Of a stretch of DNA of 54,413 nt, positions 1-54,413 are shown one piece after another. This stretch comes from a virus. Where the stretch lies: the IMG/VR virus record IMGVR_UViG_3300030090_000446, positions 1 to 54,413 of that record. One strand, 5' to 3'. The stretch's first letter is position 1, and every line of letters begins with the position of its first letter. Both the position numbers and the translations under genes were made by a program. The notes under the pieces are model-generated. The model did not search any database and had not been told where the DNA came from. It saw only the letters and a list, made by a program, of their open reading frames with translations.

Positions 1-1000
1 ATAAGTATCAAATGTATCTACAGATGTTTGTCTCATTGTACCTGCATCGTTAGTGACAATACCATCACTACCTGCAACTGCTGTAGTACCTACTGAAGTA
101 TCACCATCAGAACTTGTATTGATTTCTGTACCTGTAGCATTAACACCTTGAACATCTCTGTTAGCTTCTACATATGCTTTGATGCTTTGTTGTGTAGCTA
201 GTTTAGTTGCACTATTACTACTAAAGTCATCTTCATCAGCTATGTCCGTAATTGTTACAGAACCGTCAGTAAGTGATCCAAAAGATATTGTACCTGTTGT
301 TGTAATGTTAGATGAGCCATTATCTATTGCACCAAATCCAGAGCTTATACTACCACCATTCAATGCACCAGTAGAAACTAGGTTAGGCATTGCAGTTATT
401 TCATCATCAAAGTATGCAGCTAAGTCTGTAACTGCAACCTGCTTCATGGTTCCAGCATCATTGACAACTACTCTGTCTGCATCTGCTATTGTAGTACTTG
501 AAGCTGTTGTATCACCATCCATAATGTTTAGTTCAGTAGCAGTAACTGTAGCTCCGTCAAGTATGTTTAACTCTGTTGCTGTTGATGTAACACCATCTAA
601 TATGTTTAGTTCTTCTGGTGTAGATGTAATCTGTGTTGTACTTACAGCAGCTAGTACTGGAATTGTACCTGATTGGTTAGGTAGGTTAATGGTACGATCA
701 GCAGTAGGATCTATTATAGTAAGTGTAGTTTCATGTGCATCAGCAGTAGCACCTTCAAATACTACAGCATTCTCTGCATTCATTGTAACAGTATCTACAA
801 CTGTCTGTGTTCCACTAACTGTAAGATTACCTGTAACAGTTAAGTTATCGCCTATGGTTACTTCAGATGTACCATGTCCTATTGTTACAGCAGTACCAGA
901 TACGCCAGTACCGATAGATACTGACTCACTACTATTAGCTGTATCAACAACAAGATAAGCATCTGATCCCTGTTTAATTGTAAATGCAGTAGCTGAGTTA
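1..1000. repeat. Diverged tail-fibre repeat, left copy (partner at 53517-54413)
   Basis: Positions 1-96 are identical to 53517-53612. Beyond that the two copies stay clearly alignable in the same reading frame up to the right edge, with scattered substitutions and small indels. Because the copies diverge, this is not a direct terminal repeat. It is either an internal duplication in one fibre gene or part of two paralogous fibre genes. The right boundary here is approximate. Confidence 0.8.
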
Positions 1001-2169
1001 TCTGTTACAGCTACATTAATATCTGTATCATCAGCAGATATAGAGTCAACAGCAATATCACCTACGTTAGTTATATTACCATCACCTACACTAATTGCAG
1101 TAGCACTAAGAGTTCCAGCTAATGCAGTGTTAGCCCCAGTAAATGTAGCAGCAGTAGTAGAACCAGATTTAATTATTAAGTTACCAGAGTTATTTGTTAA
1201 TGCACCATACTGTGTGCCATCATCTTTTAGTAGTACATCAGCACCGTCTGCATCTAGTATAACATCTCCTGCACTATCTAATAACATATCACCAGAAGAT
1301 AATGCTATAGTTGTACCATCAATGTTAAAGTTATCTATATCAATACCAGCATCAGCAGTAATCTTACCAGTAGAAGTAAGTGTTCCACCTACTGCTGTAT
1401 TACCACTAATATCTGCTGTACCGTTTATATCTATTGCAGTAGCCGTAAGGTCAATCTCATCTGTAGCTCCAAGAGAAAGAACAGTAGCACTAGAGCCGTG
1501 AATAAATTGTGAAGCATCATTAAACTGTATCTTATTAGTAGAATTAAGTAGTACTCCAGTATCAGCAACATGGGTAAGAGTAACATCTTGGTCATCTCCC
1601 AAATTAATTACAGCACCGTCTGCAAGAAATAAATCACTAAATTCTAATGATGATGTACCTAGTGCAGCACCATCAGATGCATCAGGTACAAATGCAGTAG
1701 TAGCAGTTATTGTCGTTCCTTGTACTGTACTAGATCCAGTTAGCGCACCAGTAACACCTAATGTACCAGCTACAGTAGCATTTTCATCAACATCAAGAGT
1801 GTCTATATGTGCAGTACCATCTACAAATACATCTTTAAATTCTAATGATGCTGTACCTAAATCTATATCATTGTCTGTTATGGGAACAATAGCACCATCT
1901 TGTATTCGTAGTTGTTGTGTGGCAGAAGAACTTACTTCAGTGTAAAATTCAATGTGATTATTAGAAGTGTCTACTAACACCATATTACGTTGATCAGCAT
2001 CTGCTACTCTATCTATTGGTGGACCTTCTGCTGATGTACCATCATGTGAGTGACCTGTAGATTCATCGAAAGCTGCTAAAACTTGGTTAAGTTCTGCATT
2101 AATTGGTGCTGCTGATATAACCTCACCACTAACTATTTGTGCTGCTGATTGTCTAGTATATCCTGCCAT
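1..2169 (-). CDS. Tail fibre protein, N-terminal part (runs off the left edge)
   Basis: The frame is open from an ATG at 2169 to the window edge (723 codons, no stop). It begins MAGYTRQSAAQIVSGEVISA and has a short His-rich stretch (HSHDG) near residue 42. After that come beta-rich, Thr/Ser/Asp-rich repeats typical of podovirus tail fibres, including repeated ELNILDG/ELNIMDG motifs and a PNQSGTIPVL segment. The start overlaps the upstream stop as TAATG, so translation is probably coupled to the tail tube/stabilisation gene. The last ~1 kb (positions 1-1000) is a close but imperfect copy of 53517-54413. The role as a fibre that contacts the host surface is inferred from composition, repeats and position behind the tail genes. 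Confidence 0.8.
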   Translation of the reverse strand, partial: MAGYTRQSAAQIVSGEVISAAPINAELNQVLAAFDESTGHSHDGTSAEGPPIDRVADADQRNMVLVDTSNNHIEFYTEVSSSATQQLRIQDGAIVPITDNDIDLGTASLEFKDVFVDGTAHIDTLDVDENATVAGTLGVTGALTGSSTVQGTTITATTAFVPDASDGAALGTSSLEFSDLFLADGAVINLGDDQDVTLTHVADTGVLLNSTNKIQFNDASQFIHGSSATVLSLGATDEIDLTATAIDINGTADISGNTAVGGTLTSTGKITADAGIDIDNFNIDGTTIALSSGDMLLDSAGDVILDADGADVLLKDDGTQYGALTNNSGNLIIKSGSTTAATFTGANTALAGTLSATAISVGDGNITNVGDIAVDSISADDTDINVAVTDNSATAFTIKQGSDAYLVVDTANSSESVSIGTGVSGTAVTIGHGTSEVTIGDNLTVTGNLTVSGTQTVVDTVTMNAENAVVFEGATADAHETTLTIIDPTADRTINLPNQSGTIPVLAAVSTTQITSTPEELNILDGVTSTATELNILDGATVTATELNIMDGDTTASSTTIADADRVVVNDAGTMKQVAVTDLAAYFDDEITAMPNLVSTGALNGGSISSGFGAIDNGSSNITTTGTISFGSLTDGSVTITDIADEDDFSSNSATKLATQQSIKAYVEANRDVQGVNATGTEINTSSDGDTSVGTTAVAGSDGIVTNDAGTMRQTSVDTFDTY

Positions 2170-4265
2170 TATCTGTATCCTGCATCCTGGTATGTTATGG
2201 AGAACCCACTAACACTATAAGGTGCTTGGGTTCCAGTTGATGTTATAATCAACGATATGGATTTTCCTGATCCCTCTATATTTGTTTCTAGTACTGGACT
2301 AGATGATCCATCAAACGTAAATGAGGCATCATATGTACTGTTAGTAGTAGTATACCTCGATAGTGAACCTGCTGTTGTTAAAGAATACGTAGTAGGATCT
2401 GGTGTGTTAGGATCATCCCAATTATAAGCTATACCTAAGTTCAAACTGGAAGACCCTTCTGGTCTAGTAAATAACGATATATGCTGAAATACTTTGCGTT
2501 TTTCGGTAGAGTCGAAATATAAAAAGGGAGTTGCGTAAACAGCCGTAACATCAGCAGTATCAAAAGTATTACCAGATTCTTGTTGATATATTTCACCATT
2601 TAGATCTCCATGTAATACAACTTCAACATCATCTATCAAACCACTAGTAGCTACAAAAGCTCTTATACCTAGTAACTCACCAAACTCCCAACCTACCCTT
2701 CTGTCTGCAAATCTAAGTCCACCTATTATACCTGCTGTATCTGAGGCAGCTGTAGTTGTCTTAGGAAAGAAGTAACGGAACTGAGATTTATTTCTAATAA
2801 CCACAGAAGACATATTAGTTAAGTCATGTGTACTAGGCAGTGATTGCAGCAACTGTTGTACAGGTTTAGAAATAGTTTCAAGTTCTACGTCACCAATTCT
2901 GGCAGTACCTTGAATAGGACGAATACCATCAGAGGCTAAAAATAATACATCACCACCTATTTCTATTATACTATCTGTAGCAATGCAACCAATATTATTT
3001 GTTACTTCAGCTAAAGCAAAATCGGATGTACTAGACCCTGTTAGTCTTTTTATTTTATTTTTACCAAAAACATATAAACTATCTCTAAACTTTGCTATGC
3101 CTGTTATATTAAAACCTACGTTAATTGAGCCTGATCCACTAGCTGATCTAAATCTGTTATCTACGTTTGGCTCACTAAAAAGTAATTTGTTACCACCTAA
3201 TCCTGTACTAGGAAATCCTGCATAGAACTGATGATTTTTAAAATCTGTTGTCATTGAAGCTCCTACTGGAGAAGCATCATCTGATGTTGTATGCTCAGTA
3301 AAAGTAGAACCGTCAAACTTAGCAGGTGTGTTAGTTCCATCACATATTATTACAGACTCAGTACCTGTAAATGAATTTATACTCTCTCTTAACTTTAATA
3401 CATTAATATTAGATCTATTCGATGCTATTGCAGTCCAACCAGAAGTAGTATACTTATATATAGAATACGATTGACTATATGTAGCTGTTATTGATGTACC
3501 ACCACCTCCACTTACAGTAGATGTAGCATTAGATGTAAAAGATACTGTATATGTATTAGCATCAGGTACAGATACTACTGCCATTTCTACAGCGTTTGGA
3601 GTTATACCTCCTATTGCATCACTACCTGTAAATGTTACTTTATGTCCTACAGCTAGTCCATGACTAGTGTGTGTTACTGTTATTGTTGCACTAGCATTAG
3701 ATACTGCAAAAGGATTGTCTGGTAGATCTTGTGTAATTGCATTTACTTTAAATGTTACTGAGCTTCCACCACCAGTAGTACTTGAAGATGCAGCAGAAGT
3801 AAAAGCTACAGTATAACTATTAGCATTTGGCACAGATAATATTGCCATGTCTACTCCATTTGGAGTAATTCCACCAACAGCAGCAGACCCTGAAAATTGT
3901 ACTCTATCTCCCACTGCTAATCCGTGACTAGTATGTGTAACAGTTATAGTGGCACTACCACTAGTAACTGCAAAAGGATTAGAACCTAAAGATCCGTTAT
4001 TATCTTTTAAGTTTCTTCTGGCCGCATAAGGCGTACCATTTAATATCCAAAGACCTATTACTGATCCTGCACCAGATATAGTTCCGTAAGTTGAATTGTA
4101 ATCTGCATAACCATTAATACGTCTGTAACCACCAAACTGTGATACTTCCATATTTAACATACGTAAAGCAGAACCAGGATTAGTATTAGCTAATGATAAA
4201 GCATCCTCATTGGTAAATAGTCCACCTCTAGAGAGGACAGTTACATCCTTTAAAGCGTCTACCAT
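2169..4265 (-). CDS. Tail tube/stabilisation-type structural protein with two tandem beta modules
   Basis: 698 aa. The N-terminus (SRGGLFTNEDALSLANTNPG, then a Met/Gly-rich stretch) and the position directly behind the head-tail adaptor fit the tail tubular protein B / P22 gp10-like stabilisation class of podovirus. Residues ~96-172 and ~184-262 are two tandem copies of one module (NPFAV..., TITVTHTSHGLAVG, GGITPN, SVPxANxYTV), most likely an inserted Ig-like or beta-sandwich domain. The C-terminal half (FLASDGIRPIQG and following) looks propeller- or sandwich-like without a clear repeat. Its start abuts the adaptor stop (shared base at 4265) and its stop overlaps the fibre start. The exact family is inferred from order more than from motifs. 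Confidence 0.65.
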   Translation of the reverse strand: MVDALKDVTVLSRGGLFTNEDALSLANTNPGSALRMLNMEVSQFGGYRRINGYADYNSTYGTISGAGSVIGLWILNGTPYAARRNLKDNNGSLGSNPFAVTSGSATITVTHTSHGLAVGDRVQFSGSAAVGGITPNGVDMAILSVPNANSYTVAFTSAASSSTTGGGSSVTFKVNAITQDLPDNPFAVSNASATITVTHTSHGLAVGHKVTFTGSDAIGGITPNAVEMAVVSVPDANTYTVSFTSNATSTVSGGGGTSITATYSQSYSIYKYTTSGWTAIASNRSNINVLKLRESINSFTGTESVIICDGTNTPAKFDGSTFTEHTTSDDASPVGASMTTDFKNHQFYAGFPSTGLGGNKLLFSEPNVDNRFRSASGSGSINVGFNITGIAKFRDSLYVFGKNKIKRLTGSSTSDFALAEVTNNIGCIATDSIIEIGGDVLFLASDGIRPIQGTARIGDVELETISKPVQQLLQSLPSTHDLTNMSSVVIRNKSQFRYFFPKTTTAASDTAGIIGGLRFADRRVGWEFGELLGIRAFVATSGLIDDVEVVLHGDLNGEIYQQESGNTFDTADVTAVYATPFLYFDSTEKRKVFQHISLFTRPEGSSSLNLGIAYNWDDPNTPDPTTYSLTTAGSLSRYTTTNSTYDASFTFDGSSSPVLETNIEGSGKSISLIITSTGTQAPYSVSGFSITYQDAGYR

Positions 4266-4981
4266 TAACCATTACCATGTGGTACATTTATTAATCGGCT
4301 TACGCGAGTATCTCTAACATCAGTAAACCTGTTAATTAATAGAGTTCTCATACGATCAACGCCATCATCAAATCTTGCTTTAATTAATTGTGCTTGTTGA
4401 GCATTGTCTCTAAACATAAAACAATGATACAATGCACCATCTATTACTACGTGTTTGTATGCATCAGGCACAGACATAGTATCTGTAGCATTTACAAGAT
4501 CTGTAGCATAGGCAAAGTAACTATAACTTACACTATAAGCAGCATCAGGTCTAGGGGTAAAACCAACTTTATTATCTAATGTACGATAAACATATATTGG
4601 TTGATCATAATCACCTGTACTTGCTTCTGAATCTCTTTCAAAAAATCTTTTTATAAAAGTATCATAGTCTATTAGTTTAAGATTACGTGCAGAATAATTA
4701 TTATCCGCATCATAGTTAATTCTAAAAGAATCCCAATCAGCTATTTTAAAGTCTGATTCTAATGCATACTCTTGTGTACCTACTACCAGTGTCAAAGAAC
4801 CAGCAGTAAAGTTAAAAGGGAACTCAAATTCCCTCTGAGATATTTCTTGTATTGCAGAATTTATTGCATCTTTAACTTGTGCGCGAAAACCTGTAGCATT
4901 TGGAAAATCAGTTGCTGTTAACTCAACTTCATTCAAACGTCTTAATGTATCATTAACTAATGTTAAGAATGTTGTAGCCAT
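4265..4981 (-). CDS. Head-to-tail adaptor (tail tubular protein A / gp11-gp4-like)
   Basis: 238 aa. The opening MATTFLTLVNDTLRRLNEVE, the helical segment FRAQVKDAINSAIQEISQRE, and the later beta/helical part with PDAYKHVVIDGALYHCFMFR and LIKARFDDGVDRMRTLL match the adaptor family that docks under the portal ring (T7 gp11, P22 gp4). It lies between the capsid/decoration genes and the tail tube/stabilisation gene, the usual podovirus order. A hairpin that may act as a terminator lies just upstream (5003-5029), so this gene may be transcribed mostly from promoters further upstream by read-through. Confidence 0.75.
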   Translation of the reverse strand: MATTFLTLVNDTLRRLNEVELTATDFPNATGFRAQVKDAINSAIQEISQREFEFPFNFTAGSLTLVVGTQEYALESDFKIADWDSFRINYDADNNYSARNLKLIDYDTFIKRFFERDSEASTGDYDQPIYVYRTLDNKVGFTPRPDAAYSVSYSYFAYATDLVNATDTMSVPDAYKHVVIDGALYHCFMFRDNAQQAQLIKARFDDGVDRMRTLLINRFTDVRDTRVSRLINVPHGNG

Positions 4982-5002
4982 ATCTCACCCAAATTAAAGA
5001 AG

Positions 5003-5029
5003 GGGATAGCTCCATTACAGAACTATCCC
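5003..5029 (-). terminator. Possible intrinsic terminator after capsid/decoration genes
   Basis: Arms GGGATAG (5003-5009) and CTATCCC (5023-5029) form a perfect 7-bp stem with a 13-nt loop. Read on the minus strand the stem is followed by a pyrimidine/T-rich stretch (CTTCTTTAATTT). It lies in the 59-bp gap between the decoration and adaptor genes. The T-tract is interrupted, so termination is likely partial. Confidence 0.5.
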
Positions 5030-5040
5030 ACAATACTTTA

Positions 5041-5565
5041 TTATGCCAAGGCATCTCTTGCAGCAGCAGATGGTTTTTGTCCATTTGCGTTGCAGTTAAT
5101 ACAAGTAGCATATAATCGTAGTACACCAACAGCAGCAGCAGCTCCAGCCAACGTAACATCAATAGTATCAGTAGTACTGATAAATTGAGTGTAAGTTGAA
5201 GCAGCTGAACCGACAACTGTATTGGTTTGTCCGTTAGTTCCAGCAGCACAGTAGCCAGTGGAAGTAACATCAGCACCATCAACAATGTCATCACCACCAC
5301 CAAAGTCAATATCAGCAGTTACACTTGAAGTAAAAGCTGTCATAACTTCAGCACCAGCGTTAAGTACCAATGTACCAGCAGGTATTTCTAATAACTGAAA
5401 AACATCTCCGTCAGCTATTGTATTACCAGCAGTAATTAATGCAGCTACGTCAAGGTATGCCTCGACATTGTACATTACATTGTTACCGTAATGACCTGGC
5501 ATTACAGCAGAAACATCTGCACCAACACCAGAAGTAGATGAAGCGGTAAGGTCAAAAGTAGCCAT
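5041..5565 (-). CDS. Probable capsid decoration or head structural protein
   Basis: 174 aa, begins MATFDLTASSTSGVGADVSA. It is a small Ala/Gly/Thr-rich, beta-rich protein with no membrane segment. It has three cysteines, one at YCAAG and two near the C-terminus in CINCN. It follows the capsid gene by 13 bp and shares its promoter, so it is expected at high level in the virion. I recognise no family; decoration or head-fibre function is inferred from position, size and composition. Confidence 0.5.
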   Translation of the reverse strand: MATFDLTASSTSGVGADVSAVMPGHYGNNVMYNVEAYLDVAALITAGNTIADGDVFQLLEIPAGTLVLNAGAEVMTAFTSSVTADIDFGGGDDIVDGADVTSTGYCAAGTNGQTNTVVGSAASTYTQFISTTDTIDVTLAGAAAAVGVLRLYATCINCNANGQKPSAAARDALA

Positions 5566-5578
5566 TGTCTATTCTCCC

Positions 5579-6643
5579 TTAACCAGCAATATTATAGTGA
5601 GCGCGAACTAGTGCTTCAGGACGAAGAACCTTGCGACCATATAAATGTAACCCACGAACGATGTCAGCAAAGCTGTCATTGTCACGATAAGTTTCGACCT
5701 TCTCTACTTGAGAAGCCGTAGCAACAGCAGAATCATGTCCAGCAACAATTGCACCATAATGTGCGCTTGAACCATTAGTATCAATGGTAGCTGGGCCTGT
5801 TCCTATTGAAGGTAAGTTGTTAGACATATAAACTCTAAAACCACGAACCATGCCAGAGATAATTCTACCATTACGTAGAATGTCTGGATCACTTGAAGCA
5901 AAATCACTGCTCAATAGTTTGGAGTTTTCGTCATTAAGCTGTTCAGCAAATACTGGATCAACAACAACCCAACGTCCATCACGGTCAACATTTTGCTGAT
6001 CGAGTAAACGAGCCATACGGTTTAGCACTTCCAAAGGAGTTGCTTCACCAGTAGATCCGTCAGGATGCGTTGCAATTGAATCAGTAGTAGCACCTCCCGA
6101 CACAAAACTTGCGCGAGAAATTAACATAGAAGCTAGTAAACCATTAGCAGCTGCTCCTGCAATAGGATCAGTACCTGATTTATCAGCAGCTACTCTTGCA
6201 GTTCCAGCAACAGAGCTAATTGTAGCCTGTTTGAAACCTGTCAAGTAACCTAGTACTTCCATGTCAAATTGATCTTTTAGACGATAGCCAGCACGATCAC
6301 TAGCCATTGACTCAAAATTTACATGAGAATGAGCTTCTTCAATGTCATCGATTTTAAAAGCAAAGTAGTTAGCTTTATCGACAACAAGAGTAAAGTCATC
6401 ATCTTGTAGGTCTTGAGGAGTTACTTGCGTACCCCTTGCATATTCAGAAATTGTAATTTCTGGTTCTTTGATAATACGCACTGTATCACCAAAATTAGAT
6501 ATCTCACCAAAGTAATCACTGTTGGTTATATCTTCACAAACACTAGTTTTACGGAAAGCTGATTGTACCTTCTTGCTGTAAATTACAGGAGAGAAGTTAC
6601 CATTAGGTAGATTTCCATAACCAGTTGCAGTCTTAAAAGCCAT
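5579..6643 (-). CDS. Major capsid protein
   Basis: 354 aa, begins MAFKTATGYGNLPNG. The N-terminal part (SPVIYSKKVQSAFRKTSVCE, ISNFGDTVRIIKEPEIT, then VDKANYFAFKIDDIEEAHSH) is typical of HK97-fold coat proteins of marine podoviruses. WVVVDPVFAEQL and the C-terminal GLHLYGRKVLRPEALVRAHY fit the same family. The scaffold lies immediately upstream and the decoration protein downstream. A strong Shine-Dalgarno (AAAGGAGA) and a dedicated consensus promoter at 6848-6876 fit the most abundant virion protein. Confidence 0.9.
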   Translation of the reverse strand: MAFKTATGYGNLPNGNFSPVIYSKKVQSAFRKTSVCEDITNSDYFGEISNFGDTVRIIKEPEITISEYARGTQVTPQDLQDDDFTLVVDKANYFAFKIDDIEEAHSHVNFESMASDRAGYRLKDQFDMEVLGYLTGFKQATISSVAGTARVAADKSGTDPIAGAAANGLLASMLISRASFVSGGATTDSIATHPDGSTGEATPLEVLNRMARLLDQQNVDRDGRWVVVDPVFAEQLNDENSKLLSSDFASSDPDILRNGRIISGMVRGFRVYMSNNLPSIGTGPATIDTNGSSAHYGAIVAGHDSAVATASQVEKVETYRDNDSFADIVRGLHLYGRKVLRPEALVRAHYNIAG

Positions 6644-6801
6644 TGGTTATCTCCTTTCGGCTATTACGAAACGAGCCAACTTTGACAGTTTCAAGGCTAC
6701 ATCTTTAGGGTGAGGATAATCCTGGCCTAACGATTGTAGGTAGTTGATATGTTTAGAGTTAGCATAAACAGGAGGTAGTCTATAAAGAGGCTCCTAAAAG
6801 G

Positions 6802-6833
6802 AACTAGCCAATGGTTTTAGTCATCAGCTAGTT
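6802..6833 (-). promoter_or_regulatory. Leader hairpin directly after the capsid promoter
   Basis: AACTAGC (6802-6808) and GCTAGTT (6827-6833) form a perfect 7-bp stem with an 18-nt loop. On the minus strand the stem starts about 8 nt after the expected transcription start and is followed by CCTTTT. The remaining ~150-nt leader (to 6644) has no convincing gene. The hairpin could protect the 5' end of the capsid mRNA or act as an attenuator; the sequence does not decide. Confidence 0.5.
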
Positions 6834-6847
6834 TTATAATTGTCTGT

Positions 6848-6876
6848 AGTATATCACATTTAATTTAATTTGTCAA
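6848..6876 (-). promoter_or_regulatory. Consensus sigma-70 promoter for the capsid gene
   Basis: On the minus strand: TTGACA (6876-6871), a 17-nt spacer ending in AAATGTGA, then TATACT (6853-6848), including an extended TGn -10. It matches the promoter at 17812-17840 at 27 of 29 positions. It lies between the scaffold stop and the capsid start, about 205 bp before the capsid ATG. Host RNA polymerase should use it. Confidence 0.85.
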
Positions 6877-6881
6877 GAACT

Positions 6882-7709
6882 TTATCTAGCACCAGCAGTT
6901 AAATCGTACACAAATGTACCATTTCTTACAGATTCTGAGATAGCTTCTTCAAATTTATCCCAATCTTTACTGCTAAGACCTTTTACTCTAGACTCTGACC
7001 ATACATTTCTATCTTGATTTGCAGGTTCACTGGACCTAGAAGTTTTAGAAACTGCCTTGGCTGCATCTTTACTTGACTTAGTTTTGTTAGTTTTTTTAGT
7101 TTCTAACTTATATAGATCAATTGCTTTTGCAGCAGCTCTAGGATCATTGTCATTTTCATACAAAGCAGATTGTATCCATTTAGGTTGTTCTGCAACCCAA
7201 TCATGGAACTCTTGATCTGCTCTTATCTCTGCAAAGTCAGGGTGTAGTTTCTCTAACTCACTCTCTGCTTTTTCTAGCTGTACTTTAGTCTTTAACTCAT
7301 CAACGTATTTAAGTTTTTCTTCTACATCTTTACGAGCTTCTACAGCTTTCTTTGTTGCAATAGTTTCTACTATCTTAGCAACATCAGGATACTTTTCTGT
7401 CCATTCTTCTAACTCTTCATCAGATTTAGGCAACTTTACCTGCTTACGTGTTAAGCTTTCTACCTGTTCCTGAAGCTTACGTATCTCATCACTATGTTGC
7501 TCTTGTAACTGTTGAGAGTGTCTTCTAAGATCTCCATACCTTTTCTTGAATGTTTTTTCTTCTGGTTCTAGATTTTCTTCTGGCTCTGCTTCTTCTTGAT
7601 TGCGTTGAGCTTCTAGTTCTTCTATTTCTTTGTCTACTTCTTCTACAGATTCTCTTTTATAACGTCTATTCATAGGTGCGGTTTTTACTTCTTCTTGTAC
7701 TGATTCCAT
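6882..7709 (-). CDS. Capsid scaffold protein
   Basis: 275 aa, highly charged and mostly helical. The first ~60 residues are Glu-rich. A coiled-coil region (~60-160) includes RRHSQQLQEQHSDEIRKLQ. Then come LHPDFAEIRADQEFHDWV and a C-terminal KGLSSKDWDKFEEAIS helix. This architecture directly upstream of the capsid gene is the standard podovirus scaffold, which fills the procapsid and leaves before or during packaging. Its stop lies only 5 bp before the -35 box of the capsid promoter. Confidence 0.85.
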   Translation of the reverse strand: MESVQEEVKTAPMNRRYKRESVEEVDKEIEELEAQRNQEEAEPEENLEPEEKTFKKRYGDLRRHSQQLQEQHSDEIRKLQEQVESLTRKQVKLPKSDEELEEWTEKYPDVAKIVETIATKKAVEARKDVEEKLKYVDELKTKVQLEKAESELEKLHPDFAEIRADQEFHDWVAEQPKWIQSALYENDNDPRAAAKAIDLYKLETKKTNKTKSSKDAAKAVSKTSRSSEPANQDRNVWSESRVKGLSSKDWDKFEEAISESVRNGTFVYDLTAGAR

Positions 7710-7731
7710 TTTAGTTTCTTTCTTTTAGGGG

Positions 7732-7766
7732 CTACTAGTTGCTTTTCACCATGAAAAGGGTAGTAG
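7732..7766. promoter_or_regulatory. Long two-part hairpin between scaffold and lysozyme-fused gene
   Basis: CTACTA (7732-7737) pairs with TAGTAG (7761-7766), and CTTTTC (7742-7747) with GAAAAG (7753-7758) around a 5-nt loop. A small internal loop separates the two helices. It fills most of the 77-bp intergenic gap. On the late (minus) strand no T-tract follows, so an RNase processing site or mRNA stabiliser is more likely than a terminator. Confidence 0.5.
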
Positions 7767-7786
7767 GTAGCCTTATTTGTTTAACA

Positions 7787-10456
7787 TCACACAGTTGTTT
7801 GTGACATTAAACCTGCTTGTGAACGTGGTACATATCCTACGCCCTCAATATAAATATTATTATTAAGTAAATCTTCTAGACCAGTTGTTTTAATTTCTTC
7901 TTCTTTTATATCACCATCTACTAATTTATTTATATCATCATCATCTGAATCTCCAGGTTGGCTTGCTTCTGCTTCTGCTGCTTCTCTTTCTCTAGCACGT
8001 GCTTCAGTAACTTCAACCCCCATTCTTTCACCAAGTTTTCCTAGACCATACAACCCTTTTTCTACGAATCCTTTTTTAGAAGCTTCATATGCTCTATCAA
8101 GTTCTGTCATATCTTTCTCTTTTTCTCTTGCTCTGTCTTCATTAGGATTACTTTGAGTTTCAGATTTTTCAGTAGCTCTGTCACGATCAGGATTTCCTTT
8201 ACCTTCTTGTTCATCTACTGCATCATTTGGTTGACTTGGACCTGCTGGTGCTGCTGGGCCACTAGGTTCTCCCATGCCGCCCATTGGATCATCACCATCT
8301 GTACCAGTACCACCACCATTAAACATTAATGGCTCTGGACACATCATACCTTTTGGTTTAGAAGATGCGATAATAAGTGTACCTTTAGATATAGCCTCTT
8401 CACCTTCTTCTGGTTCTAAGAACTTCATCTCTTTGTCATCTTCTTCAGGCTCACCATTCTTATCAACATTCTGGATCATACCTAGATCTTCCATCTGTTT
8501 TATCTCTGATAATACCTGACGATGCATATCCATAATACGCTCTAGTCCTAAATACCTTACAACATTAGCAGGCAGTACGTATTCACCTTCTGACAACATT
8601 GCAGGTATATCATCAGCTACTTCTTCTGGTTTAGCTAGAGGTGGTGGATCACCTTCATCATCATCTTCTTCTTTCTTACCATCAAAGTCTGCTGTACCAC
8701 CTTCATCAAATCTAGCTACATCTTCTTTAGGATCAGCTTCACCACCCAAAGGTTGAGCCTCATCTGCAAAAAAATCTGTATCAGGATCTTCATTAGTAAA
8801 TAAACTTCTAAAGAAACTGAAGTCTCCTAAGTCCTCTGGTTCATCTTCTGTTTGTCTAGAAAATCTTTCTCTTTCTAAATTATCATCTTCAGTAAACGGA
8901 TCTATTGTTGTGTCTATTTGTTCTTCAGGGAATGACATAGGTTGCATATCTTCATCTTCACCTTCATCAAACTTAAATAAATTATCTCCTCCAAGAGCTG
9001 CAACTTGATTATCTTCTTCTGCTGTTCCTACAATAAAAGGTGCTTCTAAATCTTCTTTAGATGCATCTTTAAGATCATCTTCTGTTTTTGGTGGATCATC
9101 ATCTAACAATTCAGGGTCCATACCAGATGTTAGCATAGCCCTTTCTCTTTCATCCATTGTTGAAGTATCTCTTAATAGTCTATCCATCTCTTGATCTACA
9201 TCTGGAGATTCTACTTCTTCTATCTCAGGAGTCTTTAAACCTTCTCTAATTGATTCTATAATCTTTTGTTTTTTTGTTTTTGAAGCTGTCTTAGCCTCTC
9301 TAGGTAGAGTTTTTATCATTTCTTTAAACATATCATCAGTAGAGATTGAATCTATACTCACATTAGGTTGTTCTGATGCTTCTGCTTTACTCATTATATT
9401 AAACCCTCCTCTTGAATCTGAAGTATCCTTTCGCTCAACTTTTGGAATACTAAATTTGTAGATATCTTCAGCTTCTTGTTCATCTCTTGTATCAGTATTA
9501 GGAAATACATCATCAGCTTCTTGATCATCTATAGCTTCATTATTAGTAATACTACCATCTGGATTTACTGAAAAGGCTCCTCCAAACACACCTTCTGGTT
9601 CTTTTTCTTTTACAATACTACGAAACCTATCTACAAGGTTATCTACATTTTCATTTATTATATTTTCATTAGGATTACTTTGAGTTTGAGAACGCTCTGA
9701 TGAAAGACCTAAATTTTCCATTTGATCTTCTGTAGTATCTTTACTTGATGATTCTTTACTATACGTTTCAACTAATTTTTCAACAGCATTTTTTCCAAAA
9801 GGAAGTCTTGTTTTATTTTTAGTACTATTTCCTATACTATCAACTCTAGTTACTCCATCCCACCCATCTGTTGTATTTTTAGGGCTTCCTTTTTTACCTA
9901 TTCTTGTTATAAGCAACGTAGAATTTCTTTTTGAAGGATTTTCAATATAATTATTTAATTCTGTTTCAGCTATTTCTATTATTAATTCTTTAGCTATATT
10001 TTTTTGAGCTTCTTCATTAAATATATCAGTATCTTTATATCCTAATTGTTTTTGAAAGGTTGCTACTATTGGATTATTTGTATTATAGTCATTTGCTAGT
10101 AATTGAAAAGCACCTACTGCTGAAGTACCACTATTATTACTACCTATTTTAAAATTACCATTTTTATCTTTTCCTTTAGTTGCATTAACTAATGCTCTAC
10201 CAAATTCTTTTACCTCTTTAAAGGTCATTTTACTTATGGGTTTATTTGCGGTAGGTGTATTTCTTTCAGGATCAGGTTGCCCAGGTTTTAAAAATTTACC
10301 ATATCCAAAAACTTTATCATAAGAACTTCCTTCTCCTTCATCTGTACCTTCTTGTTCGATTATTATTTTTAATAAAGTATTTAATACAGCGTTACGTTTT
10401 GAAAATCTATCAGTTAAATCCTGTTTAATTTTTCTTTCAATAGGTCTACGAGCCAT
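7787..10456 (-). CDS. Large acidic virion protein with N-terminal lysozyme-like domain
   Basis: 889 aa. Residues ~28-180 resemble phage muramidases: LLKIIIEQEGTDEGE gives the candidate catalytic Glu, then SGTSAVGAFQLL, the GxYQ-like segment, and a helical NEEAQKNIAKELIIEI. The central ~400 residues are very acidic and low-complexity. A conserved-looking patch follows (DDIPAMLSEGEYVLPANVVR), then Gly/Pro-rich and charged tails. It lies between portal and scaffold. Such domains usually help local cell-wall digestion during DNA ejection, but release lysozyme is also possible because no separate endolysin is evident in this window. The PLGGEAD motif (~residue 575) recurs in the protein at 41564-42184. 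Confidence 0.6.
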   Translation of the reverse strand: MARRPIERKIKQDLTDRFSKRNAVLNTLLKIIIEQEGTDEGEGSSYDKVFGYGKFLKPGQPDPERNTPTANKPISKMTFKEVKEFGRALVNATKGKDKNGNFKIGSNNSGTSAVGAFQLLANDYNTNNPIVATFQKQLGYKDTDIFNEEAQKNIAKELIIEIAETELNNYIENPSKRNSTLLITRIGKKGSPKNTTDGWDGVTRVDSIGNSTKNKTRLPFGKNAVEKLVETYSKESSSKDTTEDQMENLGLSSERSQTQSNPNENIINENVDNLVDRFRSIVKEKEPEGVFGGAFSVNPDGSITNNEAIDDQEADDVFPNTDTRDEQEAEDIYKFSIPKVERKDTSDSRGGFNIMSKAEASEQPNVSIDSISTDDMFKEMIKTLPREAKTASKTKKQKIIESIREGLKTPEIEEVESPDVDQEMDRLLRDTSTMDERERAMLTSGMDPELLDDDPPKTEDDLKDASKEDLEAPFIVGTAEEDNQVAALGGDNLFKFDEGEDEDMQPMSFPEEQIDTTIDPFTEDDNLERERFSRQTEDEPEDLGDFSFFRSLFTNEDPDTDFFADEAQPLGGEADPKEDVARFDEGGTADFDGKKEEDDDEGDPPPLAKPEEVADDIPAMLSEGEYVLPANVVRYLGLERIMDMHRQVLSEIKQMEDLGMIQNVDKNGEPEEDDKEMKFLEPEEGEEAISKGTLIIASSKPKGMMCPEPLMFNGGGTGTDGDDPMGGMGEPSGPAAPAGPSQPNDAVDEQEGKGNPDRDRATEKSETQSNPNEDRAREKEKDMTELDRAYEASKKGFVEKGLYGLGKLGERMGVEVTEARAREREAAEAEASQPGDSDDDDINKLVDGDIKEEEIKTTGLEDLLNNNIYIEGVGYVPRSQAGLMSQTTV

Positions 10457-10457
10457 G

Positions 10458-10682
10458 TTAAGTTCCTTTTAATATTGTCTGTACTTCTAAACGCATACTC
10501 TTTAACTTTTTAAGTATAGCGATAGCACCCTGCGCTCTATATATTTCTACTTCATCATCACTTTGCTCTAGCACACGTAGCGCATCATGCTTCTTACAGT
10601 CTAAGTACAAACTAAATAACTCTTCAAAATCTGGTGTATTTACTAACGGTAAAATCTCTCTAGCAGTTTTAACGTCAAGCAT
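10458..10682 (-). CDS. Small hypothetical protein between portal and lysozyme-fused gene
   Basis: 74 aa, helical, begins MLDVKTAREILPLVNTPDFE. I chose the ATG at 10682 because GGAGG sits 8 nt upstream, inside the portal 3' end. A longer GTG-started version (10691) is possible. The start overlaps the portal stop. No family recognised; the position suggests a head-assembly helper. Confidence 0.65.
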   Translation of the reverse strand: MLDVKTAREILPLVNTPDFEELFSLYLDCKKHDALRVLEQSDDEVEIYRAQGAIAILKKLKSMRLEVQTILKGT

Positions 10683-11445
10683 TACCACCACCTCCTTGCT
10701 GTAGCATAGCCATTAACTCTGGTGGTATTTGTTGTCCTCCACCTTGAGGAGCTTGTGCCTGTTGTTGTTGCTGTTGTGTTCCTGCATTAGGTCCACCACC
10801 TGTAGCAAATCCTTGTTCTTGCGGTGCAGGTGCTTGACCAGTTCCTATATTACCACCTCCTGCTCCAGTTGGATCTAATCCCTGTTGAGGTTGTGGGTTC
10901 TCTTCTGCCATCTGTTGTTGCATCTGTTGTAGTAATAATGCCTGCCTAAATGCTTCTTCAGGATTATTTGTTACTTTATCTACATCCAGATCCATAGTTG
11001 CTGCTATCTCACGCATGATGTATGGGAACTTAGCAAATGGTGCTAGTACAGGACTGCTTGCAATCTGTAAGAAACTAATAAGACGTTGGGATCTAACTTC
11101 ATTTTTCATAAAGCTTTCTGTGCCTCTAGCCCTAATCTCTAGATCACCTTTTATCTCTGGATCAAAGTCAAACTGCATATTAAATGCAAACAATGCCTCA
11201 CCCATTGGACGTAACATATAGTCATCCATGTTCTTAATTACTGTACGGATAGCATTACTTGCTGCACCCATCAACATAGATATGCCCGATGCAGTTCTAC
11301 CTGTTCCTTGCACACCAGTTTGTCCGTATGAGTATGATGGTAATCCTGATGACTCATCTGATAATACTCTAGCTTTATCAAACAACATTTTCACTTGACA
11401 CGTTTGGAAACTTAGTACCAAATATAGCTTGACCAGGCGCACCAC
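10675..11445 (-). CDS. Portal protein, C-terminal part (second frame of a frameshifted gene)
   Basis: Homology-like portal sequence begins around MLFDKARVLSDESSGLPSYS (from 11388) and continues with GQTGVQGTGRTASGISML, MDDYMLRPMGEALFAFNMQF and a Gln/Gly-rich tail. These are the clip/barrel parts of the portal. The first ~19 residues of this open frame overlap the upstream frame and do not look like portal, and no Shine-Dalgarno precedes the internal ATG at 11388. I read this as the continuation of the gene at 11378-12865 after a +1 shift, not as a separate gene. Confidence 0.8.
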   Translation of the reverse strand: MVRLVKLYLVLSFQTCQVKMLFDKARVLSDESSGLPSYSYGQTGVQGTGRTASGISMLMGAASNAIRTVIKNMDDYMLRPMGEALFAFNMQFDFDPEIKGDLEIRARGTESFMKNEVRSQRLISFLQIASSPVLAPFAKFPYIMREIAATMDLDVDKVTNNPEEAFRQALLLQQMQQQMAEENPQPQQGLDPTGAGGGNIGTGQAPAPQEQGFATGGGPNAGTQQQQQQAQAPQGGGQQIPPELMAMLQQGGGGNA

Positions 11446-12865
11446 CTTGTCTTCTAAAGATTTTACCAGGATATACTGTAAGATCCTGACCAGGTGCTAG
11501 GTTTGTTTCATCTACTTCAATCAATAGATTACCAGATAAGATAGCATTGTCAACTGCTAATCTCATAAATCCATTCATTAATGTTTGGGTATCATCCATG
11601 TTCTCTGCTAGACCTACACCAAAGAAACTGTATGGGTTGATCTCGTATGGACTTGCAACGTAAGGGATACGTTTAGGTGTGAATGGGTTAATAACAAATC
11701 TTAGAATTTGATTGTTACATACCCAACAGTTAATCTGTATCTCATCATCATTGATATACTTCTCAGGTATTTCTAGATCCTGTAGCGTTGCTATATCTTT
11801 ATCTATTGTACCCCAAAACTCTAGTACTTCAAAGCGTTCTACATCACCAGATCCACTACCAGCAGAATGACCATCACTTCCAAAATCAGAAGCAGTTTCA
11901 GCATCCTGTATACTATCTTCCCACCATTCCTGAGAATAGTTTTCACCATAACCAATAGCTTCTTCTATAGCTTTAGATCTAAAGAAAGGACGTTTCTTCA
12001 ATGCTCTTAGTTGTGGTCTAGTTAAACGATGGCGTTCAATTGTATACGTAGCATCTTCTATGTTAAATGCATCTGGATCAGGATAGAAATCCCACACAGA
12101 AGTATACTCTACCTTTGGTATTGTTTTGATAATTGGATCATACTCACCCTCTTCATCCCAGTTTGGGTATTCTTTATCTACAGCAAACGGACCTTTCATT
12201 ATTGCAGTACCAAACAGTACACACTCAAATACAGAGTGTCTTAGATGTTTAGTTGCAGAGGATTCTTCTAACTGATCTTTAATTTTCTTTTCCATCTTTT
12301 TAGCTGCAATCATAGATGGATGGAATGTAATAGCAGATTGTGTTTGTCCTGGTCCTTCTTTAAGACCTTCTAATTCTTCTAGGTCTTCTTGTAAAGGTCC
12401 AAGCATATCTTTCAACATATCAGTGGTAGTACCAGGATCTAATTCTTTACCATCACCAGGATAACCATATTGATCTTTTATTTGCTCTAGTGCATCTTCC
12501 TGTTCCTGTTCTTTTGGATCTATGTGAACAGTATCTAATACACCTTCAGGTAATGCTGTAGGTTCTATACCAATAGGAAATCTATTCTGACTAAATAGAA
12601 CATCTATAAGTTGACCATACGCAGCAAGTACTTTGGTCTTTGTTACTTTAATAAATACTCTTGACTTTTCTGTTTCGGTAAACTGAACATCAGGACCATA
12701 TAACCCACGATAGTTTCTATATGCCTGCACCCATCTTTCTTCATCTGTATATCTTCTAGTTCTTGCACGTTCGTATCTGCCCTTGACATAACTAACTAAA
12801 TTATCGTAGGTTTCTTCTTCAGTGTCATCATCCTCTAATGCACTTAGTTTATTTTTGTCTACCAT
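11378..12865 (-). CDS. Portal protein, N-terminal part (frameshifted gene)
   Basis: 495 aa. It begins MVDKNKLSALEDDDTEEETY with YVKGRYERARTRRYTDEERW and YRGLYGPD, typical of marine podovirus portals. VEYTSVWDFYPDPDAFNIED, NPYSFFGVGLAENMDDTQTL and YPGKIFRRQGGAPGQAIFG follow in order. It then stops abruptly at VSSENVV, where family members continue. The rest of the protein lies in the +1 frame downstream (10675-11445), so the full product would be ~720-730 aa. The portal forms the dodecameric ring through which DNA is packaged. The start has AAGGA 8 nt upstream. Confidence 0.88.
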   Translation of the reverse strand: MVDKNKLSALEDDDTEEETYDNLVSYVKGRYERARTRRYTDEERWVQAYRNYRGLYGPDVQFTETEKSRVFIKVTKTKVLAAYGQLIDVLFSQNRFPIGIEPTALPEGVLDTVHIDPKEQEQEDALEQIKDQYGYPGDGKELDPGTTTDMLKDMLGPLQEDLEELEGLKEGPGQTQSAITFHPSMIAAKKMEKKIKDQLEESSATKHLRHSVFECVLFGTAIMKGPFAVDKEYPNWDEEGEYDPIIKTIPKVEYTSVWDFYPDPDAFNIEDATYTIERHRLTRPQLRALKKRPFFRSKAIEEAIGYGENYSQEWWEDSIQDAETASDFGSDGHSAGSGSGDVERFEVLEFWGTIDKDIATLQDLEIPEKYINDDEIQINCWVCNNQILRFVINPFTPKRIPYVASPYEINPYSFFGVGLAENMDDTQTLMNGFMRLAVDNAILSGNLLIEVDETNLAPGQDLTVYPGKIFRRQGGAPGQAIFGTKFPNVSSENVV

Positions 12866-13088
12866 ATTTTTTCCTTTTTGGTTGCAAGGTTCTGTTAACT
12901 TTTTTAGATACTACTGCTAGATTCTTAGGTCTGTTATCTCTAGGATTACCATTCTTATGATGTACCTCTGTTCCTTTTGGAGGTTTTAACATCTTTCTAG
13001 CTTTGTTTCTACCTGCTCTATCTAATTTACCTTTAGCAGTACCATGTGTTCTAGCATATTCTTTTTTATAATTTCTAGGTTTTTTCAT
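12849..13088 (-). CDS. Small HNH-type nuclease-like protein
   Basis: 79 aa from the ATG at 13088: very basic, with GTEVHHKNGNPRDNRPKNLA, the H-H-x-N-x-N...N-x-x-N-L pattern of short HNH endonucleases. A GTG at 13118 would add 10 residues. The ATG is preferred because it follows the stop of the tiny membrane peptide gene by one base. It overlaps the portal start by 17 bp. HNH proteins beside terminase and portal genes often take part in packaging or cos cleavage; a free homing-type nuclease is the alternative. Confidence 0.7.
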   Translation of the reverse strand: MKKPRNYKKEYARTHGTAKGKLDRAGRNKARKMLKPPKGTEVHHKNGNPRDNRPKNLAVVSKKVNRTLQPKRKKYGRQK

Positions 13089-13089
13089 A

Positions 13090-13167
13090 TCAATACCAAT
13101 GACTATAAACAAATACACCGATGATAAGTACTAATCCAAGTATCATACCAGCATATGCCCAAAACAT
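13090..13167 (-). CDS. 25-residue transmembrane micropeptide
   Basis: The frame starts with ATG immediately after the terminase stop (TAG-ATG). It encodes a single hydrophobic helix (MFWAYAGMILGLVLIIGVF, then a short polar tail) and ends one base before the HNH start. The tight coupling on both sides and the perfect membrane-helix composition argue for a real gene. No family can be assigned at this size; a role at the inner membrane, for example in lysis, is only a guess. Confidence 0.55.
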   Translation of the reverse strand: MFWAYAGMILGLVLIIGVFVYSHWY

Positions 13168-14991
13168 CTAATATCCAAACGTAGCATCCGATGCTTGGTA
13201 ACGGTGTTTAGGTGTATTCTCATACGCTACTCTTATATTCGTAGGTCTAGACATTATCATATACCTTAGTGCATCATATAAGTGATCTTCAGATTTAGTA
13301 TCAACATCTTCAGGGTTTCTGGCATCTACTGGTAATGCTGCTATCTGACTGATCAGGTTCTTACAATTCTTTAATATCTTTAACTTAGGCTCATCTGTAT
13401 CTTCATCAATCATCAGTCTCTTATGTAACTCTATCTTACCTGCAACTCTAGATCCTGGTGATCTATCTGATGGCCTAAATCTACATCCTTCTTTATTTAT
13501 TGTCTCTGCTATTGATGGACCTACATCACCTCTCTTAGCCCAACACGAACTATCTAGTAATGCATCCTGTATTCTACCATCATCAGCCTCTACTTCCATA
13601 ATCATCTGACCTAACTTATCTGCTGTCAAACGATTTACATACAACTCTCTATATATCCACAAACAACCATCAAAATCTACAGCACCCCATAATATTGCTG
13701 AATGTGCTGCATATCCAAAATCTGCTGATCTTATCTTAGTCCAACCTTTAGGTATCTCAAAACTATCACACGTATGCGTTGTCTTATCAAACTCAGGAAA
13801 CGCACCTTCTTCAACTACATCCCAATCACCATACAGAAACTGTTTACGTTTAACTTCTGGTAGTGATGCCAACATAGCAACATAACTCTGGTCTTGTGTG
13901 AGATACGGATTATCCCATACTGATGCTGCTATAAACTTTCTTGTTATTTCGCTTGACAGTATTTTACCATCTAGCTCATACTCTATATTCTCAGTTATTC
14001 TAGTATTTGGTTCAGCAGGATCTATAAATAACTTCTTAACCCATGCCGATCCTACGTTTCCTGGATTACCTGTAGCTCTCATATGCAAAGGTATATCAGG
14101 ATCTGTAGTACGTAACGATGACTTTAAGAACTGCCATATATCTGAATTAGGATATTGTGGTAGCTCGTCTATCCCAATCCATGAATAAGACTGTCCTTGA
14201 TATCTTAACACATCTTGTAAGTTTTCGCAATACCCAAATTCTATTCTAGCTCCACTTGGAAAGTACCACGTATTTTCTTGACTCTTAAATCTAGCTTTTG
14301 GTTCAGCCTTACGATATATCTGCTGAGTTTGGAATATAACATCTCTTAGTTCTGGCATCGAGCGTCTTATAAGTAATGCACGATGAGCAGGTTTATGTAC
14401 ATATCTTAATGGAGCTATAAGAAGAGAGTAAGTTTTACCACCACCTCTTGCACCTCCATAGAAAACTTCACGTTCATTAGCAGAAAGAAATTGTGTTTGA
14501 GGGCCAGGATTTGGCTTGAAAACAACTTCAGGTTTTTTCTCTACAGAATCAGTAAAGTTTATAGATTCTTCTGGCTCCTTACCATTGTCTAACTCTTTAC
14601 TTAATCGTCTCTTCGCTTGTTCTGCCTTGATTCGGGTTTGTTTCTCAGTGTTTTTAAGGTCTTCGATTCTTCGTTGCTTGGGAGATAATTTACGTCTGCG
14701 AGTCTTTCTCCTAGCATCCAACTCTTCTTCAGTCCATGCCAACTTGTGTAACCTAGTAGCAGAAAGTTTTCTACCAGTTTCATTTTCTAACCACGCCGCC
14801 ACCTTTCGTACAGAGTGATTACCTTCACGAATTTGAGTAACCGCTTCATCGAATTTACTAAGGACTCCTTCATTAGGCATATACCATGCCACATTCCCTT
14901 CATCAACTTGGTAATCATATCCGTATGGAATTTTACCAATTGCTTTAATTTTTCTACGACTTGCATGATCAATCCTTTTGAGTGTCATCAT
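13168..14991 (-). CDS. terL: Terminase large subunit with an N-terminal DNA-binding extension
   Basis: 607 aa. ATPase: Walker A GGARGGGKT (179-187, Lys186) and Walker B IGIDE (Asp275-Glu276). The ATGNPGN segment near 306-312 is the coupling motif. Nuclease: Asp424 in SADFGY and Asp480 in LLDSSCW, with a third acidic position near DALRYM. The motor pumps DNA through the portal and the nuclease cuts the concatemer. The first ~170 residues are extra. Residues ~19-85 (IPYGYDYQVDEG, FDEAVTQIREGNHSVRKVAA) resemble the recombinase/HTH region of large serine recombinases, followed by a charged helix (87-135). The start overlaps the terS-like gene by 23 bp. Confidence 0.92.
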   Translation of the reverse strand: MMTLKRIDHASRRKIKAIGKIPYGYDYQVDEGNVAWYMPNEGVLSKFDEAVTQIREGNHSVRKVAAWLENETGRKLSATRLHKLAWTEEELDARRKTRRRKLSPKQRRIEDLKNTEKQTRIKAEQAKRRLSKELDNGKEPEESINFTDSVEKKPEVVFKPNPGPQTQFLSANEREVFYGGARGGGKTYSLLIAPLRYVHKPAHRALLIRRSMPELRDVIFQTQQIYRKAEPKARFKSQENTWYFPSGARIEFGYCENLQDVLRYQGQSYSWIGIDELPQYPNSDIWQFLKSSLRTTDPDIPLHMRATGNPGNVGSAWVKKLFIDPAEPNTRITENIEYELDGKILSSEITRKFIAASVWDNPYLTQDQSYVAMLASLPEVKRKQFLYGDWDVVEEGAFPEFDKTTHTCDSFEIPKGWTKIRSADFGYAAHSAILWGAVDFDGCLWIYRELYVNRLTADKLGQMIMEVEADDGRIQDALLDSSCWAKRGDVGPSIAETINKEGCRFRPSDRSPGSRVAGKIELHKRLMIDEDTDEPKLKILKNCKNLISQIAALPVDARNPEDVDTKSEDHLYDALRYMIMSRPTNIRVAYENTPKHRYQASDATFGY

Positions 14992-15340
14992 CTTCCTCTA
15001 GGGGAGGCAATATCACAACAGCAGAAGCTACGCCTTTATGTTCGATCTTCTCTGTTTTAACTATACCAGTACGGTCTAGAATTTCTTTGGCAGCAGCTAA
15101 ACGATCTCTATTACCTAAAGCACTAGGATCATCTAGTATGCCTGACATAGAAAGAACAGCTTTAGGAGCATTAGCTGCTAACATATTCTCTGCTCTCTCT
15201 ATTATCTCACTCTTCATCTGGCGAATAAGTCTCGCAGGATACTCTGTTGGAGCATAACCTGCAATGTTCATAGCGTTACGGAAGTTACCTTGCGCTTCCC
15301 CAAACAAAGCATTTAGAAAAGCTTCTTGTTGCTCAGTCAT
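14969..15340 (-). CDS. terS: Probable terminase small subunit
   Basis: 123 aa. An N-terminal helix-turn-helix-like part (EAFLNALFGEAQGNFRNAMN, IAGYAP) is followed by helices with ANAPKAVLSMSGILDDPSAL and AAAKEILDRTGIVK, a pattern common in marine phage small terminases. The acidic C-terminus (LEEDDD) also fits. It lies directly before and overlaps the large subunit gene. It should recognise the packaging start on phage DNA. Confidence 0.75.
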   Translation of the reverse strand: MTEQQEAFLNALFGEAQGNFRNAMNIAGYAPTEYPARLIRQMKSEIIERAENMLAANAPKAVLSMSGILDDPSALGNRDRLAAAKEILDRTGIVKTEKIEHKGVASAVVILPPLEEDDDTQKD

Positions 15341-15570
15341 TTTTTACATGGACCTCTCTTAGTAAAACCACCGTTTTTAAATTTTGCTTTGGTTGCTCTA
15401 TAAAATTTTTCTTCTTTTTCTCTTGCTGTTTTTTCTTCTGGTGTTTCACCACCCATTTTTTCTTTAAATAATTTTTCTTCTGTTTTATTTAATGATCTCC
15501 CTTGATGTCTCCAAAGCGAAGGGTTATTTAAATCGAGAACTTTAAAACTTTTTTTTGCTGAATCACTCAT
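15337..15570 (-). CDS. Small charged hypothetical protein upstream of terS
   Basis: 77 aa, Lys/Glu-rich: SLNKTEEKLFKEKMGGETPE in the middle and a Gly/Lys-rich end (GGFTKRGPCKK). Its stop overlaps the terS start as ATGA. No family recognised; the operon position suggests a DNA-packaging or head-related accessory. Confidence 0.6.
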   Translation of the reverse strand: MSDSAKKSFKVLDLNNPSLWRHQGRSLNKTEEKLFKEKMGGETPEEKTAREKEEKFYRATKAKFKNGGFTKRGPCKK

Positions 15571-15572
15571 AA

Positions 15573-15824
15573 TTAAGTCTTTCTATAAGATCTAGTCTTC
15601 TTTGCAATACTCTTTGGTTGTTTAACGTGTTGTTTACCAGCTTTCTTGCCTTTTCTTTTTGCAGCAGTTGTTGCAGCATATTCTTTACTACTTAAAGATT
15701 TAATGGCTGCGGAAGGAAGATATCTTTCTCCTGTAGCTTTCGGACCTTGCGTAGATGGTTTACCAGACTTGGTACGCCACTTCTGTTTAGTCCATTTCTT
15801 TAAACTTCTTTGTGGGGCTTTCAT
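15573..15824 (-). CDS. Small basic conserved-type phage protein
   Basis: 83 aa and strongly basic. KQKWRTKSGKPSTQGPKATG, RYLPSAAIKSLSSKEYAATT and a Lys-rich tail resemble a family of small proteins common in marine phages and often found near the terminase genes. Its start overlaps the upstream membrane protein stop (ATGA). Nucleic-acid or virion-core binding is plausible from charge alone. Confidence 0.7.
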   Translation of the reverse strand: MKAPQRSLKKWTKQKWRTKSGKPSTQGPKATGERYLPSAAIKSLSSKEYAATTAAKRKGKKAGKQHVKQPKSIAKKTRSYRKT

Positions 15825-15976
15825 TTTTCTCTAGTGTTCCATAAATCAAATAGTACTTTTACTTTTTCTTTAAGTGTGTCTATTTCTCCATGCATTTTAG
15901 CTAACACTATAACTAAGGTTACGAAACCAAATGCTATAGGCCAACCAGATACGATTACCGACCAAGTATCTTCCAT
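15821..15976 (-). CDS. 51-residue membrane protein
   Basis: The frame begins MEDTWSVIVSGWPIAFGFVT and has one transmembrane helix (~8-27), then a charged, probably coiled-coil tail (MHGEIDTLKEKVKVLFDLWN). It starts one base after the preceding gene's stop and ends overlapping the next gene's ATG, so it is embedded in the operon. The layout of one N-terminal helix plus a charged tail resembles small holins or holin accessories, and parallels the 78-aa protein at 45498-45734. Confidence 0.65.
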   Translation of the reverse strand: MEDTWSVIVSGWPIAFGFVTLVIVLAKMHGEIDTLKEKVKVLFDLWNTREK

Positions 15977-15977
15977 G

Positions 15978-16169
15978 TCACGACTTATAACCTCCTCCAG
16001 CTTTTTTATAAGCTTTTGCTAACATCTGAGCTTTTCTCGCTGACCATTGTCCACTAGCACCGCCCTTACTACCTGCCTTAATACGATTGAATATCTTTTT
16101 ACGCATCCCAGGCTTAGTATAATTACCTGCTTTATTTACTGTGCTTTTGCTTTTTGTTTTTGCTGCCAT
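15978..16169 (-). CDS. Small basic protein, marine-phage type
   Basis: 63 aa, begins MAAKTKSKSTVNKAGNYTKP, then RKKIFNRIKAGSKGGASGQW, SARKAQMLAKAYKKAGGGY. This is a recognisable small protein of many marine phages with no established function; the high Lys/Arg content suggests DNA contact. It overlaps the end of the upstream gene by 38 bp in another frame. Confidence 0.7.
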   Translation of the reverse strand: MAAKTKSKSTVNKAGNYTKPGMRKKIFNRIKAGSKGGASGQWSARKAQMLAKAYKKAGGGYKS

Positions 16170-16839
16170 CTGAATACAAGTTGTTAAAAGTGGTATTTGG
16201 ATCTAGATAAGATTCATGCCCCTCTGCTGAATGGACCCATTGAGAAGGAGCAAAATCTGGTACACCTTCACCTGTTCTCCACAAAGCAGGACTCGTAGCT
16301 CTTACTCTATTATTTGGTAACGCTACAAAGTTACCTGTCCATTTACCTGCGTCAGTCAAGTATAACACATGAGACTGCTTATGTTGTGCAGGATCATCGG
16401 CTATATCATTGCCTGTATAATCTACAGTAAATAAATATTTACCTGTATGAAACTCCCCATCAATCTTACATATCCAAGGTGATGAGCTAACCCTGTCCAT
16501 TATAGTTACACTATGCTCTCTCGATTCACAATCCCAAGGCTGACACAAATGATCTTGCATTGGTTTAGGCCATTTCTTTAGAGGAATGTCAGCTACTAAT
16601 GCTTCAATTGGCATCCTAGCCCACATTGCTCCCCCATGTATATTCTCTTCTGGTCCATCCTCTAGGTCTGCTTCACAACCAGTAAACACTACTTGGAAAC
16701 TTAATGACCTATCTGGTATTGTATTAACCGCGATAGCGATTGCATGAAGGAACTCACCGTGATATTCAGTATGATTACTAGTGAACTCCCTCCGTACCCA
16801 ACAATTAAAATGGGGTACATTACTAATAAGATAAGGCAT
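16132..16839 (-). CDS. Hypothetical globular protein
   Basis: 235 aa, begins MPYLISNVPHFNCWVRREFT. It is a soluble alpha/beta-looking protein with several Trp and His residues, including HGGAMWARMPIEAL and KWPKPMQDHLCQPWDCES. The C-terminal tail is Lys-rich. It resembles proteins found beside terminase genes in other marine podoviruses, but I know of no function. Its start overlaps the stop of the tiny basic gene upstream (TAATG). Confidence 0.65.
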   Translation of the reverse strand: MPYLISNVPHFNCWVRREFTSNHTEYHGEFLHAIAIAVNTIPDRSLSFQVVFTGCEADLEDGPEENIHGGAMWARMPIEALVADIPLKKWPKPMQDHLCQPWDCESREHSVTIMDRVSSSPWICKIDGEFHTGKYLFTVDYTGNDIADDPAQHKQSHVLYLTDAGKWTGNFVALPNNRVRATSPALWRTGEGVPDFAPSQWVHSAEGHESYLDPNTTFNNLYSDGSKNKKQKHSK

Positions 16840-16958
16840 TACCTACGGCGAACTGGTCCACCTTTTGACATCTTCTTAGTTTTCTTTTTACCCATAGCAC
16901 CACCATACATCATTTTCTTTTTAGCGCCGCCTTTTGACATCTTTTTAGTTTTTTTCAT
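16839..16958 (-). CDS. 39-residue Lys-rich repeat peptide
   Basis: The frame starts at 16958 with AGAAAGG 8 nt upstream and ends as TAATG into the next gene. The product is almost only Lys, Met and Gly, with KKTKKMSKGG occurring twice. This layout fits a real, translationally coupled micropeptide. Its charge suggests DNA or RNA binding. Confidence 0.6.
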   Translation of the reverse strand: MKKTKKMSKGGAKKKMMYGGAMGKKKTKKMSKGGPVRRR

Positions 16959-16962
16959 AGTT

Positions 16963-17016
16963 TTACCTTTCTCCATTCTTATCTAATTTTTTTCTATTAC
17001 CTGTTGCGTTAGCCAT
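16963..17016 (-). CDS. Possible 17-residue leader peptide
   Basis: ATG at 17016 with AAAAGGA 7 nt upstream; the product is MANATGNRKKLDKNGER and the stop is 4 bp before the next ATG. The good ribosome site and spacing support translation, but the size is too small to be sure. It may serve only to couple translation. Confidence 0.35.
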   Translation of the reverse strand: MANATGNRKKLDKNGER

Positions 17017-17087
17017 ATATAATCCTTTTCAAATAGTCACTGCTAAATATTAAAGCCCCCACCTATATGACTACCGATCCCACGTTA

Positions 17088-17393
17088 TCAACCTCTATTA
17101 CGCCAGAACTCTTTACTCTTAACGTATTTATTAACGTCTATCTTTTCTTTATTATCTTTATGACAGTCACACCTGCATACTTCAGGATCACACCCACATT
17201 CTATACAACTATCACAATGCGTTCCATTAGTTGTTAAAGTATCACACTCACATACCTGGTCTTCTGTTGCATCATCACACTCGCATAACTTAATTGAATC
17301 TACTTTTACCCATTCTTCATCAAGTAATAACTGTTCACCTTTGTCTTTCACTGCATAATCCCTTTGCATATAGTATCTTCTGTAATAACTCAT
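17088..17393 (-). CDS. Cysteine-rich putative zinc-binding protein
   Basis: 101 aa. Residues ~37-80 contain 13 cysteines in dense CxC and CxxC pairs (LCECDD, VCECDT, HCDSCIECGCD, VCRCDCH), suggesting two or three bound metals. The ends are Tyr/Arg-rich and Lys-rich. It starts right after the stop of the first late gene (TAG-ATG). I recognise no family; a metallothionein-like or zinc-ribbon adaptor are both possible. Confidence 0.6.
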   Translation of the reverse strand: MSYYRRYYMQRDYAVKDKGEQLLLDEEWVKVDSIKLCECDDATEDQVCECDTLTTNGTHCDSCIECGCDPEVCRCDCHKDNKEKIDVNKYVKSKEFWRNRG

Positions 17394-17666
17394 CTACCAC
17401 TTCACTTTATGGCTCCAGTATTTAGCAGAGAGTTTAGTTTTAGGCTTACCTTGTGCATCATGTCTTGCGTAATACGACTTCTTCCTGGCTTTATCTTTAG
17501 CAGTTTTGGGATTCTTACCTGCTCCACGCACTCCTTGCTGACCAAATCTAATTAATCTGATCTTATCACCCTCTTTTGCAAGCACTGCATGGCTTTTCTT
17601 AGGATGTTTTGGTGTTCTTTTAGGTTTATTATAGCCAGAAAACTTCTCTCCACTCTTTTCAACCAT
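17394..17666 (-). CDS. Small basic conserved marine-phage protein (first late gene)
   Basis: 90 aa. KPKRTPKHPKKSHAVLAKEG, DKIRLIRFGQQGVRGAG, KKSYYARHDAQGK and the ending LSAKYWSHKVKW are recognisable from many marine phages (I believe the DUF6321 family). No established role. It is the first gene of the late operon, with GGAG before the ATG and a leader hairpin 20 bp upstream. Confidence 0.75.
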   Translation of the reverse strand: MVEKSGEKFSGYNKPKRTPKHPKKSHAVLAKEGDKIRLIRFGQQGVRGAGKNPKTAKDKARKKSYYARHDAQGKPKTKLSAKYWSHKVKW

Positions 17667-17683
17667 AACATCTCCATAAAAAT

Positions 17684-17719
17684 AAGGGAGTTACCTACTA
17701 CACTTTGGAAGACTCCCTT
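17684..17719 (-). promoter_or_regulatory. Leader hairpin before the first late gene, terminator-like
   Basis: AAGGGAGT (17684-17691) and ACTCCCTT (17712-17719) form a perfect 8-bp stem with a 20-nt loop. On the minus strand it is followed by ATTTTTAT, then the ribosome site of the first late gene. It lies ~85 nt after the expected start from the promoter at 17812-17840. It could be an attenuator or a 5' stabiliser. Confidence 0.55.
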
Positions 17720-17759
17720 AAAAATCTGTTTTTCGCTGCAATCACTAGCCTAATCACCG

Positions 17760-17817
17760 TATACTCCGCAGAAATATAGATAATATAGTCGCAGTAGGTA
17801 TTATGGTACGGAGTATA
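17760..17817. repeat. Dyad of TATACTCCG half-sites overlapping the late promoter
   Basis: TATACTCCG (17760-17768) and its exact inverse CGGAGTATA (17809-17817) flank 40 bp. The right half-site contains the -10 box of the minus-strand promoter. A further ATACTCCG lies at 18032-18039. The arrangement is what an operator for a looping repressor or activator would look like. Confidence 0.45.
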
Positions 17818-17840
17818 TCACATTTAAGTTAAATTGTCAA
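17812..17840 (-). promoter_or_regulatory. Main late promoter (sigma-70 consensus)
   Basis: On the minus strand: TTGACA (17840-17835), 17-nt spacer ending AAATGTGA, TATACT (17817-17812), with an extended TGn -10. It is 27/29 identical to the capsid promoter. It drives the operon that begins at 17666. Confidence 0.85.
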
Positions 17841-17963
17841 GCAAAATTACGGAATAACTGTTTAAAATACGCAAAATATGTTAATACGAGAGCCGTAGCC
17901 CCAAGGCGAAGGCGATCTAATACTAAATAATGTAAAAAAACTATTTAATTATGTTAATACGTG

Positions 17964-17992
17964 TTTACATTGCTGCCGATTTATGATATTTT
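17964..17992 (+). promoter_or_regulatory. Candidate early promoter
   Basis: TTTACA (17964-17969), 17-nt spacer ending TTATGA, then TATTTT (17987-17992), with a TGn extension. The -10 is weak. TGTTTACATTG around the -35 is repeated at 18153-18163. Confidence 0.35.
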
Positions 17993-18058
17993 ACTAAAAT
18001 ATATAGGCTTTGCGTTGCAAACCTTAGTAAGATACTCCGTTGGAGCTTCGTATCCAAC

Positions 18059-18075
18059 TAAGATTACGAATCTTA
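18059..18075. repeat. Perfect 7+3+7 palindrome, candidate operator
   Basis: TAAGATT (18059-18065), ACG, AATCTTA (18069-18075). It covers the -10 box of the minus-strand promoter at 18070-18098, the usual place for a repressor site. A neighbouring TTGGA...TCCAA inverted pair lies just upstream (~18040-18057). Confidence 0.5.
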
Positions 18076-18098
18076 CCATATTTTTATTTGTTTGTCAA
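18070..18098 (-). promoter_or_regulatory. Second late-strand promoter
   Basis: On the minus strand: TTGACA (18098-18093), 17-nt spacer ending TATGG, then TAAGAT (18075-18070), with an extended TGG. It lies ~260 bp behind the main late promoter and points the same way. The -10 coincides with a palindrome, suggesting that it is regulated. Confidence 0.6.
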
Positions 18099-18168
18099 AT
18101 CACAAATTGTTACAATGACTGTAATATTTCGTGATAATTCTTTATAACTACTTGTTTACATTGAATTT

Positions 18169-18196
18169 TTGACAATTTTTCATAATCACATATACG
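18169..18196 (+). promoter_or_regulatory. Early promoter candidate
   Basis: TTGACA (18169-18174), 16-nt spacer, TATACG (18191-18196). The start would be near 18203, at the first base of a G-rich tract. A ~400-nt leader would then precede the methyltransferase gene. Confidence 0.55.
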
Positions 18197-18202
18197 CATA
18201 AC

Positions 18203-18219
18203 GGGGAGAGGGGTGGTGG
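18203..18219 (+). other. G-rich tract at the start of the early leader
   Basis: GGGGAGAGGGGTGGTGG stands out in a very AT-rich region. Four G-runs of at least two could form a two-tier G-quadruplex in DNA or RNA. It is followed by GGCG...CGCC complementarity. Function unknown. Confidence 0.4.
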
Positions 18220-18264
18220 CGATTGCCCGCCTTAATCCGTTTGGACATTTTCGGACAATCCTAT

Positions 18265-18435
18265 CAAGAGCCTAAGAGATTATTAGATATTAAAAGCATT
18301 CTTCTAGATATATCGGGTTCTATTAGATTGGTTTGATGGTTATTGGCTCTTGTTTGAGATACTACGGCTCAAATTGCAGGCTTATACCCATATCGCATAA
18401 ATCACGATCTCATTAGTTGGGGTTTGTGGTATCTC
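18265..18435 (+). promoter_or_regulatory. Hairpin-rich early leader
   Basis: Three nested or adjacent perfect complementary pairs: CAAGAGCC (18265-18272) with GGCTCTTG (18345-18352); TTTGAG (18353-18358) with CTCAAA (18368-18373); and GAGATAC (18356-18362) with GTATCTC (18429-18435). The second and third share bases, so they exclude each other, as in switching leaders. No gene is evident here. Confidence 0.4.
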
Positions 18436-18570
18436 TTATCGTTAATTGTATCGATTTAATAGCGTTAAAAAAATAGCAATTTACCTGGTTTTTAGGGTTT
18501 AAGTTATTGAAAACGCTGCACTTTTTAAAAAAAATCAATTAACTATTTACTTTTAATATTCTTTCATGGT

Positions 18571-18576
18571 TATAAT
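18571..18576 (+). promoter_or_regulatory. Perfect -10 box just before the methyltransferase gene
   Basis: TATAAT lies 35 bp before the preferred methyltransferase start. No good -35 sits at 16-18 nt, so the site is only a candidate. If used, transcription starts near 18583, after the first in-frame ATG (18566), supporting the downstream start. Confidence 0.4.
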
Positions 18577-18610
18577 TGGGCAACGAAAAATGAAACATAG
18601 GAGAAAACCA

Positions 18611-19552
18611 ATGAATGTATTATCTTTATTCGATGGAATGTCAGGAACCCAACTAGCTCTTAAAAAGCTAGGTATCAAAGTTGATAACTATTATGCTAGT
18701 GAAATTGACAAGTATGCTATCAAAGTAACGCAAGCAAACTTCCCCAATACTAAACAATTAGGAGATGTTACTAAGCTTTGTTTTGATGTTCATATTGATT
18801 TATTGGTTATGGGTTCGCCTTGTCAGGATTTAAGTTTTGCATCACGTGATAAGAAGGGATTAGAAGGCGAAAGATCTGGACTATTCTTTGAAGGCCTAAG
18901 ACTTGCAAAAGCTTGTTTAGCTATCAACCCTAATTTAAAAGTATTGGTCGAGAATGTAAGAATGACTAAAGCCAATCAGGATCGAATGACTAAAGCTCTA
19001 TCGGATGTTATGGGTCAAGTCATAGAACCCGTAGCAATTAATTCAAATATCTTTTCCGCTCAAAACAGATATAGATTGTATTGGACTAACTTATCTATTC
19101 CAACGCTACCAAAAGATAAAGGTATAGTTATGAAAGATATATTAGAGAATGGTTTTGTAGATCGTGACAAGTCTCATTGTTTAGATGCTAATTACTTTAA
19201 AGGCGGTAATCTAAAATCATACTTTGAAAAGAATAGACGACAATTAGTATTCTCAAAAGATGGATTATGTCACGTAGGTAATGCGGATTTAAACGGACAA
19301 GATGCCATCAAACGTGTTTATCATGCCAATGGTAAATCGCCTACATTAACTACAATGCAAGGCGGTCATCGTGAACCTAAAGTTTATATTGATAACCTAC
19401 AGTATCGTAAACTAACTCCATTGGAATGCGAGCGATTGCAAACGGTTCCAGACAACTATACAAATCACGTAAGCAATACCCAAAGATATAAAATGCTAGG
19501 TAATGGATTTACAATCGATACAATTTGCCATATTTTAAGTGAACTAAAATAA
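18611..19552 (+). CDS. DNA (cytosine-5) methyltransferase
   Basis: 313 aa from the ATG at 18611, chosen because AGGAGA lies 7 nt upstream and the protein then begins with motif I (MNVLSLFDGMSGTQLALKKL). Motif IV is GSPCQDLSFA with catalytic Cys71. Motif VI is VENV (Glu114) and motif VIII is QNRYR (151-155). The C-terminal RKLTPLECERLQTVPDNYT and the GNGFTIDTI motif complete the fold. It probably methylates phage DNA to protect it from host restriction. No cognate endonuclease is adjacent, so it is an orphan enzyme. It is the first early gene. Confidence 0.93.
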   Translation: MNVLSLFDGMSGTQLALKKLGIKVDNYYASEIDKYAIKVTQANFPNTKQLGDVTKLCFDVHIDLLVMGSPCQDLSFASRDKKGLEGERSGLFFEGLRLAKACLAINPNLKVLVENVRMTKANQDRMTKALSDVMGQVIEPVAINSNIFSAQNRYRLYWTNLSIPTLPKDKGIVMKDILENGFVDRDKSHCLDANYFKGGNLKSYFEKNRRQLVFSKDGLCHVGNADLNGQDAIKRVYHANGKSPTLTTMQGGHREPKVYIDNLQYRKLTPLECERLQTVPDNYTNHVSNTQRYKMLGNGFTIDTICHILSELK

Positions 19553-19580
19553 TTAATCTTAACTCATAGGAGAACTACCA

Positions 19581-20417
19581 ATGACTATATCAAATCAAAT
19601 CAAAACAATCACTGAAGAAGACCCGCTCGTAATCAAATCCCGTCATAGTGCAAAGATGAAGATTGCACGTGCTACCAATAAAGACGGATCTCTTGATTGG
19701 TCAAAACTTCCTAAGCTTGTCACTACAAACACCAAGTTAGAAAAGCATAGTGATGATATCAAATATCTTACAGCAGGCTTTCAGTTAGCACCAACGTGGG
19801 TATCTGGTTATAATACTTGTGCTGGTGCTAGTCTTGGTTGTGCGAAAGCTTGCCTAGTATTTTCGGGTCATGGCCAAAGACATATGGTTCACGATGGAAA
19901 CCATACGGTATTGATCGCACGTATCACTCGCACAATACTTTGGTTTGATTATCGTGAACAATTCATTGGACAAGCTTTAAAAGAGATCGAAGCAATGAAA
20001 AGAAAAGCATTACGATTGCAAGCAAAAACCGCATTCCGTCCGAATGTAATCAGTGATATCAATTTCTATTTCTTATTCCCCCAACTGTGGGATATGGGAC
20101 TAGATGCAATCTATGATTACACAAAAGTAATTAAGCATACTAAGCTTAATCTAATCGGGCGTTATAGTGTTACTCTATCGCGCACTGAGACAACTACAGA
20201 TAAAACCATACATGACGCTATCAAGTCAGGCGTTAATGTTGCTGTAGTCTTTGATACTAAGAAGGGTCAAGACTTGCCGATCAAATACCTAGGCCATCGT
20301 GTTATAGATGGAGACTTGACGGACAATAGATTTCTAGATGATCGAGGCGTTATCGTAGGATTACGTGAAAAGAAAACAGGTAACACTGATACAACGGGTT
20401 TTGTGGTAAATGTTTGA
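19581..20417 (+). CDS. gp88-like phage protein with a conserved Cys motif
   Basis: 278 aa. The segment YNTCAGASLGCAKACLVFSG holds Cys80, Cys87 and Cys91 (Cx6Cx3C). It is followed by a helical HTVLIARITRTILWF and a later beta/alpha part (ISDINFYFLFPQLWDMGLDA, YTKVIKH). This layout matches the gp88-type family of actinophages and marine phages, whose activity is unknown. The Cys triplet suggests a metal or Fe-S site. Ribosome site TAGGAGAA precedes the ATG. It is probably co-transcribed with the methyltransferase 28 bp upstream. Confidence 0.7.
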   Translation: MTISNQIKTITEEDPLVIKSRHSAKMKIARATNKDGSLDWSKLPKLVTTNTKLEKHSDDIKYLTAGFQLAPTWVSGYNTCAGASLGCAKACLVFSGHGQRHMVHDGNHTVLIARITRTILWFDYREQFIGQALKEIEAMKRKALRLQAKTAFRPNVISDINFYFLFPQLWDMGLDAIYDYTKVIKHTKLNLIGRYSVTLSRTETTTDKTIHDAIKSGVNVAVVFDTKKGQDLPIKYLGHRVIDGDLTDNRFLDDRGVIVGLREKKTGNTDTTGFVVNV

Positions 20418-20490
20418 GATAGTAGCAACGGCGGTAATGATAACAGTTTTTATCGTTATCGCCATAACCGCAATAATAATATCTAGATAG
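20410..20490 (+). CDS. 26-residue transmembrane micropeptide
   Basis: The ATG overlaps the gp88-like gene's last codons. The product (MFEIVATAVMITVFIVIAI, then TAIIISR) is one long hydrophobic helix. The reading frame coincides with a 14-bp hairpin at 20430-20463, so the region could be constrained for RNA structure instead. The ribosome site is weak. Confidence 0.45.
   Translation: MFEIVATAVMITVFIVIAITAIIISR
20430..20463 (+). promoter_or_regulatory. Strong 14-bp RNA hairpin
   Basis: GGCGGTAATGATAA (20430-20443) pairs with TTATCGTTATCGCC (20450-20463) around a 6-nt loop, with two G-U wobbles on the plus-strand RNA. No T-tract follows, so it is not an obvious terminator. It may set the relative levels of the genes on either side by mRNA processing. 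Confidence 0.5.
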
Positions 20491-20509
20491 ATGATAGGAG
20501 AGTAAGACA

Positions 20510-20734
20510 ATGACATATATTAAAATAGAAATACCAACACAATGTAAAGAGTTTACCCAATTGGATTGTGAAGAACTAGAACAATTTATAAGAGATAAAC
20601 AGTCTGATAGAGTAGCCAATGATTTATCAACTAAAATAAAAAATACATTTGGCAATAGAGCCAAAAAAGTAGAAAGTAGAATATTTGATATAATCCAATT
20701 ACATAAATTTCTAGATGATAAAGAAGGGATCTAA
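20510..20734 (+). CDS. Small hypothetical early protein
   Basis: 74 aa, begins MTYIKIEIPTQCKEFTQLD; mixed alpha/beta, charged, no motif that I recognise. GATAGGAGAG 9 nt upstream is a strong ribosome site. Confidence 0.6.
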   Translation: MTYIKIEIPTQCKEFTQLDCEELEQFIRDKQSDRVANDLSTKIKNTFGNRAKKVESRIFDIIQLHKFLDDKEGI

Positions 20735-20737
20735 ACA

Positions 20738-20923
20738 ATGAAACGGATCAGAGTTAAAATAAAAGAAATTAAACATCTTTTAAACATTAATGTTGATGCT
20801 GTAAAACATGGTTTAAGCGAGGGATATTTTCAACAATCCAGACCTGAAACAATTATAGATTGGCATATAAACAAAACCAGGAAAATCCTGAATGACCAGC
20901 TACGGGATGTACACAATGTCTGA
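20738..20923 (+). CDS. Small basic hypothetical protein
   Basis: 61 aa, begins MKRIRVKIKEIKHLLNINVD. Helical and basic with ETIIDWHINKTRKILN near the end. AAGGGA precedes the ATG. The 3' end overlaps the next gene by 32 bp. No family recognised. Confidence 0.55.
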   Translation: MKRIRVKIKEIKHLLNINVDAVKHGLSEGYFQQSRPETIIDWHINKTRKILNDQLRDVHNV

Positions 20924-21116
20924 ATTATCCGATGCAATTACAGAGATGATATGGACAGCGGCCCATAATAATAAAGATTATGGATTGAAGGAAGCGAAGG
21001 TATTATCTGAGACTTTGAAAGTGCCAGTGAAAACCATAATGAAGATCATCCAACATGGCAGGAGAACGCCTAAAGGAGTTGATTGGGATATTGTAAAGAG
21101 TAGGAAGATTAACTGA
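20892..21116 (+). CDS. Small helical hypothetical protein
   Basis: 74 aa from the ATG at 20892 (AGGA 10 nt upstream), or 66 aa from the ATG at 20916. The core ELSDAITEMIWTAAHNNKD and KVPVKTIMKIIQHGRRTPKG looks like a small helix-turn-helix protein. This resemblance is weak. Confidence 0.55.
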   Translation: MTSYGMYTMSELSDAITEMIWTAAHNNKDYGLKEAKVLSETLKVPVKTIMKIIQHGRRTPKGVDWDIVKSRKIN

Positions 21117-21169
21117 TGATGTATCTTATTATCTGGTTTTGTGTTAGTACAATATTAATAAACATATAG
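21116..21169 (+). CDS. 17-residue hydrophobic micropeptide
   Basis: The ATG shares a base with the preceding stop (TGATG); the product is MMYLIIWFCVSTILINI. AGGA lies 12 nt upstream. It fits a single short membrane helix; very small size keeps confidence low. Confidence 0.35.
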   Translation: MMYLIIWFCVSTILINI

Positions 21170-21178
21170 GAGAGTAAA

Positions 21179-21379
21179 ATGAGTATAGAAAAATTTGCAT
21201 TAATGAGTAAGTTAAAACCAATAGATAGATGGAGGCTTGAAAATATGTATGATGGCCCGATACCTATAGAAGTAATTAAAGGTAAGCTTGCATCTTATGA
21301 GGGTGAGCCAGACATTGATAATGCTTATGGGTATAAGGGTGCTACAGTAGACCCTAGAAATGAGGTAGATGATGATTGA
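21179..21379 (+). CDS. Small acidic hypothetical protein
   Basis: 66 aa, begins MSIEKFALMSKLKPIDRWRL, with an acidic C-terminal half ending in DDD. ATAGGAGAG before the ATG is a strong ribosome site. No family recognised. Confidence 0.6.
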   Translation: MSIEKFALMSKLKPIDRWRLENMYDGPIPIEVIKGKLASYEGEPDIDNAYGYKGATVDPRNEVDDD

Positions 21380-21491
21380 TATTTTAATAGATATGATTTT
21401 CAGTAATGAGTTTTTTATAATAATGTGTTGTTTCGGATGTATTGCAGTGTATACCTTAGTTAAGATTTACAACGATAAATGGGAAGAATAA
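21372..21491 (+). CDS. 39-residue transmembrane micropeptide
   Basis: The frame overlaps the stop of the preceding gene. It encodes MIDILIDMIFSNEFFIIMCC followed by FGCIAVYTLVKIYN and a charged tail (DKWEE). One transmembrane helix (~14-32) is clear. GAGG lies just upstream. An in-frame ATG three bases earlier (21369) is an alternative start. Confidence 0.5.
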   Translation: MIDILIDMIFSNEFFIIMCCFGCIAVYTLVKIYNDKWEE

Positions 21492-21564
21492 ATAATAATT
21501 ATTTGGGAGTTTACATTAATTATAAATTATAGTATAAAGAATTAACAAAAAAAGGATTAAAAAA

Positions 21565-21747
21565 ATGAATGTAAAACAAGCTTTAGAAATCCAGGCAACA
21601 CTAACAGGATGCAAGATTCCAGAGGATTTAGTCACTGCATTAAATGAAACTTGCAGGGTAAATAGTAAGGGTGAAGCAGTAATGTTAGCGGATATGAATT
21701 TAGTATATATAATCAGAGCATACTTAAAGGAGCAAAGAAATGGCTAG
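21565..21747 (+). CDS. Small hypothetical protein
   Basis: 60 aa, begins MNVKQALEIQATLTGCKIPE; helical, with LVYIIRAYLKEQ near the end. AAAGGA precedes the ATG after a 73-bp gap. It overlaps the next gene by 8 bp. Confidence 0.55.
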   Translation: MNVKQALEIQATLTGCKIPEDLVTALNETCRVNSKGEAVMLADMNLVYIIRAYLKEQRNG

Positions 21748-21940
21748 AACGACAACGGTAATCCAGAGAACTAATCGTTTCACTGGTGAGAAGGATGTAG
21801 TAGAGATTGAGAACAAAGCAGCATCGGCAGGCGGTGATGTAAACGGTAGGGTATATAAACAATACCTTACAAAGACTATCAAATATAAGTATAAGTTATT
21901 AGGTATACGTGGAACTAAACTAGGAAGGTTTGTAGCATGA
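21740..21940 (+). CDS. Small basic hypothetical protein
   Basis: 66 aa. Thr/Arg-rich start (MARTTTVIQRTNRFTGEKDV) and a basic C-terminal half (YLTKTIKYKYKLLGIRGTKL). AGGAG precedes the ATG and the stop overlaps the next start as ATGA. No family recognised. Confidence 0.55.
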   Translation: MARTTTVIQRTNRFTGEKDVVEIENKAASAGGDVNGRVYKQYLTKTIKYKYKLLGIRGTKLGRFVA

Positions 21941-22356
21941 AAATCACACAGATAAACAGAGAAGTTTGTAAGCAATTAAGAGTTGATATGAACGAAGCAA
22001 TCAAAGCCAAGCTAGAAGAATATGGTTTGGAAGGAGAGTTCTTAAACGGTTCTTTCGATGATGAACTAGTGACGTTCAAAGTTGATATCAAGATTGCAGG
22101 AGCAATGGATAAACGTGATAAGAAATTATTAGATAGTCTAACTTGGTATGCTAAATACATAGCAGAAGAGTTAGGGGTAGATAAAGAGGAGATACTTAAT
22201 AAAGAATATCGTATGGGTGTAACCCGATATAAACTCATAGGGTATAACTCTAAAGCAAAAACTTATCCATTGATTATGCAAGATATAAAAACTGGTAAGA
22301 AGTATAAGTTTGAGGAAATTATGATAAGAAGAGCTTTTACGGAGCGAGTAGCATGA
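21937..22356 (+). CDS. Hypothetical early protein
   Basis: 139 aa. An N-terminal helix (VCKQLRVDMNEAIKAKLEEY) is followed by a beta-rich part (FDDELVTFKVDIKIAGAMD) and a C-terminal TYPLIMQDIKTGKKYKFEEI segment. It is coupled to both neighbours by ATGA overlaps. No family recognised. Confidence 0.6.
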   Translation: MKITQINREVCKQLRVDMNEAIKAKLEEYGLEGEFLNGSFDDELVTFKVDIKIAGAMDKRDKKLLDSLTWYAKYIAEELGVDKEEILNKEYRMGVTRYKLIGYNSKAKTYPLIMQDIKTGKKYKFEEIMIRRAFTERVA

Positions 22357-22577
22357 GAATGGGTAGCGTAGCACATTTCACTAAGATACATGATGATCTC
22401 ATGGCAAAAGGTAAGTATGATGACCTAGTAACGAAGGGTGATAATCCAAAGATTGCCTATCAGGAAAAGGAGATCAATGCTTTAATGGAAGAGAAAAAAA
22501 TATTAAATGAACTGCTAACGAAGCAGGATCATATGATTGAAGAACTAGTTAAAAGATTAAAGGAGTTAACACCATGA
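22353..22577 (+). CDS. Small coiled-coil protein
   Basis: 74 aa. The C-terminal half (EKEINALMEEKKILNELLTK and EELVKRLKEL) is a clear heptad-like coiled coil, so the protein probably oligomerises or binds a partner. Both ends overlap neighbours by ATGA. Confidence 0.55.
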   Translation: MRMGSVAHFTKIHDDLMAKGKYDDLVTKGDNPKIAYQEKEINALMEEKKILNELLTKQDHMIEELVKRLKELTP

Positions 22578-22783
22578 GCATAGACCATATAGGCACTAGC
22601 ACTTTACTTAAACATCCTGTATATTCTCCAAGTGGAGATCTGATAGTACATGAGAATAAGCTTAGTCATGCCCACAGAGCGCAATCTAATGTACCAGTTC
22701 CTCCTGTAGAGAGAGCAGACTTCCTGCAGCCGACAAAAGATAATTCAAAATCAATCGGTAAACTTATAGATATAAAGGTATAA
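22574..22783 (+). CDS. Small hypothetical protein
   Basis: 69 aa, begins MSIDHIGTSTLLKHPVYSPS; His/Ser/Pro-rich and probably partly disordered. AAGGAG lies 9 nt upstream of the ATG. No family recognised. Confidence 0.5.
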   Translation: MSIDHIGTSTLLKHPVYSPSGDLIVHENKLSHAHRAQSNVPVPPVERADFLQPTKDNSKSIGKLIDIKV

Positions 22784-22785
22784 TA

Positions 22786-23178
22786 ATGGGTGAAGATCCA
22801 AGTCATTACAATCCATATGCACAACAACATTTAGAAAAAAGAAAGAAGAAAACAATGAGTGATTTAACAAGCTACCAAAAGTGGACGCAATCTACTGCAA
22901 TTTATACTAACCCAATTATCTATCCATCATTGGAGTTAGCAGGTGAGGTTGGTGAGGTATGCAACCAGGTCAAGAAGATCTACAGAGATGATGACGGAGT
23001 GGTTACTCCGAAGCGTAAACAAGATCTAGAGAAAGAATTAGGTGATGTTTTATGGGCGTTAGCTAGGTTGATAGACGATCTAGGTTTGGACTTTGATAAA
23101 GTTAAAGAACTAAACGTGATGAAGCTAGAAGATAGACTGCAAAGAAATGTTATCGGTGGATCAGGTGACAATAGGTGA
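22786..23178 (+). CDS. mazG: MazG-like nucleoside triphosphate pyrophosphohydrolase
   Basis: 130 aa. The metal-binding pattern is complete: ELAGEVGE with Glu54 and Glu57, and EKELGDVLWA with Glu84 and Asp87. Family members hydrolyse (d)NTPs to monophosphates; phage MazG may alter nucleotide pools or alarmone signalling. A second in-frame Met (residue 24) just before SDLTSYQKW is an alternative start. The extra N-terminus is basic and probably unstructured. It sits before the replication genes and fits with RNR and ThyX further on. Confidence 0.88.
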   Translation: MGEDPSHYNPYAQQHLEKRKKKTMSDLTSYQKWTQSTAIYTNPIIYPSLELAGEVGEVCNQVKKIYRDDDGVVTPKRKQDLEKELGDVLWALARLIDDLGLDFDKVKELNVMKLEDRLQRNVIGGSGDNR

Positions 23179-23273
23179 GTGATCTTACTGTTATTATATT
23201 GTGCTATATAGTGTGCATATTATTCTTTGCCATTATGAATTACATAGAATATTTAGGAGAGGAGGGTGATTGA
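23175..23273 (+). CDS. 32-residue transmembrane micropeptide with GTG start
   Basis: GTG at 23175 overlaps the mazG stop (GTGA), with AGGTG 6 nt upstream. The product has a hydrophobic core (VIILCYIVCILFFAIMNYI) and an acidic end. After its TGA the same frame stays open through the next 54 codons. Confidence 0.5.
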   Translation: MSDLTVIILCYIVCILFFAIMNYIEYLGEEGD

Positions 23274-23438
23274 ATTAATAAACTCTTTGAACATGAATTA
23301 ATAAAAGGGGATAAGTTATCAGGTGCAATCGAAGAATGGTTGGATATTAAAGATGCGTGGGAAGAAGACATTGATCAGGAAATACAACCCTATCGCAAAA
23401 GATCTGAGAACGTCAAAGTATCAGACCAGGATAATTAA
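23274..23438 (+). CDS. Probable 54-residue acidic protein without a standard start codon
   Basis: The frame after the TGA at 23271 stays open to 23438. It looks like a real protein: NKLFEHELIKGDKLSGAIEE, then WLDIKDAWEEDIDQEI. GAGGAGG lies 8 nt before an ATT at 23274. It could start at that ATT, which is known but rare; come from read-through of the TGA; or reflect an ATG-to-ATT sequence error. It overlaps the next gene in another frame. Confidence 0.4.
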   Translation: MNKLFEHELIKGDKLSGAIEEWLDIKDAWEEDIDQEIQPYRKRSENVKVSDQDN

Positions 23439-23505
23439 GAATAAAAAGAAAGAGGTTAAGAATGATCCAGGATTTAATAAACGATCTGTTCCTGACGGAT
23501 GGTGA
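23353..23505 (+). CDS. Small very basic phage protein, overlapping frame
   Basis: 50 aa from the ATG at 23353 (a GTG at 23323 is the alternative). LIRKYNPIAKDLRTSKYQTR, IIKNKKKE resembles short basic proteins (NPVAK...-type) found near replication genes in many T7-like and marine phages. It overlaps the preceding acidic frame by 86 bp and the primase by 44 bp. I can assign no function. Confidence 0.5.
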   Translation: MRGKKTLIRKYNPIAKDLRTSKYQTRIIKNKKKEVKNDPGFNKRSVPDGW

Positions 23506-24211
23506 AACCAAACGCATAAACTGCCCAAGCTGCGGAGGTTATAAGACGTTCACCATAACATCTAAGGATGGATTGGTGGTATGGAATTGCTACAAAGCAT
23601 CGTGCAATGCCAAGGGTGCAACCCCTGTATCTATGTCTAGAGATGCACTGATAACTCGTATTACTAAACCAAAAGACTTATCAAAGAGAAGAATAATGCC
23701 GTTGGTAGTACCTTCACATTTCTCTTCTTATTTCCCAGAGAGGATGGTGAAATACATGGATAAGAATAATGTAACTAAAGCATGGCGAGAGGGTAGAGTA
23801 GAATTATTCCATGATGTAATACAGAATCGTGCTGTATTTACGATAGCATCAGCAGGGAAAGCAGTTGATGCAGTAGGTAGAGCATTAGGTAAAGGTATGA
23901 AGTGGTATAAGTATGAAAATACTGGTGAACCCTTTATTGCAGGCTATGGTGAGACTTTATACATTGTAGAGGATGCTGCATCTGCTTGTGCAATATCTCA
24001 CTATGGTACTGCTATGGCTTTACTTGGTACTGATCTATCTGATAGAGCTATGAACATAGCTAAAGGATATTCTAACTGTGTCATCTGTTTAGATAAAGAC
24101 GCAAGTAAGAAAGCTTTGTCATTGACTAAACGATTGAAACAATTTACAGATACAACTATGAGAATACTAAAACATGATCCAAAGGAATATCCAGAGGGAG
24201 TACTCGCATGA
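23462..24211 (+). CDS. DNA primase (zinc finger plus TOPRIM)
   Basis: 249 aa. N-terminal zinc-binding site: Cys21-x2-Cys24, Cys43 and Cys48 (CPSCGGYKTF, WNCYKASCNAKG). TOPRIM core: LYIVEDAASA with Glu170, and ICLDKDASKKA with Asp211 and Asp213. This is the T7 gp4 primase half as a separate protein; it makes RNA primers for lagging-strand synthesis. The stop overlaps the helicase start (ATGATG). AAGAGG precedes the ATG. Confidence 0.88.
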   Translation: MIQDLINDLFLTDGETKRINCPSCGGYKTFTITSKDGLVVWNCYKASCNAKGATPVSMSRDALITRITKPKDLSKRRIMPLVVPSHFSSYFPERMVKYMDKNNVTKAWREGRVELFHDVIQNRAVFTIASAGKAVDAVGRALGKGMKWYKYENTGEPFIAGYGETLYIVEDAASACAISHYGTAMALLGTDLSDRAMNIAKGYSNCVICLDKDASKKALSLTKRLKQFTDTTMRILKHDPKEYPEGVLA

Positions 24212-25473
24212 TGCCAAACATAGTACCATTTAATGAGTCACCAAAACCAGAGGATAGCGTAGCTAATATGTTACTAGAACTATTCTTTAACTATAAGTTC
24301 TGGCAAGACCATAACCATATGATATCAGAAGATTATTTTGAGAAAGAAAGCAAGAAGATCTTTGATGTTGTTAATATGTCGCATACTAAATATGAAAGAG
24401 ATCTTACTGTAGCTGAAGTAGAAGCTCTTATATTTGCAGAGAATCCGATGCTTACTGGATCTCAACGTGCAGCTATACTAGACATTACAAGGCGTATGAA
24501 AGGTGACATACAGGTTGATGTAGGTAGTGATATACTACAGGCTGCATTTAGGGAACAGCTAGGAGATACTATAGCTAACTTAGGTTTGCAGTTAATGGAA
24601 GGTAAGATAAAAGATCTCAGCCCTCTTCAAGAACTACTAGAGAAGTATGAGGATGGTATAGAAGTTGGTGATGATCTTGGATTTATCTCTAATGATTGGG
24701 ATGATATGTTCAAGTCTAACAAAGAGAATTATCCTTGGACTTGGAACCTATCTCAACTGCATATGCTATGTCCAGGTATAGGACCAGGAACTTTGACAAC
24801 TGTGTTTGCATTGGTTGAAACAGGTAAGTCTGCATTTGCCATAAGCACTGCATTCTCTCCCAGAGGTTTTGCAGATCAGGGTGCGAAGGTACTTATGGTA
24901 TGCAATGAAGAGATAGCAGAGAGAACTATGGATAGAGCAGGATCTGCATACTCTGCATTAGAAACAGATGATGTAGTCAATGACCGACTCAAGGGTAGAG
25001 TATCTTGGGATGGTATAAAGGATAAGATATTCATGGTTAATGGTGATCAGTGTGAGACTATGGAGAGACTAAACTATATCATTACTAAAGGTGGTCCATT
25101 TGATATTGTTATCATTGATCAGCTAGATAAGATGCAGGTTCGTGGTACGTTTACCAGAGATGATCTAAGACTGAGCCAAGTGTATATCAAAGCTAGGACA
25201 CTCGCTAAGAAGCACAACCTAGCAGTCATTGCTATATCTCAGGCAGGTGCTGAAGCTGATGGTAGAACATCTCTACGGTTTACACAGATGGCTAACTCTA
25301 AGATAGGTAAAGCAGCAGAAGCTGATGTAATTATTGGTATTGGAAAGGAGAATACAGAAACACAAGATGATAACTTCTTGAGGTATCTACACGTATCAAA
25401 GAACAAGTTAGGAGGTTCACATGGTCGTGCTACAGTTCGCATCGAACCTAAGATCTCAAGATATGTTGATTGA
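24208..25473 (+). CDS. Replicative DNA helicase, DnaB/gp4-like
   Basis: 421 aa. The N-terminal helical domain (to ~150) is followed by a RecA core. Walker A is FALVETGKSAF (Lys207-Ser208), where the usual first Gly is Ala201. The catalytic Glu region is VCNEEIAERTMDRAG, Walker B FDIVIIDQLDKM (Asp304), and the C-terminal motif FTQMANSKIGKAAEADVIIG. It unwinds the fork ahead of the polymerase and partners with the primase encoded just upstream. It is the last gene before a promoter at 25489. Confidence 0.88.
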   Translation: MMPNIVPFNESPKPEDSVANMLLELFFNYKFWQDHNHMISEDYFEKESKKIFDVVNMSHTKYERDLTVAEVEALIFAENPMLTGSQRAAILDITRRMKGDIQVDVGSDILQAAFREQLGDTIANLGLQLMEGKIKDLSPLQELLEKYEDGIEVGDDLGFISNDWDDMFKSNKENYPWTWNLSQLHMLCPGIGPGTLTTVFALVETGKSAFAISTAFSPRGFADQGAKVLMVCNEEIAERTMDRAGSAYSALETDDVVNDRLKGRVSWDGIKDKIFMVNGDQCETMERLNYIITKGGPFDIVIIDQLDKMQVRGTFTRDDLRLSQVYIKARTLAKKHNLAVIAISQAGAEADGRTSLRFTQMANSKIGKAAEADVIIGIGKENTETQDDNFLRYLHVSKNKLGGSHGRATVRIEPKISRYVD

Positions 25474-25488
25474 TATGTCATTTTTTTC

Positions 25489-25517
25489 TTGACAAACTAT
25501 AAAATCCATGATAATAG
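25489..25517 (+). promoter_or_regulatory. Promoter before the polymerase gene cluster
   Basis: TTGACA (25489-25494), 17-nt spacer ending CATGA, TAATAG (25512-25517), with an extended TGA. It lies in the only sizeable gap (121 bp) of this part of the operon. The rest of the gap is almost pure A/T up to the ATG at 25595. Confidence 0.65.
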
Positions 25518-25594
25518 GATTGGTTATCCGCTGGAGAGAACTATTACATACATATATAAATAATATTTAAATAATATATATAAGGATATATAAT

Positions 25595-25741
25595 ATGCCA
25601 AAGAGAAAAAAATCTGGTGCTACTTACACTTCAAAAGGAGAAAGAAGAAATGTAAATAAATCTATCTTAAAAGCTGTAAGGCGTGATCGTACAGTAATGG
25701 ATCGTATGTTGGATAAACAGGCAGCAGGATTAAAACGATGA
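25595..25741 (+). CDS. Small basic conserved-type protein upstream of polymerase
   Basis: 48 aa. MPKRKKSGATYTSKGERRNV, then SILKAVRRDRTVMDRMLDKQ resembles short basic proteins found before DNA polymerase in marine podoviruses. AAGGA precedes the ATG. Its stop overlaps the next start (ATGA). Confidence 0.6.
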   Translation: MPKRKKSGATYTSKGERRNVNKSILKAVRRDRTVMDRMLDKQAAGLKR

Positions 25742-25968
25742 CAAATTATAGAAAAAGATATGTTGCAGCAGGTAAAAAATATGCGTCAGATGGTGTGTAT
25801 ATTTGGCAATCACTTTCTAAAAAACCTACTACTGAATTAAAAGCAGAGGTAGAATTTTATGAAAACTACTCTTGGGGTGGTGAGTATATTGAATATGATA
25901 TTCGTGAAGTAGATAAAAAATCTAAGTATGAAATGTTTGATGTGATTGGTGTAGCTTGTGATGACTGA
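25738..25968 (+). CDS. Small hypothetical protein before polymerase
   Basis: 76 aa, Tyr/Glu/Lys-rich (GKKYASDGVYIWQSLSKKPT, YENYSWGGEYIEYDIREVDK). It overlaps the polymerase start. No family recognised. Confidence 0.6.
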   Translation: MTNYRKRYVAAGKKYASDGVYIWQSLSKKPTTELKAEVEFYENYSWGGEYIEYDIREVDKKSKYEMFDVIGVACDD

Positions 25969-28051
25969 TTATGCAATTGTATTAGATCTTGAAATAGATT
26001 TAGGGGGAGATCGAAAAGATCCTTCACCGTATAACAAAGATAATACTTTCGTAGCATTAGGTTACACATTAAGATCTCCACATGGGTATCTACTTGGTGG
26101 TGCTAGTGAAGTAGTTATCTTAAATATTGAAGATAATAATTTTACTGAGTTTAATACTTTCAAACGTGTACTAAGTAATGCGAAGTATGTTGTGGCTCAC
26201 AATGCTAAGTTTGATGTAGCGTGGTTACGTGAGATTGGTATTAATTGTGATGTAAAGATTATTGATACCATGATCAATGAGTATGTATTGAACAAAGGTG
26301 TTCGTGATAAGTTAAGTCTTGAAGCATTATCTCATAAGTATGACTCTGTAAGGAAGCAGGACGTACTTAAAAATATGCTTAGTAAGGGATTAAACTATAG
26401 TGATCTCCCTAAAAACCTACAGATCTCTTACTTACGTGATGATATATTAGCCACTGCTGATATCTTTCAGAAGCAAGAGAGATTATTTAGAGAAGATCAA
26501 AACTATTCTCTGATACCCATAAGAGATCTTATGTGTGAGTTCTGCTCTGTACTGACAGATATAGAACGATCAGGTATGGCTATTGATATGAACGTCCTTG
26601 ATCAGGTAGATGTAGACTATCAGAAGGAGCAAGAAGAACTTACTCGATATCTTCAAACAGAAACCAGGAAGCTTATGGGTGATAAAGATGTTAATTTATC
26701 CTCCCCTGAACAGCTATCTAGCGTAGTATATTCTTGCAATCTCAAAGATAAAAAGCTCTGGAAAGAGGTTATGGACATAGGTGTAGATGAGAAAGGTAAG
26801 CCAAAGCGTAGACCTTACATGACTCAGGAAGGTTTTATGTCTGCTGCCAAAGAATGTTTTAAGAAAGCATACAAGACTAGAGTTATTAAATGTGGTAGTT
26901 GTTATGGTAAAGGTACTTATTATAAGCTAAAGAAAGATGGTAGCAACTTTAAGAAACCCAGTAAGTGTGAAGGTTGTGGTGGACTAGGTGTACTCTACTT
27001 GGAAGTAGATGAAGTAGCAGGTCTTGGTATCAAGCCTAAAGCAGAACTAGCATCTGCTGGTGGGTTTAAGACTGATAAGATAACGCTGACAGAACATCTT
27101 AGAACTACCACAGATCCTGATGTAAAGAAGTTTCTTGAATCACTGATCAGATTATCAGCAATAGATACATATCGTGCATCCTTCATTGAAGGAATCAAGA
27201 AAGGTATCAAAAGTGATGGACTACTTCATGCTAACTTTAACCAGTGCATAACTTCTACAGGAAGACTCAGTAGTTCTAATCCCAATCTACAAAATATGCC
27301 TAAAGGTAGATTGTTCCCAGTTCGTAAGGCATTCGTAAGTAGATTTAAAGGAGGTACACTTGTCGAAATTGATTACTCTCAACTTGAGTTTAGAATTGCA
27401 GGAATACTCGCAACTGATGAAACAGTTAAACGAGAAGTCGAATCTGGCTTTGACGTTCACGCCTACACTGCCAAAGTCCTCTCCGACAATGGAGAAGTTA
27501 CTGACAGAGGAGCAGCAAAAGCTTCCACCTTCCGTCCATTGTATGGTGGAACTCAAGGAACTCCTGCTCAACAAATTTACTTCAAAGAGTTCTTCGGAAA
27601 GTATCAAGGGATCTTTAAATGGCATGACAAACTCCAAAACGAAGCCATCGCAAACAAAGTAGTGACAACTGCTACAGGTAGACAGTTTAGTTTCCCTGAT
27701 TGTCAGAGAAACAGATCAGGTAATGCTAACTTCAAAACACAGATAGTAAACTATCCTGTACAGTCAGTAGCTACAGCAGAGATTGTACCGTTAGGTGTGA
27801 TATTATTATTCAATAAACTGAAAGAGAAAGGGTTACAAAGTGTAGTAATAAATACAGTACATGACAGTGTATTGATTGATACCCATCCAGATGAGATAGA
27901 TATAGTTAAAGAAGTAGGCCCACAGTGTTTACTAGATGCACAAGATGAAGCTAAGAAACGCTTTGGGCTACCTGATTACATTCCTCTAGAAGTAGAAATA
28001 TCTTATGGAAATAATTGGATGGATCAGGAGGAATTTAATGCAACAATATGA
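25961..28051 (+). CDS. Family A DNA polymerase with a DnaJ-like zinc insertion
   Basis: 696 aa from the ATG at 25961 (a GTG three bases earlier is possible). 3'-5' exonuclease: VLDLEID (Asp9, Glu11), VVAHNAKFD (Asp85), and LRDDILATAD near 160. Polymerase: motif A EIDYSQLEFRIAG (Asp471), motif B KASTFRPLYGG (Lys520, Tyr528) and motif C NTVHDSVLI (His634-Asp635). Between them, Cys311/Cys314 (KCGSCYGKG) and Cys336/Cys339 (KCEGCGGLG) form two CxxCxGxG repeats like the central zinc domain of DnaJ. This feature was described for phage HMO-2011. It replicates the phage genome with the helicase, primase and SSB encoded nearby. Confidence 0.93.
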   Translation: MTDYAIVLDLEIDLGGDRKDPSPYNKDNTFVALGYTLRSPHGYLLGGASEVVILNIEDNNFTEFNTFKRVLSNAKYVVAHNAKFDVAWLREIGINCDVKIIDTMINEYVLNKGVRDKLSLEALSHKYDSVRKQDVLKNMLSKGLNYSDLPKNLQISYLRDDILATADIFQKQERLFREDQNYSLIPIRDLMCEFCSVLTDIERSGMAIDMNVLDQVDVDYQKEQEELTRYLQTETRKLMGDKDVNLSSPEQLSSVVYSCNLKDKKLWKEVMDIGVDEKGKPKRRPYMTQEGFMSAAKECFKKAYKTRVIKCGSCYGKGTYYKLKKDGSNFKKPSKCEGCGGLGVLYLEVDEVAGLGIKPKAELASAGGFKTDKITLTEHLRTTTDPDVKKFLESLIRLSAIDTYRASFIEGIKKGIKSDGLLHANFNQCITSTGRLSSSNPNLQNMPKGRLFPVRKAFVSRFKGGTLVEIDYSQLEFRIAGILATDETVKREVESGFDVHAYTAKVLSDNGEVTDRGAAKASTFRPLYGGTQGTPAQQIYFKEFFGKYQGIFKWHDKLQNEAIANKVVTTATGRQFSFPDCQRNRSGNANFKTQIVNYPVQSVATAEIVPLGVILLFNKLKEKGLQSVVINTVHDSVLIDTHPDEIDIVKEVGPQCLLDAQDEAKKRFGLPDYIPLEVEISYGNNWMDQEEFNATI

Positions 28052-28643
28052 ATTAGATATAATAGATAAGGAACAAGAACGTAAAGAACAGTTAAAAAAA
28101 GATTTAAAAATTAAGCAAAAAAGAAAGGAATATAATCAAAGACCAGAGGTTAAAGAAGCAAGAAAGGAATATAATCAAAGACCAGAGGTTAAAGAAGCAA
28201 GAAAAAAATACAGACAAAGACCAGATGTTAAACAAAAAAGAAATAGAGCTAAAGAAGCAAAAAGAAAAATAATAAGAACGGTAGAATCTCCTAAAGATAT
28301 TACTAGACAATGGGCCGCTTTAAAAAGACAGAGACTTATAATAGATACGAGAAGAAGGAAAAATTTAAAAAATATATCTGTTAAATTAACAGCAGAAGAC
28401 ATCTTAGAGTTGATACCTAAAGATTTAAAGTGTCCTGTTTATAAAGTTCCTTTTGTTTTTAATGTTAATAGTCCTTGGAATTTATCTTTCGATAGAATAG
28501 ACAATGAGAAAGAGTATACAAAAGATAACGTGGTTGTAGTTTCTGTAAAAGTTAATACAATAAAAAATACGGCTACATCAAAAGAACTATATAAGATAGC
28601 AGATTTTTATTATGAATTGGAGAAAAATAACCTTGACAAATAG
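28038..28643 (+). CDS. HNH/endonuclease VII-like protein with N-terminal charged repeats
   Basis: 201 aa from the ATG at 28038, chosen for AGGAGG 7 nt upstream; it overlaps the polymerase end. Residues ~29-67 are three 13-residue repeats (KEYNQRPEVKEAR type). The C-terminal domain has KCPVYKVPFVFNVN, SFDRIDNEKEYTKDNVVVVS and VNTIKNTATSKELY, the layout of small HNH/treble-clef nucleases, though the expected His is not obvious. Its place behind polymerase and its low-complexity basic tail suggest a free-standing homing-type nuclease. A recombination nuclease is the alternative. Confidence 0.6.
   Translation: MQQYELDIIDKEQERKEQLKKDLKIKQKRKEYNQRPEVKEARKEYNQRPEVKEARKKYRQRPDVKQKRNRAKEAKRKIIRTVESPKDITRQWAALKRQRLIIDTRRRKNLKNISVKLTAEDILELIPKDLKCPVYKVPFVFNVNSPWNLSFDRIDNEKEYTKDNVVVVSVKVNTIKNTATSKELYKIADFYYELEKNNLDK
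28122..28238 (+). repeat. Three tandem 39-bp repeats inside the HNH gene
   Basis: Copies at 28122-28160 and 28161-28199 are identical over all 39 bases; a third, degraded copy lies at 28200-28238. They encode the 13-residue charged repeat in frame. Exact identity of two copies points to recent duplication or repeat slippage. Confidence 0.9.
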
Positions 28644-28661
28644 ACCACTTTATGTTATAAG
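28633..28661 (+). promoter_or_regulatory. Promoter before the SSB gene
   Basis: TTGACA (28633-28638), 17-nt spacer ending TATGT, TATAAG (28656-28661), with an extended TGT. It lies at the very end of the HNH gene, 30 bp before the SSB ATG, giving a leader of ~20 nt. Confidence 0.7.
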
Positions 28662-28690
28662 CATTGTTCATTTAATGATTGGAGTTTTAC

Positions 28691-29533
28691 ATGAACGGAC
28701 TAATTAAGATAGACGAGAATACTACTGACTTTTCTATGTTATACACTACCCCAATGGATAGTGGACCTAACTTAGCAAGGGCCAGGATTAACAAAGACAA
28801 TACAACAGAACATAATGGAGAGATGGTAGAAGGTATTCCTGCACCATCAATAGCATTGAATCATCCTGACTATGGTGATGTATTTGCTAAAGATACTTAC
28901 TTCAGGATCTTTGCAGAGACTATGCAGACTTCTGTATATGATCCAGACTCTCAGAAGTTCTCCAACATATCTCAGCACTTTATGAGTTTTAAGAATAAAG
29001 CTTTAGATTGGTTTGGTGGAGATAAGTGTGGTTGGGTAAGCAATGCAGAAAGAGAGAAGCTACGTGCTTCTGATCCTATTGCCTATGCTACTGCATCTAA
29101 AGCTAAGTTAAGTAGAAACCTGTTTGGTTTGATACGTATGGATAAACCTGTTGCTGCCTCTGGTGAGAAGGTAGAGATTGATGAGGTTCCATTTAGAATA
29201 AAGCTAGGCCCATCTAACTTCTTTGAGATTGGTAAATTACTACCAATGATTAAAAAACAGTATCAGATGGAGCCGTTTAACTGTGACATAAAGATTGGTT
29301 ATGAGTTGAAGAAAGCAGGTTCTAATAAATATTTTGTATTGAAGTATACTCCTATTGTCAGTGAGCGTAAGGCATTGAACGATACTACAAGAGGATATCT
29401 ACAAGACTTTGCTGATCTTATCACTATGGAAAACGAACAAGTCATTGATAAGATGAGAGAAAATATGGTTCCAAGTGAGGTAAAAACTGATTTGGATGTA
29501 GGTGCAACCATTGATGACGAGATTCCATTCTAG
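28691..29533 (+). CDS. Single-stranded DNA-binding protein
   Basis: 280 aa from the ATG at 28691 (TGGAG upstream). The body is a mixed alpha/beta domain (EGIPAPSIALNHPDYGDVFA, YFRIFAETMQTS, DEVPFRIKLGPSNFFEIGKL). The C-terminus is acidic and ends in DDEIPF, the protein-interaction tail of SSBs. It should coat single strands and bind replication partners. It has its own promoter, as suits a protein needed in large amounts. Assignment rests mainly on the tail and the neighbours. Confidence 0.75.
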   Translation: MNGLIKIDENTTDFSMLYTTPMDSGPNLARARINKDNTTEHNGEMVEGIPAPSIALNHPDYGDVFAKDTYFRIFAETMQTSVYDPDSQKFSNISQHFMSFKNKALDWFGGDKCGWVSNAEREKLRASDPIAYATASKAKLSRNLFGLIRMDKPVAASGEKVEIDEVPFRIKLGPSNFFEIGKLLPMIKKQYQMEPFNCDIKIGYELKKAGSNKYFVLKYTPIVSERKALNDTTRGYLQDFADLITMENEQVIDKMRENMVPSEVKTDLDVGATIDDEIPF

Positions 29534-29534
29534 G

Positions 29535-30395
29535 ATGGATCTACAAACAACTATTGATTCTTACCTAGCAGGTGATCCTAAGATTCCAGATGACATAGTT
29601 TTTAGAGCTAGTCAGATGTTTAATAACAAGCTAGGTAAGTTCAACTTCAGGAGAAAGGGGGGAGCAAAACTTCCCTCTATGTCTCAGGTAGGTAAACCAT
29701 TCTGTCAATTACACGCTGAGAAACTTGGTTGGCCTAAAGCACCTGAGTCTAATTCGTTTCGTATCAAAATGTTGTATGGAGATATGACTGAAGTTATTGC
29801 TGTTGCTATCCTACTGGCAGCAGGAGTAGAAATAGTAGATTTAAATAAACGAGTAGGTTACAAAACTCCTGATGGAGACTATATTAATGGAGAACTTGAT
29901 TTAGTTATCAGGGATGGTAATGGTTTCTCTTTGTGGGATATTAAAAGTGCGTCAAGGTTTGCCTTTGAAAAGAAGTTCGCTTCTTATGAGGCATTGAAAG
30001 AAAATGATGACTTTGGTTACTGCTCACAGTTGTTTGGTTATACTAAAGCTGAACGAGAAGAGACTCCAGAAATAAAAGCAGGTGGTTGGATAGCAATCAA
30101 CAAAGAAACAGGTGATATGAAAATAGTTCAAGCTGATCCTGATGATGAAGAAAGCTATACTAACAAGATAGAAGAAACAATAACTCGATATAAAGAAGCG
30201 AATGAAGATAACTTTGTACGTGGATTTACTGATGAAGAGGAGTTCTTTTATCGTAAACCTACAGGTAATAGAAAACTAGGTATGACTTGTTCTTATTGTA
30301 GTTTTCGATATACTTGTTGGCCTGATCTAAAGTATGAACGCAACCCTAAATCAAAGTCAGCAAATGCCTACCACCACTACACGGTCTTCAAATAG
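29535..30395 (+). CDS. RecB/AddB-type exonuclease with likely Fe-S cluster
   Basis: 286 aa from the ATG at 29535; a GTG at 29502 inside ssb is possible but less likely. PD-(D/E)xK core: GELDLVI (Asp122), WDIKSAS (Asp135, Lys137), and YCSQLFGY carrying the QxxxY motif (Gln165). Cys57 (KPFCQLHAEK) together with Cys252, Cys255 and Cys261 (CSYCSFRYTC) gives the one-plus-three cysteine pattern of AddB/Cas4 4Fe-4S nucleases. Probable role: recombination, or degradation of host DNA to supply nucleotides. It overlaps the next nuclease gene. Confidence 0.82.
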   Translation: MDLQTTIDSYLAGDPKIPDDIVFRASQMFNNKLGKFNFRRKGGAKLPSMSQVGKPFCQLHAEKLGWPKAPESNSFRIKMLYGDMTEVIAVAILLAAGVEIVDLNKRVGYKTPDGDYINGELDLVIRDGNGFSLWDIKSASRFAFEKKFASYEALKENDDFGYCSQLFGYTKAEREETPEIKAGGWIAINKETGDMKIVQADPDDEESYTNKIEETITRYKEANEDNFVRGFTDEEEFFYRKPTGNRKLGMTCSYCSFRYTCWPDLKYERNPKSKSANAYHHYTVFK

Positions 30396-30759
30396 AATAA
30401 GTGTAGCGTCTGCTAAAGCTAAAGGACGCAAGCTTCAACAGTGGGTACGTAATTACCTTCAACAACATCTTAAAGGTGTTGAGGATGATGATATTACGTC
30501 AACTCCTGGTGGAGTTAATGGACCTGATATAGGTTTAAGTCCTTTGGCACGTAGATTGTTTCCTTGGACAGTTGAATGCAAAGCAAGATCATCCTTTGCT
30601 GTATATGCTGCCTTGGAACAGGCTGAAACTAACATGATGAAAGCTACAAAACCTGTAGCAATCTTAAAAGGTGATCGTAAACGTCCATTGGCATTGATGT
30701 ATGCTGATGATTTTATGGAGCTAACAGTATGTCCGACAAAGAAAAAGATAAAGAAGTAG
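30334..30759 (+). CDS. PD-(D/E)xK endonuclease, Holliday-junction-resolvase-like
   Basis: 141 aa from 30334, or 131 aa from the ATG at 30364. ASAKAKGRKLQQWVRNYL is the N-terminal helix; GGVNGPDIG (Asp65), WTVECKA (Glu81, Lys83) and Gln96 form the nuclease core. It probably resolves branched DNA before packaging. The overlap with the exonuclease upstream suggests joint expression. Confidence 0.75.
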   Translation: MNATLNQSQQMPTTTTRSSNRISVASAKAKGRKLQQWVRNYLQQHLKGVEDDDITSTPGGVNGPDIGLSPLARRLFPWTVECKARSSFAVYAALEQAETNMMKATKPVAILKGDRKRPLALMYADDFMELTVCPTKKKIKK

Positions 30760-31025
30760 CACACGAAATACTTATACCAGACAATACATATGGTATATTT
30801 TGTACATTTGATGAAAAACGTAATGAACTTCAATTATACGATGGTAACTTTAATGGTTCTGAGATGGTTGAAAATATTGGTATTAAAATTAGAGAAGTAT
30901 TAGAAAGTGTAGTTGAAGAAGCATCCATGAGATTAGCTGAACAGTATAATATAAAACCAGCTAAAAAAATAGAAAGAATAGAAGGTAATATTGTATATGC
31001 AAATTTTTCAAAAAGGTTACATTAA
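30729..31025 (+). CDS. Hypothetical protein in the nucleotide operon
   Basis: 98 aa. LIPDNTYGIFCTFDEKRNEL is followed by a long helix (VLESVVEEASMRLAEQYNIK). The ends overlap both neighbours. No family recognised. Confidence 0.6.
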   Translation: MSDKEKDKEVAHEILIPDNTYGIFCTFDEKRNELQLYDGNFNGSEMVENIGIKIREVLESVVEEASMRLAEQYNIKPAKKIERIEGNIVYANFSKRLH

Positions 31026-31369
31026 TGATTACAAGAAAAGCCGTACTACAAAAAGCAAGTGAACTTATTACAGGAGATAGGGATAAGGAATATGGGGATG
31101 CATTTACTAACTTTAATGACATAGCACAAGGATGGAGTCTTATATTAAAGAAACACGTAACCAGAGAAGATGTAGCATTATGTATGGCATGGGTTAAGAT
31201 GGCACGATTAGCTAAGAACCCTAGTCATCAGGATAGTTGGATTGACATTGCAGGGTATGCAGGTTTAGGAGGAGAGATAGGCTCAATGGATGCCTCAACT
31301 AAAATAGAAACTGCCAGACAAAAAGAAGTTCTAGCTAAAGTTGAAGCTGAAGTAGATTGGCAATTGTGA
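31025..31369 (+). CDS. DUF6378-like protein
   Basis: 114 aa. ELITGDRDKEYGDAFTNFND, REDVALCMAWVKMARLAKNP and DSWIDIAGYAGLGGEIGS match a family widespread in phages and usually found beside nucleotide-metabolism genes. The all-helical pattern recalls MazG-type NTP hydrolases, but activity is not established. The family name is given from memory. Confidence 0.7.
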   Translation: MITRKAVLQKASELITGDRDKEYGDAFTNFNDIAQGWSLILKKHVTREDVALCMAWVKMARLAKNPSHQDSWIDIAGYAGLGGEIGSMDASTKIETARQKEVLAKVEAEVDWQL

Positions 31370-31375
31370 GATAAC

Positions 31376-31552
31376 ATGGTAGTATCTATTTATATAAATG
31401 CCCAGATAGATAATGATGCCTGTTGGGTTCCTGTTGATGGTAAGGCAGGATTAGAAGAAGACATGAAGGAGTTAGTATCATCTGCTGTTTCAGATGCTCT
31501 GGAAGGTATAGTTATAGATAATATAAAGGTAGTGGTAAACGATGACATTTAA
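31376..31552 (+). CDS. Small acidic hypothetical protein
   Basis: 58 aa from the ATG at 31376: MVVSIYINAQIDNDACWVPV, then a Glu/Asp-rich helix (GLEEDMKELVSSAVSDALEG) and a final beta strand (NIKVVVND). It ends inside the first codons of the RNR gene (overlap 11 bp). It may be a partner of its neighbours; no family recognised. Confidence 0.6.
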   Translation: MVVSIYINAQIDNDACWVPVDGKAGLEEDMKELVSSAVSDALEGIVIDNIKVVVNDDI

Positions 31553-33245
31553 ATCAAACATGAATCCAATGTTCAGATCCAAATTCTCTGAAGATATATT
31601 TAACTTAAAGTATGCCCATACTGGTTGTGATACATGGGAACAGTTATCAAGAGTACTCGTAGAAGATGTATGCGGTAACTTACGTTCAGGTGAAGAAGCT
31701 TTAATGCGTAAAGAAGAACGTAAAGAACTACAGAAATACATAACAGATCTCAAATTTGTACCTGGAGGTAGATATATTTACTATGCAGGAAGAGAAAGAC
31801 GTTTCTATAATAACTGTTTTCTATTATCCGCTGAAGAGGATACAAGAGAAGATTGGGCTAACCTTAGTTGGAAAGCAGAATCATGTTTGATGACTGGTGG
31901 AGGTATTGGTGTAGATTATTCTATATATCGTGAATCAGGAAGATCTTTGGGTGGATCTGGTGGATTAGCATCTGGTCCGATACCTAAAATGCAGATGATA
32001 AACTCTATAGGTGCTAATGTAATGCAAGGAGGATCACGTAGATCAGCCATGTATGCATCACTTAACTGGAAGCACAATGATATCCCTAGCTTCTTAACTG
32101 CTAAGAACTGGAACGATATGCCTGTTGGTACTACAGGGTTTACATTCAAAGATATTAAGGAACAGGACTTTAACTTCCGCGCACCATTAGATATGACTAA
32201 CATCAGTGTAAACTATGATACTGAATGGTTGATGAACTACTGGAAAACAGGTGATGTTGGGGAAGTGTTTATGAAGAATGTTGAACAGGCATTAACTTCT
32301 GCTGAACCAGGATTTAGCTTTAACTTCATGGAGAATGAAAAGGATACCCTGAGAAATGCTTGTACCGAAGTTACTTCTGCTGATGATAGTGATGTTTGCA
32401 ATCTTGGGAGTATTAACCTTGGACGCATTGATTCACTTCAAGAGCTTGCTAGAGTGGTTGAACTGGCTACTAAATTCTTAATCTGTGGTACATTGAGAGC
32501 AGAGCTACCTTACGCTAAAGTATATGAAATTAGGAAAAAGAATAGAAGACTAGGTTTAGGTCTTATGGGTATGCACGAATGGTTAGTTAAACGAGGGGAG
32601 AAGTATGAAGTTACCCCAGAATTACACAAGTGGTTGTCAATTTATAAAGGTGTCAGTGATAACATCTCTAAGGAATTTTCTGACGAGTTATCCATATCAA
32701 GACCAGTTGCGAACCGCGCTATCGCTCCTACTGGTTCTATTTCTATACTCGCTGGTAGCTCCAGCGGAATAGAGCCTATCTTTGCTGTAGCATACAAGCG
32801 TAGATACTTAACAGGTGGTACTAAGTGGAAGTATCAATATGTTATAGACTCCGCAGCACAAGAGTTAATTGATATGTACGATGCTGATCCTGAAAAGATA
32901 GAATCTGCATTAGATTTAGCAGATGATTACGAAAGAAGAATTAAGTTTCAGGCAGATGTACAGGACTATGTAGATATGTCTATTAGTTCTACTATTAATT
33001 TACCTGCTTGGGGTTCTAAGTTTAATAATGAGGATACTGTAAGTGATTTTGCTAATACATTAGCATCATATGCACATAGGTTACGTGGATTTACAGTGTA
33101 TCCTGATGGTTGCCGTGGTGGTCAACCTCTTTCTGTAGTACCTTACAGTGAGGCAATAGATAAGTTAGGAACAGAGTTTGAAGAAGCCGTTGAGACACAT
33201 GATATCTGTGAAATTACCAATTCAGGAGGGGTTTGTGGCGTATAA
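31542..33245 (+). CDS. nrdJ: Class II (B12-dependent) ribonucleotide reductase
   Basis: 567 aa. NNCFLL (Cys92) and VCNLGSINLGRI (Cys286) supply the redox pair. RNACTEV holds the thiyl-radical Cys274 and Glu276. PTGSISILAGSSSGIEP is the phosphate-binding loop. The C-terminus ends with two cysteines (556 and 565), the shuttle pair that re-reduces the active site. It lacks the class I ATP cone, and no small subunit gene is seen, as expected for class II. It makes dNTPs from NTPs for phage DNA synthesis and needs host cobalamin. Confidence 0.9.
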   Translation: MTFKSNMNPMFRSKFSEDIFNLKYAHTGCDTWEQLSRVLVEDVCGNLRSGEEALMRKEERKELQKYITDLKFVPGGRYIYYAGRERRFYNNCFLLSAEEDTREDWANLSWKAESCLMTGGGIGVDYSIYRESGRSLGGSGGLASGPIPKMQMINSIGANVMQGGSRRSAMYASLNWKHNDIPSFLTAKNWNDMPVGTTGFTFKDIKEQDFNFRAPLDMTNISVNYDTEWLMNYWKTGDVGEVFMKNVEQALTSAEPGFSFNFMENEKDTLRNACTEVTSADDSDVCNLGSINLGRIDSLQELARVVELATKFLICGTLRAELPYAKVYEIRKKNRRLGLGLMGMHEWLVKRGEKYEVTPELHKWLSIYKGVSDNISKEFSDELSISRPVANRAIAPTGSISILAGSSSGIEPIFAVAYKRRYLTGGTKWKYQYVIDSAAQELIDMYDADPEKIESALDLADDYERRIKFQADVQDYVDMSISSTINLPAWGSKFNNEDTVSDFANTLASYAHRLRGFTVYPDGCRGGQPLSVVPYSEAIDKLGTEFEEAVETHDICEITNSGGVCGV

Positions 33246-33414
33246 AAGAAGATATCCTTTTCCTATGAGGGATATTCTAGAACAAGGTAGAAACGGATTT
33301 AGGAGGAACAAAAAAAATCCGTTTCCTCCTACTTCCGATAGAGCAAGGGAATGGCAACGAGGCTACAATAAGGAGTATTATAGATGCCTAGCCAACTTAC
33401 GGCAACACTCGTAG
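33235..33414 (+). CDS. Small basic protein, weakly ribosome-modulation-factor-like
   Basis: 59 aa from a GTG at 33235, chosen because AGGAGG lies 5 nt upstream; it overlaps the RNR stop. ILEQGRNGFRRNKKNPFPPT, RAREWQRGYNKEYYRCLANL has the spacing of Rmf-like proteins: a GR..F segment, an NPF/CPY-like patch, then W..GY. Such proteins bind inactive ribosomes. The match is weak and could be chance. Confidence 0.5.
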   Translation: MAYKRRYPFPMRDILEQGRNGFRRNKKNPFPPTSDRAREWQRGYNKEYYRCLANLRQHS

Positions 33415-34070
33415 ATTCTATGGGTACAGACCTTACTGTAGTTAATGCAGCTAGGGTTTCTTTTAATAAAGAATCAGAGTTCTCTGTCTCAGAGATGGGT
33501 GTATTTCTAAAAGCAAAGGATCAAAAGTTATTAGACTTCCTTGCAAGAAACGATCACTTTACACCCTTTACTCATTGCATGATAACGATGCGAGAGAAAG
33601 TACCTCTCTTTGTAGCTAGACAAAGGTTCAAACATACTGTTGGATTTAGTTATAATGAAGTTAGCAGAAGGTATGTAGATGATCTTCCTGAGTTCTATGC
33701 ACCTACAGAGTGGAGAAAGAAAGCTGATGATAGGAAGCAAGGCTCATCAGATGAAATTGTAAATATAAATCCAACTAACCTTATGATAAACGAATATTTT
33801 CAATCTATTAATAAAGCTAAGTGGACTTATATACATTTACTAGGTATGGATGTTTGTCCTGAACAAGCTAGGATGGTTCTACCTCAGTCTACGTTTACTG
33901 AATACTATGTAACAGGATCTCTGTACGCTTGGGCTAGAGCTTATAATTTACGCAGTGAATTTACTGCACAACAAGAGATACAAGACTTGGCAAGTCAATG
34001 GCATGACATTATATTACCATTGTTTCCTGAAAGTTGGATATCTCTAATAACTAACCTTAAAGGAGGTTAA
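33384..34070 (+). CDS. thyX: Flavin-dependent thymidylate synthase ThyX
   Basis: 228 aa. The signature RxRx7S is RQRFKHTVGFS (Arg79, Arg81, Ser89), continuing YNEVSRRY. VLPQSTFTEYYVTGSLYAWA is the C-terminal dUMP/FAD segment, and HFTPFTHCMIT the N-terminal one. It makes dTMP from dUMP using FAD and methylene-tetrahydrofolate. AGGAG lies 9 nt before the ATG. It follows RNR, giving a dNTP-supply cassette. Confidence 0.93.
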   Translation: MPSQLTATLVDSMGTDLTVVNAARVSFNKESEFSVSEMGVFLKAKDQKLLDFLARNDHFTPFTHCMITMREKVPLFVARQRFKHTVGFSYNEVSRRYVDDLPEFYAPTEWRKKADDRKQGSSDEIVNINPTNLMINEYFQSINKAKWTYIHLLGMDVCPEQARMVLPQSTFTEYYVTGSLYAWARAYNLRSEFTAQQEIQDLASQWHDIILPLFPESWISLITNLKGG

Positions 34071-34071
34071 G

Positions 34072-34392
34072 ATGAGTAAAATACTTAAAGGAGGCTTAAT
34101 TGCTTTATGTTTATTTATGTTCAATGTTTCCGCATCGTATAGCCAAGTACCAGAAAGATCAGGATGCAAAAGTTTGGAAGATGCTAAGACATATATTCAA
34201 GAAAAACACGCCGAACAAATTATATTCCGTGGCATATCAGCCAGAGGACACGTAACATTTATCTTTCTTAATGCTACATCTGGAACCTGGACAGCTGCAA
34301 TCGTAAGACCAGAAGCATCTCAACAGCTATGTTGGGTAGATTCAGGCTTTACAGGTGAACAAATGAAGAAAAAAGACGATATTAGGTGGTAA
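34072..34392 (+). CDS. Secreted hypothetical protein with signal peptide
   Basis: 106 aa. A Lys-containing start, a hydrophobic core (GGLIALCLFMFNVSA) and a likely cleavage after SYS near residue 24 form a clear signal peptide. The mature part has two cysteines (GCKSLEDAKT and QLCWVDSG) that could make a disulphide in the periplasm. AGGAGG precedes the ATG two bases after thyX. No family recognised; superinfection exclusion or envelope modification are guesses. Confidence 0.65.
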   Translation: MSKILKGGLIALCLFMFNVSASYSQVPERSGCKSLEDAKTYIQEKHAEQIIFRGISARGHVTFIFLNATSGTWTAAIVRPEASQQLCWVDSGFTGEQMKKKDDIRW

Positions 34393-34405
34393 TTTAGGGC
34401 AAATC

Positions 34406-34471
34406 CTCTGAGAGCTATTTTAAGCTATGCTACAGAAGATGTAGGTAAAATCTGGACACTACCTACCAGAG
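34406..34471 (+). ncRNA. Candidate structured RNA (three-helix fold)
   Basis: CTCTG (34406-34410) pairs with CAGAG (34467-34471). AGCT (34413-34416) pairs with AGCT (34423-34426). GTAGGTA (34441-34447) pairs perfectly with TACCTAC (34460-34466). The third helix abuts the closing helix with no unpaired base, so they could stack as in riboswitch junctions. No gene covers it and it is followed by a terminator-like element. I match it to no known class. Confidence 0.45.
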
Positions 34472-34492
34472 ACATTGCTTACACCCTCTCCT

Positions 34493-34518
34493 GCCTCATC
34501 CTACGAGGTCATTTTTTT
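34493..34518 (+). terminator. Small terminator-like hairpin with T7 tract
   Basis: GCCTC (34493-34497) pairs with GAGGT (34505-34509) around a 7-nt loop. CA and seven Ts (34512-34518) follow. The stem is short. GGGCA (34397-34401) could instead pair with TGCCT (34492-34496), which would break the stem, so an antiterminator form is conceivable. Confidence 0.45.
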
Positions 34519-34534
34519 AAGAATTGAGAAAAAA

Positions 34535-34810
34535 ATGTGGAAAGACCACAAAGGAATACAAATTATTACCAAGACCCCACTATATACCGTTGATTGGTAT
34601 ATCAAGTGGGTATCGAGTATAATACTAATGCTTTCTACAGTATTAACTGCCAACAACATCTACCCATTGAACCTGTATTTCCATTCAATAGGTATTGGTG
34701 GTTGGTTAATTGTAGGAATGTTATGGAATGATAGAGCATTGATGGTTATAAATGCATTTGCTCTAGCTACACTACTGACAAGTTTATTCAGAATACACTT
34801 GACAATGTAG
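34535..34810 (+). CDS. Small membrane protein with two to three helices
   Basis: 91 aa from the ATG at 34535; a longer frame from a TTG at 34475 would cross the terminator-like hairpin and is rejected. TPLYTVDWYIKWVSSIILML, IGIGGWLIVGMLWNDRALMV and INAFALATLLTSLF are membrane segments. The sequence resembles a family of small marine-phage membrane proteins (I believe DUF6552) of unknown role. Confidence 0.65.
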   Translation: MWKDHKGIQIITKTPLYTVDWYIKWVSSIILMLSTVLTANNIYPLNLYFHSIGIGGWLIVGMLWNDRALMVINAFALATLLTSLFRIHLTM

Positions 34811-34822
34811 GGAGAATGTGAT

Positions 34823-35014
34823 ATGTACCATAAAGTAGTAGTAACAAAACCAGAAGGTAATAAAATCAGTAATGGTTTTGCTTTGTTAAGAGATGCCAAG
34901 AAATATGCTAGAAAGTATTCTTGGCCTAATGATCGAGTCCAGATAATAGAAGAGAATCAGGATGAGATGAATATGTTATATGATTATATTGTGGAAGATT
35001 GGAGTAAGAAATGA
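34823..35014 (+). CDS. Small hypothetical protein
   Basis: 63 aa, begins MYHKVVVTKPEGNKISNGFA, with LLRDAKKYARKYSWPNDRVQ. A small alpha/beta protein. GGGAG lies 8 nt upstream. The stop overlaps the next start (ATGA). Confidence 0.6.
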   Translation: MYHKVVVTKPEGNKISNGFALLRDAKKYARKYSWPNDRVQIIEENQDEMNMLYDYIVEDWSKK

Positions 35015-35337
35015 TTAATGAAAATAGTCCTAAAGTAAAGTTACTAATAGGTATATCTATTACTGCATTAATGTTGATCACTGCTATAGGTTTTAGTTAT
35101 GCAGATGCTAAGAAATGGGTACATGACAGTTCATGCCCATATGATAATGTTACTGGTAACTATATAGATAGCAAAGGTAATCAGTATGCCTACGGAACTA
35201 TGGAAACTGCATCTAACTGTGCATTCCTTGGATTACTACCCAAGATCGTGCAGGACAGGTTAGGTTCTCTAGGAGATAAACAAACTCAAAAAGATACGGA
35301 GTTAATATTAAAGTTAAATGCTAACTCGCGTAAGTAA
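35011..35337 (+). CDS. Exported or membrane-anchored hypothetical protein
   Basis: 108 aa. A hydrophobic helix (VKLLIGISITALMLITAIGF) precedes a possible signal-peptidase site at SYADA. The rest is soluble with two cysteines (SSCPYDN and SNCAFLG). It is the last plus-strand gene, ending 6 bp before the terminator. No family recognised. Confidence 0.6.
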   Translation: MINENSPKVKLLIGISITALMLITAIGFSYADAKKWVHDSSCPYDNVTGNYIDSKGNQYAYGTMETASNCAFLGLLPKIVQDRLGSLGDKQTQKDTELILKLNANSRK

Positions 35338-35342
35338 GACTT

Positions 35343-35371
35343 GGGGGGATTAATTTCCCCCTTTATCTTTT
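35343..35371 (+). terminator. Intrinsic terminator of the plus-strand block
   Basis: GGGGGGA (35343-35349) pairs with the TTCCCCC arm ending at 35361 around a short loop, followed by TTTATCTTTT. It lies between convergent genes and overlaps the end of the minus-strand gene at 35363. The minus strand has no T-tract after the stem, so it acts mainly on plus-strand transcripts. Confidence 0.75.
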
Positions 35372-35815
35372 GGTGAACCCTGCACCGAAATACAAGCCAG
35401 TGATTGCAGCGACTAAGTTTGTATCTAATGGGGTAATTACAAAGCCTTGAAATGATTTCCACATCATAGCCTTATCTGGGCCAAACATCCAATTCATAAA
35501 CCCACCTTGTAGCTCTGCATAACCTACAGTAACCATCCAAGGATGTTCTGGATATATTAGTGGTACTATCTTAGGTAGCACAATAATAGCGAATACAGCA
35601 GACAATGCTATAATTCTTCTAGTCCATGCAAAGTGTATATCTTTTGTACCGTGTTCTCTTGCAGAAGCAACGATCTTGCTTTCTTCTGTTAGGGCAGCTA
35701 TATACATTTTGTTAGCTTCTTGCTTAGACTTAATGTTTTGCCCCCATATACTCATAACACCACCTAGTACGGTTGATGCTAAAAGCGTAAATATTTCCAT
35801 TGGGAATCCACCCAT
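35363..35815 (-). CDS. Membrane protein, possible holin-type lysis protein
   Basis: 150 aa. Three likely helices: IFTLLASTVLGGVMSIWG (~8-25), IIALSAVFAIIVLPKIVPLI (~68-87), and the C-terminal NLVAAITGLYFGAGF. A charged helix (KSKQEANKMYIAALTEESKI) lies between the first two. Proteins of this kind are common at the end of marine podovirus late operons and are sometimes annotated as holins. The assignment is by analogy. Confidence 0.6.
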   Translation of the reverse strand: MGGFPMEIFTLLASTVLGGVMSIWGQNIKSKQEANKMYIAALTEESKIVASAREHGTKDIHFAWTRRIIALSAVFAIIVLPKIVPLIYPEHPWMVTVGYAELQGGFMNWMFGPDKAMMWKSFQGFVITPLDTNLVAAITGLYFGAGFTKR

Positions 35816-35816
35816 T

Positions 35817-36152
35817 TTAATTCTCCTTAACTTCGTTTGGTTCTTCTATTATTTTTTCTATCTTTAGAAATTTAATTCTTTCATTAGGAACAAATCTCCA
35901 TACATGGCCTCTACCATTTTTTATAGAAAATACGCTCTCGTATATACCCACCTTAACTAATATTGCTCTGTCTCCATCAACAATACATCTATCTCCTTCA
36001 TTAAAACTAGCATCAAACTTAAATTTAATGCCAGTGATAAAGTTTGTAATTAAATCTTTAATAAAGAATCCAAGTCCTAGACTAAGAAATATAGCCATAA
36101 GAGGTACAAGAGCATTAGTAAGATCCAAAGATATGCTATTTAACGAATCCAT
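35817..36152 (-). CDS. Small MscS-like membrane protein
   Basis: 111 aa. One transmembrane helix (LVPLMAIFLSLGLGFFIKDL, ~17-36) is followed by a beta domain reading ASFNEGDRCIVDGDRAILVK and VGIYESVF...WRFVPNERIK. That is the pattern of the pore-following beta domain of MscS channels (F..GD...V.G..., ..VPN...). Full MscS proteins are ~280 aa, so this is a minimal version. It lies between the large ejection protein and the holin-like gene with only 1-bp spacers. Confidence 0.65.
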   Translation of the reverse strand: MDSLNSISLDLTNALVPLMAIFLSLGLGFFIKDLITNFITGIKFKFDASFNEGDRCIVDGDRAILVKVGIYESVFSIKNGRGHVWRFVPNERIKFLKIEKIIEEPNEVKEN

Positions 36153-39100
36153 TTAAAATCCTAATGCATTCATTTGTGATACGTAACCACCCTTGGCTCT
36201 ATTTATATATTCACCCATTTTATATCTAGGATCATCAATTATAGTTTGAAACTTCTTTAATTTATCTGATTGATCTCTAGCTTCAGCTACATTTCTATTA
36301 TCTGCTGTATCTTCTCCTAAGTATTTAAGAGGAGGTAATACACCCTTTCTTTCAGCTTCTTTATACGATCTACTTATTTCTGCTTTACTATTTCTAGTTC
36401 TAAATTTATGCAATTCATCTAATAATTTGTATTCATTTTTTATCTCAGCAGCTACTCTTTCTTTTAAATTATTATAAATAGGTCCAAAAGTTCTATATGC
36501 TCTCTGTGCTTCAGGAGACATATCACCTTTGTCACCATTGTATAAATTATCTATTATTTGAAGTTGAATTTTAAATGGTAATGCTTTATACTTTCTAGAT
36601 TCAACTATAGGCTTTACATATTTCTCAGATTCTTTACCTAACTTTATTTTAAATAATCTAGTGTATTCAGGTATTGAAGATCTTCTAGCTAATTTCCATG
36701 AAGGTATACCTAATCTTTCTAATTCTTCTCCTACTGAATCTCTAGGAGCTACAGCTGCTATACCTGATAGTTGTTTTGCAAATGGTGCAGACTGTATTCT
36801 TTGTTCCTTACCTGTAACAGATATAGTAGGATCTTCACTTCCTCCAAGCATCCCTTGAGCAGAAGTTCCTCTAAACATCTGTTTAGCAAATTCATTAAAT
36901 ACTCCACGAATAACTTCTCCAGATAATGTATCAGACTCTTCTGAAATAACATTTTGAAAATCTCTGTCGTATGTTTGTCGTGATTCTCTTGATCCAAAAG
37001 TTTTAACTAAATCGTCAAAAGCTTTTAATGGACTTAAATAACCTTTAGCAATATATCCTGCAAATGCTCCTACTTCTTCTCCTATTTTTCTATAAGAATT
37101 GGGATCATCATCATTACTTAAAGTATCTAAAGTTTTTCTAAGACCACCAACAAATTTAGATATTGGACCTGCTCTATCTGTTTGAAATCCTGTTAATGCT
37201 TCTATGCCTTCTCCAACAAAAGTTTTATCTATGGGTTCATCATTTACTACTTTTCTTATAAATTCTCCTATAAAAAGATAGGGAGTTAAAGGAAATAACG
37301 GGCCAACATTAATACTATTATTTCCTACTTTAATTTCATCATATCTAGCACCACCAAAATTTTCACGTATTGCCCACGCAGCAGATATAAAAGTTATGCC
37401 TTCTACAGTTTCTACTATACCTTTTCTCAAGTCTTCTACATTTTTTAATCTTTTGCCTGCTGCTGCGTCTAATTCATCTAATTCATTTGTTAATTTTTTT
37501 AATTGTGTATTAATAAAATTTTTATCGCCTGCACGTTCTTGAATTTGTTTTACTTTTGTAGAGCTAAATTTTTTAATTTTATCTATTTTCTGTTGGATTT
37601 GTTTACTTCTATTTGCTGCTTTTTTTATTGCTACGTCATCAAATTTAGCTATTCTACGAGCGTTAACAGCTGCTTTTGCAGCACCAAAACCTAAACCTCT
37701 ATTTAAATTATATACAATACCATTAAATATAAAGTTAGGAAAAGGTATACCTAATTTTATAGCTGCTGTAGTGTTTGCCCACCTTTGCAGATTGTTTATC
37801 ATTTTACCACCGATGATTAAATCATCACCTGCATTTCTAGTTTGATATGTTAATTTATAAGCAAACTCCAAAGATTTAGATACCATCGTATCATTCAATA
37901 AATTCATTTTATCTTGTCTTATTACATCTTCAATACCTTTAATATCAGGATCTGTAATCTCCCCTCTACGTATTGCAACTTTTATTTGATTATCTAATTC
38001 TGTCATAAAGCCTGCTGATTTTATAGCTCTATCTTGCATTCTATTTAGAACATTAGCTTTTTGAGAAACATAGTTTATAGTTTTTAATACATTACCAGCA
38101 CCAGTTTTTTGATCTAGTGTACTAGCAAAGTAATCATCAAACAGTTTAAATAACTGTCGGTCTGCTTCAGGAAAACTTTTAGATACCATTTGAGCTAATT
38201 GCACTGATTCATATGGACTAAGAATGTTTTTTGCAAGTAATGCTACATTTTTATTTGGAACATATGCTGGAACATCTATACCTAAAGCATCTGCTTCTGT
38301 TTTTATCATAAATCTATCTACAAAACTTGATAAAGATTCACCTGGTACTCTTAAAGCAGAACCAAAGATATTACGGAAGGTAGTAGCAGGTTGCGTAACC
38401 AGAAAAGATCTCCACAAATCTACAGATACGCCAAACTTTCGAGCCATCTGTTTTTCTAACTCTCTTTCTTTTGCTAATGCTTTTAGCATTTGCTTTTGAG
38501 ATTCAGTTTGATTGGCTTGCATACTACTTAATTTTTTATTAATCTCAGATGTAGGATTTAATAGTTTTGAAATATCTGACTGAGTAGACAATTTACCTGC
38601 TGATACTGCTATGTCAGCTTTTAATATATCTATAACTTCATCTATAGATCTTCCACTAGATGCTAATGCTTTATTTACACTATCAGATAATAGTTCTTTA
38701 TTTTTTTGTCCTATCTCTAGTAGTGTAGCTACTTTTTCAGTAACTCTTTTAGTAGGATCATCTAAAGTAACTTCTATTCGTTTTGCTAATTTAGAGTCAG
38801 GCATAGTTTGTTGTATAGATTGCCCTGCATCAAAGACAAACCTTGTTAAGTCTTCATATGCATCTTGTGATAAAGTATTGGTAAATATTTTTTCTATCTC
38901 TGCTTCAGATGTTCTAGCATTTCTTAGTAACTGTTTACCATTTTCAATACCTGCTTTATCAAAAAACAATCCATACTCTTCTACAAACTGTTTAAGATAG
39001 GTATCTTTATTTTTTAAAGATGTAGCTTTAACTTCATTTAAAGGTACTACAATTTGTACCCTACCATCAAAAGTGCCTGTATCAGGATTTTTTGTTTTAG

Positions 39101-40028
39101 AATACTTTGTAGGAATAAATTCTATAGTAGCTTGACCATCTTCAACATCCATTATTCTACCATACGTACCATAGTTCTCAGCATTTTCGGTTAATAGTGT
39201 AGTACCTTTTGTTGGTGACTCTACATATGTACCTATAACATCTGTATCTATATAATTCTCATTTGTATCTGGATTTATTTTTTCTAAAAACGATTGTACA
39301 TCTTTAGACTGAGCAACTTTATTTTGAGTACTTTTAGCAACTCGACTTGCTTCTGCTTCTTGTGCTATGTCATCTATTCTTCTTGTAGCACTCTGACCTA
39401 ACTTAGCACCTGCATAACCTAGTGTTCCACCAGATAATCCACCAACAATTCCTTGAAATGCAACATTTCCATAATTGATATCATCTTGATAACCTAGTGC
39501 ATCTTCACCTTTTATATCCTCTAATAGAAGACCTTGTGTAACACCTATACCACCTTCAGTTAATGCACCTGCTTTTATACCTTGTCTTACAGGATCTGAT
39601 GCAACTTTCTTTTTAAAAGATTCAGATATTAATTTTTTAATACCTGCTCTACCTACAGTAGATGCAACCACCTTACCTACACCTAAACCAAAAATATTCA
39701 AAGGATCTAGTATACCTTTTACACCATATTCTGTAAAAGTTTGAAGTCCTGTTTGTCTTCCAGCAAAATTTTCTAAATCTTCATCTACAGTTTTATATAG
39801 TTTACCTAGTTTTTTTCTCTCTTCTTCATCTCTAATATTTTCAACATCATTAGAAAATTTAAGTGCAAGTGCAGTATTAGCTTGAACACCACGATAATCC
39901 CCTAAGAAATTTTCTAGTGCATCTTCTCTTGTAGCTGGTGTTTTACCTTGTCTTCTAGAATAGTCAAAAAGAGTATCTACGTACTCTTGATTTTCTAATA
40001 ACTCTTCAGTTGTCAGTTTATCAGCCAT
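36153..40028 (-). CDS. Very large internal virion (DNA-ejection) protein
   Basis: 1291 aa, the largest gene. Mostly helical with a Gly/Ala-rich, probably membrane-interacting stretch (~100-220, including IFGLGVGKVVASTVG and FQGIVGGLSGGTLGYAGAKL). A long coiled region lies near 780-850 and a second hydrophobic patch near 855-900 (VGPLFPLTPYLFIGEF). The C-terminus is rich in helices. Size and position fit the gp16-like protein that podoviruses inject to build a channel. No catalytic motif is evident. AAAGG precedes the ATG. Confidence 0.65.
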   Translation of the reverse strand: MADKLTTEELLENQEYVDTLFDYSRRQGKTPATREDALENFLGDYRGVQANTALALKFSNDVENIRDEEERKKLGKLYKTVDEDLENFAGRQTGLQTFTEYGVKGILDPLNIFGLGVGKVVASTVGRAGIKKLISESFKKKVASDPVRQGIKAGALTEGGIGVTQGLLLEDIKGEDALGYQDDINYGNVAFQGIVGGLSGGTLGYAGAKLGQSATRRIDDIAQEAEASRVAKSTQNKVAQSKDVQSFLEKINPDTNENYIDTDVIGTYVESPTKGTTLLTENAENYGTYGRIMDVEDGQATIEFIPTKYSKTKNPDTGTFDGRVQIVVPLNEVKATSLKNKDTYLKQFVEEYGLFFDKAGIENGKQLLRNARTSEAEIEKIFTNTLSQDAYEDLTRFVFDAGQSIQQTMPDSKLAKRIEVTLDDPTKRVTEKVATLLEIGQKNKELLSDSVNKALASSGRSIDEVIDILKADIAVSAGKLSTQSDISKLLNPTSEINKKLSSMQANQTESQKQMLKALAKERELEKQMARKFGVSVDLWRSFLVTQPATTFRNIFGSALRVPGESLSSFVDRFMIKTEADALGIDVPAYVPNKNVALLAKNILSPYESVQLAQMVSKSFPEADRQLFKLFDDYFASTLDQKTGAGNVLKTINYVSQKANVLNRMQDRAIKSAGFMTELDNQIKVAIRRGEITDPDIKGIEDVIRQDKMNLLNDTMVSKSLEFAYKLTYQTRNAGDDLIIGGKMINNLQRWANTTAAIKLGIPFPNFIFNGIVYNLNRGLGFGAAKAAVNARRIAKFDDVAIKKAANRSKQIQQKIDKIKKFSSTKVKQIQERAGDKNFINTQLKKLTNELDELDAAAGKRLKNVEDLRKGIVETVEGITFISAAWAIRENFGGARYDEIKVGNNSINVGPLFPLTPYLFIGEFIRKVVNDEPIDKTFVGEGIEALTGFQTDRAGPISKFVGGLRKTLDTLSNDDDPNSYRKIGEEVGAFAGYIAKGYLSPLKAFDDLVKTFGSRESRQTYDRDFQNVISEESDTLSGEVIRGVFNEFAKQMFRGTSAQGMLGGSEDPTISVTGKEQRIQSAPFAKQLSGIAAVAPRDSVGEELERLGIPSWKLARRSSIPEYTRLFKIKLGKESEKYVKPIVESRKYKALPFKIQLQIIDNLYNGDKGDMSPEAQRAYRTFGPIYNNLKERVAAEIKNEYKLLDELHKFRTRNSKAEISRSYKEAERKGVLPPLKYLGEDTADNRNVAEARDQSDKLKKFQTIIDDPRYKMGEYINRAKGGYVSQMNALGF

Positions 40029-40037
40029 TATACACCT

Positions 40038-41564
40038 TTATTTTCTTTGTTTGCTATATCTTTTTTGAAATTCATCTTCTAAATCTAAAGCTTTTTTTAA
40101 TTCTTCACCTTTAAGACCTGATTCTTTTATAGTTTTTATAGCTTCATTTTCACCTTTATTTACCCCACCTTCTAATCCTAAACCTCCAGGTTTAGTTGTT
40201 CCTATAACTTTCCAATCGCTTACCTCATCAAATGCATATATAAATTCTATTACTTCCCCTGTTTCTGGTTTTGCTATAATAAAAGTATTATCGTCAGATC
40301 CTTTTTTAGCTTCACCCGATTTAATTAATTCTCTAATTTCTTCTTTAGTTCCTAGTTTGTCTTCTAAAGTTTCAGTCTTAGTTAAAATTTGTTTTACTTC
40401 TCCTTTATTGTCTTTTAAATTTTTTATATACTCAACTTTAGCTGGAGAATCTAATTTACTGAGATCACTTTTAATATTATTCATAACATCCTTAAATGTT
40501 TTTTCAGGGTCTTTAGAAAACTCAGGTAATTTTTCAGCTTGATTTATTGCAAAAGTAATTATATCTTTTGCATCTTTATATAGCTCACCTGAATCTTCAG
40601 CACTATATTGTGCATCAGACATGAAAGGCATCAATGTCATAATATCTTGTGCTGTTTTTATTCCTTTTTTATTTTCACCTGCAAATCCAGTTACACTATC
40701 TCCTCTTGCATTATAAACAGGTTTTACATTTTCTTCAGCTGCTGCTTTTATATTAGCATCTCTAAGAAGTCTTGTTCTTTCTGTATCAGTTGCAAATCCT
40801 ACCATTTTAATTCGTTGACTAGTAGGTATTTGAGATTCTTCTGCTTCAGGAGGTAAAGTTCCAGTCATTCCTGCTATTTGTTTTTTAGCATCTGTTTCAG
40901 GATCTATTCCTTCAGCAATTCTTTCAAAGATATTACCACGCCGTTTACTTTCTTTTAGTGATAGCTCTCTCATTTGTTTATCAGTTGCATCAACTTTATA
41001 ATCAGGTAAATCAGCAAAACCTGAAAATGGCATCTTACCTGACTTCATAGACGTAAATAGTTCATTTCTAATAGAACTTCTAATTCTATCATCACTATGT
41101 CCTAAAAGTCTTTGTTCTTCATATATTTTTCCTATATACCTTGCTAACTTTGGATCGTTTTTATCTATCTTTATACCACCAGCTACTAATTTATCTATAT
41201 CACTTTCTATTCCACTATCAGACAATACGCTAAAACCAAACTGTATTTGTTTTCTTTTTGTTTCTTTTAAGTTGTTTAATTTATTTAATCTTCTTTGTCT
41301 TTCTTTTTCGTTAGCTGCTTTTGTTTCTTTCAACAATAGGTTTTGTTTTTCTGCATCAGCGTCATATCTATCTTGTATTGCTTCTAATGCACCCAATGTT
41401 TGAGCATCATTACCAGATGTAACAGCTAAAGACAAACCTATCTTTGCAAGTTCTGCAAATACTTTTTTAGCACCTTTAGGTATTTCAAACTCTGAAGTTT
41501 CAGTTGTTTCTTCTTCTTCCTTTTCAGGTGGAGTCATCATTCCTTTTTGTTCTGTTATAGCCAT
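40038..41564 (-). CDS. Internal virion protein
   Basis: 508 aa, acidic start (PPEKEEEETTETSEFEIPKG), then mainly helical. A Lys/Glu-rich coiled coil (ETKAANEKERQRRLNKLNNL and following) spans ~80-110. It is part of the late cluster of helical proteins that together with the 1291-aa protein likely form the internal core. Its start shares a base with the stop of the next gene upstream. No specific family recognised. Confidence 0.6.
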   Translation of the reverse strand: MAITEQKGMMTPPEKEEEETTETSEFEIPKGAKKVFAELAKIGLSLAVTSGNDAQTLGALEAIQDRYDADAEKQNLLLKETKAANEKERQRRLNKLNNLKETKRKQIQFGFSVLSDSGIESDIDKLVAGGIKIDKNDPKLARYIGKIYEEQRLLGHSDDRIRSSIRNELFTSMKSGKMPFSGFADLPDYKVDATDKQMRELSLKESKRRGNIFERIAEGIDPETDAKKQIAGMTGTLPPEAEESQIPTSQRIKMVGFATDTERTRLLRDANIKAAAEENVKPVYNARGDSVTGFAGENKKGIKTAQDIMTLMPFMSDAQYSAEDSGELYKDAKDIITFAINQAEKLPEFSKDPEKTFKDVMNNIKSDLSKLDSPAKVEYIKNLKDNKGEVKQILTKTETLEDKLGTKEEIRELIKSGEAKKGSDDNTFIIAKPETGEVIEFIYAFDEVSDWKVIGTTKPGGLGLEGGVNKGENEAIKTIKESGLKGEELKKALDLEDEFQKRYSKQRK

Positions 41565-42184
41565 TATTCTCTCCTACCCATTAATCCTGTATCAGGAACT
41601 TCTATTTCTTCTTTAGGTTTTTCTTCAACCTCATCAGTCTTTTCATTAAGTTCCTCTGCTTCTGTATCTTTTGATTCACCTTTAAACTCTTCATATTCCT
41701 CTAATAAATCCATAGCTTCATCTAATGTAGGATCAGTTTTTCTTTCAGCTAAAGGAATATACTTAACGCCTGCTTCATCTAACATATCCATCATTTCAGA
41801 AAATACAGGACCATATATTAACTGCATTACATCATGTGAATACTTTCCTAATGCCCATCCAGCAAACACAATAGACCTCGCAGTTAACTCTAGAGGTATG
41901 TCTAATTTAGAAGCTATAACAATACGTTCAAATGCGTCTGCTGTAGATATAGATGTTAATACATAGTTAAGAGCTTCATCAGGAACTACAAACTGTGGTG
42001 GTCTTTCATTAGGTTCAGTGCCTAATTCTTCTGTTAAAGACGCACCAGGAATAGGACCGTCAAACATCTGAGACATTTCTTGATCCATATTTGTTTCATC
42101 TTCAGTAGAATCTGCTTCACCACCCAAAGGATTAACTTCCTCTTCAAAAGTATTTGTGTTTTCTTCTTCCATTTCCATAGACAT
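41564..42184 (-). CDS. Acidic virion-associated protein with PLGGEAD motif
   Basis: 206 aa from the ATG at 42184, which follows the upstream stop by one base and has AGAGG 8 nt before it. Acidic N- and C-terminal tails flank a compact helical core (~70-150, FVVPDEALNYVLTSISTADA, RSIVFAGWALGKYSHDVMQL). The PLGGEAD motif near residue 23 also occurs in the lysozyme-fused protein, encoded there by a nearly identical DNA stretch. Probably an internal virion or assembly protein. Confidence 0.6.
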   Translation of the reverse strand: MSMEMEEENTNTFEEEVNPLGGEADSTEDETNMDQEMSQMFDGPIPGASLTEELGTEPNERPPQFVVPDEALNYVLTSISTADAFERIVIASKLDIPLELTARSIVFAGWALGKYSHDVMQLIYGPVFSEMMDMLDEAGVKYIPLAERKTDPTLDEAMDLLEEYEEFKGESKDTEAEELNEKTDEVEEKPKEEIEVPDTGLMGRRE

Positions 42185-42185
42185 C

Positions 42186-42464
42186 TTATAGTCCTCTCGC
42201 TGATAATCTTCTTTGGATGCCACTCTTTTGTCCAAACAAACTTTGTATTGCTATTTGCTTTTGTATATTCAAAGATGCAGATGCAACAGTAGGAGATGAT
42301 CTACTAGCTTGCATTTTTGATATGCTTCTAACTGTTCTTAAAGAAGGTGTTCTCATTGTAGGAATTTTTGATTTAGTACCACCACCCAATTTGTTTTTAA
42401 CAACGGATGTAGCTACACTTCCCAAAACACTTTTAGCTAGTGGGGCAACAAAAGCAAATGCCAT
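42186..42464 (-). CDS. Small basic hypothetical late protein
   Basis: 92 aa. A hydrophobic N-terminus (MAFAFVAPLAKSVLGSVATS) is followed by a Ser/Arg/Lys-rich part. AGGAG precedes the ATG. Possibly a virion peptide; no family recognised. Confidence 0.6.
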   Translation of the reverse strand: MAFAFVAPLAKSVLGSVATSVVKNKLGGGTKSKIPTMRTPSLRTVRSISKMQASRSSPTVASASLNIQKQIAIQSLFGQKSGIQRRLSARGL

Positions 42465-42478
42465 TATAATTTCTCCTA

Positions 42479-44236
42479 TTAACTAATTACTGCGTCTACT
42501 ACAGTACCTAATATTTTTGTTTTTAAAGAACCTTTTTGAATATCTTTAGCTAGTTTTAAATTATTATCAAAAGAAAAAGAAGCTAATGCTAGTTGATCTT
42601 TAAACGATCTTTCATTTGTAGACGTAACCCTAGCAAAATTAATTTGATCTCTTTGTTCTTGTAACATATTGTTACGTGCTGTTTGACTTATATTAAATAA
42701 GTTACGCACGTTAAACTCATTCTCTGCATTTTGTATTGCAGTGTTTGCAGTATTTATATTACGTCTGTATACTGCATTTGCCTGATCAATTAATATAGAG
42801 TTTTTCTGATTGAATTGTTCTCTAGTATTCTGCAAAGTAGAGTTAAACTGTTCTATTGCATTTTCTTGACCAGCATTAAATCTTTCCATAGCATTTGTCT
42901 GAGCAGCTTTAAATTGTGCCGTGTTATTAGACAATGATGCAAAGAATTGATCATTCTGTTGTTCATTGGCTGCATTAAATTGTTTTGCTGTATTTACAGC
43001 AGCCTGATCTCTAAACAATGACTGCACCCTGTTAGATGTATTTGTTACTCTAGCTTGTTGTTCATTATTAAGATTAGCTAGGTCTAACTGCATAGTCATC
43101 TGAGCATTAAGTACTTCTGCTTGTTGTCTATTGTTTAGATTTAATTCTTGCATACTACGATATGTTTGTGCGTCAGCAGCAGCTATAGGTGTAGAAGCTT
43201 CCATAGCAGCCTGTACGATAGCAGCTCCAGCCATACTAGATGCACCCATACCTCTAGCAGCCAATCTTTGTTCAGCTAATCTAATAGCACCAGCAGCAAA
43301 TGCTGGAACCTTACCACCTTCAAACTGAGCCATTAAATTTTCTAATTGACCTTGTACAGTAGCTTCTTTCTCTACTGTTCCTGTTTGTGCTGTAACAACA
43401 TCTGTTAGTCCTTGTTGTTTTGCTGCAACCATTGCTTCATTTTTAACAGCATCAAAACTTTTATCAGCAGTAAAACTTTTTGCATCTGTTTTAGGTTGTG
43501 CTTGTATATCTGCTACTGTACCTGTTTGTGCAGTTATTTGCCCTTGAGTTGGACTAATTGTATATTTTGTTGCATCTAAAAACTCATTAGCTTGTGGTGT
43601 TAATGTTTGTAAATCTAAAGTTGTTCCAGTAGGTGCTACAGGTGCGGTTGCTAATTGTGATTCTCTTCCTATAGCAGTTAAATTACCATAAGGATCTACT
43701 GTATTAACATTAGTTCCTACTGCTCCTTGAAATGCTTCTAATGCAGGACCACCTGTAAGCGTACTAAACTCACCTTTAAATCCTGTAAGTCTACCTGCTT
43801 TTCTAGTATTAAGTGCATTTATTGTATTTTGTAAGGTTGCTAAATCTTGCCCACGTATCTCTTCAATAGAAGGCAATCCACCTCCTGCAAACTCTGCTTT
43901 AATTTGACCAGTTGTAGGATCTATAAATTCTGCATCTAAAGATTTTAATATATTACCTTTTTGCACTTCTTCTGTTGGAGGTTGATACGGAGCATTAGGA
44001 TCAGGTGGAATGTCAGTAAATACTCTAATACCTGTATTAGGATCAATAGTTGCTCTTTGCCCTTCAGGTGCAGGCGCAAAACCAGCATAATTTTCAGGAA
44101 TACCACCTTGAAATGATCCTGAAAATTCATCAAATCTATTGGTAGGAATAGTAGTAAACTCTCCATCTGTACCTAATGATGGATCAAAATACTCAAGTAT
44201 TCCTGTATTTGGATTTATTCTAGTTTGCACTGCCAT
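42479..44236 (-). CDS. Internal virion protein with long helical C-terminal half
   Basis: 585 aa. The N-terminal part is Thr/Pro/Gly-rich (RINPNTGILEYFDPSLGTDG). From ~330 on it is Asn/Gln/Ala-rich and helical with degenerate repeats (NEQQNDQFFASLSNNTAQFK, FNAGQENAIEQFNSTLQNTR), a pattern common in podovirus ejection proteins. It begins the group of internal proteins behind the tail genes. Function is inferred. Confidence 0.6.
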   Translation of the reverse strand: MAVQTRINPNTGILEYFDPSLGTDGEFTTIPTNRFDEFSGSFQGGIPENYAGFAPAPEGQRATIDPNTGIRVFTDIPPDPNAPYQPPTEEVQKGNILKSLDAEFIDPTTGQIKAEFAGGGLPSIEEIRGQDLATLQNTINALNTRKAGRLTGFKGEFSTLTGGPALEAFQGAVGTNVNTVDPYGNLTAIGRESQLATAPVAPTGTTLDLQTLTPQANEFLDATKYTISPTQGQITAQTGTVADIQAQPKTDAKSFTADKSFDAVKNEAMVAAKQQGLTDVVTAQTGTVEKEATVQGQLENLMAQFEGGKVPAFAAGAIRLAEQRLAARGMGASSMAGAAIVQAAMEASTPIAAADAQTYRSMQELNLNNRQQAEVLNAQMTMQLDLANLNNEQQARVTNTSNRVQSLFRDQAAVNTAKQFNAANEQQNDQFFASLSNNTAQFKAAQTNAMERFNAGQENAIEQFNSTLQNTREQFNQKNSILIDQANAVYRRNINTANTAIQNAENEFNVRNLFNISQTARNNMLQEQRDQINFARVTSTNERSFKDQLALASFSFDNNLKLAKDIQKGSLKTKILGTVVDAVIS

Positions 44237-44248
44237 TATAAACTCCTA

Positions 44249-45496
44249 TTAAACTGGCCTGTTATTCATCAGAGATGCATTTCTGGTAAGTAGTTGTTGA
44301 ATTAAAGCATCTCTTGGGTCAGCTGCCATTGGACCCATTGGACCTACTTGTTGATTACTAGGAGTAGCCCTTGGTGCAGATTGAGCAAACTGAGCTGCTT
44401 GTTGCTGTACTGCTGGTTGTTGTTGCTGTTGTCTTTGTTGTGCTATTGCTTCAGCTGCACGATTAGCTTGTTGACCTACGCCTTGAACTTGCGCTGTTAA
44501 AGCTGCTTGACCTGCTCTTTGTGTACCTTGAATATCACCACGTTGAGTTGTAGCACCACGTTGATATTGTTCAGCAGCAGTACGAAATGCTCCTAATTGA
44601 CTACCTAAACCAGATAAATCTCCTGATAGTTGATCTCCAATTCCTGATAAATCTCTACCTAATCCAGATATATCCTGAGTTAGTCCTGTTTGACCAGACA
44701 TTAATCCAGCCTGACCTGCATACAATCCAGTAGGTTGTTGTGTAACAGTACCGTCTTCACCAGTTACAGCAGCAGTACCTATCTGTTCACCTAATCCTGC
44801 CTGTCCTTCTTGCAATGCAACTTGATTTTCAGATAGTGTAGTTTGGCCTCCTGCCAATCCTGCTTGACCTGCAAATAGATCTGTTTGTCCTTCACCAGCA
44901 GTTCCAATACCTGACATGATACCTCTTTGACCTGCAAATAAATCTGTTTGTCCTTCACCTGCTTGACCAATACCTGATTGTATATCTGCTGTCTGACCCA
45001 TTAAAGTATCAGCTTGACCAGTTCCAGCAGTTCCTATACTTGTACCAATACCTCTTACTTGTCCTGCTAAAGGATCTACTACATCTCTTATACCTTGTTG
45101 ACCTGTAGCTAATCCTTGTGTTTGACCCATTAAAGTATCAGCTTGTCCTGTTCCTGGTGTTCCTATAGCACTAGTAACTGGGGTAAGATCTACAGGATCA
45201 GGTGCAGTAAAGGAAAATGTTTGATTACCGCTAGGTGGTGCATTAGTAAAAGTCTGACTTGAAACAGTACCATCAGGATTTGCTATACTAGTAGTAACAG
45301 TTCCATCTAAATTTTCTAAATTAGGTACACCTTTTCTGTTTTCATTTTTACCAAACGTATTGAAATGGTCTGCTACGTTAGCGAAATCACCCCTAGATAT
45401 CGCTAATAAAACATCACGATTTTCTGGTTGGCTTAAAAATTGTGTTTGTTCTTCATCAGAAAACACATAGTCACCATTAGGTAATTGTACTGCCAT
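44249..45496 (-). CDS. Gly/Gln-rich repetitive virion protein
   Basis: 415 aa. After a ~100-residue non-repetitive start (MAVQLPNGDYVFSDEEQTQF) the middle (~110-330) is made of short repeats such as GTGQADTLMGQT, GEGQTDLFAGQ and AGLMSGQTGL. The C-terminal third is Gln-rich. It looks like a flexible or elongated internal component. AGAGAGG precedes the ATG. No family recognised. Confidence 0.6.
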   Translation of the reverse strand: MAVQLPNGDYVFSDEEQTQFLSQPENRDVLLAISRGDFANVADHFNTFGKNENRKGVPNLENLDGTVTTSIANPDGTVSSQTFTNAPPSGNQTFSFTAPDPVDLTPVTSAIGTPGTGQADTLMGQTQGLATGQQGIRDVVDPLAGQVRGIGTSIGTAGTGQADTLMGQTADIQSGIGQAGEGQTDLFAGQRGIMSGIGTAGEGQTDLFAGQAGLAGGQTTLSENQVALQEGQAGLGEQIGTAAVTGEDGTVTQQPTGLYAGQAGLMSGQTGLTQDISGLGRDLSGIGDQLSGDLSGLGSQLGAFRTAAEQYQRGATTQRGDIQGTQRAGQAALTAQVQGVGQQANRAAEAIAQQRQQQQQPAVQQQAAQFAQSAPRATPSNQQVGPMGPMAADPRDALIQQLLTRNASLMNNRPV

Positions 45497-45497
45497 T

Positions 45498-45734
45498 TTA
45501 TTTTCCTCTCTCTAATACCTTATCTAGCTTATCCTCTAACCTATGTAGAGCTTCTGTAACCATACGCATATCTTCTCTTAACTCCTGTTTAGTAGAGTAG
45601 TCCTCTCTAGTTCTGTTCAAAAGTATATCTATACGTTTAACCTCTGCCATGAGATTCCTGAACATCCAAATGGCTGGGCCAATCACCAGCGTTAATACTA
45701 CATTCCAAAAAATTACTGGCGATATCTCGTCCAT
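45498..45734 (-). CDS. Small membrane protein with coiled-coil tail
   Basis: 78 aa. One helix near the N-terminus (PVIFWNVVLTLVIGPAIWMF), then a charged coiled coil (REDMRMVTEALHRLEDKLDK). The layout resembles holin-accessory or inner-membrane anchor proteins. It lies between the propeller genes and the internal virion genes. Confidence 0.65.
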   Translation of the reverse strand: MDEISPVIFWNVVLTLVIGPAIWMFRNLMAEVKRIDILLNRTREDYSTKQELREDMRMVTEALHRLEDKLDKVLERGK

Positions 45735-45740
45735 TAGTCA

Positions 45741-47198
45741 TTAACCTTTCACTATTATTTCTGTTGCAGATATAGCAGTTCCAGCCACAACACTAGGACT
45801 ATCTGCGCTTGTTCCTAATGTACCATCAGTCTGTACATAATATGTCTGACCTGCTGTTAAACCTGTTTGATCTTTATTTACTGTACCAACCACATCTATT
45901 GTAGCTTCTGCTGTATCAGCGTATGTACCACCTGATGCTAATCCTATGTAGTTTTCGGATGATGTTAAATTAGTTGATTCACCTTTATGTACAATAGCTG
46001 TACCATAATTAGAGTTTCCTGCATCTTGATAAGCAATGACTGCGCTATTAACATTACTGTCAAAAGATGCCCCAATATAGTTTGTTTCACCAGCATTAAA
46101 TACAGTTTCTCCACCATAACTAATATCTGTACCAGACACAGTTCCTATATTAATAGTTCCATGATCACTATTACTTCTGTCATTATAAATAGTAATTACT
46201 TTGTTAATACTACTGTTAAAAGTAGAAGATATATAATCATCTGTTTCTCCTGCATTAAACTCAACAATACTTCCAAAGCTAATTGAAGTTCCGCTTACTG
46301 TACCGACTACAGCTTTTCCTTTATTTGAGTCTCCTGTATCGCAATAACTAATTACAACTTTATTACTATTACTGTCAAAAACAGCACTATTTTTAACTGT
46401 ATTCCCACTTTCAAACTCAACAGCCGTACCAAAACTAATACTCGTACCAGAAACTGTACCAACTATAGCCTTTCCTTTAGTTGAATCTCCAGCATCTGAG
46501 TAAGCAATTACAACTTTATTGCTGTTACTATCAAACGTAGGACTAATATGAGGACTATTAGCACTTTCAAAAACTGCAGCAGATCCAAAACTAATAGATG
46601 TACCGCTAACAGTTCCTACAATAGATGTACCGTAAAAACTGTTGCCATTATCTTTATAGCATACAACTACTTTATTGACGCTACTATCAAACGTAGCTGT
46701 TACAGTGTTAGTTGATGCACTTTCAAAAACTGCCTCACTTCCAAAACTTATAGACGTACCGCTAACAGTTCCAACAATAGCAGTACCATATGCACTGTTA
46801 CCATCATCTGTATATACTATAACTACTTTATTAGTGTTAGAATCAAAAACAATATCTATGTATGAAGTTGCTGCATTATTAAATACAACAGGCGTTCCAA
46901 AAGTTATTGAATTATCGGATGAGTCTACAGTTGCTACAACAGCATTTCCTGTATTAGCTCCACCATCACTGTAAGCAATTACAATTTTATTGTTACTACT
47001 ATCAAAAGCTACAGCATTGTATATAGAACTGGCACTTTCATAGGTAGCTTCAGATCCAAATGTTGCTGCAATAGCAGTTCCAGATACCTGACTAACAGTA
47101 CCAGTGCTATTAACTAATACAGGCTTACCATTTGTAATCGCACCAGATGCAACAGCTTTATATTTACCTGCTTGTTTAGGGGGAACGTATGCTACCAT
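45741..47198 (-). CDS. Tail protein with one predicted seven-bladed beta-propeller
   Basis: 485 aa. The N-terminal ~57 residues end in GSEATYESAS. Seven repeats of ~52 residues then follow (~58-420), each with FDSNSNKVVIAYxDxGNSxxG, a turn, AIVGTVSGTSISFG and xxVxFESA. Repeat size, number and strand pattern fit blades of a propeller. The C-terminal module (TYYVQTDGTLGTSADSPSVV, AGTAISATEIIVKG) is shared with the next two propeller genes and is common in marine phage tail proteins. Likely role: binding host surface glycans or proteins. Confidence 0.75.
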   Translation of the reverse strand: MVAYVPPKQAGKYKAVASGAITNGKPVLVNSTGTVSQVSGTAIAATFGSEATYESASSIYNAVAFDSSNNKIVIAYSDGGANTGNAVVATVDSSDNSITFGTPVVFNNAATSYIDIVFDSNTNKVVIVYTDDGNSAYGTAIVGTVSGTSISFGSEAVFESASTNTVTATFDSSVNKVVVCYKDNGNSFYGTSIVGTVSGTSISFGSAAVFESANSPHISPTFDSNSNKVVIAYSDAGDSTKGKAIVGTVSGTSISFGTAVEFESGNTVKNSAVFDSNSNKVVISYCDTGDSNKGKAVVGTVSGTSISFGSIVEFNAGETDDYISSTFNSSINKVITIYNDRSNSDHGTINIGTVSGTDISYGGETVFNAGETNYIGASFDSNVNSAVIAYQDAGNSNYGTAIVHKGESTNLTSSENYIGLASGGTYADTAEATIDVVGTVNKDQTGLTAGQTYYVQTDGTLGTSADSPSVVAGTAISATEIIVKG

Positions 47199-47201
47199 TT
47201 C

Positions 47202-49784
47202 TTACCCTTTCACAATCAATGTAGAACCAGCTACTGCTGTTCCTGCTGTTACTGATGGACTATCTGCTGTCTGACTTAATGTACCATCTGTTTGTACATA
47301 ATATGTTTGGGCTGGTACTATGTCTTCTAGTATTCCAGCAGGTTGCAGAACTACTGATCTACCGTTATTGCTGTTATCAGCATCTCTATAGGTAAATACA
47401 GATCTTTTAGCATTAGAATCAAAACTAACGCCTACCCAAGATAATTCTCCACTATAAAACACAGCGGGAGAAGTAAATGATATTGATGTCCCTGACACTG
47501 TACCGATTACAAATGTTCCGTACTCACTATTACCAATATCTTCATAACCAATAATTACTTTATTAAGGTTACTATCAAAGTCTATTGCTGTGTAATTTAC
47601 AGAAGCACTTTCGTACACAACAGCAGTTCCGAAAGATATACTAGTTCCGCTAACCGTTCCAACTATAGCAGTACCGTAGTTAGAGTTTCCTTTGTCTTGA
47701 TAAGAAATAACTACCTTATTACTATTGCTATCAAATGTAATTGAGTTCCAATCGGACTCTGCACTTTCGTATACAACAGCAGTTCCAAATGAGATACTCG
47801 TTCCTGAAACGGTTCCCACAATAGCAGTTCCGTAATCACTATTTCCATTATCTCTATATGCGATAACAACTTTATTATTACTGCTATCAAAAGTTGCCCC
47901 CATGTGAAGAGCAAATGCGCTTTCAAAAACTACTGGAGTTCCGAAACTAATAGAAGTACCAGAAACTGTGCCTACAACAGCCGTACCGTAATTGCTGTTT
48001 CCTTGGTCTGTGTAAACAATAACAACTTTATTAGAGTTGCTATCAAAAGTTATCCCGTTTCTAGATGAGGTATTAGTGTTTGCACTTTCATATACAGTTG
48101 GAGAACCAAATGATATGCTATTGTCTGAAGTATCTATTGTTCCTACAATTCCAGTACCATAATACGAATTATCTTCATCTGTATATGCTACAACAATTTT
48201 ATTGCTATTAGAATCATGTATGATCTGACTATCTGTTATTTTAACATTACTATTAAATGCTACAGGTGTACCCCAACTAATACTGTTATCAGAAGCATTT
48301 ATCGTACCTACAGCAACAGTGCCATCATCATCACTTCCTGAGTCTACATAAGAAACAACAATTCTATTATTAGTGCTGTCAAAACAAGATGCAATACGAG
48401 ATGTACTAGCAGACTCAAAAGAAACAGCAGTACCTAGAGAACTAGAAGCAGATGCTATTTGCGGTATATTATCAGCAATAGCACCTTTAGTATTTATTGT
48501 AACAGGCTGTCCAGTTGCTACTGTATCTTGTGCAAAGCCTATAAAGTTTTCTGATGTTAAAGAAATAGGATTAAATGTTTTTATAACTATGGCTTTTCCT
48601 TTATTAGAGTCACCTGCATCTACAAATGCTACTATATTTTTACCAGTATCAGGATCATAAATAACACTGGTATAAGCCGTGCTACCCTCTTCAAACACTA
48701 TAGTTGAACCAAACGTAATATCTGTACCGCTTATAGTACCTGACTTAAACGATCCTTTATTAGAATTACCTTGATCTTTAAAAGTAAATACAGTTTTTTG
48801 TAAACTTGCATCATATACAGCATCGTTAGAAATAGCTTGACCATCATCAAATTCAGCCTCTGTTCCAAAACTTACATCTGTTCCACTTATTGTTGCTACT
48901 CTAGCTTTTGCTGTACTTGAAGTTTGATCCCTATAAACTAAAACTGATTTCTGTGCATTAACATCATAAGCTCCTGCAAGTGTATCAACTACATTAGTAG
49001 ATATAGTAGCTATAGTTCCAAAGCTAACACTTGTTCCACTTATTGTTGCTACTCTAGCTTTGGCAGGTGTATCACTACCACCAGATAAATTTTGATAATA
49101 AAAGATTAAATGCTTTTGAGCGTTTACGTCATATATAACATTTGGCTCTCTAGTATCCTCTGTTTCAAACTCTGCTGAACTACCGAAACTTATGCTTGTC
49201 CCACTGACCGTACCTACTATTGCTCTGCCATCGTCATCGTTATCGTAGTAAGTAATTAAATGTTTCTGAGCATTTACGTCATAGGCAATATGAGGCTCAT
49301 TGCCTTTAGTAGCATCATACGTTGCTTCAGATCCAAAGCTAATACTATTGTCTGAAGGATCAACAGTAGCTACTATTGCTCTACCGGGATTTGAATCTCT
49401 ATAAACAATAACTATTTTACTAGCATTAATATCAAAGCTAGAATTAAACATTCTAGTATTAGCAGATTTAAATACTACAGGACTTCCAAAACTAATACTA
49501 TTATCACTAGAATTTACCGTACCTACAATAGCTGTACCGTAATAGCTATTTCCACTATCTTGATATGCAATAACAATTCTATCTGCATTTGTGTCATATA
49601 CAGCAGAAGCTCTTAAATAAACTTGGTCAGCGTCAAACACAACAGCAGTTCCTGTTGCACCTCCAGTTGGAACACCTACAGTACCATCAGTATTCACAAC
49701 TACAGGCTTACCTCCAGTAATAGCACCAGAAGCTGTACCTTGTGTCTGCCTAGATAACTGTGGGTTATTACCAACGATACGCAT
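47202..49784 (-). CDS. Tail protein with two tandem seven-bladed propellers
   Basis: 860 aa. An N-terminal module (TASGAITGGKPVVVNTDGTV) is followed by seven blades (~55-415), a linker like the C-terminal module of the neighbours (SENFIGFAQDT, PVTINTKGAIADNIPQ), seven more blades (~455-815) and the terminal YYVQTDGTLSQTADSPSV module. The first propeller has a divergent blade consensus (YDVNAQKHLI); the second matches the DSNSNKVVI type of the sister genes. This suggests an old duplication plus newer homogenisation. Receptor binding is inferred. Confidence 0.75.
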   Translation of the reverse strand: MRIVGNNPQLSRQTQGTASGAITGGKPVVVNTDGTVGVPTGGATGTAVVFDADQVYLRASAVYDTNADRIVIAYQDSGNSYYGTAIVGTVNSSDNSISFGSPVVFKSANTRMFNSSFDINASKIVIVYRDSNPGRAIVATVDPSDNSISFGSEATYDATKGNEPHIAYDVNAQKHLITYYDNDDDGRAIVGTVSGTSISFGSSAEFETEDTREPNVIYDVNAQKHLIFYYQNLSGGSDTPAKARVATISGTSVSFGTIATISTNVVDTLAGAYDVNAQKSVLVYRDQTSSTAKARVATISGTDVSFGTEAEFDDGQAISNDAVYDASLQKTVFTFKDQGNSNKGSFKSGTISGTDITFGSTIVFEEGSTAYTSVIYDPDTGKNIVAFVDAGDSNKGKAIVIKTFNPISLTSENFIGFAQDTVATGQPVTINTKGAIADNIPQIASASSSLGTAVSFESASTSRIASCFDSTNNRIVVSYVDSGSDDDGTVAVGTINASDNSISWGTPVAFNSNVKITDSQIIHDSNSNKIVVAYTDEDNSYYGTGIVGTIDTSDNSISFGSPTVYESANTNTSSRNGITFDSNSNKVVIVYTDQGNSNYGTAVVGTVSGTSISFGTPVVFESAFALHMGATFDSSNNKVVIAYRDNGNSDYGTAIVGTVSGTSISFGTAVVYESAESDWNSITFDSNSNKVVISYQDKGNSNYGTAIVGTVSGTSISFGTAVVYESASVNYTAIDFDSNLNKVIIGYEDIGNSEYGTFVIGTVSGTSISFTSPAVFYSGELSWVGVSFDSNAKRSVFTYRDADNSNNGRSVVLQPAGILEDIVPAQTYYVQTDGTLSQTADSPSVTAGTAVAGSTLIVKG

Positions 49785-49792
49785 AGTAATCC

Positions 49793-50050
49793 TTACTCAG
49801 CGTTAGGATCTACCCAATCGGAGTTGTTAGTCCAACTGGTTCCATCAAAGAAATGCTTATTGCCTGACCAACCATCAGGCGCAGTCACATCTTCATGCAT
49901 TGTTGCATTGCTACTGTTAAGATCAGCGATATAGAAATCTACTGGATCACTACCTACTGTGATCATGTCAGATCCCATCGTTACTGGTTTATCATCAGCA
50001 AATACATATTTACTTAATTTAGTTGAGTTCTCTACGATTGTCTTAGCCAT
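49793..50050 (-). CDS. Small tail-associated hypothetical protein
   Basis: 85 aa, begins MAKTIVENSTKLSKYVFADD; beta-rich, ends FFDGTSWTNNSDWVDPNAE. It lies between two propeller genes with a clear AAAGGA site. The Trp/Asn/Asp-rich end is typical of small tail-fibre accessory proteins. No family recognised. Confidence 0.6.
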   Translation of the reverse strand: MAKTIVENSTKLSKYVFADDKPVTMGSDMITVGSDPVDFYIADLNSSNATMHEDVTAPDGWSGNKHFFDGTSWTNNSDWVDPNAE

Positions 50051-50057
50051 TTGTGTA

Positions 50058-52637
50058 TTATCCTTTCACAATTAAATCACTAGCACCTATTGCAGTTCCT
50101 GCGATTACTGATGGATCATCTGCGCTAGTACCCAATGTTCCATCTGTTTGTACAAAATATTGTTGTCCTATGGTGAGGTCTTCATCTGTTCCAGCATTAA
50201 CTAAAACTATTGCAGTGCCGTAGTTACTATTTCCAACATCTCTATACGTTATAACTGTTCTATTATTACTACTGTCATAAATAGGAGTTGAATATGTAGA
50301 AGTTGCAGCATTAAATACAACAGGTGTTGCAAAAGTTATATCTGTACCTGATACTGTGCCTGTTACCACTGTTCCTGCATAATATGCACCATCGTCACTA
50401 ATTCTCATATAAGTGATTATTACTTTATTAATTCCGCTATTAAAGGTAGTATGAGTTCTACTTTCTATCTCAATTTGAGCATCTTTAAATACAGATTCAC
50501 TACCAAAACTAATGCTAGTACCAGAAACTGTACCTACGATAGCAGTACCGTTTTGACCGTTTCCTATATCACTATATACAATAACTACCTTGTTACTATT
50601 GGAATCAAAAGTAATACCACCTACTTTAGTTTGTGCTGCATTAAATACCGCTGCTGAACCAAAACTAATACTGTTGTCTGATGAATCGACAGTGCCAACA
50701 ATAGCAGTGCCATGTTGAGAATTTCCATGATCTCTATACGCAATAACTACTTTGTTACTATTAGAATCAAATGTTATTGCTTGTTCCTCTGGATTAGCAC
50801 TTTCATATACAACAGGAGAACCAAATGATATAGATGTGCCACTTACTGCCCCTACTATAGCAGTAGCATAGTTACTATTTCCTTCATCTCTAAATGATAT
50901 TACAACTCTATTTACATTACTATCAAATGTAATTGAATGATCACTTATAACAGCATTTTCAAACTCAGCAGCAGAACCAAAACTAATGCTAGTACTAGAA
51001 ACTGTACCAACTATTGCATATCCATGACCTGAATCACCACCATTATTATACGCAATCACAACTTTATTATTACTACTATCAAAAGTAAGTACATTTTGTG
51101 AAGTTGCTGCACTATTATATACAACAGGAGTTCCATAACTTATAGATGAACCACTTACAGTAGCTACTATAGCTGTACCATAATTTGAGTTTCCAACATC
51201 TCTATATCCTATAACTACTTTATTGCTGTTAGAATCAAAGGTACTTGCAATCCAAGTAGAATCTGCACTTTCAAATACAGTTTCATCTCCAAATGCGTCA
51301 GAAGTAGATGCTATTTGCGGTATATTCCTAGAAATCGATCCAGTGGTTTTTACAGTAGCTTTTTGTCCATTAGCATATGCTGCGTTTGCAAAGCCTATAA
51401 AGTTTTCTGAGGTTAGGTTTAAATCACTTCCATTAAATACAACAGCCTTACCTTTATTACTATCTCCACCATCTGCATATCCTACAACTACCTTATTACT
51501 GTTACTGTCAAATGTTATACCAGGTGTTCCTGGCGCACCAGCTTCATAAATAATAGCGTCTGCTAACGTAACTGAATTACCGCTTACAGTTCCTACTATA
51601 AACTTACCTTTTGAATCATCTTGATCTCGATAAGCAATAACTATTTGATTACGACTAGTATCAAAAGTTGCTCTTGGATCACTAGGAGTTGAAGTTTCAT
51701 AATTAACAGCAGTTCCAAAACTACCAATGCTTGTTCCGCTAACTGATCCTACAATTACTGAACCTGCTGAAGCACCATTATTAGTATGAGATATAACTAT
51801 CGTATTATCATTGCTATTAAAACGTGGTCTATTGTGCTGTGATGTGTATGATCCAAAAACAGCAGGTGTTCCAAATGAGATACTTGTTCCGCTAACTGTT
51901 CCCACGATAGCAGTACCATAGCTAGAATTACCTGCATCTCTATATGCAATAACTACCTTGTTACTGTTGCTATCAAAAGTTATTCCACAATTTCTTGAAT
52001 CGGCAGCTTCAAATACAACAGCCGTACCAAAAGAAATACTATTATCTGATGGATCAACAGTGCCAACAATTGCTGTACCGTGTGCGCTATTTCCCTGATC
52101 ACTATAAGCAATTACAACTTTATTAGAATTGCTATCAAAAGTAATCTGACTTTCTTCTGGATACGCACTTTCAAAAACTACTGGCGTTCCAAATGAGATA
52201 GATGTCCCACTAACCGTTCCTACTACAGCAGTACCATAATTTGAGTTACTTCCATCAGCATAAGCAATTACAATTCTATTACTATTACTATCAAATGTAA
52301 CATCCTCATAAAAATGATTGCCACTTTCGTAAACTGCTTCTGATCCAAAAGAGATAGATGTTCCAGAAACATCACCTACAATTGCTGTACCATAATTACT
52401 ATTACCAGAGTCTGTAAAAACTATAACAACTTTATTACTACTGCTATCAAAAGCAGCACTTGCTGCTCCTGTACTAGCAGTTGCAAATACAACAGCAGTG
52501 CCTGTTGATGCTGCACTTCCGCTAATACCGCTAACAGTACCAGCAGAGTTTACAACAACTGGCGCACCATCTGTTATTGCACCACTAGCAATAGCTCGTA
52601 CTTCAGCATCTAAAGCTATGTCACCGACAGATCTCAT
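50058..52637 (-). CDS. Tail protein with two tandem seven-bladed propellers (paralogue)
   Basis: 859 aa, the same plan as the 860-aa neighbour: entry module (IASGAITDGAPVVVNSAGTV), seven ~52-residue blades, linker (SENFIGFANAAYANGQ), seven blades, exit module (FVQTDGTLGTSADDPSVIAG). Most blades carry FDSNSNKVVIAY and GTAIVGTVSGTSISFG. In the first propeller, blades 5 and 6 are the most divergent. AGGA precedes the ATG. Function as a receptor-binding or decoration protein is inferred from architecture and location in the tail cluster. Confidence 0.75.
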   Translation of the reverse strand: MRSVGDIALDAEVRAIASGAITDGAPVVVNSAGTVSGISGSAASTGTAVVFATASTGAASAAFDSSSNKVVIVFTDSGNSNYGTAIVGDVSGTSISFGSEAVYESGNHFYEDVTFDSNSNRIVIAYADGSNSNYGTAVVGTVSGTSISFGTPVVFESAYPEESQITFDSNSNKVVIAYSDQGNSAHGTAIVGTVDPSDNSISFGTAVVFEAADSRNCGITFDSNSNKVVIAYRDAGNSSYGTAIVGTVSGTSISFGTPAVFGSYTSQHNRPRFNSNDNTIVISHTNNGASAGSVIVGSVSGTSIGSFGTAVNYETSTPSDPRATFDTSRNQIVIAYRDQDDSKGKFIVGTVSGNSVTLADAIIYEAGAPGTPGITFDSNSNKVVVGYADGGDSNKGKAVVFNGSDLNLTSENFIGFANAAYANGQKATVKTTGSISRNIPQIASTSDAFGDETVFESADSTWIASTFDSNSNKVVIGYRDVGNSNYGTAIVATVSGSSISYGTPVVYNSAATSQNVLTFDSSNNKVVIAYNNGGDSGHGYAIVGTVSSTSISFGSAAEFENAVISDHSITFDSNVNRVVISFRDEGNSNYATAIVGAVSGTSISFGSPVVYESANPEEQAITFDSNSNKVVIAYRDHGNSQHGTAIVGTVDSSDNSISFGSAAVFNAAQTKVGGITFDSNSNKVVIVYSDIGNGQNGTAIVGTVSGTSISFGSESVFKDAQIEIESRTHTTFNSGINKVIITYMRISDDGAYYAGTVVTGTVSGTDITFATPVVFNAATSTYSTPIYDSSNNRTVITYRDVGNSNYGTAIVLVNAGTDEDLTIGQQYFVQTDGTLGTSADDPSVIAGTAIGASDLIVKG

Positions 52638-52645
52638 TTAAGTTC

Positions 52646-53020
52646 CTATGAAAGTTCTTCGTATGTAACAGTGTATGTTAAATCGTTAGCTGCACTTGCA
52701 GTAACACCAAGAGACTTATCTTCTTCTAAGTATAGCCCCACGTTTTTATCTATAATAACTACGAATGAGTCTGCTGGTACTGCTATAGTAGAAGCAATAA
52801 CTACTGCTGTTCCTGCTAAATCGTCATTCGGATATATTGCTACAGTAACAGTAGCTGAGTTTGTACCATCTACGTTAGATATAATAAGGCTGTTTATTTT
52901 CATTACCTTACCAGATGATGCAGGATTATTTACAGCATTAACTGCTGAAGTTCCTGTTAATAATGCGGTTGCTGTCTTTGCAGTAATGGTTGCTACATTG
53001 ACAATATTAGGTGCTGACAT
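52646..53020 (-). CDS. Small virion structural protein
   Basis: 124 aa. A beta-rich protein (KVMKINSLIISNVDGTNSAT, VTVAIYPNDDLAGTAVVIAS, TIAVPADSFVVIIDKN) similar to small structural proteins found beside tail-fibre genes in marine phages. AAGGAG precedes the ATG. It likely binds the fibre or head. Confidence 0.6.
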   Translation of the reverse strand: MSAPNIVNVATITAKTATALLTGTSAVNAVNNPASSGKVMKINSLIISNVDGTNSATVTVAIYPNDDLAGTAVVIASTIAVPADSFVVIIDKNVGLYLEEDKSLGVTASAANDLTYTVTYEELS

Positions 53021-53033
53021 ATTTTATCTCCTT

Positions 53034-54413
53034 TTAGCCAAATACCATTGCCATTGCAATAGCCTTACCTGTCGATGCTCTAGCATTCAATTGTGTTTGT
53101 ATGTTACTTGTTACACCGTCCAAGTAATCATATTCTGTATTGGTAACACCAGTATCATACAAATCTTTAAGATAGTTCAATTCAGTTACAGATCCATTAT
53201 ACCCATCTAATTTATTTATCTCTGCACCAGTAGATGTAATGGCTGTACCTGCATAGTTTAAGTTACCTGCTGCTATATTTACTTCACCAGTTCCTTTTGG
53301 TGTAATGTCTATGTCGATGTTAGAATCATCACCCATAGCTCCAACAACTACAGATCCACCTGTTGCTGCGTTAGTTATCTCTACAGCATTTACGGCAGAA
53401 CTCGCTGTCTGTAATACTATACCTTCATTACCGTTTGCATCAGCAATAAAACCACCATCAACTATCTTAGGTGCAGTTAGTGTTTTGTTTGTAAGTGTTT
53501 TAGTAGTACCAGCAAAATAAGTATCAAATGTATCTACAGATGTTTGTCTCATTGTACCTGCATCGTTAGTGACAATACCATCACTACCTGCAACTGCTGT
53601 AGTACCTACTGAGGTGTCACCATCAGAACTTGTATTGATTTCTGTACCTGTAGCTTGAACACCTTGAACATCCCTGTTAGCTTCTATATATGCTTTGATA
53701 CTTTGTTGTGTAGCTAGTTTAGTTGCACTATTACTACTAAAGTCATCTTCATCAGCTATGTCTGTAATTGTTATTGTACCGTCTGACAAACTTCCAAAGG
53801 TAACTGTGCCTGTTGATGTAATATTAGATGATCCAGTATTTATAGCACCAAATCCAGAAGTAATACTACCACTATTTAATGCACCTACTGTAGTAGCTGC
53901 TGTAGTTACTAGATTAGGCATTGCAGTTATTTCATCGTCAAAGTATGCTGCTAAGTCTGTTACTGCAACCTGTTTCATAGTGCCATCATCATTAACAACT
54001 ACTCTGTCTGCATCTACTATAGTAGTGCTTGATGCTGATGTACCACCATCCATAATATTTAATTCTTCAGGTGTAGCTGTAACTTGCGTTGTACTTACTG
54101 CTGCTAATACTGGAATTGTTCCCGATTGATTTGGAAGATTAATTGTACGATCAGCAGTTGGATCTATTATAGTTAATGTAGTTTCATGGTCATCAGCAGT
54201 AGCACCTTCAAACACGATTGCATTAGCTGCATTCATTGTAACTGTATCTACGATTGTCTGTGTGCCATTTACTGTTAAGTTTCCTGTAACAGTTAAGTTA
54301 TCGTTTACAGTAACTTCAGAGGTTGTATGACCTATGCTAACAGGAACACCACTAGTTTCTGTGGCTATCTTTAATGTACCTGTAGAATTAGCTATGAGAG
54401 AGTCAGTGCCATC
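53034..54413 (-). CDS. Tail fibre protein, C-terminal part (runs off the right edge)
   Basis: The frame is open from 54413 (no start inside is credible; the ATG at 54236 is internal) to the stop at 53034, 459 codons. It repeats the fibre segments of the left edge (GTIPVLAAVSTTQVTATPEE, NIMDG, ATKLATQQSIKAYIEANRDV). It then adds a unique C-terminus with LTNKTLTAPKIVDGGFIADA, ELNYLKDLYDTGVTNTEYDY and the ending STGKAIAMAMVFG, typical of fibre tips. Joining 54413 to 1 would keep the frame, but the joined text does not continue the repeat naturally. Confidence 0.78.
   Translation of the reverse strand, partial: DGTDSLIANSTGTLKIATETSGVPVSIGHTTSEVTVNDNLTVTGNLTVNGTQTIVDTVTMNAANAIVFEGATADDHETTLTIIDPTADRTINLPNQSGTIPVLAAVSTTQVTATPEELNIMDGGTSASSTTIVDADRVVVNDDGTMKQVAVTDLAAYFDDEITAMPNLVTTAATTVGALNSGSITSGFGAINTGSSNITSTGTVTFGSLSDGTITITDIADEDDFSSNSATKLATQQSIKAYIEANRDVQGVQATGTEINTSSDGDTSVGTTAVAGSDGIVTNDAGTMRQTSVDTFDTYFAGTTKTLTNKTLTAPKIVDGGFIADANGNEGIVLQTASSAVNAVEITNAATGGSVVVGAMGDDSNIDIDITPKGTGEVNIAAGNLNYAGTAITSTGAEINKLDGYNGSVTELNYLKDLYDTGVTNTEYDYLDGVTSNIQTQLNARASTGKAIAMAMVFG
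53517..54413. repeat. Diverged tail-fibre repeat, right copy (partner at 1-1000)
   Basis: Starts at the exact point that matches position 1 and runs to the window edge. The first 96 bases are identical to 1-96, the rest mostly similar with small indels. Confidence 0.8.

Follow-up and report, generated by a model that had tools for sequence, protein, structure and literature searches.

What occupies the 142-nt gap (positions 34393-34534) that separates the stop codon of a 106-aa ORF (34072-34392) from the ATG at 34535 of a small downstream gene in an uncultured phage genome? The window, i.e., the whole stretch of DNA that was analysed, comprises 54,413 nt of IMG/VR record IMGVR_UViG_3300030090_000446; in it, thyX (33384-34070) precedes the 106-aa gene, which in turn precedes the gap. 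A sequence-only reading had proposed a switch for the downstream gene at this place, with a three-helix fold, a terminator and an upstream GGGCA that could act as anti-terminator. The gap is indeed more than an ordinary spacer, in that a genuine non-coding element lies in it, which is conserved in sequence and position, ends in a recurrent terminator and lacks demonstrable conserved internal helices. We assign a probability of roughly 0.5 to the reading that this element is a small phage RNA gene (~60 nt), or the 3' end of an RNA, rather than a riboswitch.

The small hairpin, the 7-bp helix, the terminator stem with its T7 and the GGGCA that had been described are all found in the window sequence (Table 1). 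Folding of the 142-nt strand gave -33.4 kcal/mol, slightly better than shuffles at a z-score of -1.86, with 10 of 200 shuffles equally good, and this fold taken alone is near chance. The minimum free energy structure does not contain the 7-bp helix; in it, GUAGGUAA pairs with UUGCUUAC around UCUGG/CCAGA.

The 106-aa protein, a profile of it and DNA patterns drawn from the conserved blocks served as queries for homologues, and nhmmer followed. In addition to the window, about 70 IMG/VR contigs (counted by hand) carry the element in 50 distinct full sequences, which comprise types A (window), B, C, D (L180), E and F; a family model called R1 describes the element. The alignment has 128 columns, in which column c corresponds to window position 34389+c, and its sole indel is 1 nt in one clade (E2). 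Representatives of the other types are 61-73% identical to the window overall, and five of the six reach 83-93% over the core (34441-34469), with 69% in L237. Types A and B share 71% of the whole element and 70% of the third codon positions of the neighbouring gene, so that strong constraint is demonstrated only in the core and in some blocks and does not extend to each single base. Unlike the fold, sequence conservation across the ~70 contigs is far beyond chance. No reading frame is common to the family, as at most five of the 50 sequences are open in any of the six frames and E2 carries its 1-nt indel; the possibility that homologues keep a protein frame through the region, raised by the sequence-only reading, is thereby answered. 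Its statement that the locus fits no known class agrees with Rfam, which gave zero matches in the window at the gathering threshold and nothing meaningful at a relaxed E-value. The element is a single copy, and neither a second one nor further promoter boxes were found in the window.

Table 1. Features of the element and its surroundings in window coordinates.
Feature	Position	Strand	Basis or remark
106-aa predicted secreted protein gene, PHROG 25396 (unknown function)	34072..34392	+	usual upstream neighbour of the element
Whole conserved non-coding element, ~128 nt	34390..34518	+	50 distinct homologues on ~70 contigs, near indel-free
Upstream block GGGCAAATC (AGGCnAAATC in most types)	34397..34405	+	conserved; supplies GGGCA, the 5' strand of the proposed anti-terminator
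GGGCA, able to pair with TGCCT (proposed anti-terminator)	34397-34401 / 34492-34496		sequence
4-bp AGCT hairpin (proposed small hairpin)	34413-34426		sequence
Upstream block ATTTTAAG	34417..34424	+	TTTTAA nearly invariant; roughly 41 to 34 nt ahead of the predicted start
Core block GTAGGTAAAATCTGGACACTACCTACCAG, ~29 nt	34441..34469	+	~90% identical to the window in most types
Perfect 7-bp helix GTAGGTA / TACCTAC	34441-34447 / 34460-34466		sequence
-10-like hexamer TAAAAT (family TAWWWT)	34446..34451	+	columns 57-62; putative promoter
Predicted small RNA, ~60 nt, 5' end ACUACCUACC, 3' end at the T-run	34458..34518	+	distance from the -10-like hexamer
Intrinsic terminator GCCTC-ATCCTAC-GAGGT, then CA and T7	34493..34518	+	terminator scan; 5-bp stem GCCTC/GAGGT 34493-34509, T7 at 34512-34518

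The conserved three-helix fold that had been proposed, with covariation as its check, did not emerge from the family. RNAalifold on 28 diverse members returned no consensus pair, and under a tree-based null that keeps the substitutions per branch no pair was significant and no 5-bp stack beat the simulated alignments. These covariation tests were home-made: single pairs and 5-bp stacks were compared with a tree null in the manner of R-scape, the named helices were counted in addition, and power is limited by an effective number of sequences (Neff) of ~10. The small hairpin is retained in 36% of cells and the 7-bp helix is paired in 91%, but the latter shows no double-sided change and is broken in types B and D. 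By RNAalifold, the tree null on pairs and stacks and the named-helix counts, a riboswitch fold is not supported. Single-sequence folding z-scores in the family are mostly negative (about -0.1 to -4.8), and structure may be present in different forms by type; a common fold was not demonstrated.

Among the proposed helices, the GGGCA/TGCCT anti-terminator (columns 8-12/103-107) fares best. It would belong to a regulated terminator, i.e., a riboswitch- or protein-controlled attenuator in which the 5' GGGCA would pair with the left terminator arm and let transcription proceed into the next genes. In favour of such an attenuator, 81% of cells are paired at this helix, with double-sided changes at three pairs, and none of 500 column shuffles was as good as an alternative structure that combines the anti-terminator with an outer helix (52-59/86-93) and an inner hairpin (62-66/77-81). 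However, the column-shuffle control ignores relatedness, the tree-based test gives the alternative structure no support, no stack exceeds the tree-based null, and RNAalifold returned no pair. The anti-terminator is moreover lost in D and E2, where the terminator arm has diverged, and is not significant on the tree at a Neff of ~10.

Genomic context bears on the same alternative. Genes downstream of the element are co-directional in A, most of E and F (~46 contigs), which speaks for an attenuator, but B, C, D, L261 and L235 (~25 contigs) have a convergent gene next, which means that the element there closes the replication operon and that nothing lies downstream to be switched. Even among contigs without a convergent neighbour the downstream gene set varies, and the consistent set expected of a riboswitch leader was not found across the contigs. 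Small membrane-protein genes, which lie downstream of the element in A, are located upstream of it in B (L017, L024, L031, L037). The stop codon of the upstream gene falls inside the element at column 34 in type F and at column 8 in several E members. The element thus moves as a unit among changing neighbours, which counts against a switch dedicated to one gene; we consider a regulated terminator unlikely, and the proposed control of the downstream gene is not supported.

The terminator itself is real. Homologues and the terminator scan bear out the earlier description of a discrete non-coding element that ends in a short stem with T7: the T-run is kept in every type, and a terminator-like hairpin precedes it in 42 of the 50 elements. 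Hairpins are strong in C, D and E2 (L236, L237), with 8-11 bp and at most 2% of shuffles equally good, and their 5' arm is drawn from other columns than in A and E1. Those of A, E1 and F are modest (1-24% of shuffles equally good), and in several B members, L232 and L270 the scan found the hairpin weak or absent. This recurrence is the best evidence that the element acts at the RNA level. A terminator variant, CATCCTCCGAAGCCG, is common to L235 (3335-3462, type E2) and L270 (72-199, type F), which suggests that 3' halves may have been exchanged between types.

A second conserved landmark lies within the core. In the -10-like hexamer, T57 is present in 49 of the 50 sequences and A58 and T62 in all, and the middle three columns hold solely A or T; L261 reads CAAAAT and some E members read TATTTT. 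The invariant positions are the most important ones in -10 boxes. No -35 box lies upstream of TAWWWT, but the boxes GGCAAATC and TTTTAA stand at constant spacing ahead of it. Counting from the hexamer, transcription would start near 34458 and yield an RNA of 60 nt, the first 11 nt of which are on average 79% unpaired in predictions for 22 members.

The part that would be transcribed also occurs on its own. An intergenic match in Microcystis phage Mwe-JY26 (PP438418; 63440-63495; blastn E 6e-5, model E 3e-6) is limited to columns 72/73-128, so that it covers the predicted transcript without the predicted promoter. On the minus strand of PP438418.1 (L179 1494-1557), this stretch repeats the 3' half of the element almost exactly, GCCTCATCCTACGAGGTCG included. 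Mwe-JY26 is a 101-kb phage that is otherwise apparently unrelated, and horizontal transfer of a small RNA module is possible. Palindromic repeats beside the match were noticed by eye, and a pattern search did not find them.

These observations together argue for a small RNA. The locus is intergenic, non-coding and conserved, with a Rho-independent terminator at its 3' end, features expected of a trans-acting small RNA of a phage. It is retained nearly without indels on ~70 contigs; its terminator-like hairpin recurs from varied 5' arms; as a cassette behind differing genes and before co-directional or convergent ones, it is tied to no neighbour; TAWWWT is invariant and the predicted 5' end is open in most members; and the Mwe-JY26 match is confined to the putative RNA part of a family that has no common frame. 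We propose that a short RNA (34458-34518) would be transcribed from a -10 element whose upstream boxes are unusual, both promoter and boundaries being predictions; alternatively, the replication-operon mRNA could release the same 3' piece from its end. In this RNA, the 5' stretch UACCUACC would be unpaired and the 3' terminator hairpin would have the loop AUCCUA, a layout that makes base pairing in trans with a phage or host target the most likely mode of action.

Several findings count against this proposal. Besides the missing -35 box and the CAAAAT and TATTTT variants, TGGAC (columns 63-68), between the -10-like hexamer and the predicted start, equals the core in invariance, more than a bare promoter would account for; the true 5' end may lie further upstream, or a protein may read this stretch. 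Outside the core, conservation between A and B resembles that of third codon positions, and several B terminators are weak or absent. No conserved target was found: complementary 10-mers in the window lie solely inside genes and none is convincing, and duplex energies at start sites, computed without a null, carry no evidence. Complementarity to 16S rRNA positions 785-806 (UGGAC..UACCAG..GGUAUCU in types B and E1) was considered and rejected as not above shuffles.

The element could instead be a site of control at the DNA level, with operator or activator boxes round a promoter or a replication-origin-like function, and the terminator a separate neighbour. Conservation of sequence and not of structure, almost free of indels over 128 nt, would suit such a site, as would the inverted repeat GTAGGTA-N12-TACCTAC that the core places over the -10-like hexamer and the constant spacing of GGCAAATC and ATTTTAAG. 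Yet the left half of the repeat is broken in B and D, the window holds no second such site, and the Mwe-JY26 match is on the transcribed side only; we regard a DNA-level site as improbable. A plain terminator of the replication operon with a vertically inherited flank and no further function would account for the frequent position as the last operon feature before convergent structural genes and for outer parts conserved only like third codon positions, but hardly for a core that lies outside the terminator, is ~90% identical across most types and is retained when neighbouring genes change, and we give it a low probability.

For a small phage RNA, the closest parallels are phage-encoded small regulatory RNAs (reviewed in PMC12197685), likewise short, intergenic, non-coding loci that have an intrinsic terminator and a 5' stretch predicted to be single-stranded; the present candidate differs in having no Rfam match. 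Small RNAs derived from 3'UTRs resemble it in lying directly after a stop codon and ending at an intrinsic terminator; an example is CisR, which comes from the 3'UTR of prtV and inhibits a phage mRNA (PMC13250501), whereas the element described here has a separate -10-like hexamer. The glutamine riboswitch (glnA RNA motif) of the marine phages Melnitz and Mosig (PMC9004378) is also a structured-RNA candidate in marine phages, some of which infect SAR11, but the element has no meaningful Rfam match at gathering or relaxed thresholds and no conserved fold.

The terminase of the window phage is nearest to those of Pelagibacter phage HTVC033P (51%) and Roseobacter CRP phages, the HMO-2011-type group, whose members PMC9038755 describes as dominant and widely spread in the ocean, with ThyX frequent in most subgroups. 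This is the nearest cultured phage group, and the family model did not detect the element in the nine cultured relatives tested, nor in Sinorhizobium phage phiM6. Host copies were absent from samples of 289 genomes (class of a Rhodospirillales MAG) and 146 genomes (phylum of a cyanobacterial MAG), weak negatives given the strict filters, and a 14-base pattern scan of genome contigs gave chance matches only. Our literature search found no paper treating small RNAs together with HMO-2011-type phages. We consider the odds about even that this conserved, terminator-ended element is a locus for a non-coding RNA in marine phages that resemble this group most closely. More tentatively, it may represent either a new family of regulatory short RNAs that would use their conserved 5' UACCUACC on messages of phage or host in the course of infection or a new kind of regulated terminator that would determine if the end of the replication operon is transcribed; as a short-RNA family, it would perhaps be widespread in uncultured marine phages near the HMO-2011 group and common to a Microcystis phage. 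An RNA locus that is conserved, can be aligned and has a defined 5' stretch offers a concrete entry to RNA regulation in HMO-2011-type infections, and the family model is usable for metatranscriptome searches.

Two observations concern the neighbourhood of the element. The 106-aa protein belongs to a conserved family that often ends in W-stop and adjoins the element in most contigs; in its distant relatives (L238-L240, L243, L247, L249, L250, L252-L257, L260, L262, L264-L267) another gene follows directly 3' and the element was not detected in the stretch read beside them, indicating that gene and element are separable. Further downstream in the window, a strong terminator, GGGGGG-ATTAATTT-CCCCC (35343-35362), marks the place where the replication operon truly ends, immediately ahead of the convergent structural genes.

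Follow-up and report, generated by a model that had tools for sequence, protein, structure and literature searches.

Predicted seven-bladed beta-propeller proteins, probable receptor-binding tail adhesins, beside the tail fibre of an uncultivated marine podovirus

The distal part of the window (by which we mean the whole 54,413-nucleotide viral stretch analysed here) carries three genes for repeat proteins, A, B and C, which adjoin the tail fibre within the tail module (Table 1). The initial annotation described three adjacent genes; the three open reading frames (ORFs) are present, but B and C are not direct neighbours, as an 85-aa ORF lies between them, which is itself a member of the propeller cassette. 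The gene of the conserved 124-aa protein is present in 63 of the 80 loci, many of the remaining ones being incomplete, and in all 62 loci outside the window that have both it and a propeller ORF, no more than 60 bases separate it from the first propeller ORF, which follows it. The assignment of the phage to the podoviruses is supported by relation: its terminase, coat protein and DNA polymerase are of the HMO-2011 type, and the polymerase has two CxxCxGxG motifs, a trait of the HMO-2011 group according to PMC9038755.

Table 1. Tail-module features and the coat gene, in positions of the window.
Feature	Position	Strand	Description
Coat gene	5579-6643		not followed by the propeller genes, which come after the tail fibre
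Propeller protein A	45741..47198	-	485 aa; one propeller of seven blades (~aa 42-411) between an entry segment and an uninterrupted exit module
Propeller protein B	47202..49784	-	860 aa; two arrays of seven blades, with the exit module interrupted by the second
Accessory protein	49793..50050	-	85 aa; relative of an ICBM2 protein annotated as tail assembly chaperone
Propeller protein C	50058..52637	-	859 aa; seven plus seven blades, with the second array set within the exit module
Conserved 124-aa protein	52646..53020	-	adjoins the propeller genes on their upstream side; 52% identity to HTVC033P gp65
Tail-fibre gene, 3' part	53034..54413	-	incomplete, running off the end of the window; 83% to the L001 fibre

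With blade starts anchored by hand, protein A has seven blades and proteins B and C seven plus seven each, as the initial annotation had counted, and the entry and exit modules that it described around the arrays are indeed common to them. Within the arrays, blades follow each other at a spacing of 50-57 aa in all three proteins. Of the five arrays, the first one of B diverges most (40-43% to the other four). Each of the five arrays starts with a lone fourth-strand segment (e.g. FGSEATYESA or LGTAVSFESA) and ends in a blade of three strands, as seen in the sequence and, for models A and C, in the DSSP assignment; the strand that the last blade lacks can come from the stretch ahead of blade 1, and the predicted strand order is that of velcro closure.

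The AlphaFold2 model of A (485 aa) has a pLDDT of 92.6 and that of C (859 aa) a pLDDT of 87.3 with a pTM of 0.50, which leaves the relative placement of the two rings of C unfixed. Seven repeats of four antiparallel strands appear both in the repeat counts and in the DSSP assignments of these two models, and the models match solved propellers, lectins included, at Z about 30. In VIA-align the top match is YncE (Z 32.8, rmsd 2.5, 306 residues aligned), accompanied by the lectin BP39L (Z 32.6, rmsd 2.6, 317 aligned) and, among the further matches listed, by the PLL/PHL lectins (Z 29-31), integrin alpha and WD40 proteins; sequence identity to PLL/PHL/BP39L in the structural alignments is only 7-10% (8-10% for PLL/PHL). 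These lists give the best matches, and they do not speak against families that are absent from them. PDB sequence searches with protein C and with a single-ring profile matched no propeller; the sole match of the profile was an antibody chain (E 0.36), and no PLL/PHL lectin was among the hits of either query. FG-GAP and integrin alpha propellers carry calcium loops of the DxDxDG type; no FG-GAP match was found in the propeller proteins with Pfam at E 0.1, and the motif D-x-[DN]-x-[DN]-G-x(1,2)-D is absent from all three. The Pfam matches to Cyclophil_like2 (above the cut-off), Agenet, CUB and NitrOD1 on the repeats cover short stretches of repetitive beta sequence and are regarded as chance.

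Ring closure is predicted from strand order and from alignment to closed rings, with models for A and C and with sequence for B. The blade counts, the models with their matches to solved propellers and the lengths of the relatives described below strongly support the view, already put forward in the initial annotation, that the arrays are closed seven-bladed propellers.

For the relatives, blades were counted with an HMM trained on the window blades, to which those of relatives at 79 loci were then added. Its count is exactly 7 or 14 in 136 of 166 complete ORFs, a figure that takes in near-identical loci and the three ORFs of the window, of which A scored 8 because of a half blade; the listed exceptions are mostly due to a divergent blade that escaped detection or to a half blade that was scored. 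An independent test was based on the distance between blade 1 and the exit motif in 140 distinct ORFs, those of the window included and those with fewer than five usable blade hits omitted. A first array of seven blades fits 137 of them (129 directly, 4 by a second motif match and 4 with the first blade added), three gave no clear blade number, and the exit motif is missing in 2 of 142. Two viral proteins from BFVD, A0A516MFK3 (474 aa) and A0A516MG07 (865 aa), are 49% and 48% identical to A, share its predicted fold and have the lengths of single- and double-ring forms.

Alternatively, the proteins might be depolymerases or further glycan-cleaving enzymes of the tail, with sialidase- or glycosidase-like propellers that clear a surface polymer: sialidases are among the best Foldseek rows by E-value, and virginiamycin B lyase, an enzyme, ranks fifth in VIA-align (Z 31.9). 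However, the Asp box typical of sialidases, [ST]-x-D-x-G-x-[TS]-[WF], is absent from all three proteins, no Pfam enzyme family matches with credible coverage, and VIA-align places YncE and a lectin at the top. In the single-ring alignment, inspected by eye, the near-invariant columns recur from blade to blade and none is blade-specific, as a catalytic residue would be. Six-bladed propeller depolymerase domains have been predicted in Klebsiella phages, as described in PMC11448410. Nonetheless, we regard this possibility as highly unlikely for the proteins of the window, and favor receptor-binding tail adhesins.

The latter reading draws on the context of the genes. The fibre of the close relative L001 resembles at its N-terminus (51% over 170 aa) gp66 of the isolated pelagiphage HTVC033P, annotated as putative tail fibre, and in HTVC033P the fibre gene and gp65, the homologue of the 124-aa protein, are followed by gp64 in the place where the propellers sit in the window. 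HTVC033P gp64 matches the Pfam family Gly_rich_2 (E 5.7e-28), and gp62 looks alike by eye. Within a single phage group, different folds thus seem to occupy the locus, propellers in some phages and a glycine-rich protein in others. Moreover, in relatives the propeller domain is fused to fibre-type parts. Blades stand behind N-terminal parts of more than 130 aa in six distinct ORFs (L029, L043, L058, L092, L110 and L117); those of L058, L043 and L029 match pieces of the window's fibre (48-55% over 29-84 aa), a PHROG tail-fibre domain is matched at the C-terminus of L117 (E 2.9e-15), and the others are fibre-like by eye. The arrays of L043 and L029 are divergent, with few blades detected. In the free-standing propeller proteins no recognised virion-anchoring domain was found, and it is from the fused relatives that we infer their docking to the tail. 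In another isolate, Lentibacter phage ICBM2, which is grown on Lentibacter sp. SH36, gp49 (AYP28108.1) has homologous repeats (30% over 272 aa) and a predicted structure that matches model A, although it is a single gene of 515 aa, annotated as hypothetical, where the window has three, and the blade HMM detects only four blades in it. The neighbours of this gene include genes annotated as tail assembly chaperone, and the small protein so annotated that is encoded just downstream of it is homologous to the 85-aa protein of the window. No match to the ICBM2 propeller gene was found in the sister Lentibacter phages ICBM1 and ICBM3.

The same context speaks against the head. The initial annotation offered, besides a receptor-binding apparatus, a glycan-binding virion coat, in which the propellers would decorate the capsid and anchor the virion to particles or cells instead of forming a receptor-binding tip. 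A PHROG head-decoration family does match residues 5-108 of B, but at an E-value of 0.088, which is not significant, and it is the sole evidence for a capsid location, while glycan binding rests on structural analogy to propeller lectins. The genes come after the tail fibre and not after the coat gene (Table 1), related propellers are joined to fibre-type parts, and HTVC033P has a glycine-rich protein in the same place. We therefore give very little credence to a capsid coat; for it, as for an enzyme, there are weak hints. The putative receptor-binding role offered in the annotation is well supported by the position of the genes, the fibre fusions, the glycine-rich protein at the locus of the isolate and the variable loops.

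In the standard propeller topology the BC and DA loops lie on one face of the ring. Among 475 distinct blades of 52-aa spacing, to which the profile was restricted, mean entropy is 2.13 bits in BC and 3.01 in DA, compared to 1.39 in AB and 0.96 in CD, with loop limits chosen after the profile was seen; variation is thus concentrated in loops that are expected on one face. A similar trend appears in 12 hand-picked close pairs (24 different ORFs, none reused, L001 contributing two; stretches below 60% local identity skipped), where pN/pS is 0.28 for BC+DA, 0.11 for AB+CD and 0.16 for the rest of the blades (Fisher p 7.7e-5). A tally over 32 overlapping pairs, from which the 12 were taken, was left out of the significance calculation because sequences are repeated in it. 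The non-blade parts, at 0.23, are near the face loops; one of the 12 pairs has no change in the loop classes, and in 3 of the 11 informative pairs (L034-L062, L004-L038 and L006-L030) the face loops have fewer non-synonymous per synonymous changes than AB+CD. Positive or diversifying selection was not detected, pN/pS being below 1 in every class; what the face loops show is weaker constraint. A DGR as the source of loop variation was sought by RVT_1, with matches in none of the 22 records, the window included, some of which may be fragments.

Besides the loops, whole rings differ. Among the relatives, one site in the exit module is either empty or occupied, and its occupant can be a second ring, repeats of another type or a domain of 104 aa. 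By eye, L001, L002 and L057 have an insert that resembles a small blue-copper domain, but neither Pfam nor the PDB yielded a match in favour of this, and we leave it unnamed. L002 has a first array 97% identical to that of C and lacks the second. Between the window and L001 the rings of protein C are 97 and 96% identical, and those of protein B only 41 and 39%, with the module parts of B at 85-88%. We tentatively advance the possibility of cartridge-type adhesins with a conserved docking module and one loading site for whole folded units. The three modules would make up to five or six different multivalent receptor binders, and unrelated ocean phages would trade single rings among themselves. 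That the rings are rigid spacers or parts of the tail knob with no role in recognition, for which the seven-bladed propeller in the nozzle protein of phage SU10 (PMC9509320) offers a precedent, is most improbable, as both the empty, double-ring, 104-aa-insert and other-repeat forms and the exchange of whole rings between close relatives are hard to square with a fixed part.

Hence, the three proteins probably form a cassette of receptor-binding tail adhesins, and the propellers are most likely exchangeable grippers through which the tail fibres attach to the host cell. According to this model, a small structural module of entry and exit segments would carry one or two closed propellers and provide the attachment to the fibre or the tip of the tail, perhaps with the help of the 85-aa accessory protein. 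The five different propellers of the phage would offer their variable one-face loops to the host surface, possibly to envelope glycans, and host range could shift by point variation in these loops as well as when whole rings are swapped, added or dropped at the fixed site. The blade counts, the predicted fold, the gene order, the fusions, the insertion site and the pattern of variation come from the sequences or the models; the virion position, the ligand class, the chaperone role and the effect on host range are what we infer.

Fibre-tip adhesins of the gp38 type have a polyglycine fold, and the HTVC033P locus looks nearer to them than the window locus does. In PP01- and S16-type phages gp38 is a separate fibre-tip protein that binds the receptor (PMC12892980). 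The C-terminal domain of PhiKZ gp131 (PDB 4GBF) is likewise a seven-bladed propeller in a protein of the tail periphery and a proposed, unproven receptor binder (PMC4901313), but it belongs to a myovirus baseplate, and our PDB searches with protein C and the single-ring profile match no propeller. According to the same source, the receptor-binding protein Gp45 of phi11 has a propeller platform closed, similarly, by an N-terminal strand; however, it is five-bladed, sits within a trimer with a helical stem and tower, and serves a Gram-positive host. The PLL/PHL/BP39L lectins share the predicted fold (Z 29-33), but they are bacterial proteins without the phage module, and the likeness seen here is one of fold; in the seven-bladed PLLs the sugar sites lie between blades (PMC12203525). 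Propeller lectins are also borne on the tail-derived eBAP3 fibres of eCIS (PMC12923769), likened here by description, although these are contractile injection systems with collagen-like shafts.

The initial annotation called the apparatus unusual, which is true insofar as no description of this propeller cassette was found in the open-licence papers searched, but it is not rare: 79 loci, some near-identical, came from an initial scan restricted to viral contigs, and many uncultivated marine phages have a gene set of this sort. The large terminase of the window is matched in 3 of 30 cassette-bearing records; Terminase_6N is above the cut-off in 5 of 20 records searched, and four of these five (behind L022, L028, L058 and L065) have no match to the terminase of the window, while records devoid of any terminase may be fragments. 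The four terminases unlike that of the window support the spread of the cassette across different phages.

The cassette would bear on what the dominant ocean bacteria, namely the SAR11, SAR116 and Roseobacter groups, display to phages and on the ways in which podoviruses of the ocean switch hosts. If the rings are receptor binders, one-face variation and whole-ring exchange would provide a record of host-range evolution readable in metagenomes, and single rings of ~370 aa would be suited to expression, structure work and glycan arrays.

Anchoring on the F/Y-D turn of each blade recovers the blade counts of the initial annotation, namely 7 repeats in the 485-aa protein (A) and two runs of 7 in each of the 860- and 859-aa proteins (B and C), all three encoded on the minus strand. 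The repeats are spaced by 50-57 aa within runs and 91-92 aa between runs, and each run opens with a lone fourth-strand segment and finishes with a three-strand blade, as expected if both ends of the chain join to close a ring. The three genes are indeed neighbours, as had been described, but B and C are not directly adjacent, being separated by an 85-aa ORF that was absent from that account. AlphaFold2 models were calculated from two alignments, one with 84 single-ring and one with 40 double-ring sequences, comprising the window proteins and hand-picked relatives. The model of A has a mean pLDDT of 92.6 and a pTM of 0.81; that of C reaches 87.3 and 0.50, and the latter value gives no confidence in the relative placement of its two rings. 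Among the 50 rows listed, residues ~42-411 of model A match YncE, BP39L, the PLL/PHL lectins, virginiamycin B lyase and the rings of integrin alpha and WD40 proteins, with 293-349 aligned residues and Z scores of 28.9-32.8. In the model of C, nearly all matches listed cover the first ring, while residues 445-818 have one match among those listed, Sec12 (Z 29.3).

From a scan of viral contigs 79 related loci were kept. With the window included, three propeller ORFs occur in 43 of the 80 loci, four in 3, two in 15 and one in 19, a tally that includes some near-identical loci and many that are truncated at contig ends. Gaps between adjoining propeller ORFs are of at most 15 bases (68/110) or 230-300 bases (37/110), with 5/110 of other sizes; homologues of the 85-aa protein were found in 57 of the 80 loci, and 36 of these matches, window excluded, sit between two propeller ORFs. 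A blade HMM, trained on the window blades and extended with relatives, detected 7 blades in 107 and 14 in 29 of 166 complete ORFs; the other 30, with 13 (12 ORFs), 6 (7), 8 (4), 12 (2), 4 (2), 15 (1), 5 (1) and 3 (1) blades, mostly reflect a divergent blade that was missed or an N-terminal half blade that was counted. A length test was applied to 142 distinct ORFs that were complete and had 5 or more usable hits; its motif was present in 140, and 129 of these have the seven-blade length; in 4 the first motif was false and a second match fits seven blades, 4 lacked a first blade which the separate blade listing shows, and 3 more were unassigned. One locus (L028) encodes three double-ring proteins, and thus perhaps six rings.

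The exit module, which follows the ring, was measured in 129 ORFs as the distance between the E-N-Y-I-G and Y-F-V-Q motifs; in 4 the exit motif was not found. Judged from the sequences, the distance classes correspond to an empty site (37-38 aa, 89 ORFs), a ~104-aa insert (141 aa, in L001 and L002), another repeat type that resembles Pfam SGL propellers (293-300 aa, in L023 and L052) and a second seven-bladed ring (398-422 aa, 32 ORFs, including B and C). The cleanest case is the L002 version of protein C, in which the first ring is 97% identical, the second is missing and the module is uninterrupted. Between the window and L001, the rings of C are 97% and 96% identical, and those of B 41% and 39%, with 85-88% in its entry, middle and exit parts. 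The L001 insert is overlapped by a PHROG tail-fibre family (E 1.4e-12), and no name for this copy came from sequence searches of Pfam and the PDB. The cassette itself is found beside different terminases: the window's type was matched in 3 of 30 records, and four others have a Terminase_6N protein above cut-off without a match to the window's terminase.

Of 1471 anchors, only those spaced by 52 aa were used to analyze variation, which gave 475 distinct blades. Variability peaks at positions 11, 13 and 17 in the BC region and at 43-49, which cover the DA loop and the beginning of strand A, and is lower in the AB and CD turns (mean entropy 2.13 bits for BC, 3.01 for DA, 1.39 for AB and 0.96 for CD; Mann-Whitney p 0.0008 for BC+DA over AB+CD, with loop limits chosen after the profile was seen). 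The DA and BC loops of a propeller share one face, which is the ligand face in many propellers. For 12 close pairs, the pN/pS values are 0.28 for BC+DA, 0.11 for AB+CD, 0.16 for the rest of the blades and 0.23 outside them; of 11 informative pairs, 8 show the BC+DA excess and 3 the opposite, and positive selection is not seen in these ratios.

The gene before the cassette is, by sequence, a tail fibre, as indicated by the likeness of its L001 relative to gp66 of Pelagibacter phage HTVC033P (51% identity over 170 N-terminal residues, and 13 of the final 16 residues identical). Six distinct ORFs fuse propellers to longer N-terminal parts, three of which match the window's fibre pieces. In a 2350-aa fibre-like protein 27 blades were detected, forming four groups (7, 7, 7 and 6) that are each followed by a module; its source is a metagenome-assembled genome labelled Euryarchaeota, into which a viral contig was possibly binned. 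Each end of the window (1-2169 and 53034-54413) falls within a tail-fibre gene; the two overlap in content yet differ, the 723-aa piece matching the 877-aa L001 fibre at 88% and the 459-aa piece at 83%, and the first 60 bases of the window are found again at 53517. One possibility is that the window represents an almost complete circular map, opened within a variable fibre gene; another is that it holds two fibre genes.

Features of the window and of related loci
Feature	Location	Basis or remark
~104-aa insert in exit module	L001:11513-13276; L002:9180-10961; L057	blue-copper-like His/Cys/His/Met pattern by eye
Two overlapping ORFs matching the two halves of one connector PHROG, phrog_332 (head-tail adaptor)	window 10675-11445, 11378-12865	PHROG match
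889-aa protein encoded between the coat and portal genes	window 7787-10456	no PHROG match at E 0.001
415-aa protein encoded downstream of the cassette, contains GTAGTGQADTLMGQT-like repeats	window 44249-45496	no PHROG match
Match to ferredoxin-annotated phrog_3704	window 16132-16839	E 9e-29
2350-aa fibre-like propeller protein	L092:1427-8476	
Glycine-rich gp64/gp62 at the propeller place	L089:17343-21415 (HTVC033P)	Pfam Gly_rich_2 for gp64

The window phage is of the HMO-2011 type, since the top-ranked match of its large terminase is HTVC033P (51%) and its DNA polymerase carries two CxxCxGxG motifs, described as a trait of that group (PMC9038755). Its host is not settled by a G+C content of 36.0% and an encoded ribonucleotide reductase, as the same source gives 31.9-35.4%, usually without this enzyme, for the likely pelagiphage subgroups and 34.4-39.0%, with the enzyme, for subgroup X of predicted Roseobacter phages. 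The longer of the overlapping phrog_332 ORFs also matches a portal family, so that the portal gene appears split.

Propellers are already known in phage attachment proteins (with five blades in phi11, a distorted five in PRD1 P2 and seven in PhiKZ gp131; PMC4901313) and as lectins on eCIS fibres (PMC12923769). In the literature searched we found no description of the set of three genes, of the double rings, of a single loading site or of their spread in marine phages. In a phage collection protein C matched only Lentibacter phage ICBM2 (two records) and protein A matched ICBM2 and one single-cell marine virus record; BFVD holds related unnamed proteins. The ICBM2 protein, in which the HMM detects only four blades, has a predicted structure matching model A (E 9.4e-25), and just after its gene comes a homologue of the 85-aa protein that carries the annotation tail assembly chaperone; ICBM1 and ICBM3 gave no match to the ICBM2 propeller protein. 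In the ICBM2 paper (PMC6775973) the region from the terminase to the genome end is called variable, and assigned to tail fibres, connectors and assembly proteins.

Sequence and models together make a role as receptor-binding tail adhesins the most likely one for proteins A, B and C; less likely readings are a capsid coat, an enzyme and a purely structural ring. By analogy, lectin activity of the rings is a plausible guess, given that multivalent lectins (PMC12203525) are among the nearest solved rings, but the matches to integrin and WD40 rings are almost as good, so the ligand may also be of another class. In HTVC033P the fibre gene is followed by a homologue (52%) of the 124-aa gene that lies directly upstream of the window's propeller genes, and then by gp64, gp63 and gp62; of these, gp64 matches Pfam Gly_rich_2 and gp62 looks glycine-rich by eye. 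The comparison of these glycine-rich proteins with the window's propellers suggests that one adhesin fold has been replaced by another at a fixed locus.
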